NCBI RefSeq assembly: GCF_933509905.1
Contig: NZ_OW150024.1
Span: 1,104,001-1,168,000, forward strand
Origin: Trichlorobacter ammonificans
Lineage (GTDB): Bacteria; Desulfobacterota; Desulfuromonadia; Geobacterales; Pseudopelobacteraceae
Direction: 5' to 3'
DNA length: 64,000 bases
Part shown: piece by piece, positions 1-64,000 of the stretch
Position numbering within the stretch: position 1 is the first letter of the stretch
Layout: every line of letters begins with the position of its first letter
Position numbers and translations under genes: made by a program
Notes under the pieces: generated by a model
Database searches by the model: none
What the model was told of the DNA's origin: nothing
The model's input: the letters and a program-made list of their open reading frames with translations, nothing else

Positions 1-46
1 GTCGTGGTGCGGCCGGAGTGGCGGTTGTGGGACTGGTGGTGCTCAC
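1..46 (-). CDS. possible start of a further minus-strand gene (partial)
   Basis: After the SPFH gene ends, the minus strand shows a GAGGTGA-like ribosome binding site and, a few bases on, a GTG at 46-44. This opens a frame reading MSTTSPTTATPAAPR up to the window edge. A cotranscribed partner of the SPFH-GYF gene would fit the spacing. Only 15 codons are visible, so the product cannot be named and the call may be wrong. Confidence 0.3.
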   Translation of the reverse strand, partial: MSTTSPTTATPAAPR

Positions 47-91
47 GCGTGTCTCACCTCATGCGGAACGGGAATCGGGAAAGGCTGCGCG

Positions 92-1228
92 CTACTTCGG
101 CAGCGGCGGCGGCACTGCTTCAAACAGGGAGATCAGTTCAGCCACGGTGCCGGCGGCGGCCCAGTCGGCCATCCCCTGTTTCCAGGCCAGGGTGTCGCGG
201 GTCACCTGACCGGAGCGGACCATCTGCTGCAGGCCTGTCATATCGAATGGTCCGGCCTGCTGACCGTTCAGCGCCAGATAAACCTGCGTCTGCGGAGGCA
301 GGGGAGGGGGAACGGCTCCCGGCGCGCCGCCACCGGCAGGTGGTGCCGTCGGTTGGGCCTGGGTCGCGAACGTCCCTCCCATAGCACCGGCCATCTGGCC
401 CCCCATGCCGAATCCCATGCCGATACCCACGCCGGCGGCGGCCAGTCCTCCTGGATTGTTGGCCGCATCGTTGATTGAGCCGGCTGTTTCGTACTGGGTG
501 TAGGCCTGCAGGTTGCCGATGGCCTTCATGGCCCCGGCCTTGTCGATGGCCCGCTCCACTTCCTCCGGCAACCCCACGTCCTGCACCTGGATTTCGGTCA
601 GGTTGATCCCCAGTCCCTCGAACGCAGGGGCGATCCGTTCCTTCAGCATCTCTCCCAGGGTGTAGACCTTGCTTTCCAGGTCGATCACCGGAAGCTTCAG
701 TTCCGGCATCACTTCCTTGATCCGCAGGCCGATCTTTCCCTTCAGGTTGTCCTGAATTTCTTCAGTGGTAAAATTGCCGTCAGTGCCGGCCACTTCCCGG
801 ATAAAGAGCGCCGGATCCTTGATCCTGATGGCGTAGAGGCCGAAGGCGGTGACCCGCACGACGCCGAACTCCGGATCGCGCATGGTGCAGGGGCCGGGTG
901 TACCCCATTTCAGGTTGGTGAACTGGCGGGTGGAGCAAAAGTAGACGTCAGCCTTGAAGGGGGATTCAAAGCCGTACTTCCAGCCTTTCAGGGTGGCCAG
1001 GATCGGCAGGTTCTGGGTGGTCAGGGTGTAGGTGCCGGGAAGAAAAATGTCGGCAACCTGCCCTTCGTTGATGAAGACCGCGGTCTGGCCTTCGCGCACC
1101 ACCAGTTTGGCATTGTACTTTATTTCATTGTTGTAACGGGGGAAGCGGAAAACCAGGGTGTCATTGGTGTCGTCGAGCCACTGAATGATGTCGATCAGTT
1201 CGCCTTTGAGCTTGTCCCAGAGTGCCAT
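92..1228 (-). CDS. SPFH domain protein with C-terminal GYF_2 domain
   Basis: This 378-residue protein belongs to the SPFH family often labelled virion core protein-like (YdjI type). Residues about 20-240 form the SPFH/band-7 region. A Gly/Ala/Met-rich linker follows (about 255-310, with GMGFGMGGQMAGAMGG), then a short Pro-rich stretch. The C-terminus (about 315-365) reads as a GYF_2 module, with QAGPFDMTGLQQMVRSGQV and a conserved W in LAWKQGM. The start is an ATG behind GGAGG. SPFH proteins scaffold membrane microdomains and GYF_2 modules are thought to bind partner proteins, so a membrane-associated stress scaffold is a reasonable inference. No signal peptide is visible. Family call is firm, function is not. 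Confidence 0.85.
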   Translation of the reverse strand: MALWDKLKGELIDIIQWLDDTNDTLVFRFPRYNNEIKYNAKLVVREGQTAVFINEGQVADIFLPGTYTLTTQNLPILATLKGWKYGFESPFKADVYFCSTRQFTNLKWGTPGPCTMRDPEFGVVRVTAFGLYAIRIKDPALFIREVAGTDGNFTTEEIQDNLKGKIGLRIKEVMPELKLPVIDLESKVYTLGEMLKERIAPAFEGLGINLTEIQVQDVGLPEEVERAIDKAGAMKAIGNLQAYTQYETAGSINDAANNPGGLAAAGVGIGMGFGMGGQMAGAMGGTFATQAQPTAPPAGGGAPGAVPPPLPPQTQVYLALNGQQAGPFDMTGLQQMVRSGQVTRDTLAWKQGMADWAAAGTVAELISLFEAVPPPLPK

Positions 1229-1319
1229 GCAAGCCTCCGATCTGGTGGGGTAGGCAGCGGATTACGCGAGTGTACCCGCTTTTGGCAAAGAAGCAAGCGG
1301 CCGGTGCGGAGAGTGGGTA

Positions 1320-2018
1320 TCAGGAGGAGAGGCGGTCCCGGTCCAGTTCGGGGCTGGTTCTGAGCAGCGCTTTCAGGGTCTGCTCCAGCTTTTCGTTCAT
1401 CCGGTCGAAGCTGACGCCGATGCCGGGGATCTGTCGGATGCCCCAGGAACGGACCCAGCGTACGGTTATATCCACCGCAAGGCCAAATTCGTGCAGTACC
1501 AATTCCAGATGCTCTCCCGGCGTGTAGCGCTCGGGCTCGCTATCGGTGATAAAGGCGCCGCCCCAGGAAATATCCAAGGTGTAGCCGCGCCGTTCCCGGC
1601 CGTCCCGGCGTACCAGCAGGGTGGAGACGCAGAGCTGGCGTCGTCGGTACAGGCGCAGTCTGCGGGGGGTAAAGCGGGTGCAGCTCTTGTCGAGGAATTC
1701 ACCCAGGCTGTTGTCCTGGCGAGCGTCGCCGGCCAGGGTCATCGGCACCAGCATGGCACCGATGACCCGGACTCGCAGTGTGGGGAAAAAGCTTGCCAGG
1801 GTGCAGGCGATGATCTTCTCCTCCCCCTTGGCCTTGACGATGGCCGGCAGGTCGATCAACAGGCCGCTGTAGCAAGTGGAGAGGGCCAGCTCCTCCGCCG
1901 CCGCAAACGTGGCGCAGGCGGCTGAGGCTGCGCCGCACTTTGTCAGTGCGGCGGTCAGTATGGAGCGGGAGTCGTCGTTGTAGGCGATGACCAGTATCGC
2001 TTCCGGGGGGGAGGGCAT
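1320..2018 (-). CDS. PilZ domain protein with receiver-like N-terminus
   Basis: The frame is open up to 2240, but I place the start at the ATG at 2018 (MPSPPEAILVIAYNDD), because the upstream part overlaps the glutamate synthase promoter and reads as non-protein. That gives 232 residues. The N-terminal half (AILVIAYNDDSRSILTAAL onward) resembles a degenerate response-regulator-like fold. The C-terminal half carries PilZ motifs: an arginine cluster (RRLRLYRRR) and DISWGG, matching the c-di-GMP-binding RxxxR and (D/N)xSxxG signatures. It probably binds c-di-GMP. A second protein with the same layout lies at 54741-55430. The target is unknown. Confidence 0.75.
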   Translation of the reverse strand: MPSPPEAILVIAYNDDSRSILTAALTKCGAASAACATFAAAEELALSTCYSGLLIDLPAIVKAKGEEKIIACTLASFFPTLRVRVIGAMLVPMTLAGDARQDNSLGEFLDKSCTRFTPRRLRLYRRRQLCVSTLLVRRDGRERRGYTLDISWGGAFITDSEPERYTPGEHLELVLHEFGLAVDITVRWVRSWGIRQIPGIGVSFDRMNEKLEQTLKALLRTSPELDRDRLSS

Positions 2019-2234
2019 GGCTGTTGTTCCGTTTCGTAACCTTGAAAACACAAAGTGAGTTTGTTGGGACGCCAGTAGAGTTGTTTGAATACACTGGTGC
2101 TGCGGACTGGGAACCGGCTGTTGCTGCCTGTTCAATGTCCGGCCGTCGAGCGGTGCGGTACTATAAACGGGAAGTCGCCGGGCTAACAAGAGAAAAACCG
2201 CATGGTCACTCATCGATGTGTGTCGGGCCTGTTT

Positions 2235-2250
2235 TGGCATGCCTGTTGCT
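2235..2250 (+). promoter_or_regulatory. sigma-54 (RpoN) promoter of the glutamate synthase operon
   Basis: TGGCATGCCTGTTGCT has the invariant GG (2236-2237) and GC (2248-2249) separated by exactly 10 bases and agrees closely with TGGCAYR-N4-TTGCW. It lies 48 bp upstream of the GTG start at 2298, so the message would begin near 2261. RpoN control is common for nitrogen assimilation genes, which suits glutamate synthase. Confidence 0.7.
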
Positions 2251-2297
2251 TTGTTGTTGAAACGAAACTGTCAGCCCGAAAACCGGGGAGGTTGAAC

Positions 2298-3827
2298 GTG
2301 CTTTACAAAACCGTTAACGAATCATTCAATGAATTCATCGTCCAGCGCAGCGACCCCAAGTGCATCCGCTGCAAGGTCTGTGAACGCCAGTGCTCCTACG
2401 GGGTCCACCGCTACCAGGAGGAGTCCGACAGCCTGGTGGAGGATAGCACCCTCTGCATCGGTTGCCGTCGCTGCTCCGCCCTCTGTCCCACCGGCGCCAT
2501 CACCATTGCCAAAAACCCGGAGGCATTCAAGGACAACGCCTCCTGGTCCACGGCCCACATCCGCAATCTGTACGCCCAGGCCGATTCCGGCGGCATTCTG
2601 CTGGCTGCCATGGGCAACCCCCAGCCCTACCGCATCTACTGGGATCACCTGCTCCTGGATGCCTCCCAGGTGACCAACCCTCCCATCGATCCCCTGCGGG
2701 AGCCGATGGAGCTGCGTACCTACCTGGGGAAAAAGCCGGACCATATCGAGGTGGTCACGAACCCGGAAACCGGCATGCCGGAACTGACGACGGAGCTGAC
2801 CCCCCAGATCAAAATGGAATACCCCTTCATTTTTTCCGCCATGAGCTACGGCGCGCTCAACCTGAATGCCCACCGGGCCATGGCCATGGCCGCTGCCGAA
2901 CTGGGGACGCTCTACAATACCGGCGAAGGCGGCCTGCATAAGGATCTGTATCGTTACGGCGGCAACGTGATGGTGCAGGTGGCCTCCGGCCGCTTCGGGG
3001 TCAGTGAACAGTATCTGAACGCCGGCGTTGCCATCGAGATCAAGATCGGCCAGGGGGCCAAGCCGGGTATCGGCGGCCACCTGCCCGGTGAAAAGGTGAG
3101 CCAGGCCATATCCGAAACCCGGATGATTCCGGAAGGGTCGGATGCCATTTCACCGGCACCGCACCACGACATCTACTCCATCGAGGACCTGCGGCAGTTG
3201 ATCTATGCCCTGAAGGAGGCCACCAACTACACCAAGCCGGTGTCGGTCAAGATCGCTGCGGTGCATCACATCGCCGCCATCGCCTCCGGCGTGGCACGGG
3301 CCGGCGCCGACATCATCACCATCGACGGTTTTCGGGGCGGTACCGGCGCGGCGCCGCAGGTGATCCGGGACAACGTCGGCATTCCGATGGAGCTGGCCCT
3401 GGCGGCCGTGGATGCCCGTCTGCGGGACGAGGGTATCCGCAACCAGGTCTCCATTGTGGTGGGGGGCGGGGTGCGCAACTCCGGTGACGCCATCAAGGCG
3501 ATCGCCCTGGGGGCCGACGCCATCAACATGGGCACCTCCACCCTGCTGGCCCTGGGCTGTACCCTTTGCCAGCGCTGTTACACCGGCAAATGTCCCTGGG
3601 GCATCACCACCAACAATCCCTACCTGGCCAAGCGGTTAAACCCCGAGATCGGGGCGGAGAAGCTGGTAAACCTGGTCCAGGCCTGGGGGCACGAAATGAA
3701 GGAAATCCTGGGCGGCATGGGGCTCAACGCCCTGGAGTCGCTGCGGGGGAACCGCTACAAACTGCGGGCGGTCGGTCTGACGGAGAAGGATATGTACCTC
3801 CTGGGCGTCATACCGGCGGGAGAATAA
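2298..3827 (+). CDS. glutamate synthase FMN-binding (alpha-like) subunit with N-terminal ferredoxin domain
   Basis: This 509-residue protein is the synthase core of an archaeal-type split glutamate synthase, making glutamate from 2-oxoglutarate and amide nitrogen. An N-terminal dicluster ferredoxin has cysteines 22/25/28/32 and 53/56/59/63. The FMN-binding barrel follows, with recognisable EYPFIFSAMSYGALNLNAH, KIGQGAKPGIGGHLPGEKV and TIDGFRGGTGAAP. A CTLCQRCYTGKCPWG cluster motif sits near the C-terminus. I chose the GTG at 2298 over the longer frame from 2202 because GGGGAGG precedes it at ideal spacing and the extension has no family character. It is first of five tightly packed genes behind a sigma-54 promoter. 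Confidence 0.9.
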   Translation: MLYKTVNESFNEFIVQRSDPKCIRCKVCERQCSYGVHRYQEESDSLVEDSTLCIGCRRCSALCPTGAITIAKNPEAFKDNASWSTAHIRNLYAQADSGGILLAAMGNPQPYRIYWDHLLLDASQVTNPPIDPLREPMELRTYLGKKPDHIEVVTNPETGMPELTTELTPQIKMEYPFIFSAMSYGALNLNAHRAMAMAAAELGTLYNTGEGGLHKDLYRYGGNVMVQVASGRFGVSEQYLNAGVAIEIKIGQGAKPGIGGHLPGEKVSQAISETRMIPEGSDAISPAPHHDIYSIEDLRQLIYALKEATNYTKPVSVKIAAVHHIAAIASGVARAGADIITIDGFRGGTGAAPQVIRDNVGIPMELALAAVDARLRDEGIRNQVSIVVGGGVRNSGDAIKAIALGADAINMGTSTLLALGCTLCQRCYTGKCPWGITTNNPYLAKRLNPEIGAEKLVNLVQAWGHEMKEILGGMGLNALESLRGNRYKLRAVGLTEKDMYLLGVIPAGE

Positions 3828-3831
3828 CACC

Positions 3832-4275
3832 ATGAAAAGAATCTACTCCATCGAAGAAGCCTGTATCGGTTGCCATCTCTGCGAGGTGGCCTGTATCACC
3901 TCCCACTCACGGTCCAAGGACCCGATCACGGCGTTCCTCCATGAGAAGGAGCGTCCCCTTGCCCGCTGCGTGGTGGAAGAGGCGGAGGAAGGGGTGATCG
4001 CCATCTCCACCCGCTGCCGCCATTGCGACGAGCCGGCCTGCGTCGAGGCCTGCATCGCCGGCGCCATCCAGAAGCAGGAGGATGGCCGGGTGATCGTGGA
4101 CACCGACAAGTGCGTCGGCTGCTGGTCCTGCGTCATGGCCTGCCCCTTCGGCGCCATCAGCCGCGATCTGAAGAAAAAGAAGTCCAACAAGTGCGATCTC
4201 TGTCCGGACCGCGACACACCGGCCTGCGTAGCAGCCTGCCCCAACCGTGCACTGATCTATATGGAGGGTGACTAG
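3832..4275 (+). CDS. 4Fe-4S ferredoxin subunit of glutamate synthase
   Basis: This 147-residue protein is almost entirely iron-sulfur binding. Four cysteine groups are visible: CIGCHLCEVAC, CRHCDEPACVEAC, CVGCWSCVMACPFGA and CDLCPDRDTPACVAAC. This is the HycB/DmsB-like electron transfer type. It lies 4 bp after the FMN subunit and its stop abuts the next start, so it is surely cotranscribed. The inferred role is to pass electrons from the flavoprotein encoded next to the FMN subunit. The physiological donor (NADPH, NADH or reduced ferredoxin) cannot be told from sequence. Confidence 0.85.
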   Translation: MKRIYSIEEACIGCHLCEVACITSHSRSKDPITAFLHEKERPLARCVVEEAEEGVIAISTRCRHCDEPACVEACIAGAIQKQEDGRVIVDTDKCVGCWSCVMACPFGAISRDLKKKKSNKCDLCPDRDTPACVAACPNRALIYMEGD

Positions 4276-5592
4276 ATGCGGTACGTACTCATCGGTAATT
4301 CCGTGGCTGCGGTCGGAGCGATCCGCGCCATCAGGAAGCTGGACAACGAGGGCGAGATCACGGTGATCTCCCGTGAAAAGTATCCGGCCTACGGCCGTCC
4401 CCTGATTTCCTACCTGCTGGGCGGTCTGATCACGGAAAAGGAGATGGCCTACCTGCCGGAGGGGTTCTACGAGCAGAACCGGATCAACCTGCTGCTTTCC
4501 ACGGAAGTAACCGGCCTGGATACGGCGGCAAAGACGGTGCGCTGCGCCGACGGCAGAACGATCGGCTACGACCGGCTGCTGCTGGCCACCGGCGGCGATC
4601 CCTTTGTCCCTCCCATCGAGGGGCTGACGGGAAAGGCGCGGATCTTTACCTTCACCACCTGGGACGATGCAGCTAAATTGAAGGCCATTGCCGGCGACAT
4701 CACCAGGGCGGTGGTGATCGGCGGCGGCCTGATCGGCCTCAAAGCTGCCGAGGGGTTGAACCTGCTGGGCAAGGCGGTGACGGTGGTGGAGCTGGCCGAC
4801 CGGGTGCTCTCCTCCGCCTTTGACCGGCCGGCCGGCAAGATCGTGGCCCGCAAGATGCGCGCCAACGGCATCGACGTGATCACCGAGGATACGGTGGCGA
4901 GCGTGTCCGGCGAGGGGAACGCCATTTCCGGCGTGACGCTCAAGTCGGGGGATTTTCTCCCCTGCGACACCGTGGTCGTGGCCATCGGCGTCCGCCCCGC
5001 CACCGGCTTCCTGCAGGGAAGCGGCGTGCAGGTCAACCGGGGGGTGGTGGTGGACAACCACATGCGGAGTTCGGTTCCCGATATCTTCGCCGCCGGCGAC
5101 GTGGCCGAGGCCGAGGACTTCTTCAGCAGGGAGAAGAACCCGATGCCGATCTGGCCCGACGCTTACATCCAGGGTGCAGTGGCCGGAACCGCCATGGCCG
5201 GGGGGGAGCGGGAGTACGAGGGAGGGCTGGCCATGAACTCCATCGAGTTCTTCAAGGTCTCCACGATCTCCATGGGGGTCACCAACCCGAAAAACCCCGA
5301 AGAGTACGAGATACTGACCGCAACCGACATCGAGAACTACCAGTACCGCAAGCTGGTACTGCAGGAGGGGCGTCTGGTGGGAGCGGTGCTGGTGGGCAAC
5401 GTGGACCGGGCCGGTATTCTCTCCGGCCTGATCAAGAACCGTACCGATATCAGCACCTGGAAACAGCAGCTTCTGCATGACGATGTCGGCTTTGTGGCCC
5501 TTGACCGGCAGATCCGCCGGACCCGCTTCGCTCCCAAGGGGGGCTACGCCTGGCCCCAGCCCGGTTTCGGCAGGATGGCCGGCGGCCACTGA
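4276..5592 (+). CDS. FAD/NAD(P)-dependent oxidoreductase of the glutamate synthase operon
   Basis: A 438-residue pyridine nucleotide-disulfide oxidoreductase family protein. The N-terminal FAD Rossmann segment starts YVLIGNSVAAVGAIRAI, the second dinucleotide fold is AVVIGGGLIGLKAAEGL, and the FAD-site motif PDIFAAGDVAEA follows. No CxxxxC redox disulfide is evident, as in nitrite reductase/rubredoxin reductase-like members. It begins directly after the ferredoxin stop. The inferred job is to oxidise NAD(P)H and feed electrons through the ferredoxin subunit to the FMN subunit, replacing the classical GltD. Its C-terminus (RFAPKGGYAWPQPGFG) shows no known domain. Confidence 0.85.
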   Translation: MRYVLIGNSVAAVGAIRAIRKLDNEGEITVISREKYPAYGRPLISYLLGGLITEKEMAYLPEGFYEQNRINLLLSTEVTGLDTAAKTVRCADGRTIGYDRLLLATGGDPFVPPIEGLTGKARIFTFTTWDDAAKLKAIAGDITRAVVIGGGLIGLKAAEGLNLLGKAVTVVELADRVLSSAFDRPAGKIVARKMRANGIDVITEDTVASVSGEGNAISGVTLKSGDFLPCDTVVVAIGVRPATGFLQGSGVQVNRGVVVDNHMRSSVPDIFAAGDVAEAEDFFSREKNPMPIWPDAYIQGAVAGTAMAGGEREYEGGLAMNSIEFFKVSTISMGVTNPKNPEEYEILTATDIENYQYRKLVLQEGRLVGAVLVGNVDRAGILSGLIKNRTDISTWKQQLLHDDVGFVALDRQIRRTRFAPKGGYAWPQPGFGRMAGGH

Positions 5593-5647
5593 CGGCCGTT
5601 CACCCTGGCAGGTTGACCTTTACCCGAACCAGAACAAGGAACCACCC

Positions 5648-6760
5648 ATGAGACCCAACAACAGTTTCTTTTACGAAAAGGACATCTCCAACTGCGGCCT
5701 GACCGGTTTCATCTCCAAAAAAGGGCGGCGGATCGGCGGCGCCACCATCATCAAGTCCATCGCGCTGATGCATGACCGCGGCAACGGTCTGGGCGGGGGC
5801 TTCGGAGCCTACGGCATCTACCCACAGTACAAGGAGTTCTACGCCTTTCACCTGATGTATGAAAGCGATGCCGCCCGCCAGTTGACGGAAGAGTACCTGG
5901 AGAACAACTTCCATATCGAGCAGCAGGAGCCGATCCCGACCCGGCGTATCCGGGCCATCGCCAGTCCGCCGCTGTTCAAGCGCTACTTCGTGGCGCCGCT
6001 CTACAACGACGACTACCGGGAAGCGGTGGAGTACCAGGGGCTGACTGAGGAAGACCTGATCGTGCGTCACGTCATGGCCATCAACCATGAGATCAACGGC
6101 GCCTTCGTGGTCTCCTCCGGCAAGAACATGGGGGCCTTCAAAGGGGTCGGTTTTCCGGAGGAGATCGCCGACTTCTTCATGCTGGAGGAGTATGAGGGGC
6201 ACATCTGGACCGCCCACAACCGCTTTCCCACCAACACCCCCGGCTGGTGGGGCGGCGCTCACCCCTTCACCCTGCTGGACTGGTCCATCGTGCACAACGG
6301 TGAGATATCCTCCTACGGCATCAACAAGCGCTACCTGGAGATGTACGGCTACCTCTGCACCATGCTGACCGATACCGAGGTGGTGGCCTACACCCTGGAT
6401 CTGCTGATCCGCAAGCACGGCCTGCCCCCTGAGCTGGCCTGCACGGCGCTGGCACCACCCTTCTGGGCTCTGATCGATCAACTGCCGGAAAAGCAGCGTC
6501 AGTTGTACACCGCGGTTCGCCAGATTTACGGCAGTGCCCTGCTGAACGGGCCCTTTGCCATCCTGTTTGCCAGCAACAAGGGGCTGATCGGTCTCAACGA
6601 CCGGGTCAAGCTGCGCCCTCTGGTGTGTGCCGAGCATGAAGATATTGTCTATATGGCATCGGAAGAGGCGGCCATTCGCGAAATATGCCCGCAGCCGACC
6701 CGCATCTGGGCTCCCCGTGGCGGTGAGCCGGTGATCGCGCTGATGGAAGGGGAGGTATAG
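5648..6760 (+). CDS. glutamate synthase glutamine amidotransferase (class II) subunit
   Basis: A 370-residue class II glutamine amidotransferase that releases ammonia from glutamine for the FMN subunit. The catalytic cysteine is Cys16 in SNCGLTGFI, so a 15-residue propeptide must be removed to expose it as the N-terminal nucleophile. GHIWTAHNRFPTNTPGWWGGAHPF and WSIVHNGEISSYG are characteristic substrate-binding segments. I use the ATG at 5648 (MRPNNSFF, preceded by AAGGA) rather than the longer open frame from 5477, which overlaps the oxidoreductase gene in another frame. In classical GltB this domain is fused to the synthase; here it is separate. Confidence 0.9.
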   Translation: MRPNNSFFYEKDISNCGLTGFISKKGRRIGGATIIKSIALMHDRGNGLGGGFGAYGIYPQYKEFYAFHLMYESDAARQLTEEYLENNFHIEQQEPIPTRRIRAIASPPLFKRYFVAPLYNDDYREAVEYQGLTEEDLIVRHVMAINHEINGAFVVSSGKNMGAFKGVGFPEEIADFFMLEEYEGHIWTAHNRFPTNTPGWWGGAHPFTLLDWSIVHNGEISSYGINKRYLEMYGYLCTMLTDTEVVAYTLDLLIRKHGLPPELACTALAPPFWALIDQLPEKQRQLYTAVRQIYGSALLNGPFAILFASNKGLIGLNDRVKLRPLVCAEHEDIVYMASEEAAIREICPQPTRIWAPRGGEPVIALMEGEV

Positions 6761-6763
6761 AAC

Positions 6764-7510
6764 ATGAGGATTGATGCCCAGGGACTGTACTACAAGGAAC
6801 TGAACCGTCAGGTGCGCGACGCGGTTGCCGGCGGTGCCACGGAGATCGTTCTGGACAACGTCAATGGTCAGTACTTCATCGGCGACGGCATCAACACGCC
6901 GGTGACCATCACGGTCAACGGCGTGCCGGGTAACGATCTGGCGGCGTTCATGAACGGCGCTACCGTCATTGTCAATGAAAATGCCCAAGACAACATCGGC
7001 AACACCATGAATGCCGGCAAGGTGGTGGTGCACGGCCATGCCGGCGACGTGCTGGGCTACGGCATGCGGGGCGGCCGCCTGCATATCCGCAAGGATGTGG
7101 GCTACCGGGTCGGCATTCACATGAAATCCTATCAGGAGAACCGGCCGGTGGTGGTCGTGGGCGGCACGGCGGGGGACTTCTTCGGCGAGTACATGGCCGG
7201 CGGGGTACTGATCCTGCTGGGGATGTACTCCGACATGCCGGAACGGGACAAGCACGGCTACCTCTTCGGTACCGGCATGCACGGCGGCGTGATCTACGTC
7301 CGTGGCGGTGTCGACGAATCGCGGCTTTCCGGCGAGGTGGGCGCGTTTCTGCCGGACCTGGAGGACAAGGCACTGTTGGAGGGGTACCTCAAGGAGTACT
7401 GCAGCGACTTCGGACTTAATCTTGCGGAGATCTTGGCCGAGCCGTTCGTGAAGGTGATGCCGAAGAGTGCCCGGCCCTACGGGGCCATGTACTGTCCCAT
7501 GCCCAAGTAA
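6764..7510 (+). CDS. glutamate synthase GXGXG (C-terminal GltB-like) subunit
   Basis: A 248-residue protein corresponding to the beta-helix that ends classical GltB. It shows the repeating Gly pattern of the GXGXG domain: [37 protein letters not shown] and VVVGGTAGDFFGEYMAGG. It starts 3 bp after the amidotransferase stop and is followed by a strong terminator, so it closes the operon. The domain is structural, holding synthase and amidotransferase parts in register. C-terminal about 60 residues (EDKALLEGYLKEY onward) form the usual helical tail. Confidence 0.88.
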   Translation: MRIDAQGLYYKELNRQVRDAVAGGATEIVLDNVNGQYFIGDGINTPVTITVNGVPGNDLAAFMNGATVIVNENAQDNIGNTMNAGKVVVHGHAGDVLGYGMRGGRLHIRKDVGYRVGIHMKSYQENRPVVVVGGTAGDFFGEYMAGGVLILLGMYSDMPERDKHGYLFGTGMHGGVIYVRGGVDESRLSGEVGAFLPDLEDKALLEGYLKEYCSDFGLNLAEILAEPFVKVMPKSARPYGAMYCPMPK

Positions 7511-7540
7511 TTCGCCTCCACGATAGACTGGTCCTCTGAA

Positions 7541-7580
7541 GCGTGTCCGCAGCTGCAAGTTGTGCGGACACGCTTTTTTT
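7541..7580 (+). terminator. Rho-independent terminator of the glutamate synthase operon
   Basis: An 11-bp perfect stem (GCGTGTCCGCA, 7541-7551, with TGCGGACACGC, 7563-7573) is followed at once by seven T residues (7574-7580). Confidence 0.9.
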
Positions 7581-7671
7581 GTTGCATTTCGTTACTTGCC
7601 GTTTATGGAAAAAGTGCTAGCATTCGGCCTGACGTAACCGCTGTCTGATCAGCTGTCCGGGAGGGGTGTGC

Positions 7672-8862
7672 ATGGCATGTGTGGTGAAAGTATCCGGTTT
7701 CCGCAGGGTTGTCTGTGCGCTTTTTCTGGCGTTCCTGGCATCCGGGTGTAACCGTCAGTCCCCTTCCGTGACACCGCCGCCGCCGGTGGAGGTGGTCGCT
7801 GTCACCGTGCAGCCGCAAACAGTACCGGTCCTGTTTCCCTTTGTGGCCCAGATACAAAGCTCCCATCAGGTGGACGTGATGGCCAGGGTGAGCGGATTCC
7901 TTGAGAAGATCAGCTACCGGGAGGGCGAAGCGGTCCGTCAGGGACAGGTGCTGTTCCAGCTGGACAAGAAGCCGTTCATCGCCGCCGCCAATGCCGCCAA
8001 GGCCGAGGTGGACACCCGCCGCTCCCAGCTCTGGACCGCCAAGGCCACCCTGGACAGGGTCAAGCCCCTTGCCGAACAGAATGCCGCCAGCAAGAGCGAC
8101 CTGGACAACGCAACCGGCAACCACAAGACCGCCGAAGCCGCGGTTCAACAGGCCCAGGCCAACTACGACAAGGCGCTGCTGGATCTGAGCTACACCACCA
8201 TAGCCGCGCCGTTCAGCGGGGTGGCGGGGCAGGCCCTGATGCGGGAAGGCGGCTATATTGCGGCCGGCAGTGCATCGGCCAAACTGACCTATGTTGCCAA
8301 GCTGGACCCGGTCTGGGTTGATTTCAGCATTTCGCAGAACGAGCAGGCCAAAATGAGCCAGGAGGTTGAGAAGGGACGGATTGTCGGTCCCCGGAACAAC
8401 CGGTATACGGTTGAGCTTGAGCTTTCCGACGGCACGCGGTATCCCCTGTCGGGCGTGGTCAACTTTGCCGAGCCCTCGTTCAGCAAGGAGACCGGCACCT
8501 ACCTGGTGCGTGCGGAAATCCCCAATCCCAAGGCGATCCTTCGGCCCGGCATGTTTGTGCGGGCCTGGCTGAAGGGGGCCATGCGTCCCAATGCCCTGGT
8601 GGTGCCGCAGCGCGCGGTACAGCAGACCAGCAACGGCCAGATTGTCTTTGTGGTCAACGAGAAGGGCTTGGCTGAGGTGCGGCCGGTGGTGGCAGGGGAA
8701 TGGTTTGAGCAAAACTGGATTATCGACCAGGGACTGCGGTCCGGCGACAAGGTGATCGTGGACGGCTTCATGAAGCTGGCCCCCGGCGCGCCGGTCAAGC
8801 TGGTCACTGCCGAGGAGATGCAGAAGGCAGTCCGGCCTGCCCAACCGAAAGCAGCCAAGTAA
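7672..8862 (+). CDS. RND efflux periplasmic adapter (membrane fusion) lipoprotein
   Basis: A 396-residue AcrA/MexA-type adapter that bridges the inner-membrane pump and the outer-membrane channel. An arginine-preceded hydrophobic leader ends in the lipobox LASGC (Cys26), so it should be a lipoprotein. The biotinyl-lipoyl-like half-motifs (VMARVSGFLEKISYREGEAV and LDLSYTTIAAPFSGVAG) flank a coiled-coil hairpin rich in A/K/Q (about residues 100-160). A beta-barrel domain and membrane-proximal domain follow. The ATG at 7672 has GGGAGGGG just upstream; a GTG two codons earlier is less well placed. The pump gene starts 9 bp after the stop. Confidence 0.9.
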   Translation: MACVVKVSGFRRVVCALFLAFLASGCNRQSPSVTPPPPVEVVAVTVQPQTVPVLFPFVAQIQSSHQVDVMARVSGFLEKISYREGEAVRQGQVLFQLDKKPFIAAANAAKAEVDTRRSQLWTAKATLDRVKPLAEQNAASKSDLDNATGNHKTAEAAVQQAQANYDKALLDLSYTTIAAPFSGVAGQALMREGGYIAAGSASAKLTYVAKLDPVWVDFSISQNEQAKMSQEVEKGRIVGPRNNRYTVELELSDGTRYPLSGVVNFAEPSFSKETGTYLVRAEIPNPKAILRPGMFVRAWLKGAMRPNALVVPQRAVQQTSNGQIVFVVNEKGLAEVRPVVAGEWFEQNWIIDQGLRSGDKVIVDGFMKLAPGAPVKLVTAEEMQKAVRPAQPKAAK

Positions 8863-8871
8863 GGGGGCGTC

Positions 8872-11800
8872 ATGGGAAGCTTTTTTATCGACCGTCCCGT
8901 TTTTGCCGCGGTTATTGCCATCATCATCACCCTGGGGGGGCTGGTGGCCCTCAAGGTGACCCCCATTGCCCAGTATCCCGAGATTGCCCCCCCCACGGTA
9001 CAGGTCTCGGCCTTCTATCCCGGCGCCACGGCCGAGGTGATCGCCAATACCGTGGCAGCTCCCATTGAACAGCAGGTAAACGGTGTGGACGGCATGATCT
9101 ACATGTCTTCCACCAGCGCCTCTTCGGGCGGCATGTCGCTGACCGTCACCTTTGAGCCGGGCACCGATCCGGATATGGCCCAGGTCAACGTGCAGAACCG
9201 GGTCAACCAGGCCAGCTCCCAGTTGCCGGACGTGGTCAGCCAGCAGGGGGTGACGGTACAGAAACGCTCCCAGTCGTTCATGATGGTCATCAGCGTCTAC
9301 GCGCCGGATGACCGCTACGATCCGGTCTACCTGGGCAACTACGCCAATCTTTATATTCTGGACCCCATCAAGCGGATTCCCGGTGCCAACCTTTCCAGCA
9401 TGTTTCCCTTGCCCGACGTGGCTATGCGGATCTGGCTGAAGCCCGATCACATGGCTCAGATGGGGATCACGGCCAAGGATATCGCCACCGCCATTCAACA
9501 GCAGAACAAAGCCTTCGGTGTCGGCTCCATCGGACAGTCGCCCGCTCCGAAAGGCACCCAGCAGACCTTTGTGGTCACCACCAAGGGGCTGCTGTCGGAG
9601 CCGGCCGAGTTTGAGAACATCATCATCCGGGCCGCCTCGGAAGGTTCGGCTCTGGTGCGCCTGAAGGACGTGGCCAGTGTTGAGCTGGGGGGCAAGGACT
9701 ACTCCGTTGCCACCAAGGTCAACGGCAGGAAATCGGTGGCTCTGGTGGTCTATCAGCAGCCGGGTGCCAATGCCATCGAGACCTCCCGGCAAGTACGGGA
9801 GTTGCTGGCAAACCTGAAGAAGAATTTTCCCGATGGGCTCGAGTACAAGGTGGTGCTGGACAGCAGCGAGTTTACCGCCGCCTCCATCGAAAAGGTCGTG
9901 CATACCTTTTTCGAGGCGGTGGTATTGGTGGTGCTGGTGGTGTTTTTGTTCCTGCAGAGCTTCCGGGCCACCCTGATCCCGATCCTGGCGGTGCCGATCG
10001 CCATTATCGGTACCTACACCGGCATCCTGGCCCTGGGTTTTTCCACCAATATGCTGACGCTGTTCGGCATGATTCTGGCTATCGGCCTGGTGGTGGACGA
10101 CGCCATCATCGTGGTCGAAAACGTGGAGCACAACATGGCCGCCCACGGCATGTCGCCGATGGAGGCAGCCAGAAAAGCGATGTCGGAGCTGACCGGCGCG
10201 CTGATCGCCATCGTGCTGGTACTGGGATCGGTCTTCCTGCCGGTGGCGTTTCTCAGCGGCATGACCGGTACCCTGTACAAACAGTTCGCCGTCACCATCG
10301 CCATATCCATGGTGTTGTCGGGTGTGGTGGCCCTGACCCTGTCTCCCGCCTTGGCGGCCCGTATCCTGAAGCCGACCCCGGGCGAGAAAAAGGGCTTTTT
10401 CAAATGGTTTGAACAGGGCTTCAACCGTCTGACCGATCGCTATGTGGCCGGGGTGCGCTGGCTGATTCGGCACAAAACCATCGGCATGCTGCTGTTTGGC
10501 GGTGTGGTGGCACTGGTGCTGGTGCTGTTCAGGGTGGTGCCGGGCAGCTTCGTACCGGAGGAGGACCAGGGCTATCTGTTCGTGGGTAACATCATGCCGG
10601 ACGCGGCCAGTCTGGAGCGGACCACGGCGGTCAGCGACCGGGCCGTGCAGTTGATGCAGAGCAACAGCTCCATGGCGGATATTACCCAAGTGGACGGCTA
10701 CAGCCTGATTGACGGCAGCGTCAAGGACAATGCTGGGCTGCTCTTTGCGGCGCTGAAGCCCTATGCGGAGCGCCAGGGAAAGGGAGCGGACGCCTTCAGC
10801 GTGCAAAAGGACCTGAGCCGCAAGCTGCACGGCATCAAGGAGGGGATGGTCTTCTCCATCAATCCGCCTTCCATTCCCGGCCTTGGTTCCACCGGCGGCT
10901 TCGAGTTCTATATTCAGAACAAGGGGGGCGGCTCCGCCCAGGAGCTTGAGAAGATCACCAAGCAGTTTGTTGCTGAAGCCCGCAAGCGGCCGGAGCTGGC
11001 CGGCGTCTCCAGCACCTATTCAGCCAGCCAACGGCAACTGAGCCTGAATGTTGACCGGGTGCGCTCCGAGCTGCTGGGGGTGCCGGTTGCAACGGTCTAC
11101 GACGCCTTGCAGTCTTCTTTCGGCTCGGCCTACGTGGGACAGTTCCTCCAGTACGGCCGTATCTGGCAGGTCATCGTTCAGTCGCACCCCGATTACCGTG
11201 ACCAGCCCAACGACCTGACCGAGATTTTTGTCCGCTCCACCAGCGGCGCCATGATCCCCATCTCTTCTGTTGCCACCATCAGTTACGTGGCTGGCCCCAG
11301 TATCCTGCCCCGTTTCAACGGGTTTCCGGCAGCAAAACTGAACGGCAGTCAGGCAGCCGGTTTCAGCTCCGGCCAAGCCATTGCCGCCATGGAGGAGGTG
11401 GCGAAATCGGTGCTGCCGGAGGGGTACAGTTATTCCTGGGCAGGCCAGGCGTTTGAAGAGAAGAAGTCCGGCAACACCTCGACCATCGCCTTTGCCTGTG
11501 GCCTGATCATGGTCTTTCTGATCCTGGCGGCCCAGTACGAGAAATGGTCGCTGCCGATCGGGGTGGTGCTGTCGGTGCCGTTCGCCATCTGCGGCGCCCT
11601 GCTGCTGACCTGGGTTCTGAAGCTGGAAAATGATGTCTACTTCCAGGTCGGTCTGCTCACCCTGGTGGGGCTTTCCGCCAAGAACGCCATCCTGATTATC
11701 GAATTTGCCGCCGACAACCTGCGCAAGGGGATGAGCGCCTGCGACGCCGCCATTGAAGCGGCACGCCTGCGTCTGCGACCTATTGTCATGACCTCGCTGG

Positions 11801-12030
11801 CCTTCATCCTGGGGTGTGTACCGATGGCCCTCGCCTCGGGTGCCGGTGCCAACAGCCTGCGAGCCATCGGCACCGGCGTGATCGGCGGGATGCTGGCTTC
11901 CACCCTGGTGGCTTCATTCTTTGTGCCGCTCTTCTTCGTGCTGCTGGAAGAGGGCAGCGGCTTCTTCAGTCGCAAGAACGCAAAGGATGCTTCACCAGCG
12001 ACAGACGCGGGAGGTGACGACCATGCGTAG
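8872..12030 (+). CDS. RND efflux inner-membrane transporter, HAE1 (AcrB/MexB) family
   Basis: At 1052 residues this is full length for a proton-driven HAE1 multidrug pump. It has the family start (MGSFFIDRPVFAAVIAI), twelve expected membrane segments in two halves, and the proton-relay segment GLVVDDAIIVVENVEHNM with two Asp in TM4. The repeat LSAKNAILIIEFAADNL is seen in the second half, and the PFAICGALLLTW segment near TM9-10. Two large periplasmic loops lie between TM1-2 and TM7-8. Context (adapter upstream, outer-membrane factor overlapping downstream) makes a complete tripartite system. Substrates cannot be predicted. No linked TetR-type repressor is present, which is unusual for this class. 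Confidence 0.93.
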   Translation: MGSFFIDRPVFAAVIAIIITLGGLVALKVTPIAQYPEIAPPTVQVSAFYPGATAEVIANTVAAPIEQQVNGVDGMIYMSSTSASSGGMSLTVTFEPGTDPDMAQVNVQNRVNQASSQLPDVVSQQGVTVQKRSQSFMMVISVYAPDDRYDPVYLGNYANLYILDPIKRIPGANLSSMFPLPDVAMRIWLKPDHMAQMGITAKDIATAIQQQNKAFGVGSIGQSPAPKGTQQTFVVTTKGLLSEPAEFENIIIRAASEGSALVRLKDVASVELGGKDYSVATKVNGRKSVALVVYQQPGANAIETSRQVRELLANLKKNFPDGLEYKVVLDSSEFTAASIEKVVHTFFEAVVLVVLVVFLFLQSFRATLIPILAVPIAIIGTYTGILALGFSTNMLTLFGMILAIGLVVDDAIIVVENVEHNMAAHGMSPMEAARKAMSELTGALIAIVLVLGSVFLPVAFLSGMTGTLYKQFAVTIAISMVLSGVVALTLSPALAARILKPTPGEKKGFFKWFEQGFNRLTDRYVAGVRWLIRHKTIGMLLFGGVVALVLVLFRVVPGSFVPEEDQGYLFVGNIMPDAASLERTTAVSDRAVQLMQSNSSMADITQVDGYSLIDGSVKDNAGLLFAALKPYAERQGKGADAFSVQKDLSRKLHGIKEGMVFSINPPSIPGLGSTGGFEFYIQNKGGGSAQELEKITKQFVAEARKRPELAGVSSTYSASQRQLSLNVDRVRSELLGVPVATVYDALQSSFGSAYVGQFLQYGRIWQVIVQSHPDYRDQPNDLTEIFVRSTSGAMIPISSVATISYVAGPSILPRFNGFPAAKLNGSQAAGFSSGQAIAAMEEVAKSVLPEGYSYSWAGQAFEEKKSGNTSTIAFACGLIMVFLILAAQYEKWSLPIGVVLSVPFAICGALLLTWVLKLENDVYFQVGLLTLVGLSAKNAILIIEFAADNLRKGMSACDAAIEAARLRLRPIVMTSLAFILGCVPMALASGAGANSLRAIGTGVIGGMLASTLVASFFVPLFFVLLEEGSGFFSRKNAKDASPATDAGGDDHA

Positions 12031-13408
12031 GATGTGGGGTCTGCTGCTGATGGTCCTGCTTGCCGGCTGCACGACCGGCTCCGACTATGTGCGTCCCGAT
12101 GTTGCGGCTCCCGTGCACTGGTCCGTTGCGTATGATGCTGCGGCTGACGTGGCGGACAGTCGCTGGTGGCAACAGTTCGGCGACCCGGTGCTGGATGGCC
12201 TGATCGAGCAGGCGGTGCGTCAGAACCTTGACCTGAAGATCGCCACGGCCCGGGTGGATCAGTACCTGGGGGCGCTGGATACGACCCGGGCGCAGTTTTT
12301 TCCCCAGATCAGCGCCGGGTTCGACGCTGCCGGGAAACGAACGGCCGGGCAGACAAACGAAAGCTACCAAGCCGCCCTGAGCGCCACCTGGGAGCTGGAC
12401 CTGTGGGGCAGAATCCGGCGTTCCAGCGAAGCGGCCCAGGCTCAGATTGCCGGCAGTGAGGCGGGAAGGCGCGGTGTGCTGATGACCCTGGTGGCGAATG
12501 TGGCCTCAGGCTACCTGACCCTGCGCGGACTGGATCGACAGCTTGAGATTGCGACCGCGACTGAAAAGGCCTATGCGGAAAGCCTGAAGCTCTTTCAACT
12601 CCGTTTCAGGTACGGTACCGTTTCCCAGCTCGAAGTGGCGCAGGCCGAGTCCCAGTACGAGGCGGCCCGTCAGTCGATTCCGGTTTACGAGTCCCTGGTC
12701 CGCCAGCAGGAAAACCTGCTTTCACTCCTGCAGGGACATGCACCGGGGCCGATTCCCCGTGGCAAAGCTCTGGATGAGCTGACGCCGCCCGCCATTCCGG
12801 CGGGTATCCCCTCGCAGCTGCTGGAGCGCCGTCCGGACATCATTCAGGCCGAGCAGGCCCTGATTGCCGCCAACGCCCAGGTGGGTGCAGCCAAGGCCGC
12901 CTATTTCCCGAAAATCTCCCTGACCGCTGCTCTGGGAGCGGCCAGTACCGATATCGGTCGATTGTTTACGCCGGGAAGCGAGCTTTGGTCCGCCGCCGGT
13001 CAGGTTGTGGCACCGCTCCTGAATTTCGGCCAGATTTCCGGGCAGGTGAAGCAGGCCGAGGCCCAGCAGCAGCAGGCCCTTTTTCAGTACCGGCAGGCGG
13101 TGCTGACCGGCTTCAGGGAGGTGGAGGATGCCCTGACCAAGACCACCAGGGGCAAGGAGCAACTGGTAGCCCAGAAACGGCAGGTGGCGGCACTGGAAGA
13201 GTATGCGCGTCTGTCTCGGTTGCAGTTTGAGGCCGGGACCTCCAGCTATCTGCAAGTGCTGGACGCGGACCGTTCCCTGTTCACCGGCAGGTTGAACAGC
13301 ACCCAAACCCAGTATGATCTGCTGGTGTCGTTGATCGGGGTTTACAAGGCACTGGGGGGCGGCTGGATTGACGCAGCGGAAAAGCCGGGAGCAACGGCAC
13401 GGAAGTGA
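12023..13408 (+). CDS. outer-membrane efflux factor (NodT/OprM family) lipoprotein
   Basis: A 461-residue TolC-like channel protein. The leader ends in the lipobox LLAGC (Cys16), followed by GSDYVRPDVAAP as in OprM-type proteins. Two repeated outer-membrane-efflux domains with long alpha-helical stretches are visible (RVDQYLGALDTTRAQFFPQI and ALIAANAQVGAAKAAYFPKI). The ATG at 12023 overlaps the end of the pump gene by 8 bp behind GGAGGTGA, implying translational coupling, so I reject the frame's earlier start at 11921. It completes the tripartite pump. Confidence 0.92.
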   Translation: MRRMWGLLLMVLLAGCTTGSDYVRPDVAAPVHWSVAYDAAADVADSRWWQQFGDPVLDGLIEQAVRQNLDLKIATARVDQYLGALDTTRAQFFPQISAGFDAAGKRTAGQTNESYQAALSATWELDLWGRIRRSSEAAQAQIAGSEAGRRGVLMTLVANVASGYLTLRGLDRQLEIATATEKAYAESLKLFQLRFRYGTVSQLEVAQAESQYEAARQSIPVYESLVRQQENLLSLLQGHAPGPIPRGKALDELTPPAIPAGIPSQLLERRPDIIQAEQALIAANAQVGAAKAAYFPKISLTAALGAASTDIGRLFTPGSELWSAAGQVVAPLLNFGQISGQVKQAEAQQQQALFQYRQAVLTGFREVEDALTKTTRGKEQLVAQKRQVAALEEYARLSRLQFEAGTSSYLQVLDADRSLFTGRLNSTQTQYDLLVSLIGVYKALGGGWIDAAEKPGATARK

Positions 13409-13459
13409 TTCCGTACCGTTACGTCCGGCTTTCGTATCGTTTCCCCTCCTCCGGAGAGG

Positions 13460-14917
13460 TCACGTTCTGATCAGGTCCAGCTGAAAATGGCCCTTCAACA
13501 GTTGGATTATCTGGTTTACCCCTTTGAATGCCTGCTTCAACTGCTCCCGTTCCCGCTTGCTCAACTGCAGCGGGTCGATCCGGTTGTCCGGTTTTCGTCC
13601 CTCCTTCATCGCGGCAAACTGGCGGCGCAGGCGCAGGTTCAGCAGAAAGCTGAAGGCGTCTTCGGCCGCGTCAAGATCGGAAGCAGCCAGTTTGCCCTGC
13701 TGACGTAGTCGCTCGATCTTCTCCCAGGTGTTTCCCCCCATGATTCCCTGCTCAAGCGCCAGCAGGCTGACCCCCAGCGTCAGGGTGAAAATCCCCCCCT
13801 TTTTCAGGTCAAAGGTTCCTTTGTGCTCCCCCTCTGAATCGGTCTTGATCTGACCGAACATCCCCAGCGGTGGTTTGAAGCGAACGATATTGCGGGCCAT
13901 GTACGGGAAGAACAGGGCCGTCTGGTGGCTGACGGCAATGACATGTTCGCGCAGCTCCTGCTGCAGCGCACAGTCACCGTGGATGACGCGCATGTCCTGG
14001 AACATGCCGAAATTCACCATGTTGTCCGGCAGCGGTGTCGATATCCAGCCGTTCAGAAGGACTTTCCATTCGCTCAGGCTGTGCCGCCATTGGGGGTTGG
14101 TGGCCATGGTGTTGCCGGGGCAGCGGGGAACCCCCAGGTATTCGAGGGATGCGACCAGGCGGGAGGCGAACCGCTCCATCTGCGGCATCCGTTCGGGCGG
14201 CAGGTCGTCGACGTAGACCAGGGCGCTGTCCTGGTCGGTGCGCAGGGTCTGTTCCCCCCGCCCATCGCTTCCCAGGGCCAGGAATGCGGCGCCCTCCGGC
14301 AACCGGACCCCTTCCAGGAGATCCAGCAGGGCAATAACCCGCATGGTCAGCTCATCGTTGAAGTGGGCAATCAGGGAGATCAGGCTGTGGGGGTCGGCGC
14401 CGGTGCTGATGGCGTACTGCAGCATTTCCGTCATGCGGCCACCGATGCCGCGCAACTGCTCGAAGCTTTCGCAGGTTTCGATCTCCTGGGAGAGGTACAG
14501 CGGGCAACGGGTTTGAATCCGCAGCAGGTCGGTGTTGGTCAGCAGCCCGGTAATGGTTCCGCTGTCATCGGTTACGACCAGGCGATGGATACGATGCTTG
14601 GCCATGGTGAAGATGGCCTTGAAGAGGTAGTCCTGCTCACGGATGGTGATCAGGCCGGGGTGCATGATGTCGGCAACGGACCGTTGCAGCAGGGATTCGG
14701 GGGCGGTTGCCACCAGATTGCGCAGGTCCCGCAGCGTGACAACCCCTTGGGGCAGTTCCCTGTCGACAACAATGACGCCGGTAATGTTGTGGCGCTGCAT
14801 CAGGCGAGCCAGTTCCACGACGCTGGTTTCGGGGGGGCAGGTGACCGGTGTTCTGGAGCAGAGTGTCCCGGCCCGGATGAAATAGAAACTATCCTCGTGC
14901 GGAATGCTGCCGGGCAT
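13460..14917 (-). CDS. CBS-pair / DUF294 nucleotidyltransferase-like protein (copy 1)
   Basis: A 485-residue cytosolic protein. A pair of CBS domains occupies about residues 10-135 (LARLMQRHNITGVIVVD and FTMAKHRIHRLVVTDDSG). A nucleotidyltransferase-fold domain follows, with LALGSDGRGEQTLRTDQDSAL, whose GS...D.D residues fit a GlnD/DUF294-type catalytic site. The C-terminus is the associated helical domain. Start is the ATG at 14917 behind AAGGAGG. It lies divergent to the first IclR-DUF4212-symporter cassette; its relative at 46103-47542 lies before the third symporter. DUF294-CBS genes are often neighbours of acetate-type symporters, so an adenine-nucleotide-responsive link to carboxylate uptake is inferred. 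The reaction is not known. Confidence 0.85.
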   Translation of the reverse strand: MPGSIPHEDSFYFIRAGTLCSRTPVTCPPETSVVELARLMQRHNITGVIVVDRELPQGVVTLRDLRNLVATAPESLLQRSVADIMHPGLITIREQDYLFKAIFTMAKHRIHRLVVTDDSGTITGLLTNTDLLRIQTRCPLYLSQEIETCESFEQLRGIGGRMTEMLQYAISTGADPHSLISLIAHFNDELTMRVIALLDLLEGVRLPEGAAFLALGSDGRGEQTLRTDQDSALVYVDDLPPERMPQMERFASRLVASLEYLGVPRCPGNTMATNPQWRHSLSEWKVLLNGWISTPLPDNMVNFGMFQDMRVIHGDCALQQELREHVIAVSHQTALFFPYMARNIVRFKPPLGMFGQIKTDSEGEHKGTFDLKKGGIFTLTLGVSLLALEQGIMGGNTWEKIERLRQQGKLAASDLDAAEDAFSFLLNLRLRRQFAAMKEGRKPDNRIDPLQLSKREREQLKQAFKGVNQIIQLLKGHFQLDLIRT

Positions 14918-15026
14918 TGCAGTCCTCCTTTTCCACGGCATCGCTCATGTTACCGCTTTGTGCCCGATTTTATGCCGCAACGCAACGCTCTTGTTCTTGA
15001 AATGCTGCAGAAGGCTGCTGATTGGT

Positions 15027-15040
15027 ATGTCAAGTGACAT
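15027..15040. promoter_or_regulatory. operator-like inverted repeat
   Basis: ATGTCAAGTGACAT is a perfect 6-bp inverted repeat with a 2-bp centre. It lies about 110 bp upstream of the CBS-DUF294 start and far upstream of iclR, where a regulator could affect either gene. Which protein binds is unknown. Confidence 0.35.
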
Positions 15041-15252
15041 TAAACACTATTTTGAAAAATATAAAACGCAACGAATATATCGGTGTTTAATGATGGTGGT
15101 AAAGCAGCCATAAAGCTGTATTTGGGGTGGGGATTGTGATGGTTTGTGGCGAGAATTTTTTGGTGTTTTGTAATTTTGTTGTGGTATAAATATTTGATAT
15201 TTAATAAAAAAATAATTATTGTGCTTTTGTAAATTCATTTAAAAAATTTATG

Positions 15253-15282
15253 TTGACATTAATTATAACGATGTATTAATAC
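15253..15282 (+). promoter_or_regulatory. candidate sigma-70 promoter of the first IclR cassette
   Basis: TTGACA at 15253-15258, a 17-bp spacer and TTAATA at 15276-15281. The -10 overlaps a 10-bp palindrome GTATTAATAC (15273-15282), a natural place for IclR autoregulation. The second IclR gene has a like-spaced TTGACA promoter. Confidence 0.45.
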
Positions 15283-15384
15283 GAATCAAACGCAATGACT
15301 GAAAACTGATTTATGCTTTCTTGATGGCTTGGTGACGGAAATGCGAGCGGATGCGGGTTACGCTGACGGAGTGGGGCGCTCATC

Positions 15385-16158
15385 ATGAAAACCGTAAAGA
15401 GGGAACGAGAAGCGTATTCGGTACAGGCGGTCATCAAGGCCATTGAACTGCTTGAGATCCTGTCGTCGGATCAGGAGCATGCCACGGTGCCGATTCTGGC
15501 ATCCCGTCTCGGGTTGAGCAGAAACAAGGTGTTCCGGCTGGTGGCGACTCTTGAGGCAAAGGGCCTGGTGGAGCGAAGCGAGGAAAGCAACTCGTTTCAT
15601 CTCGGCATCCAGGCCTTTGAAATGGCCCAGCATATTCTCAAGAGCGCCAGCCTGATCAGGATGGCTTACCCGGTGATGGAGGAACTGGCCCGCAAGCTGG
15701 ATGAAGCGGTTTACATCACGGTGGCCAACAACGATGAGGTGCTCTTTCTGGACATGGTGGACTGCCTGCAGCAGGTGAAGGCGGTGGACATGGTGGGCAA
15801 GCGGTTTCCCTTCTTCACCAACGCGGCCGGCAAGGTGATCAAGTCGCTGAGTTCTCCCGACATCCTGAGCCGCGGCAGACGTCGTCGCGAGATTCCCGAC
15901 CCGGAGGCGCTGGAGCGGGAGCTGCAGGAAATCCGGTCGCGGGGATTTGCGGTTGATTTCAACGGTTTGGGCGACGGGGTCTGTGCCGTTGCGGTGGCGA
16001 TCCGGGATTATGCCGGCAAGGTGGTCTGTGCCCTGACCCTGCTGGCCCCTTCGTTCCGCATGTTGCACGAACGACTGGAGCAGGAGGTGATCCCCTGCAT
16101 GCTGGAAGGGGCGGCAACCCTTTCCCTGAAGTTCGGTTACACGCGGGCCTGCGCCTGA
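15385..16158 (+). CDS. IclR family transcriptional regulator (copy 1)
   Basis: A 257-residue IclR regulator: N-terminal winged helix-turn-helix (about 12-75, with VPILASRLGLSRNKVFRLVA as recognition region) and C-terminal effector domain (about 90-250, with NDEVLFLDMVDCLQQVKAVD and FFTNAAGKVIKSL). Family members are dimer/tetramer repressors or activators sensing small carboxylates or aromatics. It heads the DUF4212-symporter cassette 170 bp downstream. It is highly similar to the regulator at 23171-23932: the effector domains are nearly identical while the HTH parts differ more. The probable role is carboxylate-responsive control of the adjoining symporter; the ligand is inferred, not shown. 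Confidence 0.9.
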   Translation: MKTVKREREAYSVQAVIKAIELLEILSSDQEHATVPILASRLGLSRNKVFRLVATLEAKGLVERSEESNSFHLGIQAFEMAQHILKSASLIRMAYPVMEELARKLDEAVYITVANNDEVLFLDMVDCLQQVKAVDMVGKRFPFFTNAAGKVIKSLSSPDILSRGRRRREIPDPEALERELQEIRSRGFAVDFNGLGDGVCAVAVAIRDYAGKVVCALTLLAPSFRMLHERLEQEVIPCMLEGAATLSLKFGYTRACA

Positions 16159-16327
16159 AAAGCGGTGGTCCGGTGAATGAATACAGAGGTACGGAGGTTT
16201 TCCCCGCGGCAGGCAGGGCCGGGACGATGATGCCACCCATCGTCCGGACCGGGAAAGGAGGCGGGCCAACCTTGCTGACGGGAACAGGGTCAAAGCGGTT
16301 CACATCACGTAATCCGGAGGAGCGAGT

Positions 16328-16585
16328 ATGGAAAAAGCAAAAGCTGATGCGTACTGGAAAGAGAACCTTACCTACATCTCCATTTTGCTGGCGATCTGGT
16401 TCGGGGTTTCCTATTTTGCCGGCATCATAATCTGTGACCAGCTGGATACAATACGGATTGGCGGTTTCCCGTTGGGATTCTGGTTTGCCAACCAGGGGTC
16501 CGAGGTCATCTTCTGCATTCTGATCGTCATTTACGTCTACCTGATGAACAACCTGGACAAGAAGTACGACGTCCATGAAGGCTGA
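16328..16585 (+). CDS. DUF4212 small membrane subunit of sodium:solute symporter (copy 1)
   Basis: An 85-residue protein with two hydrophobic segments (about 16-36 and 60-78) linked by GGFPLGFWFANQGS, the signature of DUF4212. These small proteins are almost always encoded directly before a VC_2705-type sodium:solute symporter and are considered its accessory subunit. Here the symporter starts 33 bp later. The start has CCGGAGGAG upstream. The C-terminus ends NNLDKKYDVHEG, almost the same as copy 2 (24127-24381). Confidence 0.88.
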   Translation: MEKAKADAYWKENLTYISILLAIWFGVSYFAGIIICDQLDTIRIGGFPLGFWFANQGSEVIFCILIVIYVYLMNNLDKKYDVHEG

Positions 16586-16618
16586 TTGCCAACCTACTTA
16601 CCCAACGAGGTGACATGT

Positions 16619-18367
16619 ATGAGCATTCTTACCTGGACCTATATTATCGTCGGTCTTTCATTCTCGCTGTACATCGGCATTGCCTTCTACACCAAGGCCA
16701 AGTCAACCGGCGACTTCTACGCGGCCGAGCAGTCGGTCCATCCGGTGCTGAACGGCATGGCCACCGGCGCCGACTGGATGTCCGCGGCCTCCTTCATCTC
16801 CATGGCCGGCCTGATCTCCTTCATGGGGCGCGACGGCTCCATGTACCTGATGGGCTGGACCGGCGGTTACGTGCTTCTGGCCATGCTGCTGGCTCCCTAC
16901 CTGCGCAAGTACGGCAAGTTCACCGTGCCCCAGTTCATCGGTGATCGCTACTACTCCAACTCCGCACGGGTCATCGCCCTGGTCTGCGCCATCTTCATCT
17001 CCTTCACCTATGTTGCCGGCCAGATGCGGGGCGTGGGCGTGGTCTTCTCCCGCTTTCTGGAAGTTGATATCAATACCGGCGTCATCATCGGCATGGCCCT
17101 GGTCTTCCTCTACGCCACCATGGGCGGCATGAAGGGGATCACCTACACCCAGGTGGCCCAGTACGTGGTGCTGATCATCGCTTACATGATACCGGCGATC
17201 TTTGTGTCGCTGATGCTGACCGGCAACCCGATTCCGCAGCTGGGATTCGGCGGCACCATCTCGGCCGGTGGCGCCCAGATTCTGGGTGATGCGTCTGCCC
17301 AGGGCAAGCACATGCTTGATGTGCTGAACGGCCTGCACAAAGATCTGGGGTTTGCCGCGTACACCACCGGCCTGCGTCCCAAGATCGACGTCTTCTTCAT
17401 CACCATCGCCCTGATGGTCGGTACCGCCGGCCTGCCCCACGTGATCATCCGTTTCTTCACCGTGCCCAAGATTCGTGATGCCCGCTCCTCCGCCGGTTGG
17501 GCACTGCTGTTCATCGCCATCCTCTACACCACGGCCCCGGCGGTGGCGGCCTTTGCCCGCACCAACTTCATCAAGACCCTGCACAACGTGAAGTATGAGG
17601 ATGCCCCCACCTGGTTCAAGAACTGGGAAAAGACCAAGCTGGTTGCCTGGAAGGACAAGAACGGCGACGGCATCATGCAGTATGCCAAGGGAAACCAGGC
17701 TGATCCCAAGTCGGCCAACGAACTGAAGATCGACAACGACATCATCGTGCTGGCCTCTCCGGAAATCGCCAAGCTGCCCAACTGGGTGGTGGCCCTGGTT
17801 GCCGCCGGCGGTCTGGCTGCGGCCCTTTCAACTGCAGCCGGTCTTTTGCTGGTTATCTCCGCCGCCATTTCGCACGACCTGCTGAAGTCGATCCTGATGC
17901 CGGACATGTCGGAGAAAACAGAGCTGCTGGCCGCCCGAATCGCCGCCGGTGTGGCGGTCTGCATCGCCGGCCTGTTCGGCATCTATCCTCCCGGCTTCGT
18001 GGCCCAGGTGGTGGCCTTTGCCTTTGGTCTGGCGGCAGCTTCCTTCTTCCCGGCCATTATCATGGGGGTTTTCAACAAGAAGATCACCAAGGAAGGTGCA
18101 CTGTCCGGCATGATCGTGGGGATCGTCTTCACCGCCGCCTACATCATCTATTTCAAGTTCATGATGCCGGCTTCCTACAATGTAGCGGCCAACTGGTGGT
18201 TCGGTATTTCTCCCGAAGGCATCGGCACCCTGGGCATGATCCTGAACTTTGTGGTGGCCTGGGTGGTTTCCAAGTTTACCCCCGAACCGCCTCAGGAAGT
18301 CCAGGATCTGGTGGCCTCCCTGCGTTACCCCGGCAAAGAGGTTCCGCCTCCCGCAGCCAGTCATTGA
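16619..18367 (+). CDS. sodium:solute (acetate-type) symporter, DUF4212-linked (copy 1)
   Basis: A 582-residue SSS-family transporter with about 13 membrane segments. It carries the family patterns FYTKAKSTGDFYAAEQSVHP, ATGADWMSAASFISMAG and GTAGLPHVIIRFFTVP, which contribute to the sodium and substrate sites. Close relatives import acetate and other short carboxylates with Na+. A cytosolic-looking insertion (about residues 335-365) contains DKNGDGIMQY (from residue 346), which looks like an EF-hand loop. The start chosen is the ATG at 16619 with GAGGTGA upstream; an in-frame ATG at 16586 lies right after the DUF4212 stop. A clear terminator follows. Substrate is inferred from family and context. 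Confidence 0.88.
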   Translation: MSILTWTYIIVGLSFSLYIGIAFYTKAKSTGDFYAAEQSVHPVLNGMATGADWMSAASFISMAGLISFMGRDGSMYLMGWTGGYVLLAMLLAPYLRKYGKFTVPQFIGDRYYSNSARVIALVCAIFISFTYVAGQMRGVGVVFSRFLEVDINTGVIIGMALVFLYATMGGMKGITYTQVAQYVVLIIAYMIPAIFVSLMLTGNPIPQLGFGGTISAGGAQILGDASAQGKHMLDVLNGLHKDLGFAAYTTGLRPKIDVFFITIALMVGTAGLPHVIIRFFTVPKIRDARSSAGWALLFIAILYTTAPAVAAFARTNFIKTLHNVKYEDAPTWFKNWEKTKLVAWKDKNGDGIMQYAKGNQADPKSANELKIDNDIIVLASPEIAKLPNWVVALVAAGGLAAALSTAAGLLLVISAAISHDLLKSILMPDMSEKTELLAARIAAGVAVCIAGLFGIYPPGFVAQVVAFAFGLAAASFFPAIIMGVFNKKITKEGALSGMIVGIVFTAAYIIYFKFMMPASYNVAANWWFGISPEGIGTLGMILNFVVAWVVSKFTPEPPQEVQDLVASLRYPGKEVPPPAASH

Positions 18368-18401
18368 TTGAACGCTGCATGAACCGTTGTGTATGCATTG
18401 T

Positions 18402-18431
18402 GCGGCTGCCTGAAACGGCAGCCGCTTTTTT
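18402..18431 (+). terminator. Rho-independent terminator after symporter 1
   Basis: GCGGCTGCC (18402-18410) and GGCAGCCGC (18417-18425) form a perfect 9-bp stem with a 6-base loop, followed by six T residues. Confidence 0.9.
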
Positions 18432-18517
18432 ACCGGTTTGAGGTTGTCATGGCTGTGGCGACATGGCATAAACAGGCTGCCTGATACGATCAGGACTACC
18501 GGATCACGGGAGCGAGC

Positions 18518-18985
18518 ATGTTTCTCAATTCGTTGAAGTTTCGAGAAGTAACCGTTTTCAAACGTAAAAATATCCGCGGATTCGTGGGGGGAGTGCTGGG
18601 TCTTGCCGCCGGCATGAGTCTGACCACCACCATCATCCCGACCGCGGTCGCCACGGTTGTTGGGGGAGAGCCGTTTTTTGTCCGTTTTGCCCTGGCCGAG
18701 TACTTCGCCCATACTGCGTTGGTCTGGGGGGCAGCCGCCTGGGCTGCGGCCCGGATCGGCTCTTCACGCTTAGGGGCAGTGATCCTGGGGGCAACCGGCG
18801 CGGTTACCGGTCTGCTGCTGGCACTGGCCGCGCTGGGGAGCACGGCCGCCGTTCTGCTCTCGGCCAGCATTGGTTCGCTGGTCTACGGGATCATCGGCGG
18901 CCTGATCATCAGCGGCATCATGCCCGGCGACGATGAACGCCTGATGATCGACTTCGACCGGAAGAAGTCGGAAGAGAACAACTGA
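18518..18985 (+). CDS. small multi-pass membrane protein of unknown function
   Basis: A 155-residue protein with a basic N-terminus (residues 1-21, KFREVTVFKRKNIRG), then about four hydrophobic segments rich in Gly/Ala (FVGGVLGLAAGMSLTTTIIP, TALVWGAAAWAAA, LGAVILGATGAVTGLLLALA, IGSLVYGIIGGLIISGIM) and an acidic soluble tail. I do not recognise the family. It ends 31 bp before an NhaD antiporter gene and is probably cotranscribed with it, so a link to sodium/proton transport is possible but not shown. Confidence 0.65.
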   Translation: MFLNSLKFREVTVFKRKNIRGFVGGVLGLAAGMSLTTTIIPTAVATVVGGEPFFVRFALAEYFAHTALVWGAAAWAAARIGSSRLGAVILGATGAVTGLLLALAALGSTAAVLLSASIGSLVYGIIGGLIISGIMPGDDERLMIDFDRKKSEENN

Positions 18986-19016
18986 CCCACCACTACAGAG
19001 TTCAGAGGTACCCTCC

Positions 19017-20303
19017 ATGCTTACCATGCTTGTTGTTGTCTTTATCCTTGCCTATGCGGCAATAGTCTTCGAACACCCGCTCAAGGTGAACAAATCCGCT
19101 TCGGCCCTGCTGGGGGCCGGACTGCTCTGGACCATTTACGCTGTCTTGACCGGGGATCATCACCAGGTGTCCCATCAGCTGAACGAGTCGTTGGTCTCAA
19201 CCGCCCAGATCGTTTTTTTTCTGATGGGGGCCATGACCATCGTGGAGGTGGTTGACGCCCACAACGGCTTCGAGGTGATCACCTCCCGTATCAAGACCAC
19301 CAAGCTTTCCACCCTGATGTGGCTGGTGGGCTTTGTCACCTTTTTTCTCAGCGCGGTGCTGGACAACCTGACCACCACCATTGTGATGATTTCGCTCATG
19401 AAGAAACTGTTGGACAACCATGATGACCGGCTCTTCTTTGCCGGTATGATCGTGATTGCCGCCAATGCCGGCGGGGCCTGGTCCCCCATCGGTGACGTCA
19501 CCACCACCATGCTCTGGATCGGCGGGCAGATCACGACCATTGAAATTATCAAGGGGGTCTTTTTTGCGTCGGTGGTCAACCTGCTGGTGCCGCTCCTGGC
19601 GGTCAGCTACATGCTGAAAGGGCGTGCAGTGGTGCCGCCGCAGAAGGTGGTGGAGTGCGGCCATGCCGTCAAGACCACCCCGTTTGAACAGAGCCTGATG
19701 TTCTTCATGGGGATCGGTATCCTGGTGGCGGTGCCGGTGTTTAAAACGGTCACCCATCTGCCGCCCTTCATGGGGATACTGTTCGGCTTGGGGATTCTCT
19801 GGCTGGTGGGGGAGCTCTTGCACAGCAAAAAGGAGGACGAGCACAAGGAGCACCTGACCCTGGTGCGGGCACTGAAGCAGATCGATATGAGTTCCATCGT
19901 TTTTTTCATCGGTATACTGCTGGCAGTGGCCACCCTGGAGCATACCCATATCCTGTCCAACCTGGCCAGGTGGCTGGATCAGGCCGTGGGACGGCAGGAT
20001 GTGATCGTCACCATCATCGGCCTTGCCAGCGCCGTGGTGGATAACGTGCCGCTGGTGGCGGCTTCCATGGGGATGTACAGCCTGGCCCAGTATCCGCCGG
20101 ACAGCTTCCTGTGGGAGTTCATGGCCTATGCCGCCGGCACCGGAGGCTCGATCCTGATCATCGGTTCCGCTGCCGGGGTAGCAGCCATGGGACTGGAGAA
20201 GATCCATTTTTTCTGGTACGTGAAACGGATCAGTTGGCTGGCCCTGATCGGCTACTTCGGAGGCATTGCCGCCTATATCCTTCAGTACAGACTGCTTCAC
20301 TGA
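19017..20303 (+). CDS. nhaD: NhaD-type Na+/H+ antiporter (copy 1)
   Basis: A 428-residue antiporter of the NhaD/ion transporter superfamily, expected to export Na+ for H+ across the inner membrane. Diagnostic segments include FFLSAVLDNLTTTIVMISLM, IVIAANAGGAWSPIGDVTTT and GLASAVVDNVPLVAASMGMY, two inverted halves each with an Asp-Asn pair in a broken helix. GTGGSILIIGSAAGVAAMG near the C-terminus is also typical. SD AGAGG precedes the ATG. It lies 650 bp after a Na+ symporter and faces the kdpE-like gene. The natural inference is that it re-expels sodium brought in by the symporters. Confidence 0.88.
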   Translation: MLTMLVVVFILAYAAIVFEHPLKVNKSASALLGAGLLWTIYAVLTGDHHQVSHQLNESLVSTAQIVFFLMGAMTIVEVVDAHNGFEVITSRIKTTKLSTLMWLVGFVTFFLSAVLDNLTTTIVMISLMKKLLDNHDDRLFFAGMIVIAANAGGAWSPIGDVTTTMLWIGGQITTIEIIKGVFFASVVNLLVPLLAVSYMLKGRAVVPPQKVVECGHAVKTTPFEQSLMFFMGIGILVAVPVFKTVTHLPPFMGILFGLGILWLVGELLHSKKEDEHKEHLTLVRALKQIDMSSIVFFIGILLAVATLEHTHILSNLARWLDQAVGRQDVIVTIIGLASAVVDNVPLVAASMGMYSLAQYPPDSFLWEFMAYAAGTGGSILIIGSAAGVAAMGLEKIHFFWYVKRISWLALIGYFGGIAAYILQYRLLH

Positions 20304-20340
20304 AACAGCGCCGTCTGACCGACGGCTCCCGTTCAGACTG

Positions 20341-20373
20341 ACGCGCCCGGAGAGCAGATGCTCACGGGCGCGT
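20341..20373. terminator. hairpin between convergent nhaD and kdpE-like genes
   Basis: ACGCGCCCG (20341-20349) pairs with CGGGCGCGT (20365-20373) in a 9-bp stem around a 15-base loop. Only a short T run follows on the plus strand, so this may be a weak or bidirectional terminator. Confidence 0.55.
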
Positions 20374-20383
20374 TTGCAATGCA

Positions 20384-21100
20384 CTACTGCGGAAGGCTGT
20401 CCAGAGTCCGCAGCTTGTAGCCGACGCCGGGCTCCGTGATGATGTAGCGGGGACGGGAGGGGTCCGGTTCGATCTTGTGCCGAAGGTTGCTGATGTTTAC
20501 CCGCAGCACCTGAGGCTGATCAACGTAGGCTTCTCCCCAGAGCTCTTTAAGCAGGTGGTTGTGGGTCACCACCTTGCCCGCATGGGTAACCAGCAGGCGC
20601 AAGATGTCATACTCGGTCGGTGTCAGTGCCAGGTCGCTGCCACAGAGCGTGACCCGCCGACCGGCAAGATCAACCTCCAGTTCACCTGTTTTGAACATCG
20701 GCTGCGCAACCTGCACCACCCGACGCAGGGCAACCCGGATACGCGCCAGCAACTCGGCCATGCCAAATGGTTTGCTCAGGTAGTCGTCCGCTCCGGCATC
20801 CAGCGCCAGCACCTTGTCGTCCTCCCGCTCCCGTACCGACAGCACGATGATCGGTACCCCCGACCACTCCCGCAGTCGTCCGATAACCTCGACGCCGTCC
20901 ATGTCCGGTAACCCCAGATCAAGCAGGATCAGGTCCGGTTTGAAGAGAGCCGCCGCAGAAAGGGCGGCGGTGCCGCAATCCGCAACCTGGATGGTGAAAC
21001 CCTCGGCAGACAGTATGGAGCGAAGAAATTTCTGGATGGTGACCTCATCGTCCACCACCAGAATGCGGGCAGGAGTCGTCAGGTTCTTGTCAGGTGCCAT
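20384..21100 (-). CDS. kdpE: OmpR/KdpE-family response regulator
   Basis: A 238-residue response regulator: receiver domain (about 10-120) with acidic pair in ILVVDDE and phosphoacceptor Asp61 in LILLDLGLPDMDG, then an OmpR-type winged-helix DNA-binding domain ending SNLRHKIEPDPSRPRYIITEPGVGYKL. The closest family by pattern is KdpE. I set the start at the ATG at 21100 (MAPDKNLTTPARILVVDDE), overlapping the kinase gene's end by 11 bp; the longer frame to 21328 lies inside the kinase gene. No kdpFABC potassium pump genes are in the window, so the regulated genes may be the nearby transporters. Confidence 0.85.
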   Translation of the reverse strand: MAPDKNLTTPARILVVDDEVTIQKFLRSILSAEGFTIQVADCGTAALSAAALFKPDLILLDLGLPDMDGVEVIGRLREWSGVPIIVLSVREREDDKVLALDAGADDYLSKPFGMAELLARIRVALRRVVQVAQPMFKTGELEVDLAGRRVTLCGSDLALTPTEYDILRLLVTHAGKVVTHNHLLKELWGEAYVDQPQVLRVNISNLRHKIEPDPSRPRYIITEPGVGYKLRTLDSLPQ

Positions 21101-22652
21101 GGTGAGTGTCCTGGTGCTGCTGTGCTGTGGGAGGCAGCGGAATTGAAAAGGTGACGCAGAGACCGCCGCCTTCCCTGTTGTGGGCGTGGATGGTGCCACT
21201 GTGGGCCTCGACAATACCGTGACAGATGGAGAGCCCCAGGCCGGTACCGCTGACTCCCTCCGGCACCGGTACGCGGTAGAACTTATCGAAAATCCGCTCC
21301 AGCTCCTGGTCGGGGATGCCGGGGCCATGGTCTGCCGTCATGATCATCAGCGCGTCGGGTGTACACCAGGCCGAAATTTCCAGGGCGCTGCCGGCCGGCG
21401 AATATTTGAGTGCATTGTCCAGCAGATTGATCAGCACCTGATTCATCAGGGCCATGTCCATGGGCACCAGCGGCAGGTCCGGCGCGAGGGTGACGGTGAC
21501 CGGTCGATTGAGCAATTGACGTTCCATCGCCCCCAAGGCGCAACCGATCAGATCCTGCACGTCACAGGGTTCCATTCTCAGAATCACGTCTCCGGCCTCC
21601 AGCCGGGTCATATCGAGCAGTTTTCCCACGAATCGATTGAGCCGATCAGCCTCACCCCGGGCATTCTCCAGCAGTTCGCGGCGGATCGTGGCATTGAGCC
21701 GGTCACCTTCCTCCAGAATGCTGCTCAGCACGCCGGTGATGGTGGAAAGGGGGGTGCGCAGATCGTGGGATACCGAGTTCAGTAGCGCCCGTTCCAGCTT
21801 CTGGCGTGCCCGCAGGTTTTGCGCCTGCTCTGCCTGATGCGCCAGCTCGACCCGCTCCAGGGCAAGGGCCGCCTGGGTGGCGAAGGCGTCCAGCAGGCGG
21901 CGGACCTGGCCGGGCGATTCTGCCGCCTCACCTGACAGTACTACTGCCAGCACGCCGAACGTATGGTTCGGGGTCGTCAAGGGAAAGCAGCAGTACGTTC
22001 CCTGAAAGGGGCGATACCGTTCGGTGTAGTGACCGGTTTCCCCTGCCTCCACAGCTGTTGCCCGCTCTTCGTCGTCAAGAACGAACGCATCACGCACTTC
22101 AAGCAGTTCCAGCTGCTCTCCACGCTTCAGGAACAGGGCTGACGGCACGGCCAAGGTCGCTGCGATATTGGCCACCACCGTGGCTGCAATGGCAGAGCTG
22201 TCCGTTACCGTCACCAGTTCACGGCTGAGCCGGTACAGGCTGGCGGTTTCGGCTTCGCGTATCCGCAGGGCTTCCGCCCGTTCACGGGCCTTGGTCACCA
22301 GGGAGCTGATGACGCTTCCGGTCACCAGAAGGCCGAAAAAAATGCCCAGATATTCCTTATGCTGGAAGTCGAAACCGATACGCGGCGGAATATAGAGAAA
22401 GTTGTGCAGAAAGGCGCTCAGCACCACCGCCAGAATGGCCGGCTTGAGGCCGACATTGAGGGCTGCCAGTACCACCGTCACCAGATAGACCATCAATAGG
22501 TTAAGCGGCGGAAGGAAGTGGCGCAACACCTCGCATACCAGGGTTGCTGCCGCAACCAGCAGAATGCTTGCCGGGTAGCCGAGCGCGGTGGACGAGCCCA
22601 GCAAGCAGGACAGACGTTGCAGTTTATCGCTCTTGTCCAGAGCCACATTCAT
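21090..22652 (-). CDS. kdpD: short KdpD-like sensor histidine kinase (no N-terminal KdpD/USP domains)
   Basis: A 520-residue kinase built like the C-terminal two thirds of KdpD: DUF4118 membrane module with about four helices (residues 20-120, LPPLNLLMVYLVTVVLAALN), a GAF-like domain (about 150-270), HisKA with His296 in SVSHDLRTPLSTITG, and HATPase with NQVLINLLDNALKYSPAG and GTGLGLSICHG. The N-terminal KdpD sensor and UspA-like domains of full-length KdpD (about 890 residues) are absent. The frame could start at 22739, but the ATG at 22652 has GGAGA upstream and the extra segment is unlike the family. It overlaps the regulator gene, so the pair is translationally coupled. The signal sensed is unknown. 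Confidence 0.82.
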   Translation of the reverse strand: MNVALDKSDKLQRLSCLLGSSTALGYPASILLVAAATLVCEVLRHFLPPLNLLMVYLVTVVLAALNVGLKPAILAVVLSAFLHNFLYIPPRIGFDFQHKEYLGIFFGLLVTGSVISSLVTKARERAEALRIREAETASLYRLSRELVTVTDSSAIAATVVANIAATLAVPSALFLKRGEQLELLEVRDAFVLDDEERATAVEAGETGHYTERYRPFQGTYCCFPLTTPNHTFGVLAVVLSGEAAESPGQVRRLLDAFATQAALALERVELAHQAEQAQNLRARQKLERALLNSVSHDLRTPLSTITGVLSSILEEGDRLNATIRRELLENARGEADRLNRFVGKLLDMTRLEAGDVILRMEPCDVQDLIGCALGAMERQLLNRPVTVTLAPDLPLVPMDMALMNQVLINLLDNALKYSPAGSALEISAWCTPDALMIMTADHGPGIPDQELERIFDKFYRVPVPEGVSGTGLGLSICHGIVEAHSGTIHAHNREGGGLCVTFSIPLPPTAQQHQDTHHGT

Positions 22653-22845
22653 GGTGTCCGTCTCCGCGATTCTCGGTGAACTGCTCCCCATTCGGCAGGT
22701 TGGACCGGAAGAGTAGAGGGCGTAGCCGGCAGTTGTCAACAGTTTGCTTTTCTCTTCCTCATCAGTCGCTCACCAGGGGTCGCCCGCAGGATACATTAGT
22801 CGAAATTCAATATATTTATGTTTTTTTTATCTGCATTGTTTGGTT

Positions 22846-22874
22846 TTGACAAACAGCACTTTGTTGGTTGTCAA
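22846..22874. promoter_or_regulatory. operator-like inverted repeat with two-turn spacing
   Basis: TTGACAA (22846-22852) and TTGTCAA (22868-22874) are perfect inverted 7-mers whose centres are 22 bp apart, two helical turns, as expected for a dimeric regulator. It lies about 200 bp upstream of the kinase gene. The binding protein is unknown; the KdpE-like regulator or IclR are candidates. Confidence 0.35.
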
Positions 22875-22953
22875 GGTTTGTTGCTGGTAAATGTTTTTAT
22901 AAACTTCTAAAAACATTGAATAAATTTTGATTATGTGGGTGTCGTAATAATTG

Positions 22954-22982
22954 TTGACACTCGCATAATATCGTACTATTAA
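22954..22982 (+). promoter_or_regulatory. candidate sigma-70 promoter of the second IclR cassette
   Basis: TTGACA (22954-22959), 17-bp spacer and TATTAA (22977-22982). This leaves an untranslated leader of about 180 bases before the IclR ATG at 23171. Confidence 0.45.
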
Positions 22983-23170
22983 TTTTGTAAAGCTGTTTTG
23001 CAAACAATATTTTAAAATTATGAATAAAGATTTTGTAAAGATTTGATGCGACCGCGCCTGCGGTGGAGCGGCTGGTTGATGCGGCGGGTTGCGATGGGTC
23101 GACAGCCAGGGCATGGCGACATGCTACGAGCTGTTTTTTAATAAACTCAGCATAGTGTGGAGGTCACGGT

Positions 23171-23932
23171 ATGAGAGAAAAAGGTCACTATTCGGTACAG
23201 GCTGTTGTCAAGGCCCTTGAGTTGCTTGAGGCCCTTGCCGGAGATGTGGAGAGTCCCACGATTCCACTGTTGGCCAGCAAGCTGTCGCTCAGCCGCAACA
23301 AAACCTTTCGTCTGCTGGCGACCCTTGAGGAAAAGGGGCTGGTTGAGCGGAACGGCGACAGCGGTACGTTTCAGCTCGGGGTCCAGGCATTTGAAATGGC
23401 GCAGCATATTCTCAAGAGCGCCAGCCTGCTCAAAATGGCCCAGCCGGTGATGGAAGAGCTGGCCCGCAAGCTGGATGAGGCGGTCTACATTACGGTCATG
23501 AGCAACGATGAAGTGCTCTTCCTGGACATGGTGGATTGTCTGCAGCAGGTGAAGGCGGTGGACATGGTGGGCAAACGCTTTCCTTTCTTCACCAACGCGG
23601 CCGGCAAGGTGATCAAGTCGCTCAGTTCTCCGGACCTGCTGACCCGTGGCAGGCGCCGCCGCGATATTCCTGACCCGGAGGCGCTGGAGCGTGAGCTGCA
23701 GGAGATCCGCAAGCGGGGTGTTGCGGTGGATTTCAACGGTCTGGGTGACGGGCTGTGCGCCGTGGCCGTGGCGATCCGGGACTATGCCGGCAAGGTGGTC
23801 TGCTCGCTGACGGTGCTGGCGCCGGCGTTCCGCATGATTCAGGACCGCCTTGAAAGGGAAGTGATCCCCTGCATGCTGGAGGGAGCGGAGACGTTGTCGA
23901 GCAAGTTCGGATACTCGCGGGCCTATGCCTGA
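23171..23932 (+). CDS. IclR family transcriptional regulator (copy 2)
   Basis: A 253-residue regulator with the same layout as the one at 15385-16158: winged HTH (about 8-72, recognition LSRNKTFRLLATLEEKGLVE) and IclR effector domain. A stretch of about 38 residues starting LDMVDCLQQVKAVDMVG is identical in the two, and their DNA there differs only at scattered, mainly silent positions. N-terminal residues differ more. SD GGAGG stands 7 bp before the ATG. It precedes a DUF4212-symporter pair and is the likely local regulator. Two paralogues with shared effector domains could respond to one ligand at separate promoters. Confidence 0.9.
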   Translation: MREKGHYSVQAVVKALELLEALAGDVESPTIPLLASKLSLSRNKTFRLLATLEEKGLVERNGDSGTFQLGVQAFEMAQHILKSASLLKMAQPVMEELARKLDEAVYITVMSNDEVLFLDMVDCLQQVKAVDMVGKRFPFFTNAAGKVIKSLSSPDLLTRGRRRRDIPDPEALERELQEIRKRGVAVDFNGLGDGLCAVAVAIRDYAGKVVCSLTVLAPAFRMIQDRLEREVIPCMLEGAETLSSKFGYSRAYA

Positions 23933-24126
23933 AGGGCAAGAGGTCGCGAAGGCGATACTGACTTCGGTTCAGCGCCCGGAACAGGATACGAAACGGCAGG
24001 GGCAGAACATGCCCACGGAGAAAGGAGGGAAACGGCCGGCGTACGATTTCGGGCACACGGTAACAACGGCAGTTGATGATGAAGAAATAGCACGGAAAAA
24101 ACGGAGAAACAGAAAGGAGGCAGTAT

Positions 24127-24381
24127 ATGGATAAAAGTGGTCAGGCCTACTGGCAAGAAGTGCTCAAGCTACTGGCCGGAGTGCTCGTCGTGTGGTTCTT
24201 GGTATCCTACGGATGCGGCATCCTGTTCGCGCAGGCTCTCAACAACATACATTTGGGAGGCTACCCGCTCGGCTTCTGGTTCGCGCATCAGGGTTCCATA
24301 TATGCGTTTGTTGCCATCATCTTTATTTTCGCCAAGCTGATGGGCAACCTCGACAAGAAATTTGACGTTCACGAAGAATAG
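24127..24381 (+). CDS. DUF4212 small membrane subunit of sodium:solute symporter (copy 2)
   Basis: An 84-residue protein with two transmembrane segments and the DUF4212 core GGYPLGFWFAHQGS, ending NLDKKFDVHEE. It is a clear paralogue of the 16328-16585 product. The ATG follows AAAGGAGG, and the symporter starts 15 bp after the stop behind its own AGAGGAGG. The tight spacing supports a two-subunit transporter. Confidence 0.88.
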   Translation: MDKSGQAYWQEVLKLLAGVLVVWFLVSYGCGILFAQALNNIHLGGYPLGFWFAHQGSIYAFVAIIFIFAKLMGNLDKKFDVHEE

Positions 24382-24396
24382 AGGAGGCATACATAC

Positions 24397-26205
24397 ATGG
24401 AACTGCAAACTATGACCTATCTTGTTGTCGGCCTCACCTTTGCGCTCTACATCGGCATTGCCGTATGGTCGCGGGCCGGCAGCACCAGTGAATTCTACGT
24501 GGCCGGCGGCGGCGTCCATCCGGTCGTGAACGGCATGGCAACCGCAGCAGACTGGATGTCGGCCGCTTCGTTCATCTCCATGGCCGGTATGATTGCAAGC
24601 ATGGGCTACGGCGGCGGTTTGTTCCTGATGGGTTGGACCGGCGGCTACGTGTTGATGGCCTGTCTGCTGGCCCCCTACCTGCGCAAGTTCGGCAAGTTCA
24701 CCGTGGCCTCCTTTGTGCAGGAGCGGTACTACTCAAAAACAGCGGCAGCAGTCTCGGTTATCTGTCTGCTGGTCATGTCCATCACCTACATCATCGGCCA
24801 GATGACCGGTGTCGGCGTCACCTTCTCCCGCTTTCTGGGGGTTTCCAATGACATGGGCATCTACATCGGTATGGCCATCGTGTTCTCCTACGCCGTATTC
24901 GGCGGCATGAAAGGGATCACCTATACTCAGGTGGCCCAGTATATCGTGCTGATCCTGGCCTATACTGTTCCGGCTATCTTTATCGCCTTCCAGTTGACCG
25001 GCAACCCGATCCCGCAGCTTGGCCTCGGTTCTGACATCGTTGGCACCAACACCGCCCTGCTGACCAAACTGAACCAGGTGATCACCGACCTGGGCTTTGG
25101 CGAGTACACCTCCCAGATGCCGGGCAGCAAGCTGAACATGTTTGTCTACACGGTTTCGTTGATGATCGGTACTGCCGGTCTGCCCCACGTTATCATCCGT
25201 TTCTTCACCGTGCCGACGGTTGCCTCGGCCCGCTCTTCAGCAGGCTGGGCCCTGGTTTTCATCGCCCTGCTGTATACCACCGCCCCGGCTGTGGCTGCCA
25301 TGGCCCGCTACAACCTGCATGCCACCATGACCCCGGCGGTCAAAACCGGTGGCGACGTTTTCGCGGCTGAAGGCAGTCTGCTGCATGAGCAGCGCCCCGA
25401 CTGGATGAAGCGCTGGGAGAAGACCGGCCTGCTGAAGTGGCAGGACAAGAACAACGACGGCCGCATCCAGTACTACAACGACAAGTCCAAGGACCAGGCG
25501 TTCAACGACAAGGCAAAGGCAGCAGGCTGGGCCGGTAACGAGCTGACCGTCAACGCCGATATCATCGTGCTGGCCAACCCGGAAATCGCCCTGCTGCCCA
25601 ACTGGGTTATCGCCCTGGTGGCAGCCGGCGGCATTGCCGCCGCCCTTTCAACGGCAGCCGGTCTGTTGCTGGCCATCTCCGCCGCCTTCTCCCATGACCT
25701 GATGAAAAAGATCTTCATGCCCGACCTCTCTGAAAAAGGTGAGCTCATGTCAGGCAAGATCGCCATGGTCTTCGCCATCCTTGTGGCCGGTTGGCTGGGG
25801 CTCAACCCTCCGGGCTTTGCCGCCGGTACCGTGGCCCTGGCCTTCGGTATTGCCGCCAGCACCATCTTCCCGGTGCTGATGATGGGCATCTTCAACAAGA
25901 AGATGAACAAGGAAGGGGCCATTGCCGGTATGCTGGCCGGTCTGTTCATAGTGCTCTTCTACGTGTTCGCCCACAAAGGTATCTTCTTTATCAAGGGCAC
26001 TGAGTATCTGGGCCTGATCGGCGGCGCCAACTCCTTCTTCGGGATCACCCCGGAGGCTTTCGGCACCATCGGCGCACTGACCAACTTCCTGGTTGCCTAT
26101 GTGGTTAGCAAGATGACCCCGGAATGTCCGGAGCATATTCAGCACCTGGTTGAGGATGTGCGTACCCCCCGTGGCGCTGCCAAGTCTGTTGAAGGTGCCC
26201 ACTAG
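24397..26205 (+). CDS. sodium:solute (acetate-type) symporter, DUF4212-linked (copy 2)
   Basis: A 602-residue SSS-family transporter, strongly similar to copy 1 over its length (ATAADWMSAASFISMAGMI, GTAGLPHVIIRFFTVP, VAAGGIAAALSTAAGLLLA). The hydrophilic insertion is longer and again carries an EF-hand-like loop, DKNNDGRIQYYN, starting at residue 350. The C-terminal part differs, with an extra segment HKGIFFIKGTEYLGLIGG. Import of acetate or a related carboxylate with Na+ is inferred from the family. Retention of two similar cassettes suggests different affinity, substrate or expression condition. Confidence 0.88.
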   Translation: MELQTMTYLVVGLTFALYIGIAVWSRAGSTSEFYVAGGGVHPVVNGMATAADWMSAASFISMAGMIASMGYGGGLFLMGWTGGYVLMACLLAPYLRKFGKFTVASFVQERYYSKTAAAVSVICLLVMSITYIIGQMTGVGVTFSRFLGVSNDMGIYIGMAIVFSYAVFGGMKGITYTQVAQYIVLILAYTVPAIFIAFQLTGNPIPQLGLGSDIVGTNTALLTKLNQVITDLGFGEYTSQMPGSKLNMFVYTVSLMIGTAGLPHVIIRFFTVPTVASARSSAGWALVFIALLYTTAPAVAAMARYNLHATMTPAVKTGGDVFAAEGSLLHEQRPDWMKRWEKTGLLKWQDKNNDGRIQYYNDKSKDQAFNDKAKAAGWAGNELTVNADIIVLANPEIALLPNWVIALVAAGGIAAALSTAAGLLLAISAAFSHDLMKKIFMPDLSEKGELMSGKIAMVFAILVAGWLGLNPPGFAAGTVALAFGIAASTIFPVLMMGIFNKKMNKEGAIAGMLAGLFIVLFYVFAHKGIFFIKGTEYLGLIGGANSFFGITPEAFGTIGALTNFLVAYVVSKMTPECPEHIQHLVEDVRTPRGAAKSVEGAH

Positions 26206-26242
26206 CCGGACGACCGGCTGCGTGACCACGCGCTGGAACCGC

Positions 26243-26269
26243 AAGCCCCGCCGGAACCCGGCGGGGCTT
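26243..26269 (+). terminator. strong hairpin after symporter 2
   Basis: AAGCCCCGCCGG (26243-26254) and CCGGCGGGGCTT (26258-26269) form a perfect 12-bp stem with a 3-base loop, 37 bp past the stop codon. There is no T tract, so it may stabilise the 3' end or act as a partial terminator. Confidence 0.55.
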
Positions 26270-26339
26270 GTATGCACGAACCTGTTGACGGATTCTGCAG
26301 ACTGTGACACCAAACGTCTGTTACCCTTGGAGTGATACG

Positions 26340-26744
26340 ATGATCTTTGATGCGGCTACAGCTTTGATCTGGATTCTCTATCTGGCGCTTTTCCCGATGG
26401 CCTTCTACTGGTTCCGCCGAGCCTGGCGGATTTTTGTCAACAAGGATTACAGCGAGGTGGCTGTCAAAAAGGGGCTTTCGCCGGCCAACCCCGAAAAGTG
26501 GGCCACGGTTACCGGCGTCGTCAATATGCTTGCCGGTGGTGCAGCCACCTGGATCATTGTCGGCGTTGCCCTGTATATCGCCACCGGTATCCTGATCGGT
26601 CCGTTCAATTCATTTGACGGTTGGAACGCCTACGCCGGAAGCACCATCTGGCTGAAGCTGATCATTGATTTCATCATAAAACGCCAGGCTCATCCGATCG
26701 TATTCGGCAAAAAGAACAAAGAAACGGCACAGACCTGTTTCTGA
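26340..26744 (+). CDS. small membrane protein of unknown function before nhaD copy 2
   Basis: A 134-residue protein with hydrophobic segments at about 5-25 (ALIWILYLALFPMAFYWF) and 66-88 (NMLAGGAATWIIVGVALYIA) and a possible third near 105-118. It has a basic tail with RQAHPIVFGKKNKE. The start ATG at 26340 has TTGGAG upstream. I do not recognise the family. It ends 68 bp before an NhaD gene, as the other small membrane protein (18518-18985) ends 31 bp before nhaD copy 1, though the two small proteins are not similar to each other by eye. Confidence 0.65.
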   Translation: MIFDAATALIWILYLALFPMAFYWFRRAWRIFVNKDYSEVAVKKGLSPANPEKWATVTGVVNMLAGGAATWIIVGVALYIATGILIGPFNSFDGWNAYAGSTIWLKLIIDFIIKRQAHPIVFGKKNKETAQTCF

Positions 26745-26812
26745 CGCCCGTCACCTGACACTTTCCGGTAATGCCGGTTGCTGGTTATTCACGTTTGTCC
26801 GGAGGGACACCT

Positions 26813-28225
26813 ATGCTGCTTCGTCTTTTTCTTCCATTACTTGTGTTGCTGCTGCCGGTTACCGCTTTTGCAGGCGGTGGTGCCGGGGACATACCGGATC
26901 TGACCCGCACCGGCATGGGCATCGGTGCCGTGGTGTTGTTTGTTGCGGCCTACACGCTGGTTATTCTTGAAGAGAAACTGCATCTGCGGAAGAGCAAGCC
27001 GGTAATCATCGCGGCCGGCATCATCTGGGTTCTGGTGGCTGTTACCTACCAGGGGCTTGGCAAGCCGGATCATGCCCACAGCGCCATCATGCACAACCTG
27101 ACCGAGTACGCCGAACTGTTCCTGTTCCTGCTGGCTGCCATGACCTACATCAACGCCATGGAAGAGCGAAATGTCTTCAACTCGTTACGCTCATGGCTGG
27201 TCAACAAGGGATTCACGCTGCGGACCGTGTTCTGGATGACCGGCCTGCTGGCATTCTTTATCTCGCCGGTGGCGGACAACCTGACCACGGCCCTGCTGAT
27301 GGGGGCCGTGGCCATGGCAGTGGGAGGGACCAATCACCGGTTCGTGGCGGTTGCCTGCATCAATATCGTGGTGGCGGCCAATGCCGGCGGCGCCTTCTCC
27401 CCTTTTGGCGACATCACCACCCTGATGGTCTGGCAGAAGGGCAAGGTGCAGTTTTTCGAATTCTTCGCCATTTTCATTCCATCAGTGATCAACTGGATCA
27501 TCCCGGCGGTCTGCATGAGCCTGGCAGTACCCAAGGAGAAGCCGGAGGTGAGCGACGCGGCGGTCAGCATGAAAGTGGGTGCCAAGCGGATCATGGCTCT
27601 GTTCCTGCTCACCATTGTCACGGCGGTCTCCTTCCACAACTTCCTGCACCTGCCGCCTGCCGTCGGCATGATGCTGGGACTGGGCTACCTCTCCATCTTC
27701 GCCTATTGGTTGAAGAAGCATGAGGGGCGCCTGCTTTCCGGGGACAACCCGCTGGATGTCACCGGCCACAACCATGCCACCTTCGATCTGTTCCGCAAGG
27801 TGGCCAAGGCAGAATGGGATACGCTGCTCTTTTTCTACGGCGTGATCCTCTGCGTGGGAGGTCTGGGACAGTTCGGCTACCTGGCCGGGGTTTCCAAGTT
27901 CATGTATGAGGGGCTGGGCCATACCACCGCCAACGTGCTGGTGGGGATTCTGTCCGCTATTATCGATAACATTCCGGTAATGTTCGCGGTATTGACCATG
28001 GATCCGCAGATGTCCCACGGACAGTGGCTGCTGGTAACACTCACCGCCGGGGTAGGGGGAAGTCTGCTGTCCATCGGTTCCGCTGCCGGGGTAGCCCTGA
28101 TGGGGTCTGCCAGAGGAATTTACACATTTGGGGCCCATTTGAAGTGGACCTGGGCCGTTGCTCTGGGCTATATTGCCAGCATCGTTGCCCATCTGTTCCT
28201 GAATGCAACGTACTTTACCCACTAA
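26813..28225 (+). CDS. nhaD: NhaD-type Na+/H+ antiporter (copy 2)
   Basis: A 470-residue NhaD antiporter beginning with a hydrophobic signal-like segment (MLLRLFLPLLVLLLPVTAFA), as is usual for longer NhaD proteins, so the N-terminus probably lies outside. Key segments are FFISPVADNLTTALLMGAVA, IVVAANAGGAFSPFGDITTL and GILSAIIDNIPVMFAVLTMD, with GSLLSIGSAAGVALMG near the end. The ATG at 26813 follows CGGAGGG; the upstream in-frame ATG at 26771 has no such site. It differs clearly from copy 1, so it is not a recent tandem duplicate. The presumed role is Na+ extrusion. Confidence 0.88.
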   Translation: MLLRLFLPLLVLLLPVTAFAGGGAGDIPDLTRTGMGIGAVVLFVAAYTLVILEEKLHLRKSKPVIIAAGIIWVLVAVTYQGLGKPDHAHSAIMHNLTEYAELFLFLLAAMTYINAMEERNVFNSLRSWLVNKGFTLRTVFWMTGLLAFFISPVADNLTTALLMGAVAMAVGGTNHRFVAVACINIVVAANAGGAFSPFGDITTLMVWQKGKVQFFEFFAIFIPSVINWIIPAVCMSLAVPKEKPEVSDAAVSMKVGAKRIMALFLLTIVTAVSFHNFLHLPPAVGMMLGLGYLSIFAYWLKKHEGRLLSGDNPLDVTGHNHATFDLFRKVAKAEWDTLLFFYGVILCVGGLGQFGYLAGVSKFMYEGLGHTTANVLVGILSAIIDNIPVMFAVLTMDPQMSHGQWLLVTLTAGVGGSLLSIGSAAGVALMGSARGIYTFGAHLKWTWAVALGYIASIVAHLFLNATYFTH

Positions 28226-28375
28226 TGCCGCTGCAGGTATGCAGCACCGTACTGACGACACCACCGACGGGATATCGGTCATGACACGCTTCAGCAGCAT
28301 TGAACAACATCCTGAACAGCGTTTCAACCAGCGACAGAGTCTGTCTGCACGCCTGCCGGGCCTGGTATACCTGAT

Positions 28376-28423
28376 ACTGGGCCGGGCGCCGCTCCGGCGC
28401 CTGGCCCAGTCCCTGATCACCCT
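28376..28423 (+). terminator. terminator of nhaD copy 2
   Basis: A 15-bp stem with one G-U pair (28376-28390 with 28396-28410, five-base loop GCTCC) is followed a few bases on by CCCTTTTACTG. It is 150 bp past the stop codon. The stem is very stable but the T run is short and displaced. Confidence 0.6.
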
Positions 28424-28469
28424 TTTACTGTTGCTTTCTCCGATTTCCTTCACAACGGACGCGATCACC

Positions 28470-28690
28470 AACTTCGTCTATGAATGCCCGGTTTCCTTGG
28501 GTAGTTCGCTGAAAGACCGCCGTAGTGCGGTTGCCCGGCGGACCGTTGCTTTCCCTTCGGCCGCCCTGTCGGCCGCATCAGGGGCATTGGATGTTCGCAC
28601 CATGCCCACTGCTTCCCGCACTTCGCAGGCGGAACAGATTTCCATTCCCTTTCCCAGCCGAGCCTCACCCGTCTGATTACTGCCCCCATA
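28470..28690 (-). ncRNA. candidate structured RNA or intron remnant (four consecutive hairpins)
   Basis: Four stems lie in close succession: CCGCCG/CGGCGG (28517-28522 with 28536-28541), GGCCG/CGGCC (28559-28563 with 28570-28574), GGGCAT/ATGCCC extended by TTGG/CCA (28582-28590 with 28600-28607), and TTCCCGC/GCGGAA with one bulge (28613-28619 with 28629-28634). Read on the minus strand the joining segments are purine-rich (GAAGGGAAAGCAACGG), as in folded RNAs such as group II intron domain I. No reverse transcriptase gene or known riboswitch core is present. Identity is open; the strand is a preference, not a proof. Confidence 0.3.
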
Positions 28691-28750
28691 CCAGCCTGGA
28701 GCCGTGTTCGTCATATGTCCCGCTGTACCTCAGTGGAGAGGAGAGAGGAG

Positions 28751-29119
28751 ATGTACGAAACACTCAAGCGTCTGCTGCATCTTGGTGAGGTTGTCGCTAA
28801 GCCGCGCCGTGTCGACGGCTGCGCCTGTTGCGGCCGTTGTTGCGAAGCCTTTGGCGGACATCTGCACGCTTCTGCCCGTGACCTGGCACGGTGGCGTCGG
28901 GAGGGGCGGGAGGATCTGTTGTCTCGCGTCAACCGCCTGGGCTGGATCTGGGTTGACCCCCCGAGCAACCGGCTGCTCGACCCCTGTCCGTTTCTAAGCC
29001 GCGAGGCCGCTGGTCGGAAGGTCTGCAGCATCAATGCAACCAAACCGGATATGTGTCGGGACTACCCCACTGTGGCCCATGGGCACCGTTGCCTGAACGG
29101 CGTTTTTCTGAAGCTTTGA
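28751..29119 (+). CDS. YkgJ-type (UPF0153) cysteine cluster protein
   Basis: A 122-residue protein with the YkgJ/zinc- or iron-chelating pattern: CACCGRCC near residues 25-32, CPFL in the middle and CSINATKPDMCRDYP near the C-terminus, eight cysteines in all. Family members bind a metal ion or cluster, but their biochemical role is unclear. The ATG at 28751 follows GAGAGGAG directly. It stands alone between the hairpin cluster and the Mrp operon. Family membership is firm; function unknown. Confidence 0.8.
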   Translation: MYETLKRLLHLGEVVAKPRRVDGCACCGRCCEAFGGHLHASARDLARWRREGREDLLSRVNRLGWIWVDPPSNRLLDPCPFLSREAAGRKVCSINATKPDMCRDYPTVAHGHRCLNGVFLKL

Positions 29120-29228
29120 GCCGTCCCCAAAGCGTTGTGCATGATGACAGAGCCGCGGTATCGTTTCAGTAACTGCGGAAAGCACACGCTTGCGTCGCTT
29201 TTCAGCCCGGAAGGAAAGAGGTTTCTTC

Positions 29229-31532
29229 ATGTTGTTGCTGTTCCTGTCCATTCTGGCCGGTAGTGCCTGTGCCGCGCCCCTGATTCAACGCCTGATGCCC
29301 CGCCGGGCTGGCTGGTGCTGCGCCATGCCGCCGCTTGCCCTCTGCGTCTGGCTCGCAACCCAGGTTCAAACGGTTGCCACCGGTAGCCTGCTCCAGGAAC
29401 GCTACTCCTGGATACCCTCCCTCGGCATCAGCGTTACGTTGCGCATGGATGGCCTGGGCCTGCTCTTCTCGCTGCTGATCAGCGGCATCGGCCTGCTGGT
29501 GATGCTTTACGCCGCCGCCTATCTGCGCGGCCATCGCCACCTCGGCCGTTTTTACGCCATGTTGCTGCTGTTCATGGCGGCCATGCTGGGGACGGTGCTG
29601 GCCGGGGATCTGATCACTCTGTTCCTGTTCTGGGAGCTGACCGGTATCAGTTCTTTTCTGTTGATCGGTTTCGATCATGAACGGGAGGAGTCCCGCCGGG
29701 CTGCCCTGCAGGCGCTTCTGGTGACCGGTGCCGGCGGCCTGGCGCTTCTTGCCGGTATTCTTCTGCTGGGACAGGCGGCGGAGAGTACTGAGCTGGCCAT
29801 GATTCTGGAGCGGGGAGGGCAGGTTCGAGCCGATGCGCGCTATACGGCTATGCTGCTGCTGGTGCTGGCCGGCGCCTTCACCAAGTCGGCCCAGTTTCCC
29901 TTTCATTTCTGGCTGCCCGGTGCCATGGCTGCTCCGACGCCGGTGAGCGCCTATCTGCACTCGGCCACCATGGTCAAGCTGGGTATCTATCTGCTCGCCC
30001 GCTTGTCGCCGGTTCTGGGGGGGAGCGATCTCTGGTTCTTCGGCCTGACCCTGACCGGAGGGCTCACCCTGCTCGTGGGGGGCTGGCATGCCCTGCGCTG
30101 CACCGACCTGAAACAGGTGCTGGCCTGGACCACGGTCAGTGCCCTGGGGATGTTGACCCTGCTGCTGGGGCTGGGGACCCCCCTGGCGATCACCGCTGCC
30201 ATGCTGTTCCTGACGGTGCATGCTCTGTACAAAAGTGCGCTGTTTCTGGCGGTCGGCGCCGTTGATCATGCTGCTGGCAGCCGTGAGATCACCCGTTTGG
30301 GCGGGCTTGCACGGTTTCTCCCCCAGGTTGCCGTGGCGGCTGGACTGGCGGCCCTGTCCATGGCCGGTCTGCCGCCCCTTGCCGGCTTCATCGTCAAGGA
30401 GCTGCTCTACGAGGCTGCGCTGACCGTCCCGTTGCTACCGGTCCTGGTGACGGTGGTGGCGGTGCTGGGAAGCGCCCTGGCGGTGGCGGCGGCGTTGCTG
30501 GCCGGCTATGTCCCGTTCTACGGTGCACTGAGGGATAGCGAACTGCATCCGCACCGGGTGGAAACAGTCCTCTGGTTTGCGCCGTTGGTACCGGCACTGC
30601 TGGGGCTGGTGATCGGCCTGGTTCCCGATCCCCTGGGACGACTGCTGATTGCACCGGCCGCCTCGGTGGTGAACGGTGCCCTGGTACCGGTGTCACTGGC
30701 ACTTTGGCATGGCCCGGGGCCGGTCCTGTTGCTCAGTCTGGGAACCTTTGCCGCCGGTGGTCTGCTGGCAGCCCTCACGGCATCGCTGCGACGCCCGGCG
30801 GCGGTGGACGGTCAGTACCTGCCGACTGGGGAACGCATCTACCGGCTGCTGCTGGACGGGCTGCAGCAGGGGGCGGTCGCGGTGACCGCTAGGTTGCAGA
30901 GTGGACGGCTGCGTTATTACCTGATGTCGGTTACCGGCGCAGCCGTCATCTTGATGGGTGGGGTCATGCTGGGCGGTCGGGAAAGCGGGCTGGATATTCC
31001 CATGCCCGACGGTCATCTCCATGAATGGTTGACGGCGCTGGTCATCCTGGCCGGAGCCCTCATGGCCACGGTGACCCGCTCACGGCTGGCTGCGGTGGCG
31101 GCGTTGGGGACGGTAGGCTATGGCGTTGCCCTGATCTATATCCTGTTTGGCGCACCGGACCTGGCCATGACCCAGTTCTGCATCGAGACCCTTTCCATCA
31201 TCCTGTTTGTGCTGGTGCTGCACCGGCTGCCCCATTTCACACAGCTCTCCTCGCCGTTGACCAGAAGTCGCGATGTCGTGGTTTCGCTGGCCATCGGCGG
31301 CATCATGACCATGCTGGTCTGGCTGGCCATCTCCCAACCGATGGTATCCCACCTGAGCGACTGGTTTTTGGAGCAGAGCCTGCCGGCGGGGCATGGCCGC
31401 AACGTGGTCAACGTGATTCTGGTAGACTTCCGCGCCCTGGACACACTGGGTGAAATCACGGTGCTGGCCGTTGCCGCCCTGGGGGTCTACGGCTTGTTGC
31501 GTCCCCGTTCCGGGGAGGGGGGGAGGGAGTGA
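29229..31532 (+). CDS. mrpA: Mrp Na+/H+ antiporter subunit A
   Basis: A 767-residue subunit A (MnhA/MrpA), the largest membrane protein of the multi-subunit Na+/H+ antiporter related to complex I. The central NADH dehydrogenase ND5-like region includes [48 protein letters not shown] and [16 protein letters not shown]. The C-terminal extension ([40 protein letters not shown]) is the MrpB-like/DUF4040 part, so the subunit is full length. The ATG at 29229 is preceded by AGGAAAGAGG; the frame's first Met at 29190 is less likely. First gene of a seven-gene operon with overlaps. Confidence 0.92.
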
Positions 31533-31533
31533 C

Positions 31534-31941
31534 ATGCATTCACTGATCCTGGCTACCGCCATCCGGTTGCTGCTGCCGCTGATGCTGATTTTCTCACTTT
31601 TTCTGCTGCTGCGGGGGCACAACGAACCGGGGGGCGGCTTCGTGGGCGGGTTGGTGGTGGCCGCCGCCTTTGCACTCTATACCCTGGCGCACGGGGAAAA
31701 GGAGGGGCGGCGGATGCTGCGGGTGGAGCCGCTACGGCTGGTGACGGTGGGGTTGGTCACGGCGTTGGTGAGCGGTTTGCTGCCGATGCTGGCGGGATTC
31801 CCTTTTCTGACCGCGCTCTGGAGTTCCGTGCCGGCGCCGGTTATCGGCCATGCCGGTACTCCCCTGCTGTTCGATCTGGGAGTTTATCTGCTGGTGGCCG
31901 GTATGGCACTGCTGATCATTTTTACCCTGATGGAGGAATAA
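31534..31941 (+). CDS. mrpB: Mrp Na+/H+ antiporter subunit B
   Basis: A 135-residue MnhB-domain protein with four hydrophobic segments. It carries the family signature [23 protein letters not shown] and ends TLMEE. It starts one base after the mrpA stop and its stop abuts mrpC, behind GGGAGGGAG. In Mrp complexes this subunit corresponds to part of the complex I membrane arm. Part of the sodium-extruding complex. Confidence 0.9.
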
Positions 31942-32328
31942 ATGGAGCCGGTTCTGGCGGTGGTCATAGGCGGGCTGTACGCTGCGGGCATGTACCTGAT
32001 GGTGCGGCGGAGCATCGTCAAAATGATTTTCGGGCTGGCGCTGCTGGGCAATGCCGCCAACCTGCTGATTTTCACCGTGGGGCGGCTGACCCGGGGCAGG
32101 CCGCCCCACGTCCCTGCGGACGGCATAGTGACGGCGGTGCCGGTTGCCGACCCGGTTCCCCAGGCTCTGATTCTGACCGCCATTGTTATCGGCTTTGGCG
32201 TGCAGGCCTTCGCGCTGGTGCTGATCAAGCGGGTGTACCAGACCGTGGGCAGCGATGACCAGGACGAAATGACCCTGGAAAACCGGGGAGCGTTGGTGAA
32301 TAGTCCGGAACAGAGGGAGGGACGGTGA
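31942..32328 (+). CDS. mrpC: Mrp Na+/H+ antiporter subunit C
   Basis: A 128-residue NuoK-like subunit with three membrane helices ([51 protein letters not shown]). The phrase [17 protein letters not shown] is diagnostic for MnhC/MrpC. Its start directly follows the mrpB stop, and it overlaps the mrpD GTG by 4 bp. Tail after the third helix is acidic and soluble. Confidence 0.92.
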
Positions 32329-33830
32329 AAAACACGATACTGTTTCTACCCCTGCTGATTCCGTTGATCACGGCGGTACTGGGACTGCTGGCCTGGCGAC
32401 GGCACACCCTCCAGCGCCTGCTGGGGGTCGGCAGCACGTCGGCCCTGCTGGCGGTCGGTCTGCTGCTGCTCGCCACGGTGAGGGACGGTACAATCCTGAG
32501 CGTCCAGGCTGGCAACTGGCCGGCTCCCTTCGGCATCACCCTGGCGGCCGACCTGTTCAGCGCTCTCATGGTAACAGCGGCCGGTGGCATGGGGCTGTGC
32601 GTGACCGTCTACTCCCTGGCGGATACCGATACCCATCAGGAATCCCTCGGCTACCATCCCCTGCTGCAGGTGCTGCTCCTGGGGGTCTCCGGATCGTTTC
32701 TCACCGCCGACCTGTTCAATCTCTACGTCTGGTTCGAGGTGATGCTGATCGCCTCCTTCGTGCTGCTGGCCCTGGGAGGGCGCCGTGAGCAGATGGAAGG
32801 AGCCATCAAGTACGTGGCTCTCAACCTGATCGCGTCCGCCTTCTTCCTGGCCGGTATCGGCCTGCTGTACGGCGTGGCCGGCACCCTCAACATGGCCCAC
32901 TTGGCGGTCAAGTTGCGTGACGTTGCCCATACCGGCACCATCCCGGTCATTGCCGCTCTTTTTTTTGCTGCCTTCGGTATCAAGGCGGCAGTCTTTCCGT
33001 TTTACTTCTGGCTGCCCGCCTCCTACCACACTCCGCCGACCGCGGTGACCACCATCTTTTCCGCGCTGCTCTCCAAGGTGGGAATCTACGTGCTGTTCCG
33101 GGTTTTTACCCTGATCTTTGCCCAGGAGGCAGTGGCAGGCCAGGGGGTGCTGCTGACAGCGGCAACGGGCACCATGCTGTTCGGCGCTCTGGGAGCCACG
33201 GCGCAACCCGAACTGCGCCGCATGCTCTCCTTTTGCGTGGTGAGTCAGATCGGCTACCTGCTGCTGGGCCTGGGGATCATGACCCCCCTTGCCTTGGCAG
33301 GCAGCATTTTCTTCATACTGCATATCATTGCAGCCAAATCGGCCCTGTTTCTGGCTACGGGGCTGGTGGTCCGGATCAGCGGCAGCAGTGAAATGGCAGT
33401 CGTGGGGGGGCTGTACCGCCAGCGCCCGCTGCTGGCGCTGCTTTTCCTGCTCCCCGCTCTTTCCGTGGCCGGGCTGCCGCCGTTTTCCGGATTCTGGGGG
33501 AAACTGGCCCTGGTGCAGGCCGCCCTGATTCGTGAGCAGTACCTTGCGGTGACCGCCGCCTTGGGGGTAAGCATCCTGACACTGTTGTACCTGGTCAGGG
33601 CATGGAGTGAGGTCTTCTGGAAGGGGCGTCCCGCCGGCAGCGAAGGGAGTGCCCGCTCCCTGCCGGCGCTGCAGCGCCGGCAGATGGTGGGACCGCTGAC
33701 GGCACTGGTTCTGGTAATGATGCTTATGGGACTGACCGCAGAGCCGTTCATGGTGCTGGCTCGTACGGCAGCCGAGCAGTTGCTGGCACCGGACCGGTAT
33801 ATCACGACTATTCTCGGGGTGACGCCATGA
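32325..33830 (+). CDS. mrpD: Mrp Na+/H+ antiporter subunit D
   Basis: A 501-residue ND2/ND5-like proton-translocating subunit with about 14 membrane segments. Conserved stretches are [51 protein letters not shown] and [21 protein letters not shown], containing the lysine and glutamate residues of the antiporter-like channel. It begins with GTG inside the mrpC stop region (4-bp overlap) and overlaps mrpE by 4 bp. Length is normal for MrpD. Confidence 0.92.
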
Positions 33831-34300
33831 CTGCTTTTCTGGCAAACATTCTGCTTGCCCTTGCCTGGATGGCCCTGACCGGCTCCTTTGGCGCGAGCGG
33901 CTTTTTTACCGGCTTTCTCTTCGGCTTCTGCGTGATCTGGGTCGGCAGGCGGGACCGCGCCAGCGCGGCCTACCGGCAGCGGTTGCTGGCGGTGGCCGGA
34001 TTTATCGTCTTTTTCGTGAAGGAACTGGTAATGGCCAACCTGCGGGTGGCCCATGACGTTCTGACACCGCGTGACTACATGACCCCCGGCATTGTGGCGG
34101 TTCCGCTCGATCTGGAAAGTGATCTGCAGATAACGCTGCTTTCCAACCTGCTCACCCTGACGCCGGGAACGCTGAGTCTGAACCTTTCTGCAGACCGCCG
34201 TACCCTCTATGTTCACGCCATGTACATCGACGATCCGGCACAGATGGTCCGGGAAATCAAGGATGGATTTGAACGGCGGATACGGGAGGTGATCCAGTGA
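33827..34300 (+). CDS. mrpE: Mrp Na+/H+ antiporter subunit E
   Basis: A 157-residue MnhE protein: two or three N-terminal hydrophobic segments (about 1-55), then a soluble domain with VPLDLESDLQITLLSNLLTLTPGTLSLNL, the family hallmark. ATGA overlaps on both sides (with mrpD and mrpF) indicate coupled translation. MrpE is needed for full activity in studied systems, although its exact role is not settled. Confidence 0.92.
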   Translation: MTAFLANILLALAWMALTGSFGASGFFTGFLFGFCVIWVGRRDRASAAYRQRLLAVAGFIVFFVKELVMANLRVAHDVLTPRDYMTPGIVAVPLDLESDLQITLLSNLLTLTPGTLSLNLSADRRTLYVHAMYIDDPAQMVREIKDGFERRIREVIQ

Positions 34301-34572
34301 AACTTACAGCCTATTGCACTCATTTCATCCTGCCGCTGTTGGGGGTGGGGCTGCTGGTGACCTTTATCCGGGTGGTGCGTGGTCCCAGCCTGCCGGATCG
34401 GGTGGTGGCCCTGGACCTGATGGCTACCTTTATCATTGCCATTTCCGCGGTCTATTCCGTGGTCAGCGACGAGCCCTCCTACCTGGATGCGGCGGTGGTG
34501 CTGGCCCTGATCACTTTTCTGGGCACCGTGGCCTTTGCCTACTATCTGCAACGGAGGAGCGGCAATGCGTGA
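34297..34572 (+). CDS. mrpF: Mrp Na+/H+ antiporter subunit F
   Basis: A 91-residue subunit starting with GTG, with three membrane helices and the family core RVVRGPSLPDRVVALDLMA followed by DEPSYLDAAVVLALITFLGT. It overlaps mrpE by 4 bp and mrpG by 8 bp. The pattern is diagnostic for MnhF/MrpF. Confidence 0.9.
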   Translation: MKLTAYCTHFILPLLGVGLLVTFIRVVRGPSLPDRVVALDLMATFIIAISAVYSVVSDEPSYLDAAVVLALITFLGTVAFAYYLQRRSGNA

Positions 34573-34966
34573 CGCACTCATCGCCCTGCTGTTGTTGGGA
34601 GGGGTTTTTTTCGCTCTGGTGGCCGCCATCGGCGTGGTACGGCTCCCCGACATTTACATGCGGCTTTCGGCAGCTTCCAAGGCGTCGACCATGGGTAGCA
34701 GCCTGATCCTGAGTGCCGTAGCCCTTTTTTTTGGCAGTACGGTCGTCACCGGAAAGGTGGTGGCCATCATCGCCTTTACCCTGCTCACCGCACCGGTGGC
34801 AGCCCATATGCTGGGACGGGCCGCGTATTTCAGCGGTGAACCGCTCTGGGACAAAAGCATACGGGATGAGCTGGATGGAGCGGGCGAGTGGCGAAAGAGT
34901 GGAACGCCGCCCCGGGAGCAGGGGGAGAGTGCCACGCCGGCGGAAGAAAAGGAGAAGGGGGACTGA
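34565..34966 (+). CDS. mrpG: Mrp Na+/H+ antiporter subunit G
   Basis: A 133-residue PhaG/MnhG/MrpG subunit with three membrane segments and the core GVVRLPDIYMRLSAASKAST and LTAPVAAHMLGRAAY. The hydrophilic, charged tail (about 100-133, rich in E, K and G) is longer than usual. The ATG at 34565 overlaps mrpF by 8 bp. It ends the operon; a hairpin follows before the convergent malic enzyme gene. Confidence 0.9.
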   Translation: MRDALIALLLLGGVFFALVAAIGVVRLPDIYMRLSAASKASTMGSSLILSAVALFFGSTVVTGKVVAIIAFTLLTAPVAAHMLGRAAYFSGEPLWDKSIRDELDGAGEWRKSGTPPREQGESATPAEEKEKGD

Positions 34967-34976
34967 CGCGTGAGAT

Positions 34977-35008
34977 CAGGCGGGGAGACGGTTGCAGCTC
35001 CCCGCCTG
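34977..35008. terminator. bidirectional hairpin between mrpG and malic enzyme genes
   Basis: CAGGCGGGGAG (34977-34987) pairs with CTCCCCGCCTG (34998-35008) in a perfect 11-bp stem with a 10-base loop. It fills the 47-bp gap between the two convergent genes. Neither side has a clear T tract. Confidence 0.6.
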
Positions 35009-35013
35009 TCAGG

Positions 35014-36354
35014 TCAGGCCGGTGGGTCGGCGGCACCGGAGAGGGTCGCCGCCTGGGCTACCGCATCGGCCACGGCCGCATGCACGGCCATATTAAGGAT
35101 GCCGGGTACCAGTTCTCCCTCCTCGGCATACTGGGCTATGGCCCGGGAGGCGGCGATCAGCATCCGGTTGTTGATTCTGCGGGCGCGGGCATTGAGCGCT
35201 CCCCTGAAGATACCGGGAAACGCCAGGGCATTGTTGATGCTCTTGCCGTCCGCGGCAAAGGAGGCTCCGGCCGCCAGCGCCTGCTGCGGGCCGATTTCCG
35301 CATCAGGGTTGGAGAGCGCCAGAATCACCTGGCCGTTGCGCACCATCTCCGGTTTGATCAGTCCCGGGCAGCCGGTGGTAGCAACCACGATCAGGGAGCG
35401 TTCCATGACCCCGGCCAGGTCTGTTGCTTCGCCGCCGTTTGTCCGATGCATCTCCATGGCGCCCTGGCTCAGGTCGGTACCCAGCACCTGCTTGACGCCG
35501 TAGGCCATCAGCAGCTTGGCGATGCCGGTACCGGCTGCGCCGAGGCCGATAATTCCCACCGTGGCGTTCTGCAGGCGCGTGTTGGTAAAACGGGTGGCGT
35601 TGAGCAGTGCGGCCAGTACCACGACCGCCGTACCGTGCTGGTCGTCGTGCATGACCGGGATCGTCAGCCGTTCCACCAGGCGCCGCTCGATCTCGAAGCA
35701 GTCCGGCGCGGCAATATCCTCCAGCTTGATGGCGCCGAAGGTGGGGGCGATCCGACAGATGGTCTCCACGATCTGGTCGGGTTCCTTCGTGTCCAACAGG
35801 ATTGGAATGCCGGAGATGCCGACCAGCTTGTCGAACAGGACCGACTTGCCTTCCATGACCGGCATGCCGGCCACCGGGCCGATATCTCCCAGCCCCAGGA
35901 TGGCGGTGCCGTTGGTCACGATGGCCACACTGTTGCCGATGGCGGTAAAACGCCGGGCAAGCTCAGGGTGCTGCTGGATCTGGCGGCAGATGGAGGCCAC
36001 ACCGGGGGTGTAGATCTTGCGGACGTCGCCGAGGGTCGCCAGTTCGACCCTGCTTTTGACGGCGATCTTGCCCCCCTCGTGCACCTTCTGGACCCGGTCG
36101 ATCACCTCCTCGACCGTCACCCCCTCAACCAGGCTTACCGCATGCAGAATCCGCTCCAGGTGGCGGTCGTTATCCACGTAGAGGGTGATCTCGCGCACAT
36201 TGTGCGTCAGGCCGGAGCGCAGCAGCCGTACGTCGCCGATATTGCCCCCTTCGGAGCCGATGGCAGTGGTGAGGCGTCCCAGATAGCCGGGCTGATCGGT
36301 GATCGTCACCCGGATGGTCTTGACGATCTTGTCCAAACCTTTTTCAATGTTCAT
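35014..36354 (-). CDS. NAD(P)-dependent malic enzyme with N-terminal ACT domain
   Basis: A 446-residue enzyme converting malate to pyruvate and CO2. An ACT-type regulatory domain covers about residues 10-85 (IRVTITDQPGYLGRLTTAIG). The malic N-domain includes KIYTPGVASICRQIQ and GDIGPVAGMPVMEGK with the catalytic Lys, and VMHDDQHGTA carries metal ligands. The NAD-binding domain contains GLGAAGTGIAKLLM. The ACT domain suggests allosteric control by a small molecule. It is the last of three minus-strand genes after purE and carbonic anhydrase, 21 bp behind the latter, with GGAG before its ATG. The cofactor cannot be fixed from sequence by eye. Confidence 0.9.
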   Translation of the reverse strand: MNIEKGLDKIVKTIRVTITDQPGYLGRLTTAIGSEGGNIGDVRLLRSGLTHNVREITLYVDNDRHLERILHAVSLVEGVTVEEVIDRVQKVHEGGKIAVKSRVELATLGDVRKIYTPGVASICRQIQQHPELARRFTAIGNSVAIVTNGTAILGLGDIGPVAGMPVMEGKSVLFDKLVGISGIPILLDTKEPDQIVETICRIAPTFGAIKLEDIAAPDCFEIERRLVERLTIPVMHDDQHGTAVVVLAALLNATRFTNTRLQNATVGIIGLGAAGTGIAKLLMAYGVKQVLGTDLSQGAMEMHRTNGGEATDLAGVMERSLIVVATTGCPGLIKPEMVRNGQVILALSNPDAEIGPQQALAAGASFAADGKSINNALAFPGIFRGALNARARRINNRMLIAASRAIAQYAEEGELVPGILNMAVHAAVADAVAQAATLSGAADPPA

Positions 36355-36375
36355 CCGTTGGATTCTCCAAGTGTG

Positions 36376-37014
36376 CTAACAGCTCTTCACCGGTTCGAAA
36401 CAGCCGCCTTCCTGCTGGTACTCCAGCAGTTCTCCTGCGGTGATGTCGAAATACCAGCCGTGCAGTGACAGCGTACCACTGGCGACCCGCTGGTCGATCC
36501 AGGGAAAGCTGCGCAGATTTTCCAGGGAAAGCAGAATTGCCGCCTGTTCCGCGGCCCGTTGCTGCAGGCCCGGTTCCTTGTCCGGCAATTCCGTTAAGAC
36601 CCGCTCCCGGGCAGGGGCGGCAATGGACATCCAGTGTGAGATAAATCCGCCCCCCTTGCAGCCGCAGGTGCCGGCCATCAGTGCCTTGATGCCGCCGCAG
36701 CCCGAGTGCCCCAGCACCACGATATGCTCCACCCCCAGGTGGCAGACCGCAAACTCAAGGGCGGCGCTGACGCCGTGCCGTCCCCCCTTTTCTTCAAAGG
36801 GGGGAACCAGGTTGGCCACGTTGCGCACGGTGAAAATGTCCCCCGGGGCGCAATTGGTGAGCAGGGCCGGATCGACCCGGGAGTCGGAGCAGCCGATGAT
36901 CATGGTTTTCGGGCTCTGCCCCTCCTTGAGCGGCTCAAAATGGTCGGCTCCGGCACCGAAGTAGCTTTCCTGAAACGTACGGAAACCGGCAATGAAACGT
37001 TGAATATCTTTCAC
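36376..37014 (-). CDS. beta-class carbonic anhydrase
   Basis: A 212-residue beta-carbonic anhydrase that interconverts CO2 and bicarbonate. The zinc site is recognisable: Cys and Asp in IIGCSDSRVD and His and Cys in VVLGHSGCGGIKAL. Start is GTG at 37014 with GAGGTGA upstream. It lies between purE (35 bp upstream) and malic enzyme (21 bp downstream) on one strand, so the three are probably one transcript in which every product handles CO2 or bicarbonate. Confidence 0.92.
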   Translation of the reverse strand: MKDIQRFIAGFRTFQESYFGAGADHFEPLKEGQSPKTMIIGCSDSRVDPALLTNCAPGDIFTVRNVANLVPPFEEKGGRHGVSAALEFAVCHLGVEHIVVLGHSGCGGIKALMAGTCGCKGGGFISHWMSIAAPARERVLTELPDKEPGLQQRAAEQAAILLSLENLRSFPWIDQRVASGTLSLHGWYFDITAGELLEYQQEGGCFEPVKSC

Positions 37015-37049
37015 GATTCACCTCATCCGTGGGGAGGCAGGGCTCCCGG

Positions 37050-37580
37050 TTACGGTTTGGACAATGCAGCCAGGGCTTCGTCGGCGGTCCGGTCGTAACG
37101 GGCCCGCTCCTTGTCGGCCGCCTCCTTGAGGGCCGCGCCGATTTGCGGGTACTTGAGAGCCAGGATGCGGGCCGCCAGCATGGCGGCATTCTTGCTGCCG
37201 TCGATGGCCACGGTGGCCACCGGTACGCCCGGCGGCATCTGTACCGTGGAAAGCAGGCTGTCCATACCGGAGAGCGGGCCGTTGCCCAGGGGCACGCCGA
37301 TCACCGGCAACAGGGTATGGCCGGCAACGACACCGGCCAGGTGAGCGGCCACGCCGGCACAGCCGATCAACACCTGCACTCCTTCGCGGTGGGCCCGTTC
37401 AAGGTAGGCCAGCACCTTGTCCGGCGTACGATGGGCCGAGGCCACCACGATTTCGCTGGGAATACCCAGTTCGGTAAGGGTTTCGCGGATCTTGACGACG
37501 GTGGGCAGGTCGTTGGGGCTGCCGGTCAGAATGCCCACCAGGGGCATGTCTTGGATCATTGCCGGTACGTTCGTGCTCAT
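37050..37580 (-). CDS. purE: PurE, N5-carboxyaminoimidazole ribonucleotide mutase
   Basis: A 176-residue PurE of the de novo purine pathway. Recognisable segments are [36 protein letters not shown] and [20 protein letters not shown]. The N-terminal phosphate loop reads GSPNDLPT instead of the usual GSxSD, a deviation worth noting. GGAG precedes the ATG at 37580. No purK or other purine gene is adjacent; instead it heads a run with carbonic anhydrase and malic enzyme. Identity is solid; class I versus class II is not settled by eye. Confidence 0.88.
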
Positions 37581-37734
37581 TGCGGTTCTCCTTGCAGAAA
37601 TGATTGACTACTGATCTGAGGGTGCCGACCACCGCCCGATGGCGCGGTGATGCCGGAAACCAGCTGCAGTACGGTGGCTCCGGAGGGGGAGCTGCTGGTG
37701 CGTGGTCATTCCGGGCACTGACGTGTCCGGCTGA

Positions 37735-38082
37735 TCAGGCGACGATGTCGGGTGGAATGAAAATATCGCGATAAACGTCGGAAAGGGCGAGGGAGGTTTT
37801 CCGGCCGCCGTTCCTCACGACCTGGGGGCCGTACGCCGGTAGTGGGCTGCCGGACAGCAGAAAGGTGGTGTAATCGACGAAGGACTGCTTGGGGGGCTTG
37901 AAATTCTGCAATTCCGGAAACTGTTGCTCTTCTTCGCTGCCCACGGTGATGGTCTGCGTAAGCTCGTGCCCCGACGTCGCAGCTTTCATGCCGTCCTGCA
38001 GCAGGCCGGGCAGGGTCAGGTGCAGCAGGGTGGCCAGCATGCAGAGTGCGGCGGCTATGGCGAAGGAACGGCACTGGGGCAT
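37735..38082 (-). CDS. small exported or membrane-anchored protein of unknown function
   Basis: A 115-residue product if begun at the ATG at 38082 (MPQCRSFAIAAALCMLATLL). The N-terminal hydrophobic segment acts as a signal peptide or anchor. The rest is soluble, with PELQNFKPPKQSFVDYTTF and DVYRDIFIPPDIVA. The frame extends to 38163 but the added residues lack protein character. No ribosome binding site of note and no recognised family. It is separated by about 150 bp from purE, so a cotranscript is uncertain. Confidence 0.55.
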   Translation of the reverse strand: MPQCRSFAIAAALCMLATLLHLTLPGLLQDGMKAATSGHELTQTITVGSEEEQQFPELQNFKPPKQSFVDYTTFLLSGSPLPAYGPQVVRNGGRKTSLALSDVYRDIFIPPDIVA

Positions 38083-38229
38083 GGGGAGTGGTCCGGGATC
38101 GCAGTTGTCCGAGGCTTGTTGCTCTGTGCAGCTATTTAACGATAAACGACGTCCGGCTGTCAAGGCAGTATACGGTTGTGCTTCCGGAGTGCTAGCTGGG
38201 CGCCGCGGGCACCGCCGCTGGTGCCTGCC

Positions 38230-38257
38230 TTGACATCGGCGCTTTCTGTTCTATAAG
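38230..38257 (+). promoter_or_regulatory. sigma-70 promoter of the GH15 gene
   Basis: TTGACA (38230-38235), 16-bp spacer, TATAAG (38252-38257), near consensus. Transcription would start near 38264, giving a leader of about 138 bases before the ATG. Confidence 0.65.
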
Positions 38258-38333
38258 GATAGAGCAAAGACGATTCTGGTAAAACAGAGAGTGCAGGGGG
38301 CGCCAGCAATGGCTCTGGCGACCCGCAATCAAT

Positions 38334-38389
38334 ACGGATGGTTCTCAACGGGGAGACTGCTCCCCGTTCCTGTTTGCGAAACCATCCGT
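38334..38389 (+). promoter_or_regulatory. nested double hairpin in the leader of the GH15 gene
   Basis: An outer 10-bp perfect stem (ACGGATGGTT, 38334-38343, with AACCATCCGT, 38380-38389) encloses an inner 9-bp perfect stem (AACGGGGAG, 38347-38355, with CTCCCCGTT, 38360-38368). The outer stem ends one base before the GGAGG ribosome binding site. No T tract follows, so it is not a normal terminator; translational control is more likely. Confidence 0.55.
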
Positions 38390-38401
38390 GGGAGGAGCAT
38401 G

Positions 38402-40192
38402 ATGCGTACCAGTCTTGACTTGGGGCTTATTGGTAACGGCGCCGTCGGCGCCCTGATTGACCGGCAGGGGGAGATCGTCTGGTGCTGCCTGCCGCGCTTC
38501 GACGGCGACCCGATGTTCTGCTCGCTGCTCAAGGAACACACCAACCATGACGGTTTCGGCTATTGCGGTATCGAGCTGGTGGAGCAGATCGCCACGGAGC
38601 AGCAGTACCTGCCCAATACCGCCGTGCTGGTGACCAAGCTCAGCGATGCTCACGGCGCAGAGGTGGAGGTGACCGACTTCGCTCCCCGCTTCCGCCAGTT
38701 CGGCCGGATGTTCACGCCGGTAATGCTGGTCCGGCGAATCCGCCGTCTGCGGGGCTCCCCCCGAATCCGCCTGGCGGTGCGGCCGGCGTCGGATTACGGC
38801 CGCGAACGCTGCCCCGTCACCTACGGCAGCCACCATGTCCGTTACCTCTCCCCCGGCTGGGTGCTGCGCCTGACCACCGACGCCTCCATCACCATGCTGC
38901 TGGAGGAACGTCCCTTCTTTCTGGAGGAGGAGATCACCCTCATCTTCGGTGCCGACGAAACCATCCCCACGGCCATCGGCGACCTGGCCCGGCGTTTTCA
39001 GGATGAAACCGTGCATTACTGGCACGACTGGGTGCGGGATCTGGGCATCCCCTTCGAGTGGCAGGACGAAGTGATCCGGGCCGCCATCACCCTGAAGCTG
39101 AACACCTGCGACGATACGGGCGCCATCATCGCCGCCATGACCACCTCCATCCCGGAAGCGGCGCATACGGTGCGCAACTGGGATTACCGCTTCTGCTGGC
39201 TGCGGGACTCTTACTTCGTGGTGAATGCCCTGAACCGTCTGGGGGCCACCAAGTCCATGGAGCGCTACCTGGGGTACCTAACCAATATTTCCGCCGGGGC
39301 GCCGGGGGGGCGCTTGCAGCCGGTCTACGCCATTAACGGCGCGGCACGACTTGAGGAGCGGATCGTCGACACCCTGTCCGGCTACCGCGGCATGGGGCCG
39401 GTGCGGGTGGGGAACCAGGCCTTCGAGCAGGTGCAGCACGATGTCTACGGCGCCGCCATCCTGGCGGTGACCCACGTGTTTTTCGACCGCCGCCTGTTGC
39501 GCTGCGGCGACCGCACCCTGTTCCACCGCCTGGAGTCCCTGGGGGAGACCGCCGTGCAGGTGTTCGACCAGCCCGATGCCGGGCTGTGGGAGCTGCGGGG
39601 TACCGCCCGGGTACACACCTTTTCCAGCGTCATGTGCTGGGCCGCCTGCGACCGTCTGGCCCTGATCGCCGCCAAGCTGGGGCTGGGCGACCGGCAGGGG
39701 TACTGGCGGGACCATGCCGACAGCATCTACACCGAAATTTACCGGCGGGGCTGGAACGAGGAAAAGCAATCCTTTGTCGCCTCCTTTGACGGCGACTCCC
39801 TGGACGCCAGCCTGCTCCTGCTGCACGACGTCGGTTTTCTCTCGGCGGACGATCCCTGTTTCCAGTCCACGGTCGCCGCCATTGAGCGGGAACTGAAGCG
39901 GGGAGACTACGTGTACCGCTACGTGGAGGCGGACGATTTTGGGGAGCCGGAGAACGCCTTTATCGTCTGTACCTTCTGGTATATCCACGCCCTGGCGGCG
40001 CTGGGCCGCCACGACGAGGCCCGGGCGCTCTTCGAAAACCTGCTGGCGCGGCGCAACCACCTGGGGCTGTTGGCGGAGCATATTGACCCGGTCACCGGCG
40101 AGCAGTGGGGGAATTTCGTGCAGACCTACAGCATGGTGGGACTGATCAGCTCTGCCATTCGCCTGAGTAAACGCTGGGATGCGGCGTTCTGA
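38402..40192 (+). CDS. GH15 glucoamylase/trehalase-like glycoside hydrolase
   Basis: A 596-residue protein with the trehalase-like N-terminal beta domain (GLIGNGAVGALIDRQGEIVW; CLPRFDGDPMFCSLL) and an (alpha/alpha)6 GH15 catalytic domain. WDYRFCWLRDSYFVVNALN and RGWNEEKQSFVASFDG hold the expected substrate and catalytic acid residues. No signal peptide, so it acts in the cytosol. Some bacterial GH15 proteins hydrolyse trehalose. With otsA-like and otsB genes 3-5 kb downstream, trehalose turnover is a credible role, maltooligosaccharides the alternative. Two adjacent ATGs follow GGAGG; the second (38402) has better spacing. Confidence 0.85.
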   Translation: MRTSLDLGLIGNGAVGALIDRQGEIVWCCLPRFDGDPMFCSLLKEHTNHDGFGYCGIELVEQIATEQQYLPNTAVLVTKLSDAHGAEVEVTDFAPRFRQFGRMFTPVMLVRRIRRLRGSPRIRLAVRPASDYGRERCPVTYGSHHVRYLSPGWVLRLTTDASITMLLEERPFFLEEEITLIFGADETIPTAIGDLARRFQDETVHYWHDWVRDLGIPFEWQDEVIRAAITLKLNTCDDTGAIIAAMTTSIPEAAHTVRNWDYRFCWLRDSYFVVNALNRLGATKSMERYLGYLTNISAGAPGGRLQPVYAINGAARLEERIVDTLSGYRGMGPVRVGNQAFEQVQHDVYGAAILAVTHVFFDRRLLRCGDRTLFHRLESLGETAVQVFDQPDAGLWELRGTARVHTFSSVMCWAACDRLALIAAKLGLGDRQGYWRDHADSIYTEIYRRGWNEEKQSFVASFDGDSLDASLLLLHDVGFLSADDPCFQSTVAAIERELKRGDYVYRYVEADDFGEPENAFIVCTFWYIHALAALGRHDEARALFENLLARRNHLGLLAEHIDPVTGEQWGNFVQTYSMVGLISSAIRLSKRWDAAF

Positions 40193-40226
40193 CGCTGGTG
40201 CCGTAGCGTCCCGCCGCTCTCAGGAC

Positions 40227-40257
40227 TTGACCTCCGGCTTTATTATTGGCATAAATT
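40227..40257 (+). promoter_or_regulatory. candidate promoter of the marR gene
   Basis: TTGACC (40227-40232) with an AT-rich -10 in the stretch CATAAATT (40250-40257). The first operator palindrome begins within the -10, consistent with autorepression. Confidence 0.45.
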
Positions 40258-40284
40258 AGCAATGCTAACTATTAGTGTAGCTAA
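40256..40284. promoter_or_regulatory. tandem MarR operator-like palindromes
   Basis: TTAGCAATGCTAA (40256-40268) is a perfect 6-bp inverted repeat with one central base. TTAGTGTAGCTAA (40272-40284) is a near copy sharing the TTAG-N5-CTAA frame, with centres 16 bp apart. They sit between the -10 and the start of the marR gene, the typical autoregulatory position. Confidence 0.6.
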
Positions 40285-40316
40285 GTAATTTTCAGGTGCT
40301 GACGGCGGGAGTGACC

Positions 40317-40778
40317 ATGCAGAAGGATGCAGCAACAATCATGGAAGTATTCGACAATGTGCGGCGGGTCATCCAGGCGATTTCCGAGTATTCGAAAGCA
40401 GCCGAGCATACCACCGGCCTGACCGGTTCCCAGCTGTGGGCGCTGAAACTGTTGACGGCGGCGCCGGTGCGGGTTTCCGAGCTGGCGCGGCTCATGTCCC
40501 TGCGTCCGCCCACCGTGGTGGGCATCTTGGACAGGCTGGAAGCAAAGGGTCTGCTCACACGCACGGTTTCGAAAGAGGACCGCAGGGTTGTAGAGGTTGT
40601 ACTCACGGAGCAGGGGAGAGCGCTGGTGGCCGGGGCGCCGGAGGTGGCCCAGACCCTGCTGGTGAAGGGGCTGGCCGAACTGTCCGAGGAACAGTTTTTC
40701 CATGTTGAAGAGGGGATGCGCCTGATGGTGGGGATGCTAGATGCCGGGCACCTCGTGCCTCAGCCGCTGCACAGGTGA
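40317..40778 (+). CDS. MarR family transcriptional regulator
   Basis: A 153-residue winged-helix regulator. The core (about 30-120) includes GLTGSQLWALKLL, VSELARLMSLRPPTVVGILDRLEAKGLL as HTH, and SKEDRRVVEVVLTEQGRAL as the wing with the DR pair. I prefer the ATG at 40317 (MQKDAATIMEV) with GGGAGTGA upstream to the one at 40296. Operator-like repeats overlap its promoter. It precedes the MscS gene by 35-73 bp and may regulate the downstream envelope stress genes. No ligand can be proposed. Confidence 0.88.
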   Translation: MQKDAATIMEVFDNVRRVIQAISEYSKAAEHTTGLTGSQLWALKLLTAAPVRVSELARLMSLRPPTVVGILDRLEAKGLLTRTVSKEDRRVVEVVLTEQGRALVAGAPEVAQTLLVKGLAELSEEQFFHVEEGMRLMVGMLDAGHLVPQPLHR

Positions 40779-40812
40779 GCCGGCCGGACTCGGGACGGTG
40801 AGAGAGGAGGAG

Positions 40813-40860
40813 ATGATGAGAATACTGCGATACCTGCTTCGGGAAAACCGGTGCATCTGA
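40813..40860 (+). CDS. 15-codon leader peptide or frameshifted 5' end of the mscS-like gene
   Basis: AGAGGAGGAG is followed at once by ATGATG and a short frame reading MMRILRYLLRENRCI, ending TGA at 40858-40860. This is the best ribosome binding site in the region, and the short frame overlaps the GTG start (40851) of the MscS gene by 10 bases. Either it is a coupling peptide, or the channel gene truly began here and a one-base change shifted the frame. Confidence 0.4.
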   Translation: MMRILRYLLRENRCI

Positions 40861-41957
40861 GGGCATTCGGCACTGCCATCGCTGAAGCGCCGGCACTGGT
40901 CGCTTCGCTGCTGACCCTGGGACTGGCGCTTCTGCTGGGGCTGCTGGGCTATCTGCTCCTGTTTAAGGTGCTGTTCCGTCTGGCTGTGCATTCCGACAGC
41001 TCCCTGCAGAAGAACCTGCTGCAACGCTGGCGCCCCCCGGCAAAGCTGTTGCTGCCGCTGGTTGCGGTGCTGCTTGCCCAGCCGTCGTTTCAGTTCCCCC
41101 CCGGCATCTCCGAACTACTGCGCCACTTGGGCAGCATGGCGTTGATTGCCGGCATTGCCTGGTTGATGGCCTCCACCATCCTGGGGCTGCGGGACCTGGT
41201 CCTGCAGCGCTACGATGTGAGCGACAGCGACAACCTCAAGGCCCGGACCATTTCCACCCAGGTGACCATGCTGGTGCGGATTACCATCGTGATCGTCATC
41301 GTCCTGGCCGGGGCAACCATGCTGATGACCTTTGAAACGGTGCGTCAGGTGGGGGTGAGCCTGCTGGCCTCAGCCGGTATTGCCGGCATCATCATCGGCT
41401 TTGCGGCCCAGCGCAGCTTGGCGGCCCTGCTGGCAGGAATCCAGATCGCCATTACCCAGCCGATTCGCCTTGACGATGTGGTGATCGTGGAGGGCGAATG
41501 GGGGCGGGTCGAGGAGATCACGCTGACCTACGTGGTGGTGCGCATCTGGGATTTACGGCGCCTGGTGCTGCCGATCACCTATTTTCTGGAAAAGCCGTTC
41601 CAGAACTGGACCCGGGCGTCGGCCGACCTGCTGGGCACCGTGTTCCTGCACTGCGATTACCGGGTGCCGGTGGCGGAGGTGCGGGCCGAACTGGAAAGGA
41701 TCCTTGCCCGGACCGAGCTCTGGGACGGCAAGGTCTGCGGCTTGGTGGTGTTCGATGCAACCGACAGGACTGTTGTCCTGCGTGCCATGGTCAGCGCGCC
41801 CAATTCGGGAGCGGCCTGGGATCTGCGCTGCCATGTCCGCGAGAAGCTAATCGAGTTTCTGCAGCGCGACCATCCGGAGTGCCTGCCGCGGCTGCGAACC
41901 GAACTGGAGCCGTTTCCTGCCGCGGTGCCGTCGACGGAGGGACCGGCAGCACCGTGA
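40851..41957 (+). CDS. MscS family small-conductance mechanosensitive channel
   Basis: A 368-residue channel protein with about four N-terminal membrane helices, then the pore helix and upper vestibule (LASAGIAGIIIGFAAQRSLAALLAGIQIAITQPIRLDDVV). The MscS beta domain has GEWGRVEEITLTYVVVRIWDLRRLVLPITYF, followed by an alpha/beta C-terminal domain. It would release solutes on hypo-osmotic shock, which fits the neighbouring trehalose genes. The start is uncertain: GTG at 40851 lacks a good ribosome binding site and overlaps a short upstream frame with an excellent one. Confidence 0.85.
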   Translation: MHLRAFGTAIAEAPALVASLLTLGLALLLGLLGYLLLFKVLFRLAVHSDSSLQKNLLQRWRPPAKLLLPLVAVLLAQPSFQFPPGISELLRHLGSMALIAGIAWLMASTILGLRDLVLQRYDVSDSDNLKARTISTQVTMLVRITIVIVIVLAGATMLMTFETVRQVGVSLLASAGIAGIIIGFAAQRSLAALLAGIQIAITQPIRLDDVVIVEGEWGRVEEITLTYVVVRIWDLRRLVLPITYFLEKPFQNWTRASADLLGTVFLHCDYRVPVAEVRAELERILARTELWDGKVCGLVVFDATDRTVVLRAMVSAPNSGAAWDLRCHVREKLIEFLQRDHPECLPRLRTELEPFPAAVPSTEGPAAP

Positions 41958-42078
41958 CCCGGACCGCAGCGCAGGGGACGGATAGCAGCCATCGACCATG
42001 GCTGCGATTCCCCGGCCGGAGGCGCGGGGACAAGACGGGTGCGGAGCCCGTACCGCACCGGAGAAGGAGGAGCGTGTC

Positions 42079-42966
42079 ATGTTCAAGAGAATCATTCTGT
42101 TCCTGATTACCAACCTGGCCATTCTGTTTGTACTGAGTTTCGTGGCGAACCTGCTGGGGATCGGTCCGATGCTGACCCAGCAGGGGCTCAACCTGGGCAG
42201 CCTGATCGCCTTTGCCGCCGTGTTCGGCTTCGGCGGTTCGCTGATTTCGCTGGCCCTCTCCAAGTGGACCGCCAAACGGCTGACCGGGGCGCAGGTGATC
42301 ACCACTCCGGGCAATGAAGTGGAGACCTGGCTGCTGGAAGTGGTACGGCGCCAGTCCCTGAAGGCCGGCATCGGCATGCCGGAGGTGGCGGTCTACGATG
42401 CCCCGGACGTCAACGCCTTTGCCACCGGCATGCGGCGGGATAACGCCCTGGTGGCGGTCAGTACCGGACTGCTGCGGACCATGGACCGCAATGAAGCCGA
42501 GGCGGTGCTGGCCCACGAGGTGAGCCATGTGGCCAACGGCGACATGGTGACCCTGGCCCTGATCCAGGGGGTGGTCAACACCTTCGTGATCGTGGCCTCG
42601 CGGGTAGTGGGCTACCTGGTGGACCGGGTGGTTTTCAGGACCGAGCGGGGGCACGGTCCCGGCTTTTTCATCACCTCCCTGGTGGCGCAGCTGGTGTTCG
42701 GCATTCTGGCCAGCATCATCGTCTGCTGGTTCAGCCGGCAGCGGGAGTTCAGGGCCGATGCCGGTTCGGCGGCCCTGGCAGGGCGCGACAAAATGATCGC
42801 GGCTCTGCAGAAACTGCGGCTTACCGCCGGGCAGCCCCATCTGCCGGACCAGGTGGCGGCCTTCGGCATATCCGGCACCAGCAACGGTGGCCTGATGAAG
42901 CTGTTCATGACCCATCCGCCGCTGGAAGAACGGATCGAGGCGTTGCGCCGGAACCGGGGCCTCTGA
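42079..42966 (+). CDS. htpX: HtpX membrane zinc metalloprotease
   Basis: A 295-residue M48B protease with four membrane segments (two N-terminal, two after the active site). The zinc motif HEVSH lies at 146-150 and the third ligand in [15 protein letters not shown]; substrate-side [15 protein letters not shown] is near the C-terminus. HtpX degrades damaged inner-membrane proteins under envelope stress. ATG at 42079 follows AAGGAGGAG. It sits 122 bp after mscS and abuts the OtsA fusion gene, so it may be cotranscribed with it. Confidence 0.92.
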
Positions 42967-45240
42967 ATGCGTCAGTCATCTGCCGGCCTGTCGTTCCGTT
43001 CGCTGCACCTTTCCCTCCGTTTCGTGCTGCCGCTGGCCGTTGCCCTGGGGTTGCTGGCCTACGGGGTGGTGCCGCTGATCGACGGCCTGATGCTGCGCTG
43101 GTCGGTGCGGGACATGGATATCCGTTCCCGCCTGATCAGCAGTACCCTGCAAGATCCGTTGAGCGAACTGATGCGGAAAGGGGAGCGCCAGCGCATCAGC
43201 AGCCTGCTCGTGCGGGTCAACCAGGACGAGCGGCTGCTGGCCCTGGGGGTATGCGACAACGAGAGCCGTCTGCTCTACAAGACGCCGGCCTTTCCGGCGG
43301 CTCTTTCCTGCCGCCAGCCGGAGCACAGCGGCAGTGACCCGGAACATCTGATCCGTCTGCCCCAGGGACCGGTGCATGTGGCGGTCAGTCCCATCGGTGA
43401 TGAAAGCGGCAGTGTCGGCTCCCTGGTGCTGATTCATGACATGAGCTTCATGGAGCGCCGCAGTGCCGATACCCGCCAGTATGTGATCCTGCTGTTCGCG
43501 GTGCTGGGAGTGGTGATCTCCCTGATCACCGTGTTCGTGGCCCACCTGAGCTGGCGGGGCTGGATGGAGGGGGTGCGGGCCATGTTGCGGGGGGAGGGGA
43601 TTCTACGCCCCTTTGCCGGCCAGCAGGCGGTCACGAGTTCCGAATTGCAGCCGCTGGTGGGGGATCTTCGGGCACTGTTGCGAACGCTGGACGCGGAGCG
43701 GCGTTTTGCCGACGACGCCACCATTTTCTGGAGCGCGGATACGCTCCGCAAGCTGCTGCACAAGGAGCTGAGCGGCGACCAAGTGCTGGTGGTTTCCAAC
43801 CGGGAGCCGTATATTCACTCCCAGGAAGGGGAGACCATCAGGGTACAGCGGCCCGCCAGCGGCCTGGTGACGGCGGTGGAGCCGGTGATGAAGGCGTGTT
43901 CCGGCACCTGGATCGCCCACGGCAGCGGCAGCGCCGACCGCCAGACGGTGGATGCCCATGACCGGGTGGGCGTGCCGCCGGAAAAACCGGCCTACACCTT
44001 GCGCCGGATCTGGCTGAGCAGGGAGGAGGAGAGCGGCTACTATTACGGCTTTGCCAACGAAGGGTTGTGGCCTCTCTGTCATATCGCCCATGTGCGGCCG
44101 GTGTTCCGCTCCAATGACTGGCAGCAGTACGTGGCCATCAACCGGCGCTTTGCCGATGCCGTGGTCAGGGAGGCCAAGACCGATGATCCGGTGGTGCTGG
44201 TACAGGATTATCACCTGGCACTGCTGCCCGGCTATATCCGGGCGGCGCTGCCCAAGGCAACGGTGATCACCTTTTGGCATATCCCCTGGCCCAACCCGGA
44301 ATCCTTCGGCATCTGCCCCTGGCGGGAAGAGGTGCTGCAGGGGATGCTGGGCAGCACCATTCTGGGCTTCCATACCCCGTTCCATTGCAAGAACTTCATC
44401 GAGACCGTGGATCGCTACCTGGAAACCAGGATTGAGCACGAGTCCTCCACCATTTCTCATAACGGCAAACTGACCATGGTGGAAAGCTACCCGATTTCCA
44501 TTCAATGGCCTTCACCCTGGCAGGAAAGCCAAGCCTCTGTTGAGGAGTGCGCCCGGGAAATCCGCAGCAGCCTGGGAATCGGGCCGGACTGTCTGGTGGG
44601 GATCGGGGTGGACCGGCTGGATTATACCAAGGGGATTCTGGAGCGCTTCTGGGCGGTGGAACGGATGCTTGAGCTGCACCCGGAGCTGGTGGGGCGCTTC
44701 ACGTTCATCCAGATCGCCGCCCCCACCCGCACGGCCCTGGACGACTACCAGAATTTCGATGCCCAGGTGCGGGCGCTGGCGGCGCGGATCAATAAACGGT
44801 TCGCCACCGCCTCCTGGCAGCCGCTCGTGCTGCGGATCGAACACCACGAACCGGAGGAGGTGAACCGCTACTACCGGGCCGCTGATGTCTGCATGGTGAC
44901 CAGTCTGCACGACGGCATGAACCTGGTGGCCAAGGAGTACGTGGCGGCCCGTGACGACGAGCGGGGGGCGCTGGTCTTGAGCCAGTTCACCGGGGCGGCC
45001 CATGAACTGCACGAGGCGCTGCTGGTGAACCCGTATCATATCGAACAGACCGCCGAGGCGCTGCATGAGGCGTTGGTCATGCCGGAGTACGAACAGCGGG
45101 AGCGGATGCGCAGCATGCGTGCCCTGGTACGCGACTTCAACGTCTATCGCTGGGCCGGCCGGATGTTGCTGGATGCGGCCCGGATACGACAGCGCGAGAA
45201 ACTGGCGGCCCGTATCGGCGGCCTGGCCAGGGTGAGGTGA
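42967..45240 (+). CDS. otsA: trehalose-6-phosphate synthase fused to an N-terminal membrane sensor-like module
   Basis: A 757-residue protein with two parts. Residues 1-270 hold a membrane helix (about 17-38), a presumed periplasmic domain (39-171, with [14 protein letters not shown] as in sensor proteins), a second helix (172-193) and a HAMP-like linker. Residues 272-735 are a GT20 trehalose-phosphate synthase with [49 protein letters not shown] and [15 protein letters not shown]. The enzyme joins UDP-glucose (or ADP-/GDP-glucose) and glucose 6-phosphate. Ordinary OtsA (about 460-480 residues) has no such extension. The start directly follows the htpX stop, and the end overlaps otsB by 4 bp. 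Confidence 0.88.
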
Positions 45241-46016
45241 GCGTGATCGGTCTCTTCAGTGCTGAGGGCCGCAGCGCGCTGCGCGCTTTCGTCAACGCGC
45301 ACACCCTTTTTGCCTTCGATCTGGACGGCACGCTGGTGCCGATCGTGGCCAATCCGGCCGATATCCGCATTGACACCACAGTGCAGGATGGCATGGTTGT
45401 GCTTACCTCGTTGGCTGCCACTGCCGTCATTACTGGCCGTTCCCGCAGCGACGCCGCAGCCCGCCTCGGTTTCACCCCGCGCTACCTCGTGGGGAACCAC
45501 GGAGCCGAGGGGGTGCCGGGACAGGAAGCGGAAAGCCGCGAGCTGCTCCGGACGGTCGCGGCCTGGGAACGGCAACTGCTCACCCTGCTCCCCCCCCAAC
45601 GCCGGGCGGGAATCCTGCTGGAACGCAAGGGGTACAGTCTGTCGCTCCACTATCGTCACGCTCCGGAGCCCCGCTCCGCCCACGCCGCCTTGCTGGCGGC
45701 CATTACCGCTCTTACCCCTCCTCCCCGGCGAGTGGCGGGGAAGTGTGTGGAAAACCTGCTGCCCCTGGGAGCACCCCACAAGGGGGAGGCGCTGGTGCGG
45801 CTTCTGGACGTTTCCGGCTGCGTCAACGCCTTCTTCATCGGCGACGATGAAACCGACGAGGATGTCTTTCGTCTGAACGATCCACGAATATTCCCTGTCT
45901 GCGTGGGAGCGGACCGTGCCACTGCCGCCCGCTACCTGCTGGAGCGTCAGGAGGATATGTCCCTGCTGCTGAACGCTCTGGTGACGCTCCTGCGAGACGG
46001 AGCGGTTGAAATGTAA
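45237..46016 (+). CDS. otsB: trehalose-6-phosphate phosphatase
   Basis: A 259-residue HAD-superfamily phosphatase that removes phosphate from trehalose 6-phosphate. The HAD nucleophile motif FDLDGTLVP has Asp28; RSRSDAAARL and GNHGAE correspond to OtsB, and GDDETDEDVF is motif III. It starts at GTG 45237, overlapping the synthase stop by 4 bp, so the two enzymes are translationally coupled. Length and motifs are normal. It completes the OtsAB pathway. Confidence 0.92.
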   Translation: MSVIGLFSAEGRSALRAFVNAHTLFAFDLDGTLVPIVANPADIRIDTTVQDGMVVLTSLAATAVITGRSRSDAAARLGFTPRYLVGNHGAEGVPGQEAESRELLRTVAAWERQLLTLLPPQRRAGILLERKGYSLSLHYRHAPEPRSAHAALLAAITALTPPPRRVAGKCVENLLPLGAPHKGEALVRLLDVSGCVNAFFIGDDETDEDVFRLNDPRIFPVCVGADRATAARYLLERQEDMSLLLNALVTLLRDGAVEM

Positions 46017-46102
46017 CCGCTATCGTGTAGTATCTGTCCGCACAACGGGGAGTGCCGCTCCGCTGGTACGTTCCGTTCAATTCATGCTGCACGGGGTTTC
46101 CA

Positions 46103-47542
46103 ATGGCCGATCTGAATGTCCTGTTTCAACCGGTGGGGCAGTACTGTCATCGCGAGGTGGTCACCTGTTCGCCCGACGATCCGCTGGTTGAGGCGGTGTC
46201 GGTCATGCGGCGACACAATATCTCCAGCCTGGTGGTCTGCCGCGATGGACGTCCCATGGGGATGATCAGCGATCGTGACCTGCGGAACAAGGTGGTGGCC
46301 CAGGGGCTCGATCCCAAGCAGTTGACCATTGCCGACATCATGCACACTCCCCTGATCACCATCGGCGAGCAGGAGTTTCTTTTCGAGGCGCTGCACCGTA
46401 TCTCCCGCAACGGCATTCACCGGCTGGTGGTGCTTGGTTCCCAGGGGGGACTGGCCGGCATCATCACCGATTCGGACATTCTCCGGCTACAGGGCAATTC
46501 GCCGCAGCGCCTGGTGCGCACCATCGAAGAGGCCCGCAGCGTGGATTCCCTGCGCCGTCTCCATCAGCGGGTGCAGGGGCTGGTGCTGCATCTGATCGGC
46601 ACCGGCGTGCGGGTGCAGGAGCTGGTTCGCCTGATCGCCCACTTGAATGACCAGGTGCTGGTCCGCCTGATCGATCTGTTGCTGGAAGAGCAGTATGCCG
46701 ACCTGGCCGGTCGTTTTGCGTTTCTGGTGCTGGGAAGCGAGGGACGGGGAGAGCAGACCCTGACCACCGACCAGGACAATGCTCTGGTGTATGCCGACGA
46801 CCTGACCCCGGCGGAGCAGCAGCGAATCATCGAATTTTCGGAAACACTGATTCAGGCGATCATCGCCATCGGCATCCCTCCCTGTTCCGGCGGCATCATG
46901 GCCAACAACCCCCTCTGGCGGCATAGCCTGAAAGAATGGAAGGGAGTCATGGATGGCTGGTTTGCCGTACCGACGCCGGAGAATATCCTGAAAGTGGGTA
47001 TGATTACCGACCTGCGCGCCCTGCGGGGAAACCTGTCCCTGGAGCAGGCCATGAAGGATCATATCGCCGGCAGACTGAAGGGAAACGAGGCGTACCTGGG
47101 ACACCTGACCAGCAACGTGCTGCGCTTTGCCGTGCCCCTGGGGTGGTTCGGTCGCATCAGGACCGAGGCCGGCGAGGATCGAGAAGGGCGGCTGGACCTG
47201 AAAAAGGCCGGCATTTTCGCCATCACTGAAGGGGTGAAAATTCTGGCCATTTCCGAAGGGGGACAAGTCAACGGCACCGTCCCCCGCATCGAACGGCTGG
47301 CCGAAATCGGCGTTCTCGAGCGCCGGGAAGCCGACGACCTGATTGCAACCTACCATACCTTGGTCTACTTCCGATTGCGTACCCAGGTTGAGGCGATCCG
47401 GGAGGGGCGGACGCCGGACAACCGGATTGCCCTCGCCCGTCTGAACCGGATGGAGAAGGGGCGGCTGCGGACAGCCCTGGAAGGGGTCCGTTCCTTCCAG
47501 GGGTTGCTGCAGCGCCGCTTCCGTCTGGGGCAAATCCTCTAG
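46103..47542 (+). CDS. CBS-pair / DUF294 nucleotidyltransferase-like protein (copy 2)
   Basis: A 479-residue relative of the protein at 13460-14917. Two CBS domains lie at about 10-130 (SVMRRHNISSLVVCRDGRPM; LHRISRNGIHRLVVLG). The nucleotidyltransferase-like site reads VLGSEGRGEQTLTTDQDNAL, followed by MANNPLWRHSLKEWKGVMDG and a helical C-terminus. I chose the ATG at 46103 (MADLNVLF); the earlier Met at 46052 gives an unrelated leader. It is on the same strand as the DUF485-symporter pair beyond a 775-bp gap. Role presumed in carboxylate uptake control or nucleotide signalling. Confidence 0.85.
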   Translation: MADLNVLFQPVGQYCHREVVTCSPDDPLVEAVSVMRRHNISSLVVCRDGRPMGMISDRDLRNKVVAQGLDPKQLTIADIMHTPLITIGEQEFLFEALHRISRNGIHRLVVLGSQGGLAGIITDSDILRLQGNSPQRLVRTIEEARSVDSLRRLHQRVQGLVLHLIGTGVRVQELVRLIAHLNDQVLVRLIDLLLEEQYADLAGRFAFLVLGSEGRGEQTLTTDQDNALVYADDLTPAEQQRIIEFSETLIQAIIAIGIPPCSGGIMANNPLWRHSLKEWKGVMDGWFAVPTPENILKVGMITDLRALRGNLSLEQAMKDHIAGRLKGNEAYLGHLTSNVLRFAVPLGWFGRIRTEAGEDREGRLDLKKAGIFAITEGVKILAISEGGQVNGTVPRIERLAEIGVLERREADDLIATYHTLVYFRLRTQVEAIREGRTPDNRIALARLNRMEKGRLRTALEGVRSFQGLLQRRFRLGQIL

Positions 47543-48317
47543 CCGGAAGACCACGCACCCACTTCCTCCGCAGGGAAGCTTCATCCTGCAGTGCACTTCA
47601 CATCTCCCTGCCCCGTCCCGGATATGCTGGTCCCCCCTTCCTGCGTTGACGACCTGGTTTTCTCAGTAACTCCGGTTCATTTTCGTGTTGTTATCACGTG
47701 CTGTCCCCCTCCGTTTCCCGTCAGCGCCGGGGCTGTTTCCGGGGTTTTTCGAAGCCGGTTTTATTTCATACGGCACAATGTTCTATTATTGCCGCTTTTT
47801 GGGCGTACAGACAGCGGGTTCATACGGTGTGCTCTGCGGGCTGGCCGGCGCCGGAATGAACGGCTGTGTTAGGCGTGCTCGTCCGGCGTGCCGTGGCATA
47901 TGGGTATGGAATCGTAATGCGCGGAGACATTGTTGTCGGCAAAAACAGTATTTATACTAGCTGGTTGAAAAAAATAAATTTTTCGTGAATAAAAAAATAA
48001 AACGATTATTTAAATTGCTAATATTACGAAAAAAAAACGTTTGATAAAAAAATGACGCCAGTTGAAACTTCATTTGACAAAACAACTCTGTTTCGTATAC
48101 AAGACTGGTGCCGTTGCCCCGGAGACCGTCAGGTGCGTGTCTGTTGGTCCGGGCTGAGACAGCGTGGTGGTTGCCCGTGCGGGCACTTGATAACATATGT
48201 GAAATCACTTTGAGGAAAGGGGGCTTGAAAAACCGGAGGCAGGCGATCCGCGGCATGGTTATGTCGTTGAGATCCGGAGAGTAGCGAGAAACTTTGTGAA
48301 AGGAGTACACAAACATT
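47543..48317. other. 775-bp intergenic region before the third symporter operon
   Basis: No ORF with protein character was found. The first 300 bases have mixed composition; 47930-48110 is strongly AT-rich and holds a good sigma-70 promoter. The following 210 bases are presumably a long untranslated leader, ending in GTGAAAGGAG before the DUF485 start. No known riboswitch core was recognised in it. Confidence 0.55.
48074..48101 (+). promoter_or_regulatory. sigma-70 promoter of the DUF485-actP operon
   Basis: TTGACA (48074-48079), 16-bp spacer, TATACA (48096-48101). The predicted start near 48108 leaves a leader of about 210 bases. Confidence 0.6.
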
Positions 48318-48626
48318 ATGTCAGAACAAGCAATCAACTGGAGTTCGATAGCGCAGAATCCCAAGTTTGTCGAACTGCACCGCAAAAAGACCGCCTTCCT
48401 GTTCGGCTGGTGGATTTTCTCCAGCATCTATTACTTCCTGCTGCCGATTGGTGCCGCCTACGCGCCGGGGCTGTTCAAGGTACAGGTACTCGGCCGGATC
48501 AACGTCGGCTATCTGTTCGCCCTGTCCCAGTTCTTCGTGTCCTGGGGGATCGCCATGTACTATGCCCATGTTGCCAACAAAGATTTTGACCGTCTGACCA
48601 GGGAACTGGTCGCCGACGTCCAGTAG
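48318..48626 (+). CDS. DUF485 small membrane protein
   Basis: A 102-residue DUF485 protein: N-terminal NPKFVELHRKKTAFLFGWWI, two membrane segments (about 29-50 and 66-88) and a short tail. DUF485 (YjcH-like) proteins are encoded directly upstream of ActP-type acetate permeases, as here with an 11-bp gap. The likely role is accessory subunit or stabiliser of the permease. AAAGGAG precedes the start. It takes the place of DUF4212 in the other two symporter cassettes. Confidence 0.9.
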   Translation: MSEQAINWSSIAQNPKFVELHRKKTAFLFGWWIFSSIYYFLLPIGAAYAPGLFKVQVLGRINVGYLFALSQFFVSWGIAMYYAHVANKDFDRLTRELVADVQ

Positions 48627-48637
48627 GAGGTGCATTC

Positions 48638-50632
48638 GTGAAGAAACTGCTTGTAACCCTCGGCTGCCTGCTCACCTTTGCCGGTGTTGTCTGCGCTGAA
48701 CCCGCCAAGACGCCGGCTGCACCGGACGCGGCACCCGCCGCTGCCGCCCCTGCACCCGCTGCCGCAGCCCCCGCCGCTGCCGTTGCCCCGGCTGACGCCA
48801 AGCCGGCTACCCCGGCCAAGACGGTTGTGGACTCCAAGGAAAAACTGAAGGCCAACCCCAAGGTCACCATTCCGATCTTCCTGATGATCATCGGCGCCAC
48901 CATGGCCGTGGTGGTCTGGTCGGCAAAAAAGACCAAGTCGGCAGCCGACTTCTACACCGCCGGTGGCGGCATCACCGGTACCCAGAACGGCTGGGCCATT
49001 GCCGGCGACTATATGTCCGCCGCCTCCTTCCTGGGGATTTCCGGCATGATCTCCCTGTACGGTTACGACGGCTTCATGTACTCGGTGGGCTGGCTGGTGG
49101 CTTACATCACCGTGCTCCTGATCGTAGCCGAACCCTGCCGTAACGCCGGCAAGTACACCCTGGGCGACATTCTGGCCTTCCGGACCGAGCCCAAGCCGGT
49201 GCGCGCCGTTGCCGCCATTTCGGTTGTCGCCGTTTCCACCTTCTACCTGACCGCCCAGATGGTTGGTGCCGGCAAGCTGATGCAGCTGCTGCTGGGCATC
49301 AACTACAAGGTGGCCGTTATCGGCGTCGGTATCCTGATGGTTGGCTACGTGGTGTTCGGCGGCATGACCGCTACCACCTGGGTACAGATCATCAAAGCCG
49401 GCCTGCTGATGACCGGTGCCGGTCTGCTGGCGATTCTGGTGGGCCTCAAGTCCGGTATGAGCCCGTTCCAGTTCTTCAACGACATCGCCACCAACGAGAA
49501 GATCATCGATCACGTCAAATTGCTGCCGATTTATCTGAGAGAGGTTGAGGCGGGTACGGCCACCATGGATGCCGGCCAGCGCTTCCTGGAGCCCGGCCTG
49601 TTCCTGACCAACCCGCTTGACCAGATCTCCCTGGGTATGGCCCTGGTGCTGGGCACCGCCGGCATGCCGCACATCCTGATGCGCTTCTTCACCGTGCCGA
49701 CTGCTCAGGAAGCCCGCAAGTCGGTTATCGTGGCCATGTTCATCATCGGCTCCTTCTACATCCTGACCACCCTGCTGGGCTTTGGCGCGGCCATTCACCT
49801 TTCCCCGCAAGGGATCAAGGCGGTTGACGCCGGCGGCAACATGGCTGCCATGATGCTGGCCAAGGCGCTGGGCGGCGACATCTCGCCGTTCATCGGCGAC
49901 CTGCTGCTGGCCTTCCTCTGCGCCGTCGCCTTCGCCACCATCCTGGCGGTGGTCTCCGGTCTGGTGCTGGCAGCCTCCGCTGCTATTGCCCACGACATCT
50001 ACGTGAACGTGATTAAGGACGGCCACGCCGACCAGCATGAGCAGGTCATGGCTGCCCGGATCACCTCCTTCGTGGTCGGTGCCTGCGGTATTGCCATCGG
50101 TATTGCTGCCGAAAAGCAGAACGTTGCTCACTTGGTGGCCCTGGCCTTCGCTGTGGCCTCCTCCGGTAACCTGCCGGTGGTGGTGCTCTCGCTCTTCTGG
50201 AAAAAGTTCAACACCGCCGGCGTCATTGCCGGTCTGCTGGTGGGTACCATCGCCTCCATCGGTCTGGTGATGGTCTCCCCCAACATGACCTATCCGGATG
50301 TCGTTGCCAATAACGCGAAGAAGGCTTACACCAAGCTTGAGGCCGATATTTCCGCCGGCAAGATTGCTCCGGAAGCAATGGAAAAGACTCTGAAGACGAT
50401 TGACGACAAGAAGGCTGAGGAAGCCAAGAACCGTGGCGGTAAGTCCATGGTCGGTCTCTCCGCGCCGCTCTTCACCCTGAAGAACCCCGGTATTCTCTCC
50501 ATTCCGCTGGGCTTCATCGCCGCCATTGTGGCCGCGCTGGCTTTCCCCAGCCGTCGGGCAGAAGAGATGTGGGACGAGATCTACGTCCGTCAGAACACCG
50601 GCATCGGCATGGCTAAGGCCATTGACCACTAA
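48638..50632 (+). CDS. actP: ActP-like cation:acetate symporter
   Basis: A 664-residue SSS-family symporter. It begins at GTG (behind AGGAGG) with a cleavable-looking signal peptide and then a periplasmic Ala/Pro-rich tract (about 22-65), longer than in E. coli ActP (549 residues in all). ActP-like core segments include ADFYTAGGGITGTQNGWAIAG, YMSAASFLGISGMISLYGYDG and GTAGMPHILMRFFTVP. A soluble, lysine-rich insertion near residues 560-600 precedes the last helix. It lacks the EF-hand-like loop of the other two. Acetate uptake with Na+ or H+ is the family role; a tRNA gene follows. Confidence 0.88.
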   Translation: MKKLLVTLGCLLTFAGVVCAEPAKTPAAPDAAPAAAAPAPAAAAPAAAVAPADAKPATPAKTVVDSKEKLKANPKVTIPIFLMIIGATMAVVVWSAKKTKSAADFYTAGGGITGTQNGWAIAGDYMSAASFLGISGMISLYGYDGFMYSVGWLVAYITVLLIVAEPCRNAGKYTLGDILAFRTEPKPVRAVAAISVVAVSTFYLTAQMVGAGKLMQLLLGINYKVAVIGVGILMVGYVVFGGMTATTWVQIIKAGLLMTGAGLLAILVGLKSGMSPFQFFNDIATNEKIIDHVKLLPIYLREVEAGTATMDAGQRFLEPGLFLTNPLDQISLGMALVLGTAGMPHILMRFFTVPTAQEARKSVIVAMFIIGSFYILTTLLGFGAAIHLSPQGIKAVDAGGNMAAMMLAKALGGDISPFIGDLLLAFLCAVAFATILAVVSGLVLAASAAIAHDIYVNVIKDGHADQHEQVMAARITSFVVGACGIAIGIAAEKQNVAHLVALAFAVASSGNLPVVVLSLFWKKFNTAGVIAGLLVGTIASIGLVMVSPNMTYPDVVANNAKKAYTKLEADISAGKIAPEAMEKTLKTIDDKKAEEAKNRGGKSMVGLSAPLFTLKNPGILSIPLGFIAAIVAALAFPSRRAEEMWDEIYVRQNTGIGMAKAIDH

Positions 50633-50684
50633 GATGCCCTTGACATTCAGTGGCCGCTCTGGTACTTCTACCGGTCACTGAAAC

Positions 50685-50759
50685 GGGCGCATAGCTCAGC
50701 GGGAGAGCACTGCCTTCACACGGCAGGGGTCGTAGGTTCAATCCCTACTGCGCCCACCA
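50685..50759 (+). tRNA. tRNA-Val (anticodon CAC)
   Basis: A complete cloverleaf: acceptor stem GGGCGCA with TGCGCCC, D-arm GCTC...GAGC, anticodon stem CTGCC/GGCAG around TTCACAC (anticodon CAC at 50717-50719) and T-arm GTAGG-TTCAATC-CCTAC. Discriminator A is at 50756 and the CCA end (50757-50759) is encoded. Confidence 0.95.
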
Positions 50760-50769
50760 TGAAAATCAA

Positions 50770-50805
50770 CGGGGGCCGGATCGAAAGATCCGGCCCCCGT
50801 TTTTT
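50770..50805 (+). terminator. strong terminator after tRNA-Val
   Basis: A perfect 13-bp stem (50770-50782 with 50787-50799) capped by a GAAA tetraloop and followed by six T residues (50800-50805). Confidence 0.93.
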
Positions 50806-50824
50806 ATCTGGTGAGCAGCGGACA

Positions 50825-50851
50825 CAAAAAAACCCCGCACATCGTACGGGG
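50825..50851 (-). terminator. terminator of the HU gene
   Basis: On the minus strand CCCCG and CGGGG (50851-50847 and 50837-50833) form a short stem with a 9-base loop, followed by a run of T residues (complement of 50825-50832). It lies about 33 bp after the HU stop. Confidence 0.75.
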
Positions 50852-50883
50852 CTCTTTTACGGCCGACAGTTCGACGGACCGTC

Positions 50884-51195
50884 TTATTTCTTCTTGGCAG
50901 CCTTGGCAGGGGCCTTTGCAGCCTTGGCTTTGAGGTCCTTCAGGTTCTTGCCGGGGGTGAACTTGGTTGACGTCTTGGCGGCAATCTTGATCTCCTTGCC
51001 GGTCTGCGGGTTACGGCCGATACGCGCCTTGCGTGCAACCGTGCTGAACGTACCGAAACCAACCAGGGTCAGTTTGTCTCCCGCCTTCAGAGCAGCTTCC
51101 GTGGCTGCCATAAAGGCATTCAGTGCCTTCTCCGCCTGAGTCTTGGTAATGCCGGCGCCTTCCGCCATCTTTGCAACCAGATCTGCCTTTTTCAT
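50884..51195 (-). CDS. HU-family DNA-binding protein
   Basis: A 103-residue histone-like protein. The HU/IHF fold is complete: helical N-terminus (MKKADLVAKMAEGAGITKTQ), LTLVGFGTFSTVARKARIGRNPQTGKEI and the beta-arm with the conserved GRNPQTG turn. A lysine/alanine-rich tail of about 15 residues (LKAKAAKAPAKAAKKK) extends beyond the usual 90 residues and would add non-specific DNA binding. Promoter and terminator are both visible. It is monocistronic, convergent with tRNA-Val. Confidence 0.93.
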   Translation of the reverse strand: MKKADLVAKMAEGAGITKTQAEKALNAFMAATEAALKAGDKLTLVGFGTFSTVARKARIGRNPQTGKEIKIAAKTSTKFTPGKNLKDLKAKAAKAPAKAAKKK

Positions 51196-51257
51196 GCGGG
51201 TACCCCCTTGGGTGTAGTGGGCCTCAGGACGTCTCCTGGGCTTTGAAATTCGGGCGA

Positions 51258-51285
51258 ATCATACCACGTACTTAGAGTTCTGCAA
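51258..51285 (-). promoter_or_regulatory. promoter of the HU gene
   Basis: On the minus strand TTGCAG (51285-51280), 16-bp spacer and TATGAT (51263-51258). The spacing to the ATG at 51195 is about 60 bases. Confidence 0.5.
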
Positions 51286-51392
51286 GTGACAAGTTACATA
51301 TTTATTCAAAAAAAAATGAGGCTGGACGCAAAAAAGTGTGCCGAGGGTGAATTTGTCGGATTTTTGCTGCGTCGAACATGGCAAGAAAGCTG

Positions 51393-51421
51393 TTGACACC
51401 GGCTGTTACGGGCAGTAACGT
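51393..51421 (+). promoter_or_regulatory. candidate promoter of the aminotransferase gene
   Basis: TTGACA (51393-51398), 17-bp spacer, TAACGT (51416-51421). The -35 is perfect and the -10 weak. The leader would be about 63 bases. Confidence 0.45.
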
Positions 51422-51490
51422 GAAGACACGGCGACCGGCGAGTCGCCTCTTTTTATCAAACTGAAGTTTACGGAATCGGAGGTGCGTGTC

Positions 51491-52564
51491 ATGGATATTG
51501 CGGTTCTTCCTCTTGCGCCCGAACAGATGAAGGCGCGGGTTGCCGATGAGTCGAAGCTGGGATTCGGCAGGCAGTTCACCGATCGTATGTTCCTTGCGGA
51601 ATGGAGCGTTGACCGGGGGTGGCACAGTGCCCGGATCAAGCCCTACGAGCCGTTCGTACTGGATCCTGCAGCCTTGGTCTTTCATTATTCCCAGGAGATT
51701 TTTGAAGGCCTCAAGGCCTACAAATGGCAGGACAACCGCATCGCCCTGTTCCGGCCGGAAATGAATGCACGGCGTTTCAATCATTCCGCTGCCCGGCTCT
51801 GCATGCCGGAGGTTCCGGAAGAGCTTTTTCTCGACGGCATCGACCGGCTGGTCAGTTTGGAACGGGACTGGATACCGACCGCACCGGGCACGTCACTGTA
51901 CATCCGTCCCACCATGATCGCAGTGGAGCCGGTGCTGGGGGTCAAGCCTTCGGACCACTACTACTTCTACGTGATCATGTCGCCGGTGGGGGCCTATTAC
52001 GCAGCCGGCTTCAAGCCGGTGAGCATCATGGTGGAGGATCGTTACGTTCGTGCCGTACCCGGCGGTACCGGTGACGCCAAGACCGGCGGTAACTATGCCG
52101 CGTCACTGAAGGCCGGCTTGGAAGCGAAGAAAAAGGGCTACGACCAGGTGCTCTGGCTGGACGGCAGGGAGCGGCGTTACATTGAAGAGGTGGGCGCCAT
52201 GAACATGTTCTTTGCTTACGGCACCCATATTGTCACCGCCCCCCTGACCGGCTCGATTCTTTCCGGCATTACCCGCGAATCGGTTCTGCGACTGGCTCTC
52301 GAACTGGGCTGTACGGTTGAGGAGCGGATGATCGATGTTGAACATCTGCTGCAGGATATGAAAAGCGGTGCCGTTACCGAGGCGTTCGGCAGCGGCACGG
52401 CGGCGGTAGTCACGCCGGTGGGCAGATTCTGTTACAAGGACGAGTGCCTTACCGTCGGCAATGGCGGGGTAGGCACGATTACCCAACGGCTCTACGATAC
52501 GTTGACCGGTATTCAGACCGGCACCATTGAGGATCGCTTCGGCTGGATCAGGTTCGTCGAGTAA
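51491..52564 (+). CDS. ilvE: branched-chain amino acid aminotransferase
   Basis: A 357-residue class IV aminotransferase of the longer BCAT type, exchanging amino groups between leucine/isoleucine/valine and 2-oxoglutarate. Family segments are FHYSQEIFEGLKAYKWQD, RPTMIAVEPVLGVKPS, the PLP-lysine region GDAKTGGNYAASL, VLWLDGRERRYIEEVGAMN and SGITRESVLRLALELG. The ATG at 51491 follows CGGAGGTG at proper spacing; the GTG 9 bp upstream overlaps that site. No other ilv or leu genes lie nearby. Confidence 0.92.
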   Translation: MDIAVLPLAPEQMKARVADESKLGFGRQFTDRMFLAEWSVDRGWHSARIKPYEPFVLDPAALVFHYSQEIFEGLKAYKWQDNRIALFRPEMNARRFNHSAARLCMPEVPEELFLDGIDRLVSLERDWIPTAPGTSLYIRPTMIAVEPVLGVKPSDHYYFYVIMSPVGAYYAAGFKPVSIMVEDRYVRAVPGGTGDAKTGGNYAASLKAGLEAKKKGYDQVLWLDGRERRYIEEVGAMNMFFAYGTHIVTAPLTGSILSGITRESVLRLALELGCTVEERMIDVEHLLQDMKSGAVTEAFGSGTAAVVTPVGRFCYKDECLTVGNGGVGTITQRLYDTLTGIQTGTIEDRFGWIRFVE

Positions 52565-52618
52565 GGGCCTGGATCTGCGCAGGACTCCGATCCGTGGTTT
52601 GCGAGGGAGGTAGCTGCC

Positions 52619-52924
52619 ATGAAAACCCTGACCAGTGTGATGTTCGGGCTGCTGATGCTGGCGATGGTTGCCACAGCCGAAGCAGCCGGTGACTATCGGG
52701 GGGACGAACGCTGTCCGCCGCCTGCGGACTGGAGTAACTATTCGGAACCGTACGACCCTCTGGAACATCCGCGGGATTATCCGACCTTCGAAAAGGCGGA
52801 CCGCCCGGGGTGGTCCTGTTCGTATCAGCGGGAAGACGGTGTGATTGTCCAGTACGGCGATAGTCGTTCGCCGCAACAGCAATGGCTGGACATGTGGGGC
52901 GGCGGTAACGGACAGGACAACTAA
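52619..52924 (+). CDS. small exported protein of unknown function
   Basis: A 101-residue product with a clear signal peptide (MKTLTSVMFGLLMLAMVATAEA, cleavage near residue 22). The mature part is acidic and aromatic with two cysteines, including DERCPPPADWSNYSEPYDPL and RPGWSCSYQREDGVIVQYG. AGGGAGGT precedes the ATG. It lies between ilvE and the MoxR gene, with only 16 bp to the latter, so it is likely cotranscribed with MoxR-DUF58. No family recognised. Confidence 0.65.
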   Translation: MKTLTSVMFGLLMLAMVATAEAAGDYRGDERCPPPADWSNYSEPYDPLEHPRDYPTFEKADRPGWSCSYQREDGVIVQYGDSRSPQQQWLDMWGGGNGQDN

Positions 52925-52940
52925 GGAGCGGATACCGGCC

Positions 52941-53876
52941 ATGTCCGAGAGAAGCAACGCTATTGGTAACACCCTTGCCGAGTTGAGCAGTTCGTTGCTG
53001 CAGGGCAAGCGTGAACCACTCCGCCTGGCCATGGTGGCGCTCCTTACCGGTGGTCATCTGCTGATCGAGGATCTGCCCGGTCTGGGTAAGACCACGCTGG
53101 CCCTGGCCCTGGCCGGCAGTATCGGTCTGTCCTTGGGGCGGATTCAGTGTACCAGCGACCTCCTGCCGTCCGACATTACCGGTTTGTCGATCTTTCGACG
53201 GGACGAAGGACGGTTTGAGTTCCTGGCCGGACCGGTGTTCAACAACATCGTACTGGTGGATGAGATCAACCGGGCCATGCCGCGTACCCAGAGTGCGCTG
53301 CTGGAGGCGATGGAGGAACGCCGGGTCACGATAGAAGGGAATACCCATCTGTTGCCGGACCCCTTTCTGGTGATCGCCACCCAGAATCCGGTGGAACAGA
53401 CCGGCACCTATCCCCTGCCGGAATCGCAGCTGGACCGTTTCCTGCTCTGTACCGGCATCGGGTATCCGCCGGCGGAATTGGAAAAGGCCATCATTGCTGG
53501 TGGTGGAGTTCGTGAGCGGCTTGAGGGACTTCCCCGGCTGCTGACCGCCACCGCTCTTGCCGAAGCACGACGCGAAGTGGCTGCCGTTACCCTGTCCGCT
53601 ACGGTGGTGGCGTACCTGCACACCTGTGTCACCGCCACCCGTCACCATCCCGCCGTACAGATCGGACTTTCGACGCGGGCGGCCATCGGCTTGGCGGCCG
53701 CGGCGCGGGCCGCAGCCTACCTGGATGGCCGTGATTTCGTCGCACCGGAGGATGTGCGCGAGATGGCGGCAGCGGTGGGCGCCCACCGGCTGTTTCTGCG
53801 TCCGCACTACGATACCCTGGACCGGAGGGGGCTGTTACGTTCCATTATCGATCCGATTCCCCTGCCTTTGGCCTGA
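52941..53876 (+). CDS. MoxR family AAA+ ATPase
   Basis: A 311-residue ATPase. Walker A PGLGKTT is at 46-52; Walker B reads NIVLVDEINRAMPRTQSALLE; sensor 1 region is LVIATQNPVEQTGTYPLPE, and the lid domain includes GLSTRAAIGLAAAARAAAYL. MoxR ATPases act as chaperones for maturation or assembly of other proteins, normally with a DUF58 partner encoded directly downstream, as here. ATG at 52941 follows AAGGAG. The larger frame from 52845 reads into the preceding gene. Confidence 0.9.
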   Translation: MSERSNAIGNTLAELSSSLLQGKREPLRLAMVALLTGGHLLIEDLPGLGKTTLALALAGSIGLSLGRIQCTSDLLPSDITGLSIFRRDEGRFEFLAGPVFNNIVLVDEINRAMPRTQSALLEAMEERRVTIEGNTHLLPDPFLVIATQNPVEQTGTYPLPESQLDRFLLCTGIGYPPAELEKAIIAGGGVRERLEGLPRLLTATALAEARREVAAVTLSATVVAYLHTCVTATRHHPAVQIGLSTRAAIGLAAAARAAAYLDGRDFVAPEDVREMAAAVGAHRLFLRPHYDTLDRRGLLRSIIDPIPLPLA

Positions 53877-54763
53877 AGCTCACCAGATCCGGCGGACTGT
53901 TCATCCTGATCACGATCCTGATGGGGTTTGCGGCGGTCAACACCGGTAACAACCTGCTGTTTCTGGTGGTCTCCGGCATGCTGGCCTTCATGTCGGTTAC
54001 CGGCATTATAGGCATGGCCAACCTGAAAGGTCTCGGGGTTGCCCTGGCGCCCCCCGATGAAGTGCATGCCGGCCGGCCTGCGCTCTTTTCCCTGCAGCTT
54101 ACCAACAGTAAGAAATGGCTTCCGTCCTTTCTCCTGCAGCTTTCCAGTGGAGCTGCGTCGGTGCAGTGTACCGCGCTTGCTCCCGCTTCCGGTTGCGTAC
54201 TTCCCCTGACCCTGCAGTTTGAGCAGCGGGGGGTGGCTTCCATCCGTCACCTGCGGGTCAGTTCTCCTTTTCCGGTGAACTTTTTCGTGCGCTCCTGGAC
54301 GTTGCCGGTACAGTGCGACCTAGTGGTATTCCCCCGTCAGACGCCCTGTTGGAATGTCGCTTCGGGGAACGACGGCCAGAAGCATGCTCCCGCAGGCTCG
54401 GTTCAGCGGGGATGGGGCGGTGAAGTTGAGCGTATCCGGGAGTACACCGGTCGGGACCCGTTGCAGTCGATCCACTGGAAATTGTCGGCACGGGAGGATG
54501 AGGTCAAGGTTAAAGAGTACGCTGAGTCGTCAGCGGAGTCGTTGTTGATCAATCCGAGCCTTCTGCCCGGAGATGGGGAAGACCGGATTGCAGGTGCCGC
54601 ATGGCTGGCGGTACAGTGGGGGAGTCGCCGCCCGGTCGGGCTTCTGCTGGCAGGAGAGCTGGTCCCGCCGCAGCAGGGGAGGGGGCAGATACGCAAAATT
54701 CTTGCACGACTGGCGGTGTATGGCATCGAGGACGAGTCGGTTAGCGGGGTTCAAGGGCCTTGA
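53873..54763 (+). CDS. DUF58 protein (MoxR partner)
   Basis: A DUF58 protein with an N-terminal membrane hairpin (FAAVNTGNNLLFLVVSGMLA) and the DUF58 core GGEVERIREYTGRDPLQSIHWKLSARED, where GRD..IHWK is diagnostic. The only ATG is at 53921, inside the first membrane helix, but the frame is open upstream and codes LKLTRSGGLFILITIL, the usual DUF58 N-terminus. No ATG, GTG or TTG exists there. A CTG at 53873 overlaps the MoxR stop as CTGA, so I propose it as the start by coupling; a start at 53921 would lose part of the first helix. The 3' end overlaps the convergent PilZ gene by 23 bp. Confidence 0.78.
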   Translation: MKLTRSGGLFILITILMGFAAVNTGNNLLFLVVSGMLAFMSVTGIIGMANLKGLGVALAPPDEVHAGRPALFSLQLTNSKKWLPSFLLQLSSGAASVQCTALAPASGCVLPLTLQFEQRGVASIRHLRVSSPFPVNFFVRSWTLPVQCDLVVFPRQTPCWNVASGNDGQKHAPAGSVQRGWGGEVERIREYTGRDPLQSIHWKLSAREDEVKVKEYAESSAESLLINPSLLPGDGEDRIAGAAWLAVQWGSRRPVGLLLAGELVPPQQGRGQIRKILARLAVYGIEDESVSGVQGP

Positions 54764-55430
54764 GCAGGCAGTCCAACGCCATCTGCTGTGCCGCCGAAAT
54801 CTGCTCGAACCGGACACCGATGCCCGGTATCAGATGCGAGGTGCCCCACGGCTGCAGCCAGCGCACGGAACCGATGATCGGGGTGCGGTCCTCGAAACCG
54901 ACGAAGTCGATCCGTACCAGCTGTTCCACATGGTAGTCAGGGTGAGAACTGAACAGAAAACAGCCGCCCGGCGAGACGTTGATGGTCACGGTCCGCTCCG
55001 GAGGAACATCGCCGGACATGCTGGGGTAGAGCAGTGCGTTCAGGTTCAGTTCCGTCCGATTCTTCGGACGGACGACCCGGGCGTTGAAGTTGGCGCAGGC
55101 AGCGACGAACTGCTCAAAGGTCTGGAAGGTTCCCTGGGTGCCGGTGGCGGTAAGTATTCTGATCGCGTCGGTGGCCGGAGCGATGTTCAGGTAGACGCTG
55201 GGCAGGGCCAGCAGCATATCCTCCACCAGCGCCTTATCGCCGGACGATGCCTTGATCTGTACCGGCATATCGATGGCGATGCCGTTCATTGGGGTCGAAG
55301 CTGCCAGAACGGGAGCCCCCTTCAGATCGGCAAGTCCCACGCAGGAGGCACCGACCCGTTCCAGCGCCTCACGATAGGTCTGCATGCGGGTTTCACTGCG
55401 CGAAATGACGAGTATGACGGGGGGTGCCAT
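54741..55430 (-). CDS. PilZ domain protein (second copy of this layout)
   Basis: A 229-residue protein with a receiver-like N-terminal region (PVILVISRSETRMQTYREAL) and a C-terminal PilZ domain, where RPKNRTELN supplies the RxxxR and NVSPGG the (D/N)xSxxG c-di-GMP motif. Its closing part (WLQPWGTSHLIPGIGVRFEQ) parallels WVRSWGIRQIPGIGVSFDRM in the 1320-2018 protein, showing common ancestry. The last 23 bp overlap the 3' end of the DUF58 gene on the other strand. Likely a c-di-GMP effector; partner unknown. Confidence 0.8.
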   Translation of the reverse strand: MAPPVILVISRSETRMQTYREALERVGASCVGLADLKGAPVLAASTPMNGIAIDMPVQIKASSGDKALVEDMLLALPSVYLNIAPATDAIRILTATGTQGTFQTFEQFVAACANFNARVVRPKNRTELNLNALLYPSMSGDVPPERTVTINVSPGGCFLFSSHPDYHVEQLVRIDFVGFEDRTPIIGSVRWLQPWGTSHLIPGIGVRFEQISAAQQMALDCLLKALEPR

Positions 55431-55623
55431 CCGGTATCTGCCTGTCCTTGGGGGAGGTGTCGTGCCGTTCTGTGCACCGACGTTGCTGCAACATTACGGA
55501 CGAGATCTCCGTGCGTCAAGCGCTTTCAGGTGTTTGGCTTGTGCGCAGCAGCCAACTGCCGGGTGCAGCGGAGGCGGGCAGGTGGTAGTAGTGCGCTGCT
55601 AATCCGGCCGGGGAGGGAGTTTC

Positions 55624-57231
55624 ATGACTGCTGAACAGATACGACAGCTGTTGTCTGCCGAGCCCTATCCGGAGTCGACGGGCACTGTGACCATGTCTCA
55701 GACCCATATTTCCTTTCTGTTCTTCACGGATCGCCATGTCTACAAGATCAAGAAGGGGATCAATCTCGGCTTTCTCGATTTCAGTACTCTTGCAAAGCGC
55801 TACTTTTACTGCTGTGAGGAAGTGCGCCTCAACCGGCGGCTTTCCCCGGAAATCTATCTGGGAGTGGTGGCGGTTACCGAGGAGGATGACGGTCGCTTGC
55901 GGTTCGAAGGGACGGGGAAGGTGGTGGAATACGCCGTCAAGATGGTCAGGATGCCGGAGGAGCGGATCATGGCCCGCCTGCTGGAACGGGGGGCGGTAAC
56001 TGTTGAGCAGATTGACCGGCTGGCGCGGCTGGTTGCCGGTTTTCATGCCGAAGCGGCCAGTGACGCGCACATATCCGCCTATGGATCGCCGGAGGTGATC
56101 AGGCAGAACTGGCAGGAGAACCTGGAGCAGACCCGTACCTATATAGGTCGCACCATTACGGATCAGGACCACCGTCTGATCGCGGCCCGGGTGATGGCAG
56201 GCCTGGAAGCAGGGAGGGAGCTGCTTGAAGAACGGGTGCGGCGGGGGTATGTCCGGGAGTGCGACGGTGACCTGCATAGCGAGAACATCTGCCTGGATGA
56301 TGTCATTCATATCTTCGACTGCATTGAGTTCAATGAGCGGTTCCGCTGCAGTGATACGGCGGCGGATATCGCGTTCCTGATGATGGATCTGGAAAATCGC
56401 GGACGTCGCGACCTGGCGCAACGGTTTCTGGAGCAGTACCGGCAGGAAAGCGGCGACGAGGGATGTCGTCAGGTGCTACCGCTCTACCTGGCCAACCGTG
56501 CCTTTATTCGGGGTAAGGTGGAGAGCATCCGGCTGGACGATCCCTTTTTCTCGGCTTCGGAGAAGGAGGAAGCCGCCGGACGGGCGTGTCGTTTCTTTCG
56601 GTTGGCCCGTGGCTATCTGCTGCGTCAAGAACTTCCCCTGACCCTGTTCATCACCTCTGCCGTCAGTGGCTGCGGTAAGACCGCCCTGGCCGGGGAGCTG
56701 GCCCTGCAGCTGGGAATCGCCCATTGCTCGTCGGATATTGAGCGGAAACGGCTGGCCGGCATCCCGTCAGACCAGTGGGGGGGGGCTATTTACGGTAGCG
56801 GCTGGAACCGGGCCACCTATGCCGCGCTCGGCGACGCTGCTGCAGCGGAATTGGCGGCGGGACGGAGCGCGATCGTCGATGCCACGTTCATACGTCGTGC
56901 CGACCGTGAACCGTTTGCCGACCTTGCACGACGCTATGGTGCGGCATTCAGGATACTGCAGCTTACCTGTCCCGATCAGGTGGCCCGCAACCGGATTGAA
57001 GCACGCCGCGCCGCGGGCGGCAGCACCTCGGACGCCACGGTTACGGTGTACGAGCAGCAGCGGGCGCTGCTGGAACCGCCGCGATCCGATGAAGGAATCA
57101 TCGTGCCCCTGGATGCGGACGAGACACCTACTGCGATGGTGGATCGGGTGCTTGAAGAGATCGGCCTTCTCGAAAAAATGCAGATGCCTGAATTTTTTTG
57201 CATACAGACGGAAAAGAGTGTGCTAGGGTGA
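55624..57231 (+). CDS. fusion of phosphotransferase (APH-like) and P-loop AAA_33 kinase domains
   Basis: A 535-residue two-domain protein. Residues 1-330 resemble the aminoglycoside phosphotransferase/choline kinase fold ([19 protein letters not shown]; catalytic region [14 protein letters not shown] and [21 protein letters not shown]). Residues 338-520 are a P-loop domain with Walker A-like [11 protein letters not shown] (residues 345-355) and [20 protein letters not shown], as in AAA_33 or zeta-toxin-like kinases. This fusion is widespread but its substrate is unknown. It is probably not a drug resistance gene. The ATG at 55624 lies behind GGGAGGGAG. Confidence 0.82.
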
Positions 57232-57250
57232 AACATCTTTTAAAGCTTAC

Positions 57251-57281
57251 ATCCCCGGTAACTTTGGAAGTTGCCGGGGAT
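57251..57281 (+). terminator. hairpin between the kinase fusion and cold-shock genes
   Basis: A 14-bp stem with one wobble pair (57251-57264 with 57268-57281, loop TGG). It is 20 bp after the fusion gene stop and about 70 bp before the cold-shock start. With no T tract it may be a terminator or part of the cold-shock mRNA leader. Confidence 0.5.
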
Positions 57282-57349
57282 TATGGTTTCTACACACCCG
57301 CGACATCGCAGGTGCATTACCCAAGAAGGTGAAGAAGGAGAAGTACGGT

Positions 57350-57550
57350 ATGACAACAGGTAGGGTCAAGTGGTTCAACGACAGCAAGGGGTTTGGTTTT
57401 CTGGAGCAGGAGAATGGCGAGGACGTGTTCGTTCATTTTTCCGCCATCAACGGTAACGGCTTCAAGTCCCTTGCTGAGGGGGATACGGTGCAGTTCGAGA
57501 TCGTCAAAGGCCCCAAAGGGCTGCAGGCGGCCAACGTAACGCGCGTCTAA
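57350..57550 (+). CDS. cold-shock domain protein
   Basis: A 66-residue CspA-family nucleic acid chaperone. Both RNA-binding motifs are intact: [12 protein letters not shown] (RNP1) and DVFVHFSAI (RNP2). The ATG at 57350 (MTTGRVKWF) follows GAAGGAG; the in-frame Met at 57329 would only add a lysine/glutamate-rich stretch overlapping that site. It is monocistronic, with hairpins on both sides, and the downstream one is a strong terminator. Confidence 0.93.
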
Positions 57551-57585
57551 ATGTTCACCGCGCCCTGAGGTGCGGGAGTACACAT

Positions 57586-57616
57586 AAAAAGCCCCGGCAT
57601 TCCGCCGGGGCTTTTT
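57586..57616. terminator. bidirectional terminator between cold-shock and HD-GYP genes
   Basis: A perfect 13-bp stem (57586-57598 with 57604-57616, loop ATTCC), with A residues on the left and T residues on the right, so it can end transcription on both strands. Confidence 0.9.
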
Positions 57617-57636
57617 GCGTGCTGGCGCACCGACTG

Positions 57637-58614
57637 CTATTTCTCGGTGCTTTTACGGGCAGTGATGATCTCGACGAAGCGGGCCAGCAACTCGGGATTG
57701 AAGGCGCCGGGCATTTCGGTCCGCATGACTTCAAGAGCCCGCTCATGGCTGACCGCCTTGCGGTGAATCCGGTCGGCGGTCAGGGCGCTGTAGACATCAC
57801 AGATAGCCATGACCTGGGCGGTGCGGGGGATGGCATCGCCCTTGAGGGCGGACGGATAGCCGTCGCCGTCGAAGCGCTCATGGTGGTGCCGGACCGCCAG
57901 GAGAGAAATTTCGCTGAAACCGCCGATCTCCTTCAGGCATTCGTAGCCGCGCTGGGCGTGCTGCTTGATCTTGTAGTACTCGACATCGCTCAGGGCATCC
58001 GGCTTCTCCAGAATGCTGTTGGAGATGAAAACCATCCCCAGATCGTGCAGCAGGCCACCAATCCCAACGTCGGTCAGTTCGTCCGGGGTCAGACCGTATA
58101 CCTCATCGTGCACCAGCAGGGAGAGGGCGGCAACCTGCAGGGAATGAACGAATATGTAGTAGTTGTGATCCGCCACGGAATGCAGGGCGTTTAATGACGT
58201 CGGATCGGAGCAGAGATAGTGCAGCAGGTATTTGACCAGGTTGCGGCAACGGTCCAGCTTGGCAGCCTCTTCCGGGTTCTCGAAAACGTCAATCACGTAA
58301 TTGACGGTAGTCTGGTACAGAATCTGGCCTTTGGTGCGGACATCCATATCGTGGCGGTTCAGGATTTCACTCAGACCTGTTTCCAGAAAGCGGGTAACCT
58401 CCTCCATGTCGCCGGTCCTGACATAGAGGAATTCAACGAAATTCTGCTCCAGCCGCATCCGATCCATATCGGTAAATTTGCGGTCATGGGGTTTGTACAG
58501 TACATAGTTGCCACTGCTCTTGGTATACAGGGAGACATCCGGAAATGTCTGGGGGTTGATGCTGGCAATGCTGATGGGGCGGCAGTAGTGGTCGCGCATG
58601 CATGAGTCTTTCAT
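57637..58614 (-). CDS. HD-GYP domain protein (probable c-di-GMP phosphodiesterase)
   Basis: A 325-residue protein. The C-terminal half is an HD-GYP domain with GGLLHDLGMVFISNSIL (HD), HAQRGYECLKEIG and LLAVRHHHERFDGDGYP, so the catalytic HD and GYP motifs are intact. The N-terminal about 130 residues (SGNYVLYKPHDRKFTDMDRM; NFVEFLYVRTGDMEEVTRFL) form a DUF3391-like module and there is no receiver domain. It should degrade c-di-GMP. I place the start at the ATG at 58614, about 20 bases after the predicted transcription start; 58599 is an alternative. Confidence 0.85.
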   Translation of the reverse strand: MKDSCMRDHYCRPISIASINPQTFPDVSLYTKSSGNYVLYKPHDRKFTDMDRMRLEQNFVEFLYVRTGDMEEVTRFLETGLSEILNRHDMDVRTKGQILYQTTVNYVIDVFENPEEAAKLDRCRNLVKYLLHYLCSDPTSLNALHSVADHNYYIFVHSLQVAALSLLVHDEVYGLTPDELTDVGIGGLLHDLGMVFISNSILEKPDALSDVEYYKIKQHAQRGYECLKEIGGFSEISLLAVRHHHERFDGDGYPSALKGDAIPRTAQVMAICDVYSALTADRIHRKAVSHERALEVMRTEMPGAFNPELLARFVEIITARKSTEK

Positions 58615-58640
58615 GACAATGATAATTATATAAAATATGA

Positions 58641-58669
58641 ATAATACGCCGGAGTGCCTTTGTTCGCAA
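58641..58669 (-). promoter_or_regulatory. promoter of the HD-GYP gene
   Basis: On the minus strand TTGCGA (58669-58664), 17-bp spacer and TATTAT (58646-58641). This would start transcription near 58634, which rules out the first in-frame Met at 58707. Confidence 0.5.
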
Positions 58670-58713
58670 CTTTTTCCGGCAAAGCGCCCTGGGGGAGCCC
58701 TGAGCACGCCGCC

Positions 58714-58742
58714 TTGACAGGGGGAACCTCCCTCTCTACTCT
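58714..58742 (+). promoter_or_regulatory. promoter of the pyrophosphatase gene
   Basis: TTGACA (58714-58719), 17-bp spacer containing GGGAACCTCCC, then TACTCT (58737-58742). Start of the coding region is about 45 bases downstream of the expected transcription start. Confidence 0.55.
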
Positions 58743-58792
58743 ACTGATGCCGTATTCAGCATGGTACCGTTTGATTTTCAGGAGTCAGACCT

Positions 58793-60439
58793 ATGAACAA
58801 GCAGATTTACGTTATCGGTCACCGCAATCCCGACACCGATTCCATCGCTTCGGCCATCGCCTATGCGGCCCTCAAGCAGCGCCAGGGGCAGCGCGGCGTT
58901 CGTGCCGCCATGGCCGGTCGTCCCAATCCCCAGACCAGCTACATACTGAACCGTCTGGGGCTCGAGCCGCCGCTTTACCTGGCCGACGTGCGCCCCAAGG
59001 TGCGGGACGTCCTGGGGCGCGGACCGGTGACGGCCGACAGTAATCAAACCCTGAAGGAAGCACTGGAACTGTTCCATCGGCACGGCATCCGGGTCCTGCC
59101 GGTGCTGGACGAGCAGCGCCGGCCGGTGGGGATCGTTTCGCTGCTCAAGCTGTCCGAAAAGTACTTGGTGGCAGGCAGCAGTCGCAAACGGGGGGTGGAT
59201 ACCTCGCTCGCGGCTCTTGCTGCAACACTGGAAGCAACGTTCCTGGCCGGTGTCCCGGTCGGAGAGATTGAACATCTCCACCTGTTCATCGGCGCCATGA
59301 TCGAGGAATCGTTCTCCGGTAAAATTGTCGGCTATGATCCGGCAACACTGTTGATCATGACCGGCGACCGTCCCTCCATCCAGCAGGCTGCCATCGAACG
59401 GGGGGTGCGAATTCTGGTAGTCACCGGCGGGTTCGGTGTCAGTGACGACCTGCTGGCCAGGGCGTGGAGTGCCGGAGTCACGGTGCTGTCCACCCCCTTT
59501 GACACTGCCACCGCTGCCGGTTTGTGCCGTCTCTCCTCGCCGCTGTCCTGTTTCGCGGAGCCGAAGTTTGAAAGCATTGGTGTGGCTGAGCCGCTGGAAC
59601 ACCTGCGCCTGAAGCTGCTTCATTCCGGCGAGCCGGCGGTGGTGGCGCTGGAAGAAGACGGTACCCTGGCAGGGGTGGCCACCAAATCCTCCCTGCTGCG
59701 GCAGATTCCCTACGCCCTCATTCTGGTGGACCACAATGAGCTGGGACAGGCGGTGCCCGGCGCCGAGGCGGTGGAAATCCTGGAAGTGATCGACCATCAC
59801 AAGCTGGGCAATCCCCCCACCAGCCAGCCGATCACCTTCATGGCCGCCCCGGTAGGCAGTACCTGCACTGTAGTAGCCACCCTCTATCGCGAGCGGGGCA
59901 TAGAGCCGGAACCGGCCATTGCCGCCCTGCTGCTGGCCGGCATCATGACTGACACCGTGATCCTCAAATCCCCCACCACCACGGCCCGTGACCACGAGAT
60001 CGTTGCCTGGCTGGAGCCACTGGCCGGGCTCGACCATGTCACCTTTGGTCGGGACATCTTCGCCTCCTGCAGCGGCTTTTCCGCCCATGGTTCCCTGGAG
60101 GAGGCGGTACGGGCCGACTTCAAGCAGTTTAGCGCCGGTGATGTTCTCTTCGGTATCGGTCAGGTGGAGGTGGTGGGATTCGATGAGTTTTTCGAACTGA
60201 AGGACGCTCTGCGGGAAACCCTGCGCAAGGTCAAGCAGGAGGATAAGTTGGAGCTGGCCGGGTTGATGATCACCGATATTTACAGCGAAACCACTCTGCT
60301 CCTGGCCGAAGGGATGAACCAGTTGGCTCACCTGATGGGCTATCCCCAGCATGAGCCGCACCTGTATGAGCTGAAAGGGGTCATGTCCCGCAAAAAGCAG
60401 ATGGTGCCCCACCTGCTCAAGGTGCTGGGGGCGCTTTGA
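58793..60439 (+). CDS. ppaC: manganese-dependent inorganic pyrophosphatase with CBS and DRTGG domains
   Basis: A 548-residue family II pyrophosphatase with a regulatory insert. The DHH domain begins at once (VIGHRNPDTDSIASAIAYA, metal ligands at 10-17) and resumes with ILVDHNE and EVIDHHKLG; the DHHA2 domain closes the protein. Between them lie two CBS halves (LELFHRHGIRVLPVLDEQRR; PAVVALEEDGTLAGVATKSS) flanking a DRTGG domain (ILVVTGGFGVSDDLLARAWS). In characterised relatives, AMP and ADP inhibit while ATP and diadenosine polyphosphates activate, so activity should follow cell energy state. Length is typical for this variant. Confidence 0.93.
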   Translation: MNKQIYVIGHRNPDTDSIASAIAYAALKQRQGQRGVRAAMAGRPNPQTSYILNRLGLEPPLYLADVRPKVRDVLGRGPVTADSNQTLKEALELFHRHGIRVLPVLDEQRRPVGIVSLLKLSEKYLVAGSSRKRGVDTSLAALAATLEATFLAGVPVGEIEHLHLFIGAMIEESFSGKIVGYDPATLLIMTGDRPSIQQAAIERGVRILVVTGGFGVSDDLLARAWSAGVTVLSTPFDTATAAGLCRLSSPLSCFAEPKFESIGVAEPLEHLRLKLLHSGEPAVVALEEDGTLAGVATKSSLLRQIPYALILVDHNELGQAVPGAEAVEILEVIDHHKLGNPPTSQPITFMAAPVGSTCTVVATLYRERGIEPEPAIAALLLAGIMTDTVILKSPTTTARDHEIVAWLEPLAGLDHVTFGRDIFASCSGFSAHGSLEEAVRADFKQFSAGDVLFGIGQVEVVGFDEFFELKDALRETLRKVKQEDKLELAGLMITDIYSETTLLLAEGMNQLAHLMGYPQHEPHLYELKGVMSRKKQMVPHLLKVLGAL

Positions 60440-60455
60440 GTGAATCAGTATTTTC

Positions 60456-60469
60456 TTGATGCAGGTCAA
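60456..60469. promoter_or_regulatory. FNR/CRP-family binding-site-like palindrome
   Basis: TTGATGCAGGTCAA matches the FNR consensus TTGAT-N4-ATCAA at 9 of 10 positions. It is about 52 bp upstream of the next start (60521), a position fitting activation of the two small exported-protein genes. Confidence 0.5.
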
Positions 60470-60520
60470 ACGAGGTTGCGGAGCCTGATGCTATTAGTAT
60501 GACATTTCTGTAGGGGGGAG

Positions 60521-60865
60521 ATGTTCATGTCTGTCGGCAGCCCGGCCAGAATTGTTGCGCTCCTGCTCCTTGCCCTCTACCTGATGGCGCCGGGAAGCGT
60601 GATCGTCCATATCCTGGAGGAAGGTACCCTGCTGGGCCATGCCGAGGAGCCGATCCACCTTGAACTGCCGGCATCACCCTCTAACCCGACGCAGAGCGGT
60701 TCGCTTCCCTGCAGCCTCTGCGAGCAGGGAGAGAAGGTGCTGCCCGGCTCCGTCCCTCTCCTCGTTCACCCTCCATCTGTCAGTTCCTATGCCGCTCCCG
60801 CTGAGAGATCAGCATCGATGCGGCCCGGCGACCCGCCGTTCATCCCTCCCGAAGGCAACGTGTGA
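60521..60865 (+). CDS. small exported or membrane protein with CxxC motif
   Basis: A 114-residue protein with a hydrophobic N-terminus (about 9-30, ARIVALLLLALYLMAPGSVI) serving as signal or anchor. The rest is soluble and Pro/Ser-rich, with histidines (HILEEGTLLGHAEEPIHLEL) and a CSLC motif near residue 65. GGGGGGAG lies 6-12 bp before the ATG. No recognised family. It shares a transcriptional direction and a likely FNR-type site with the His-rich protein that begins 63 bp downstream, so the pair may serve metal handling. Confidence 0.6.
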   Translation: MFMSVGSPARIVALLLLALYLMAPGSVIVHILEEGTLLGHAEEPIHLELPASPSNPTQSGSLPCSLCEQGEKVLPGSVPLLVHPPSVSSYAAPAERSASMRPGDPPFIPPEGNV

Positions 60866-60928
60866 CAGCACTCCCTGTATCACGCAGTCCATCACACGCA
60901 GTTCACTTTGCCGATAAGGAGAACCATC

Positions 60929-61573
60929 ATGAAACAACAGGTACGAACTCTTATGGCGGCGGCCCTGCTGACCGCAGGCACCGCCCTGACGGCTCCGTCC
61001 GTCTTTGCCCACTGTGACACCCTCGACGGTCCGGTAATTCAGGACGCCCGCATCGCGCTGGAGAAGGGGGACGTTACCCCGGTGCTGAAGTGGGTGCGCA
61101 AGCAGGATGAAAAACAGGTGACCAGCGGTTTCAAAAAGGCCCTGGCCGTGGGAAAGCTCGATGCTGCGCGGCGGCAGAAAGAAGAGCGCCACTTTTTTGA
61201 ACTGCTGGTAAAGGTACACCGTGCCTCGGAAGGCGCTCCCTACACCGGTGTGAAGCCGGCCGGATCCGTTGATCCGGCCATTGCCGCAGCGGACCGGGCC
61301 TTGGTCAGCGGCGATGATGCAGAGCTGGTCAGGATCGTGACCGAGGTGGTCAAAAAGGGGCTGCACGAACGCTTCGGCAAGGCAGCCGCCAGCCGCGCTA
61401 CGGCCGACACCTCGGTGGAGGCCGGCCGACGCTACGTGCGCGACTACGTGGTCTTTACCCACTACGTCGAGGCGCTGACCAGCGGAGGCGGCACAGACCA
61501 CGGCCACGACGCCCACCCGAAAACGGAACGGCACGAGAAACACGGGAAATCGAAGCATACACACGATCACTAA
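60929..61573 (+). CDS. DUF6448-like exported His-rich protein
   Basis: A 214-residue exported protein. Signal peptide residues 1-27 end TAPSVFA, so the mature form is predicted to begin His-Cys (HCDTLDGPVIQDARIALE). The middle is helical and charged, including VLKWVRKQDEKQVTSGFKKAL and RRQKEERHFFELLVKVHRASEG. The C-terminus is an extreme His-rich tail, DHGHDAHPKTERHEKHGKSK then HTHDH. The pattern fits the DUF6448 family, of unknown function. Binding of Ni, Cu or Zn in the periplasm is the natural inference. ATG at 60929 follows AAGGAG; the Met at 60908 is too early. Confidence 0.75.
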   Translation: MKQQVRTLMAAALLTAGTALTAPSVFAHCDTLDGPVIQDARIALEKGDVTPVLKWVRKQDEKQVTSGFKKALAVGKLDAARRQKEERHFFELLVKVHRASEGAPYTGVKPAGSVDPAIAAADRALVSGDDAELVRIVTEVVKKGLHERFGKAAASRATADTSVEAGRRYVRDYVVFTHYVEALTSGGGTDHGHDAHPKTERHEKHGKSKHTHDH

Positions 61574-61584
61574 CCGGGTACGAC

Positions 61585-61614
61585 ACACGGGCGGGGTTTC
61601 CCCCGCCCGTGTTG
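61585..61614. terminator. terminator hairpin between the His-rich protein and valS
   Basis: ACACGGGCGGGG (61585-61596) with CCCCGCCCGTGT (61601-61612) form a perfect 12-bp stem with a four-base loop. It follows the His-rich gene stop by 11 bp; the T tract is minimal. Confidence 0.7.
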
Positions 61615-61658
61615 ATGAAATGTCGCTACCCGCACTATCTCTGCTTAGCGCTCCCGGC

Positions 61659-64000
61659 CTACTTCAACGCCCTGATTTTCTCCAGACTCTCCTCCAGCAC
61701 GGCTTTCTTGGCAGTGACCTCAGCCAGCTTGGCCTTTTCCTTGGCCACGATATCCGCCGGTGCCCGGTCCACGAAGCTGGGGTTTTCGAGTTTTTTGGAG
61801 AACAGCTCGATCTCTTTGTCCAGCTTGCCGATTTCCTTCTGGAGGCGTTTTTCCTCCTCCGCCACATCCACCAGCCCCTTGAGCGGCACGTAGACCTGGA
61901 ACTTTCCGGCCGGCTGTACTGCGGCATCCTCCGGCTTGGGCAGGTTGCTGCCGACGGTCAGATCGGACACCCGGGCCAGGGCGCGGATCTGGTCGGCTGC
62001 CCCCCTGGCCAGCTCTTCGGCACTGCGTACCGACGCGGAGAGCAGCACGCCGATCTCCCGCGAGGGCGGCACTTCCATTTCTCCCCGGATGGTGCGGATG
62101 GCGGAGATCACCTCCATGATCTGCTCCATACGGGCCGCTTCGGGCTCAAACTGCCAGTCGTTGCGGAACCGGGGGTAGGGGGCCAGCATGATGGTGTCGG
62201 ACCAGGCACCGCCGGAGCCGCGCAGGGCGCAATGCGTCCCCTTGGGCAGGGCTTGCCAGATCTCCTCGGTGATGAACGGCATGATGGGGTGCAGGAGCCG
62301 CAGCAGGTGTTCCAGCACGGTCCAGAGCACGTGCTGAACCGTGCCCCGGCGTTCGCTGCCGCCATGCAGGTCCCGCTTGGCCAGCTCCAGGTACCAGTCG
62401 CAGAACTCGCTCCAGGTGAACTGGTAGAGAGTCATGGCTGCCTCGTTGAAGCGATACTCCTCTAGGGCACGGTTGGTCTCGCGGACGGTTTCGTTCAGGC
62501 GGTGCAGGATCCATTTGTCCGCGTCGGAGAGCCGCTGCGGCTCCAATGCTCCGGTGTCGGGATCGTACCCCTCCAGGTTCATCAGGGTGAAGCGGGCCGC
62601 GTTCCAGACCTTGTTGCAGAAGTTGCGGTAGCCGGAAATCCGCTCTTCCGCCAGCTTGATGTCCCGTCCCTGGGCCGCGAAGGCGGCCAGCGTGAAGCGG
62701 AAGGCGTCGGTGCCGTACTGGTCGATCACGGTGAGGGGGTCGATGACGTTCCCCTTGGACTTGGACATCTTCTGACCCTGGGCATCCCGCACCAGGGCAT
62801 GGATGTAGACGTCCCTGAACGGCACCTGATCCATGAAGTGCAGCCCCATCATCATCATGCGGGCCACCCAGAAGAAGAGGATGTCGAAGCCGGTCACCAG
62901 GCAGGCGGTGGGATAGAAGGTGGCCAACTCCGGCGTTTTTTTCGGCCAGCCCATGGTGGAGAAGGGCCACAGCGCCGAGGAGAACCAGGTGTCCAGCACG
63001 TCGGTTTCCTGGCGGATCTCGTCGCTGTTGCAGTGACTGCAGTGGGTGGGGTCCTCCATGGCCACGGTCACCGTGCCGCAGTGGTCGCAGAACCAGGCGG
63101 GAATACGGTGACCCCACCAGATCTGGCGGGAGATGCACCAGTCGCGGATGTTCTCCATCCAGTCGTAGTAGGTGTTTTCCCACTGCTTGGGCAGGATACG
63201 GGTATGGCCGTCCTTCACCGCCGCCAGGGCACGCTCGGCCAGGGGGCCGACCTTCACATACCATTGCAGCGACAGGTACGGCTCCACCACGGTCTTGCAG
63301 CGGTAGCAGCCCCCCACGGACAGGCCGTGGTCGTCGATCTTCTCCAGCAGCCCGGCGGCCTCCAGGTCTTCCACGATCTTCTTGCGGGCGGCAAAACGCT
63401 CCATCCCTTCGTACTGGTGGCCGGCGGCGTTGATCACGCCGGACTCGTCCATGACGTTGATCTTGTCCAGACCGTGCCGCGCCCCCACTTCAAAGTCGTT
63501 GAAGTCGTGGGCCGGGGTGATCTTGACCACGCCGGTGCCGAACTCGCGGTCCACGTAGTCGTCGGCAACCACCGGGATTTCGCGGTTCACCAGCGGCAGC
63601 AGCACCTTGGCGCCATGCAGGTCAGCGTAGCGCTCGTCCTCGGGATGCACCGCCACCGCCGTATCCCCCAGCATGGTTTCCGGGCGGGTGGTGGCCACGG
63701 TGACGAAACGGTCCGGCTGCCCCACCACCGGGTAACGGATATGCCAGAGATACCCCTTCTTCTCTTCGTGCTCCACCTCGATATCGGAGAGAGCGGTGTG
63801 GCAACGGGGGCACCAGTTGATCAAGCGGTTGTCGCGGTAGATCAAGCCGTCCTCAAACAGCTTCACAAAGACGGTGCGCACCGCTTTGGACAGCCCCTCG
63901 TCCATGGTGAAGCGTTCGCGTCCCCAGTCGCAGGAGGCGCCCAGGCGCTTCAACTGGCCGATGATCTGGCCGCCGGATTCCGCTTTCCACTGCCAGACCC
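61659..64000 (-). CDS. valS: valyl-tRNA synthetase (5' end outside the window)
   Basis: About 780 C-terminal residues of a class I aminoacyl-tRNA synthetase that charges tRNA-Val. The frame stays open through the window edge (upstream codons read VWQWKAESGGQIIGQLKR), so the gene is cut by the window and is not starting at 63953. Visible parts are the editing domain (TVATTRPETMLGDTAVAVHP), the zinc-finger-like FCDHCGTVTV/HCSHCNSDE pair, KMSKSKGNVIDPLTVIDQYG with the KMSKS loop, the anticodon-binding domain and a C-terminal coiled coil (DVAEEEKRLQKEIGKLDKEI) typical of ValS. The HIGH motif is off the edge. Confidence 0.95.
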   Translation of the reverse strand, partial: VWQWKAESGGQIIGQLKRLGASCDWGRERFTMDEGLSKAVRTVFVKLFEDGLIYRDNRLINWCPRCHTALSDIEVEHEEKKGYLWHIRYPVVGQPDRFVTVATTRPETMLGDTAVAVHPEDERYADLHGAKVLLPLVNREIPVVADDYVDREFGTGVVKITPAHDFNDFEVGARHGLDKINVMDESGVINAAGHQYEGMERFAARKKIVEDLEAAGLLEKIDDHGLSVGGCYRCKTVVEPYLSLQWYVKVGPLAERALAAVKDGHTRILPKQWENTYYDWMENIRDWCISRQIWWGHRIPAWFCDHCGTVTVAMEDPTHCSHCNSDEIRQETDVLDTWFSSALWPFSTMGWPKKTPELATFYPTACLVTGFDILFFWVARMMMMGLHFMDQVPFRDVYIHALVRDAQGQKMSKSKGNVIDPLTVIDQYGTDAFRFTLAAFAAQGRDIKLAEERISGYRNFCNKVWNAARFTLMNLEGYDPDTGALEPQRLSDADKWILHRLNETVRETNRALEEYRFNEAAMTLYQFTWSEFCDWYLELAKRDLHGGSERRGTVQHVLWTVLEHLLRLLHPIMPFITEEIWQALPKGTHCALRGSGGAWSDTIMLAPYPRFRNDWQFEPEAARMEQIMEVISAIRTIRGEMEVPPSREIGVLLSASVRSAEELARGAADQIRALARVSDLTVGSNLPKPEDAAVQPAGKFQVYVPLKGLVDVAEEEKRLQKEIGKLDKEIELFSKKLENPSFVDRAPADIVAKEKAKLAEVTAKKAVLEESLEKIRALK

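Follow-up and report, generated by a model that had tools for sequence, protein, structure and literature searches.

Accounts of how bacteria control trehalose synthesis usually place that control in gene expression or cytosolic effectors. Trehalose is an osmoprotectant that guards cells from drying and salt, and the OtsA-type enzymes of E. coli and Mycobacterium that initiate its formation are soluble. Membrane proteins in which a sensor drives a cytosolic enzyme directly are known among HAMP-linked adenylate cyclases, diguanylate cyclases and PP2C phosphatases; these act on signalling molecules or phosphates, whereas the protein considered here is predicted to serve compatible-solute biosynthesis. 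OtsA-OtsB fusions (PRK14501 type) belong to the same pathway and have a related GT20 core, but the four included here, which were labelled from some 240 additional residues at the C-terminus and not by domain search, have no transmembrane segment (TM), and the phosphatase of our locus is a separate, overlapping gene.

The window, that is the whole stretch of 64,000 nucleotides analysed, comes from the complete 3.06 Mb genome of Trichlorobacter ammonificans, which contains a single GT20 match. The protein encoded at this locus resembles OtsA of E. coli and the Mycobacterium trehalose-6-phosphate synthase (TPS, 5jio) in its GT20 fold and active-site residues. Unlike OtsA, it carries a membrane sensor of about 270 residues in front and scores under the OtsA equivalog cut-off. 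With the sensor kinases WalK and CitA it shares the order TM, extracellular domain, TM and the fold of the sensor domain, but its output is a glycosyltransferase and not a kinase. A preliminary description had proposed the plan TM, periplasmic domain of about 130 residues, TM, HAMP-like linker and GT20 enzyme; hydropathy, structural modelling and PF00982 all agree with it. That description knew of no precedent described by experiment, and we found no description of a receptor with GT20 output in open-access full text, a scope that excludes most subscription journals. We favour, with moderate confidence, the reading that a single protein acts here as a transmembrane receptor whose output is metabolic. 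The features discussed below are, in window coordinates:

42967-45240, + strand: sensor-GT20 fusion open reading frame, 757 aa
43018-43092, + strand: TM1, about residues 18-42 (hydropathy 2.33; within model helix 10-71)
43093-43476, + strand: periplasmic Cache/PAS-like sensor domain as modelled, residues 43-170, with Cys96 and Cys115 (pLDDT mostly >90 here; WalK/CitA fold matches)
43477-43551, + strand: TM2, about residues 171-195 (hydropathy 3.13; D158-T188 spacing 30 in 86/86)
43552-43722, + strand: putative degenerate HAMP, with AS1 196-207, connector 208-227 and AS2 228-252 (model helices, hhalign, lengths)
43729-43770, + strand: joint helix W255-L268 entering GT20 (W255 and L260 kept in 86/86; W255-S277 spacing 22 in 86/86)
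43780-45174, + strand: GT20 catalytic domain, residues 272-736 (PF00982; active-site residues)
45237-46016, + strand: trehalose-6-phosphate phosphatase, its start overlapping the synthase stop (PF02358; TIGR00685 90.8 bits, cut-off 68.05)
38291-40192, + strand: GH15 family, trehalase-like (PF00723 and PF19291 TREH_N)
40851-41957, + strand: MscS-type channel upstream of the synthase, taken as context (PF00924)
41998-42966, + strand: M48 membrane peptidase immediately before the synthase, context only (PF01435)

Architecture of the sensor-GT20 protein

The fusion frame opens with ATG. Kyte-Doolittle means over 19 residues reach 2.33 in TM1 (residues 20-38) and 3.13 in TM2 (173-191), and the best value past residue 205 of the window protein is 1.10. 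Both hydrophobic segments were found in 86/86 aligned proteins, the window's included, seven of which (L161-L167) had been chosen after their two TMs were seen and the rest by sequence match. Only two of the 86 show a hydropathy of 1.6 or more after the two TMs.

At the C-terminal end, PF00982 covers residues 272-736 with 405 bits against a cut-off of 32.5. GT20 is the sole Pfam family in the protein at E 0.001, and the domain search found no kinase or MCP signalling domain; together with the fold matches given below, this bears out the earlier proposal of a receptor-type N-terminus placed on a GT20 enzyme instead of a kinase or chemoreceptor output. Foldseek aligned the enzyme with Mycobacterium TPS 5jio (E 4.2e-32, 35% identity). 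The active site of E. coli OtsA, which we take to consist of R9, Y76, W85, D130, H154, R262, K267, R300, D361 and E369 in mature numbering, is identical in the window protein at all ten positions. Nine of these residues are kept in 86/86 proteins; the Trp is kept in 85, the remaining protein having a gap there. The GT20 domain is apparently catalytically competent.

A fold search with a full-length model (27 rows, pLDDT 70.6) returned GT20 enzymes for all 50 matches listed, and because the enzyme swamped the search, the N-terminus was modelled alone. The resulting monomer model of residues 1-271 (57-row alignment, mean pLDDT 86.7), a prediction that the preliminary description had proposed as a check, consists of a helix through TM1 (10-71), an alpha/beta core (74-158), a helix through TM2 (160-207), a low-confidence connector loop, and helices 228-250 and 257-268 leading into GT20. 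Its top solved match in Foldseek is a WalK model (E 2.4e-6), the sole one below 0.001, and the second is CitA (E 0.0021). VIA-align gave Z 12.5 with the full WalK model, 11.9 with the WalK crystal structure (119 residues, rmsd 2.5), 10.8 with CitA 2j80 (110 residues, rmsd 3.2) and 8.8-10.2 with several chemoreceptor sensors, at identities of just 8-18% over the aligned residues; Z values of this size may mirror a common arrangement. Judged by the fold of the model, the periplasmic domain is of the Cache or extracellular PAS-like type.

Pfam found no Cache, HAMP or other family in window residues 1-271 at E 1, and for residues 1-275 at E up to 10 it gave a chance match to LapA_dom only (E 8.4). 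Adeno_E3B matches in 14 members (57 N-termini scanned at E 1) were dismissed as an effect of TM composition. A sister branch of 13 proteins (L161-L167, L180-L185) has the same plan, with about 140 residues between the TMs and about 90 between TM2 and GT20; among the ten compared, identity to the window protein is 19-26% in the N-terminus and 50-54% in GT20. Within this branch L181 passes dCache_3 (26.0 bits, cut-off 25.7) and L180 matches sCache_3_2 under the cut-off (E 1.8e-5). Cache and HAMP are recognisable in the family only by way of the sister branch and the folds, and not from the window's own sequence.

Conservation of the full length in relatives and purifying selection on residues 10-252 (dN/dS 0.11-0.33, 7 pairs) indicate that the N-terminal extension is more than a product of chance. 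Mean pairwise identity is 0.49 in the periplasmic domain, 0.62 in TM2 plus HAMP and 0.75 in GT20, the periplasmic part being the least conserved. Distances in the periplasmic domain correlate with those in the enzyme across the window's branch (Mantel r 0.785; 0/999 permutations as high), so that we see no sign of sensor exchange within it; such co-divergence is expected for any fused protein. Cys96 and Cys115 (window 43252-43311) occur together in 71/73 proteins of the window's branch and in 0/13 sister proteins. Both are lost in L088, one in L066, and both in L005, which lies outside the 73. This pattern points to a disulphide with a structural role or to a redox element.

The linker, its fixed lengths and the reduced forms

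The segment between TM2 and the joint helix of the window protein has no match to PF00672 at E 1, and the best score among the relatives (L162, 15.3 bits) lies below that family's cut-off of 25 bits. When hhalign compared TM2-to-joint segments with 30 HAMP domains from the genome to which the window belongs, the sister branch reached 96% (E 4.6e-9), the window's branch 25% (E 7.7e-4, colinear) and the two branches pooled 73%, against 1.0% and 0.3% for two control segments. The monomer model places two helices and a connector at the HAMP position. We read the linker as a probable HAMP by descent that has become degenerate in the window's branch; the term HAMP-like used in the preliminary description suits it; the sister branch aligns with genuine HAMPs, and the window's copy would be a worn version.

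Measured between conserved anchors, the path from the membrane to the enzyme is nearly constant in length. From D158 to T188 there are 30 residues and from W255 to S277 there are 22, both in 86/86 proteins, and E244-W255 measures 11 in 83/86. The two helices of the linker differ between branches: T188-W199 measures 11 in the window's branch (73/73 proteins) but 18 in the sister branch (13/13), and P229-E244 measures 15 (73/73) and 22 (13/13) respectively. These counts omit eight of the 79 loci described below, which encode fewer than 735 aa (L053, L060, L068, L070, L074, L075, L102, L109). Each HAMP helix thus differs by seven residues, or one heptad, a figure that hinges on correct alignment of the anchor residues (T188, W199 and W255 invariant, P229 Pro in 85/86, E244 Glu in 81/86). 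A change of one heptad in both helices would keep the coiled-coil register. Lengths vary in the HAMP connector (W199-P229) and in the periplasmic stretch (R89-D158). The N-terminus of one protein, L035, has 316 residues, with about 45 extra in the periplasmic stretch. We take the near-constant lengths between TM2 and GT20 as a probable mark of selection on the geometry of the helices, a constraint that matters to a signal relay and is unnecessary for an anchor.

Ten relatives (L209, L210, L236-L243) have one TM and neither the periplasmic domain nor HAMP. Two of them, 605-606 residues long, come from Aminobacter plasmids, the nearest plasmid records, where the annotation reads just trehalose-6-phosphate synthase; the others come from eight genomes of a Pseudomonadota draw. 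In this one-TM set the GT20 domains are 57-59% identical to the window's, and the linkers run 36-44 residues from the TM to the conserved Trp, a crude measure taken from the first charged residue past the TM. Since these relatives do without the periplasmic domain, it would be inessential to the enzyme, and any regulation that it provides would be dispensable in that lineage. Three soluble relatives (L216, L217, L220) begin at the joint helix, which points to a natural boundary near residue 253. Two further proteins of the Pseudomonadota draw (L244, L245) have about 250 HAD-like-looking residues before a GT20 domain with a YHRLP start motif.

In a GT20 tree of 76 rows, built by a quick method with SH-aLRT support only, one group (98) holds 40 sensor proteins, nine one-TM proteins and L168, which bears no label in the tree since its contig stops within the HAMP region; L239, though examined, is not among the rows. 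The one-TM rows are nested within the sensor group (100), and beside them stand three sensor forms from the Pseudomonadota draw (99). Soluble rows and those fused to a phosphatase fall outside the group. The tree carries a long-branch warning for the distant soluble rows, and its four outgroup rows do not form one side of a branch. With the root placed outside the group, this topology fits a single gain of the sensor and a single loss of the periplasmic half and HAMP.

The main rival to a receptor-enzyme, which we hold to be unlikely and yet the most serious of the alternatives, is that the N-terminus is a plain membrane anchor, keeping the synthase at the inner membrane and passing no signal. 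The nested one-TM branch, which manages with a short linker and lacks both HAMP and periplasmic domain, speaks for it, as does the low conservation of the periplasmic domain relative to the other parts. Against it, an anchor has no need of a conserved sensor fold, fixed helix lengths or matched seven-residue changes, and linker length varies in the one-TM forms, by the crude measure used, where the HAMP helices of the sensor forms are constant.

Distribution and gene partners

The window protein matches in 29/57 related genomes, its own included, and in 25/45 of the good ones. In 25 of the other 28 the match is near end-to-end and in one piece at 71-87% identity; in G007, G014 and G022 it is in pieces. 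A profile of the N-terminal module was used in a pattern-based scan, non-exhaustive, of one genome per species in 84,980 species, where 141 stretches matched a pattern and 79 loci were confirmed. GT20 directly follows the module in all 79. The fusion is one open frame in 77 loci, of at least 735 residues in 71 and, in six more, shorter or running off the contig; in L068 and L070, both on draft contigs, the frame is broken between sensor and GT20. The loci include, judged by record title, Geobacter, Geomonas, Pelotalea, Smithella, Noviherbaspirillum, Herminiimonas, Derxia, Amantichitinum, Geothrix and Bdellovibrionales.

Copies in oddly labelled MAGs (Verrucomicrobia, Cloacimonadota, Spirochaetia, Peribacteraceae) may be binning errors. 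Four such copies (L053, L060, L064 and L083, in MAGs labelled Verrucomicrobia, Spirochaetia and Cloacimonadota) are Geobacter-like, lie on contigs of 3-6 kb and are probably misbinned.

Across a 297-genome spread of the window's phylum, a 27-row profile found the sensor module in 18 genomes, and reading long GT20 frames that the profile had missed added seven (G328, G144, G176, G147, G228, G251, G112). The sensor fusion is thus present in at least 25/297 genomes, the reading having covered 20 long GT20 frames and not all GT20 genes; GT20 exceeds its cut-off in 120/297. Around a Noviherbaspirillum genome, 299 genomes of its phylum were drawn; GT20 is present in 81 of them and the sensor module in four, the centre genome included (E 1.3e-35 or better). 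Weak matches of the A3 profile in this Pseudomonadota draw (G351, G426, G516, G549 and G575; E 2e-5 to 7e-4) were left uncounted, and the matched stretch of G575 contains no GT20. Elsewhere in the window's genome nothing matches the sensor module at E 10. In the plasmid collection 359 records match the protein, none with 80% or more of it covered at one place.

Among the 79 loci, a phosphatase homologue is present in 65 and a GH15 homologue in 47, both counts being depressed by short contigs. According to a passage in one published account, GH15 trehalase, phosphatase and synthase stand in one cluster in Ramlibacter tataouinensis (PMC3164672). Clustering, with a Pfam scan of a single representative per cluster, shows further recurrent neighbours: DUF389 (17 loci), ClC (12), GH13 (12), ROK (12) and NhaA (11), and a MarR homologue lies near the synthase in 13. 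At L037:4386-5978 a DUF389 membrane protein is encoded between GH15 and synthase.

Within the window, promoter-like (1) and terminator-like (9) sites in 38000-48700 occur at shuffled rates (means 2.3 and 7.7), and scanning the whole window for tRNAs and Rfam families yielded tRNA-Val alone. A CBS-DUF294 protein (window 46052-47542) comes after the phosphatase; a homologue lies near the synthase in 2/79 loci, on its downstream side in L032 and on its upstream side in L065. Upstream of the synthase, on the same strand and with minus-strand ORFs between, runs an Mrp/Mnh-type Na+/H+ antiporter set (window 29190-34963) with Proton_antipo_M, MNHE, MrpF, MnhG and MbhD/E domains. MscS homologues are found in just 3/79 loci and M48 homologues in 3/79, adjoining the synthase in none; as each recurs so rarely, the idea that these two neighbours tie the locus to osmotic shock was set aside and they are treated as context.

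These neighbourhoods bear on the nature of the signal. The preliminary description had proposed that external osmolarity or membrane tension is sensed; this is a special case of a receptor-enzyme, its probability overlapping with that of the general reading, and we regard it as rather doubtful. The role of trehalose itself, the MscS gene and Mrp-type run within the window, and the NhaA-type and ClC-type genes (raw counts of 11/79 and 12/79 loci) would suit it. The rarity of MscS homologues near the synthase elsewhere argues against it, and so do the solved structures nearest in fold: these are sensor domains of kinases, and some, such as CitA, bind ligands.

The gene partners also bear on the product. 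It is quite improbable, in our estimate, that the sensor controls the enzyme as proposed and that the enzyme makes something other than trehalose-6-phosphate. The NCBIfam scores leave room for this: the protein reaches 416.6 with OtsA TIGR02400 (cut-off 564.85) and is for that reason filed as GT20 and not as an OtsA equivalog, and it is likewise below the cut-offs of PRK14501 (481.1, cut-off 634) and of glucosylglycerol-phosphate synthase (322.9, cut-off 569). The OtsA and OtsA-OtsB models nevertheless score well above the glucosylglycerol-phosphate one, the ten active-site residues are those of E. coli OtsA, and the neighbours are a trehalose-6-phosphate phosphatase above its cut-off and a trehalase-like GH15 enzyme. 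Trehalose-6-phosphate is the product that we infer for the fusion enzyme.

Least probable of all is that an internal start at Met206 yields a soluble enzyme as a second product: a Shine-Dalgarno-like stretch does precede ATG codon 206 (window 43582), inside the HAMP region, and sensor-less relatives starting near residue 253 exist, but the codons of Glu201-Gly202 produce such a stretch regardless of selection, Met206 is absent in four of the five rows compared (L090, L092, L094, L097, L101), and residues 239-272, where the preliminary description had considered a separate start near residue 250, contain no in-frame ATG, GTG or TTG.

Proposed mechanism and significance

The receptor-enzyme reading gains from the two TMs, the sensor-kinase-like fold, the Cache and HAMP matches of the sister branch, the nearly indel-free path to the enzyme, purifying selection, the intact active site and the 79/79 linkage of module and GT20. 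Counted against it are the degenerate HAMP of the window protein and the presence of the gene in only 29/57 related genomes. As we picture it, the protein would form a dimer, as suggested by the HAMP ancestry, whose periplasmic Cache/PAS-like domain would sense a small molecule or the state of the envelope. TM2 would then shift the two HAMP-derived helices, and the fixed joint helix W255-L268 would hand this change on to GT20, raising or lowering the rate of trehalose-6-phosphate formation. The phosphatase encoded next would convert the product to trehalose, and the GH15 trehalase-like enzyme would take trehalose away. Synthesis would thus be set at the membrane without new transcription.

More tentatively, at somewhat under even chances, we propose that the family constitutes an undescribed class of transmembrane receptor that arose once and spread widely among bacteria, its periplasmic Cache-type sensor acting directly via HAMP to switch the synthesis of a compatible solute. 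The family offers natural controls in its full-sensor, clear-HAMP sister, one-TM and soluble forms, and whether a receptor can directly drive a biosynthetic enzyme becomes a question testable with one purified protein. If the proposal is true, cells would adjust trehalose soon after an outside signal with no kinase, second messenger or transcription involved, and a receptor with a biosynthetic glycosyltransferase as its output would represent a short, self-contained route from the envelope to metabolism.
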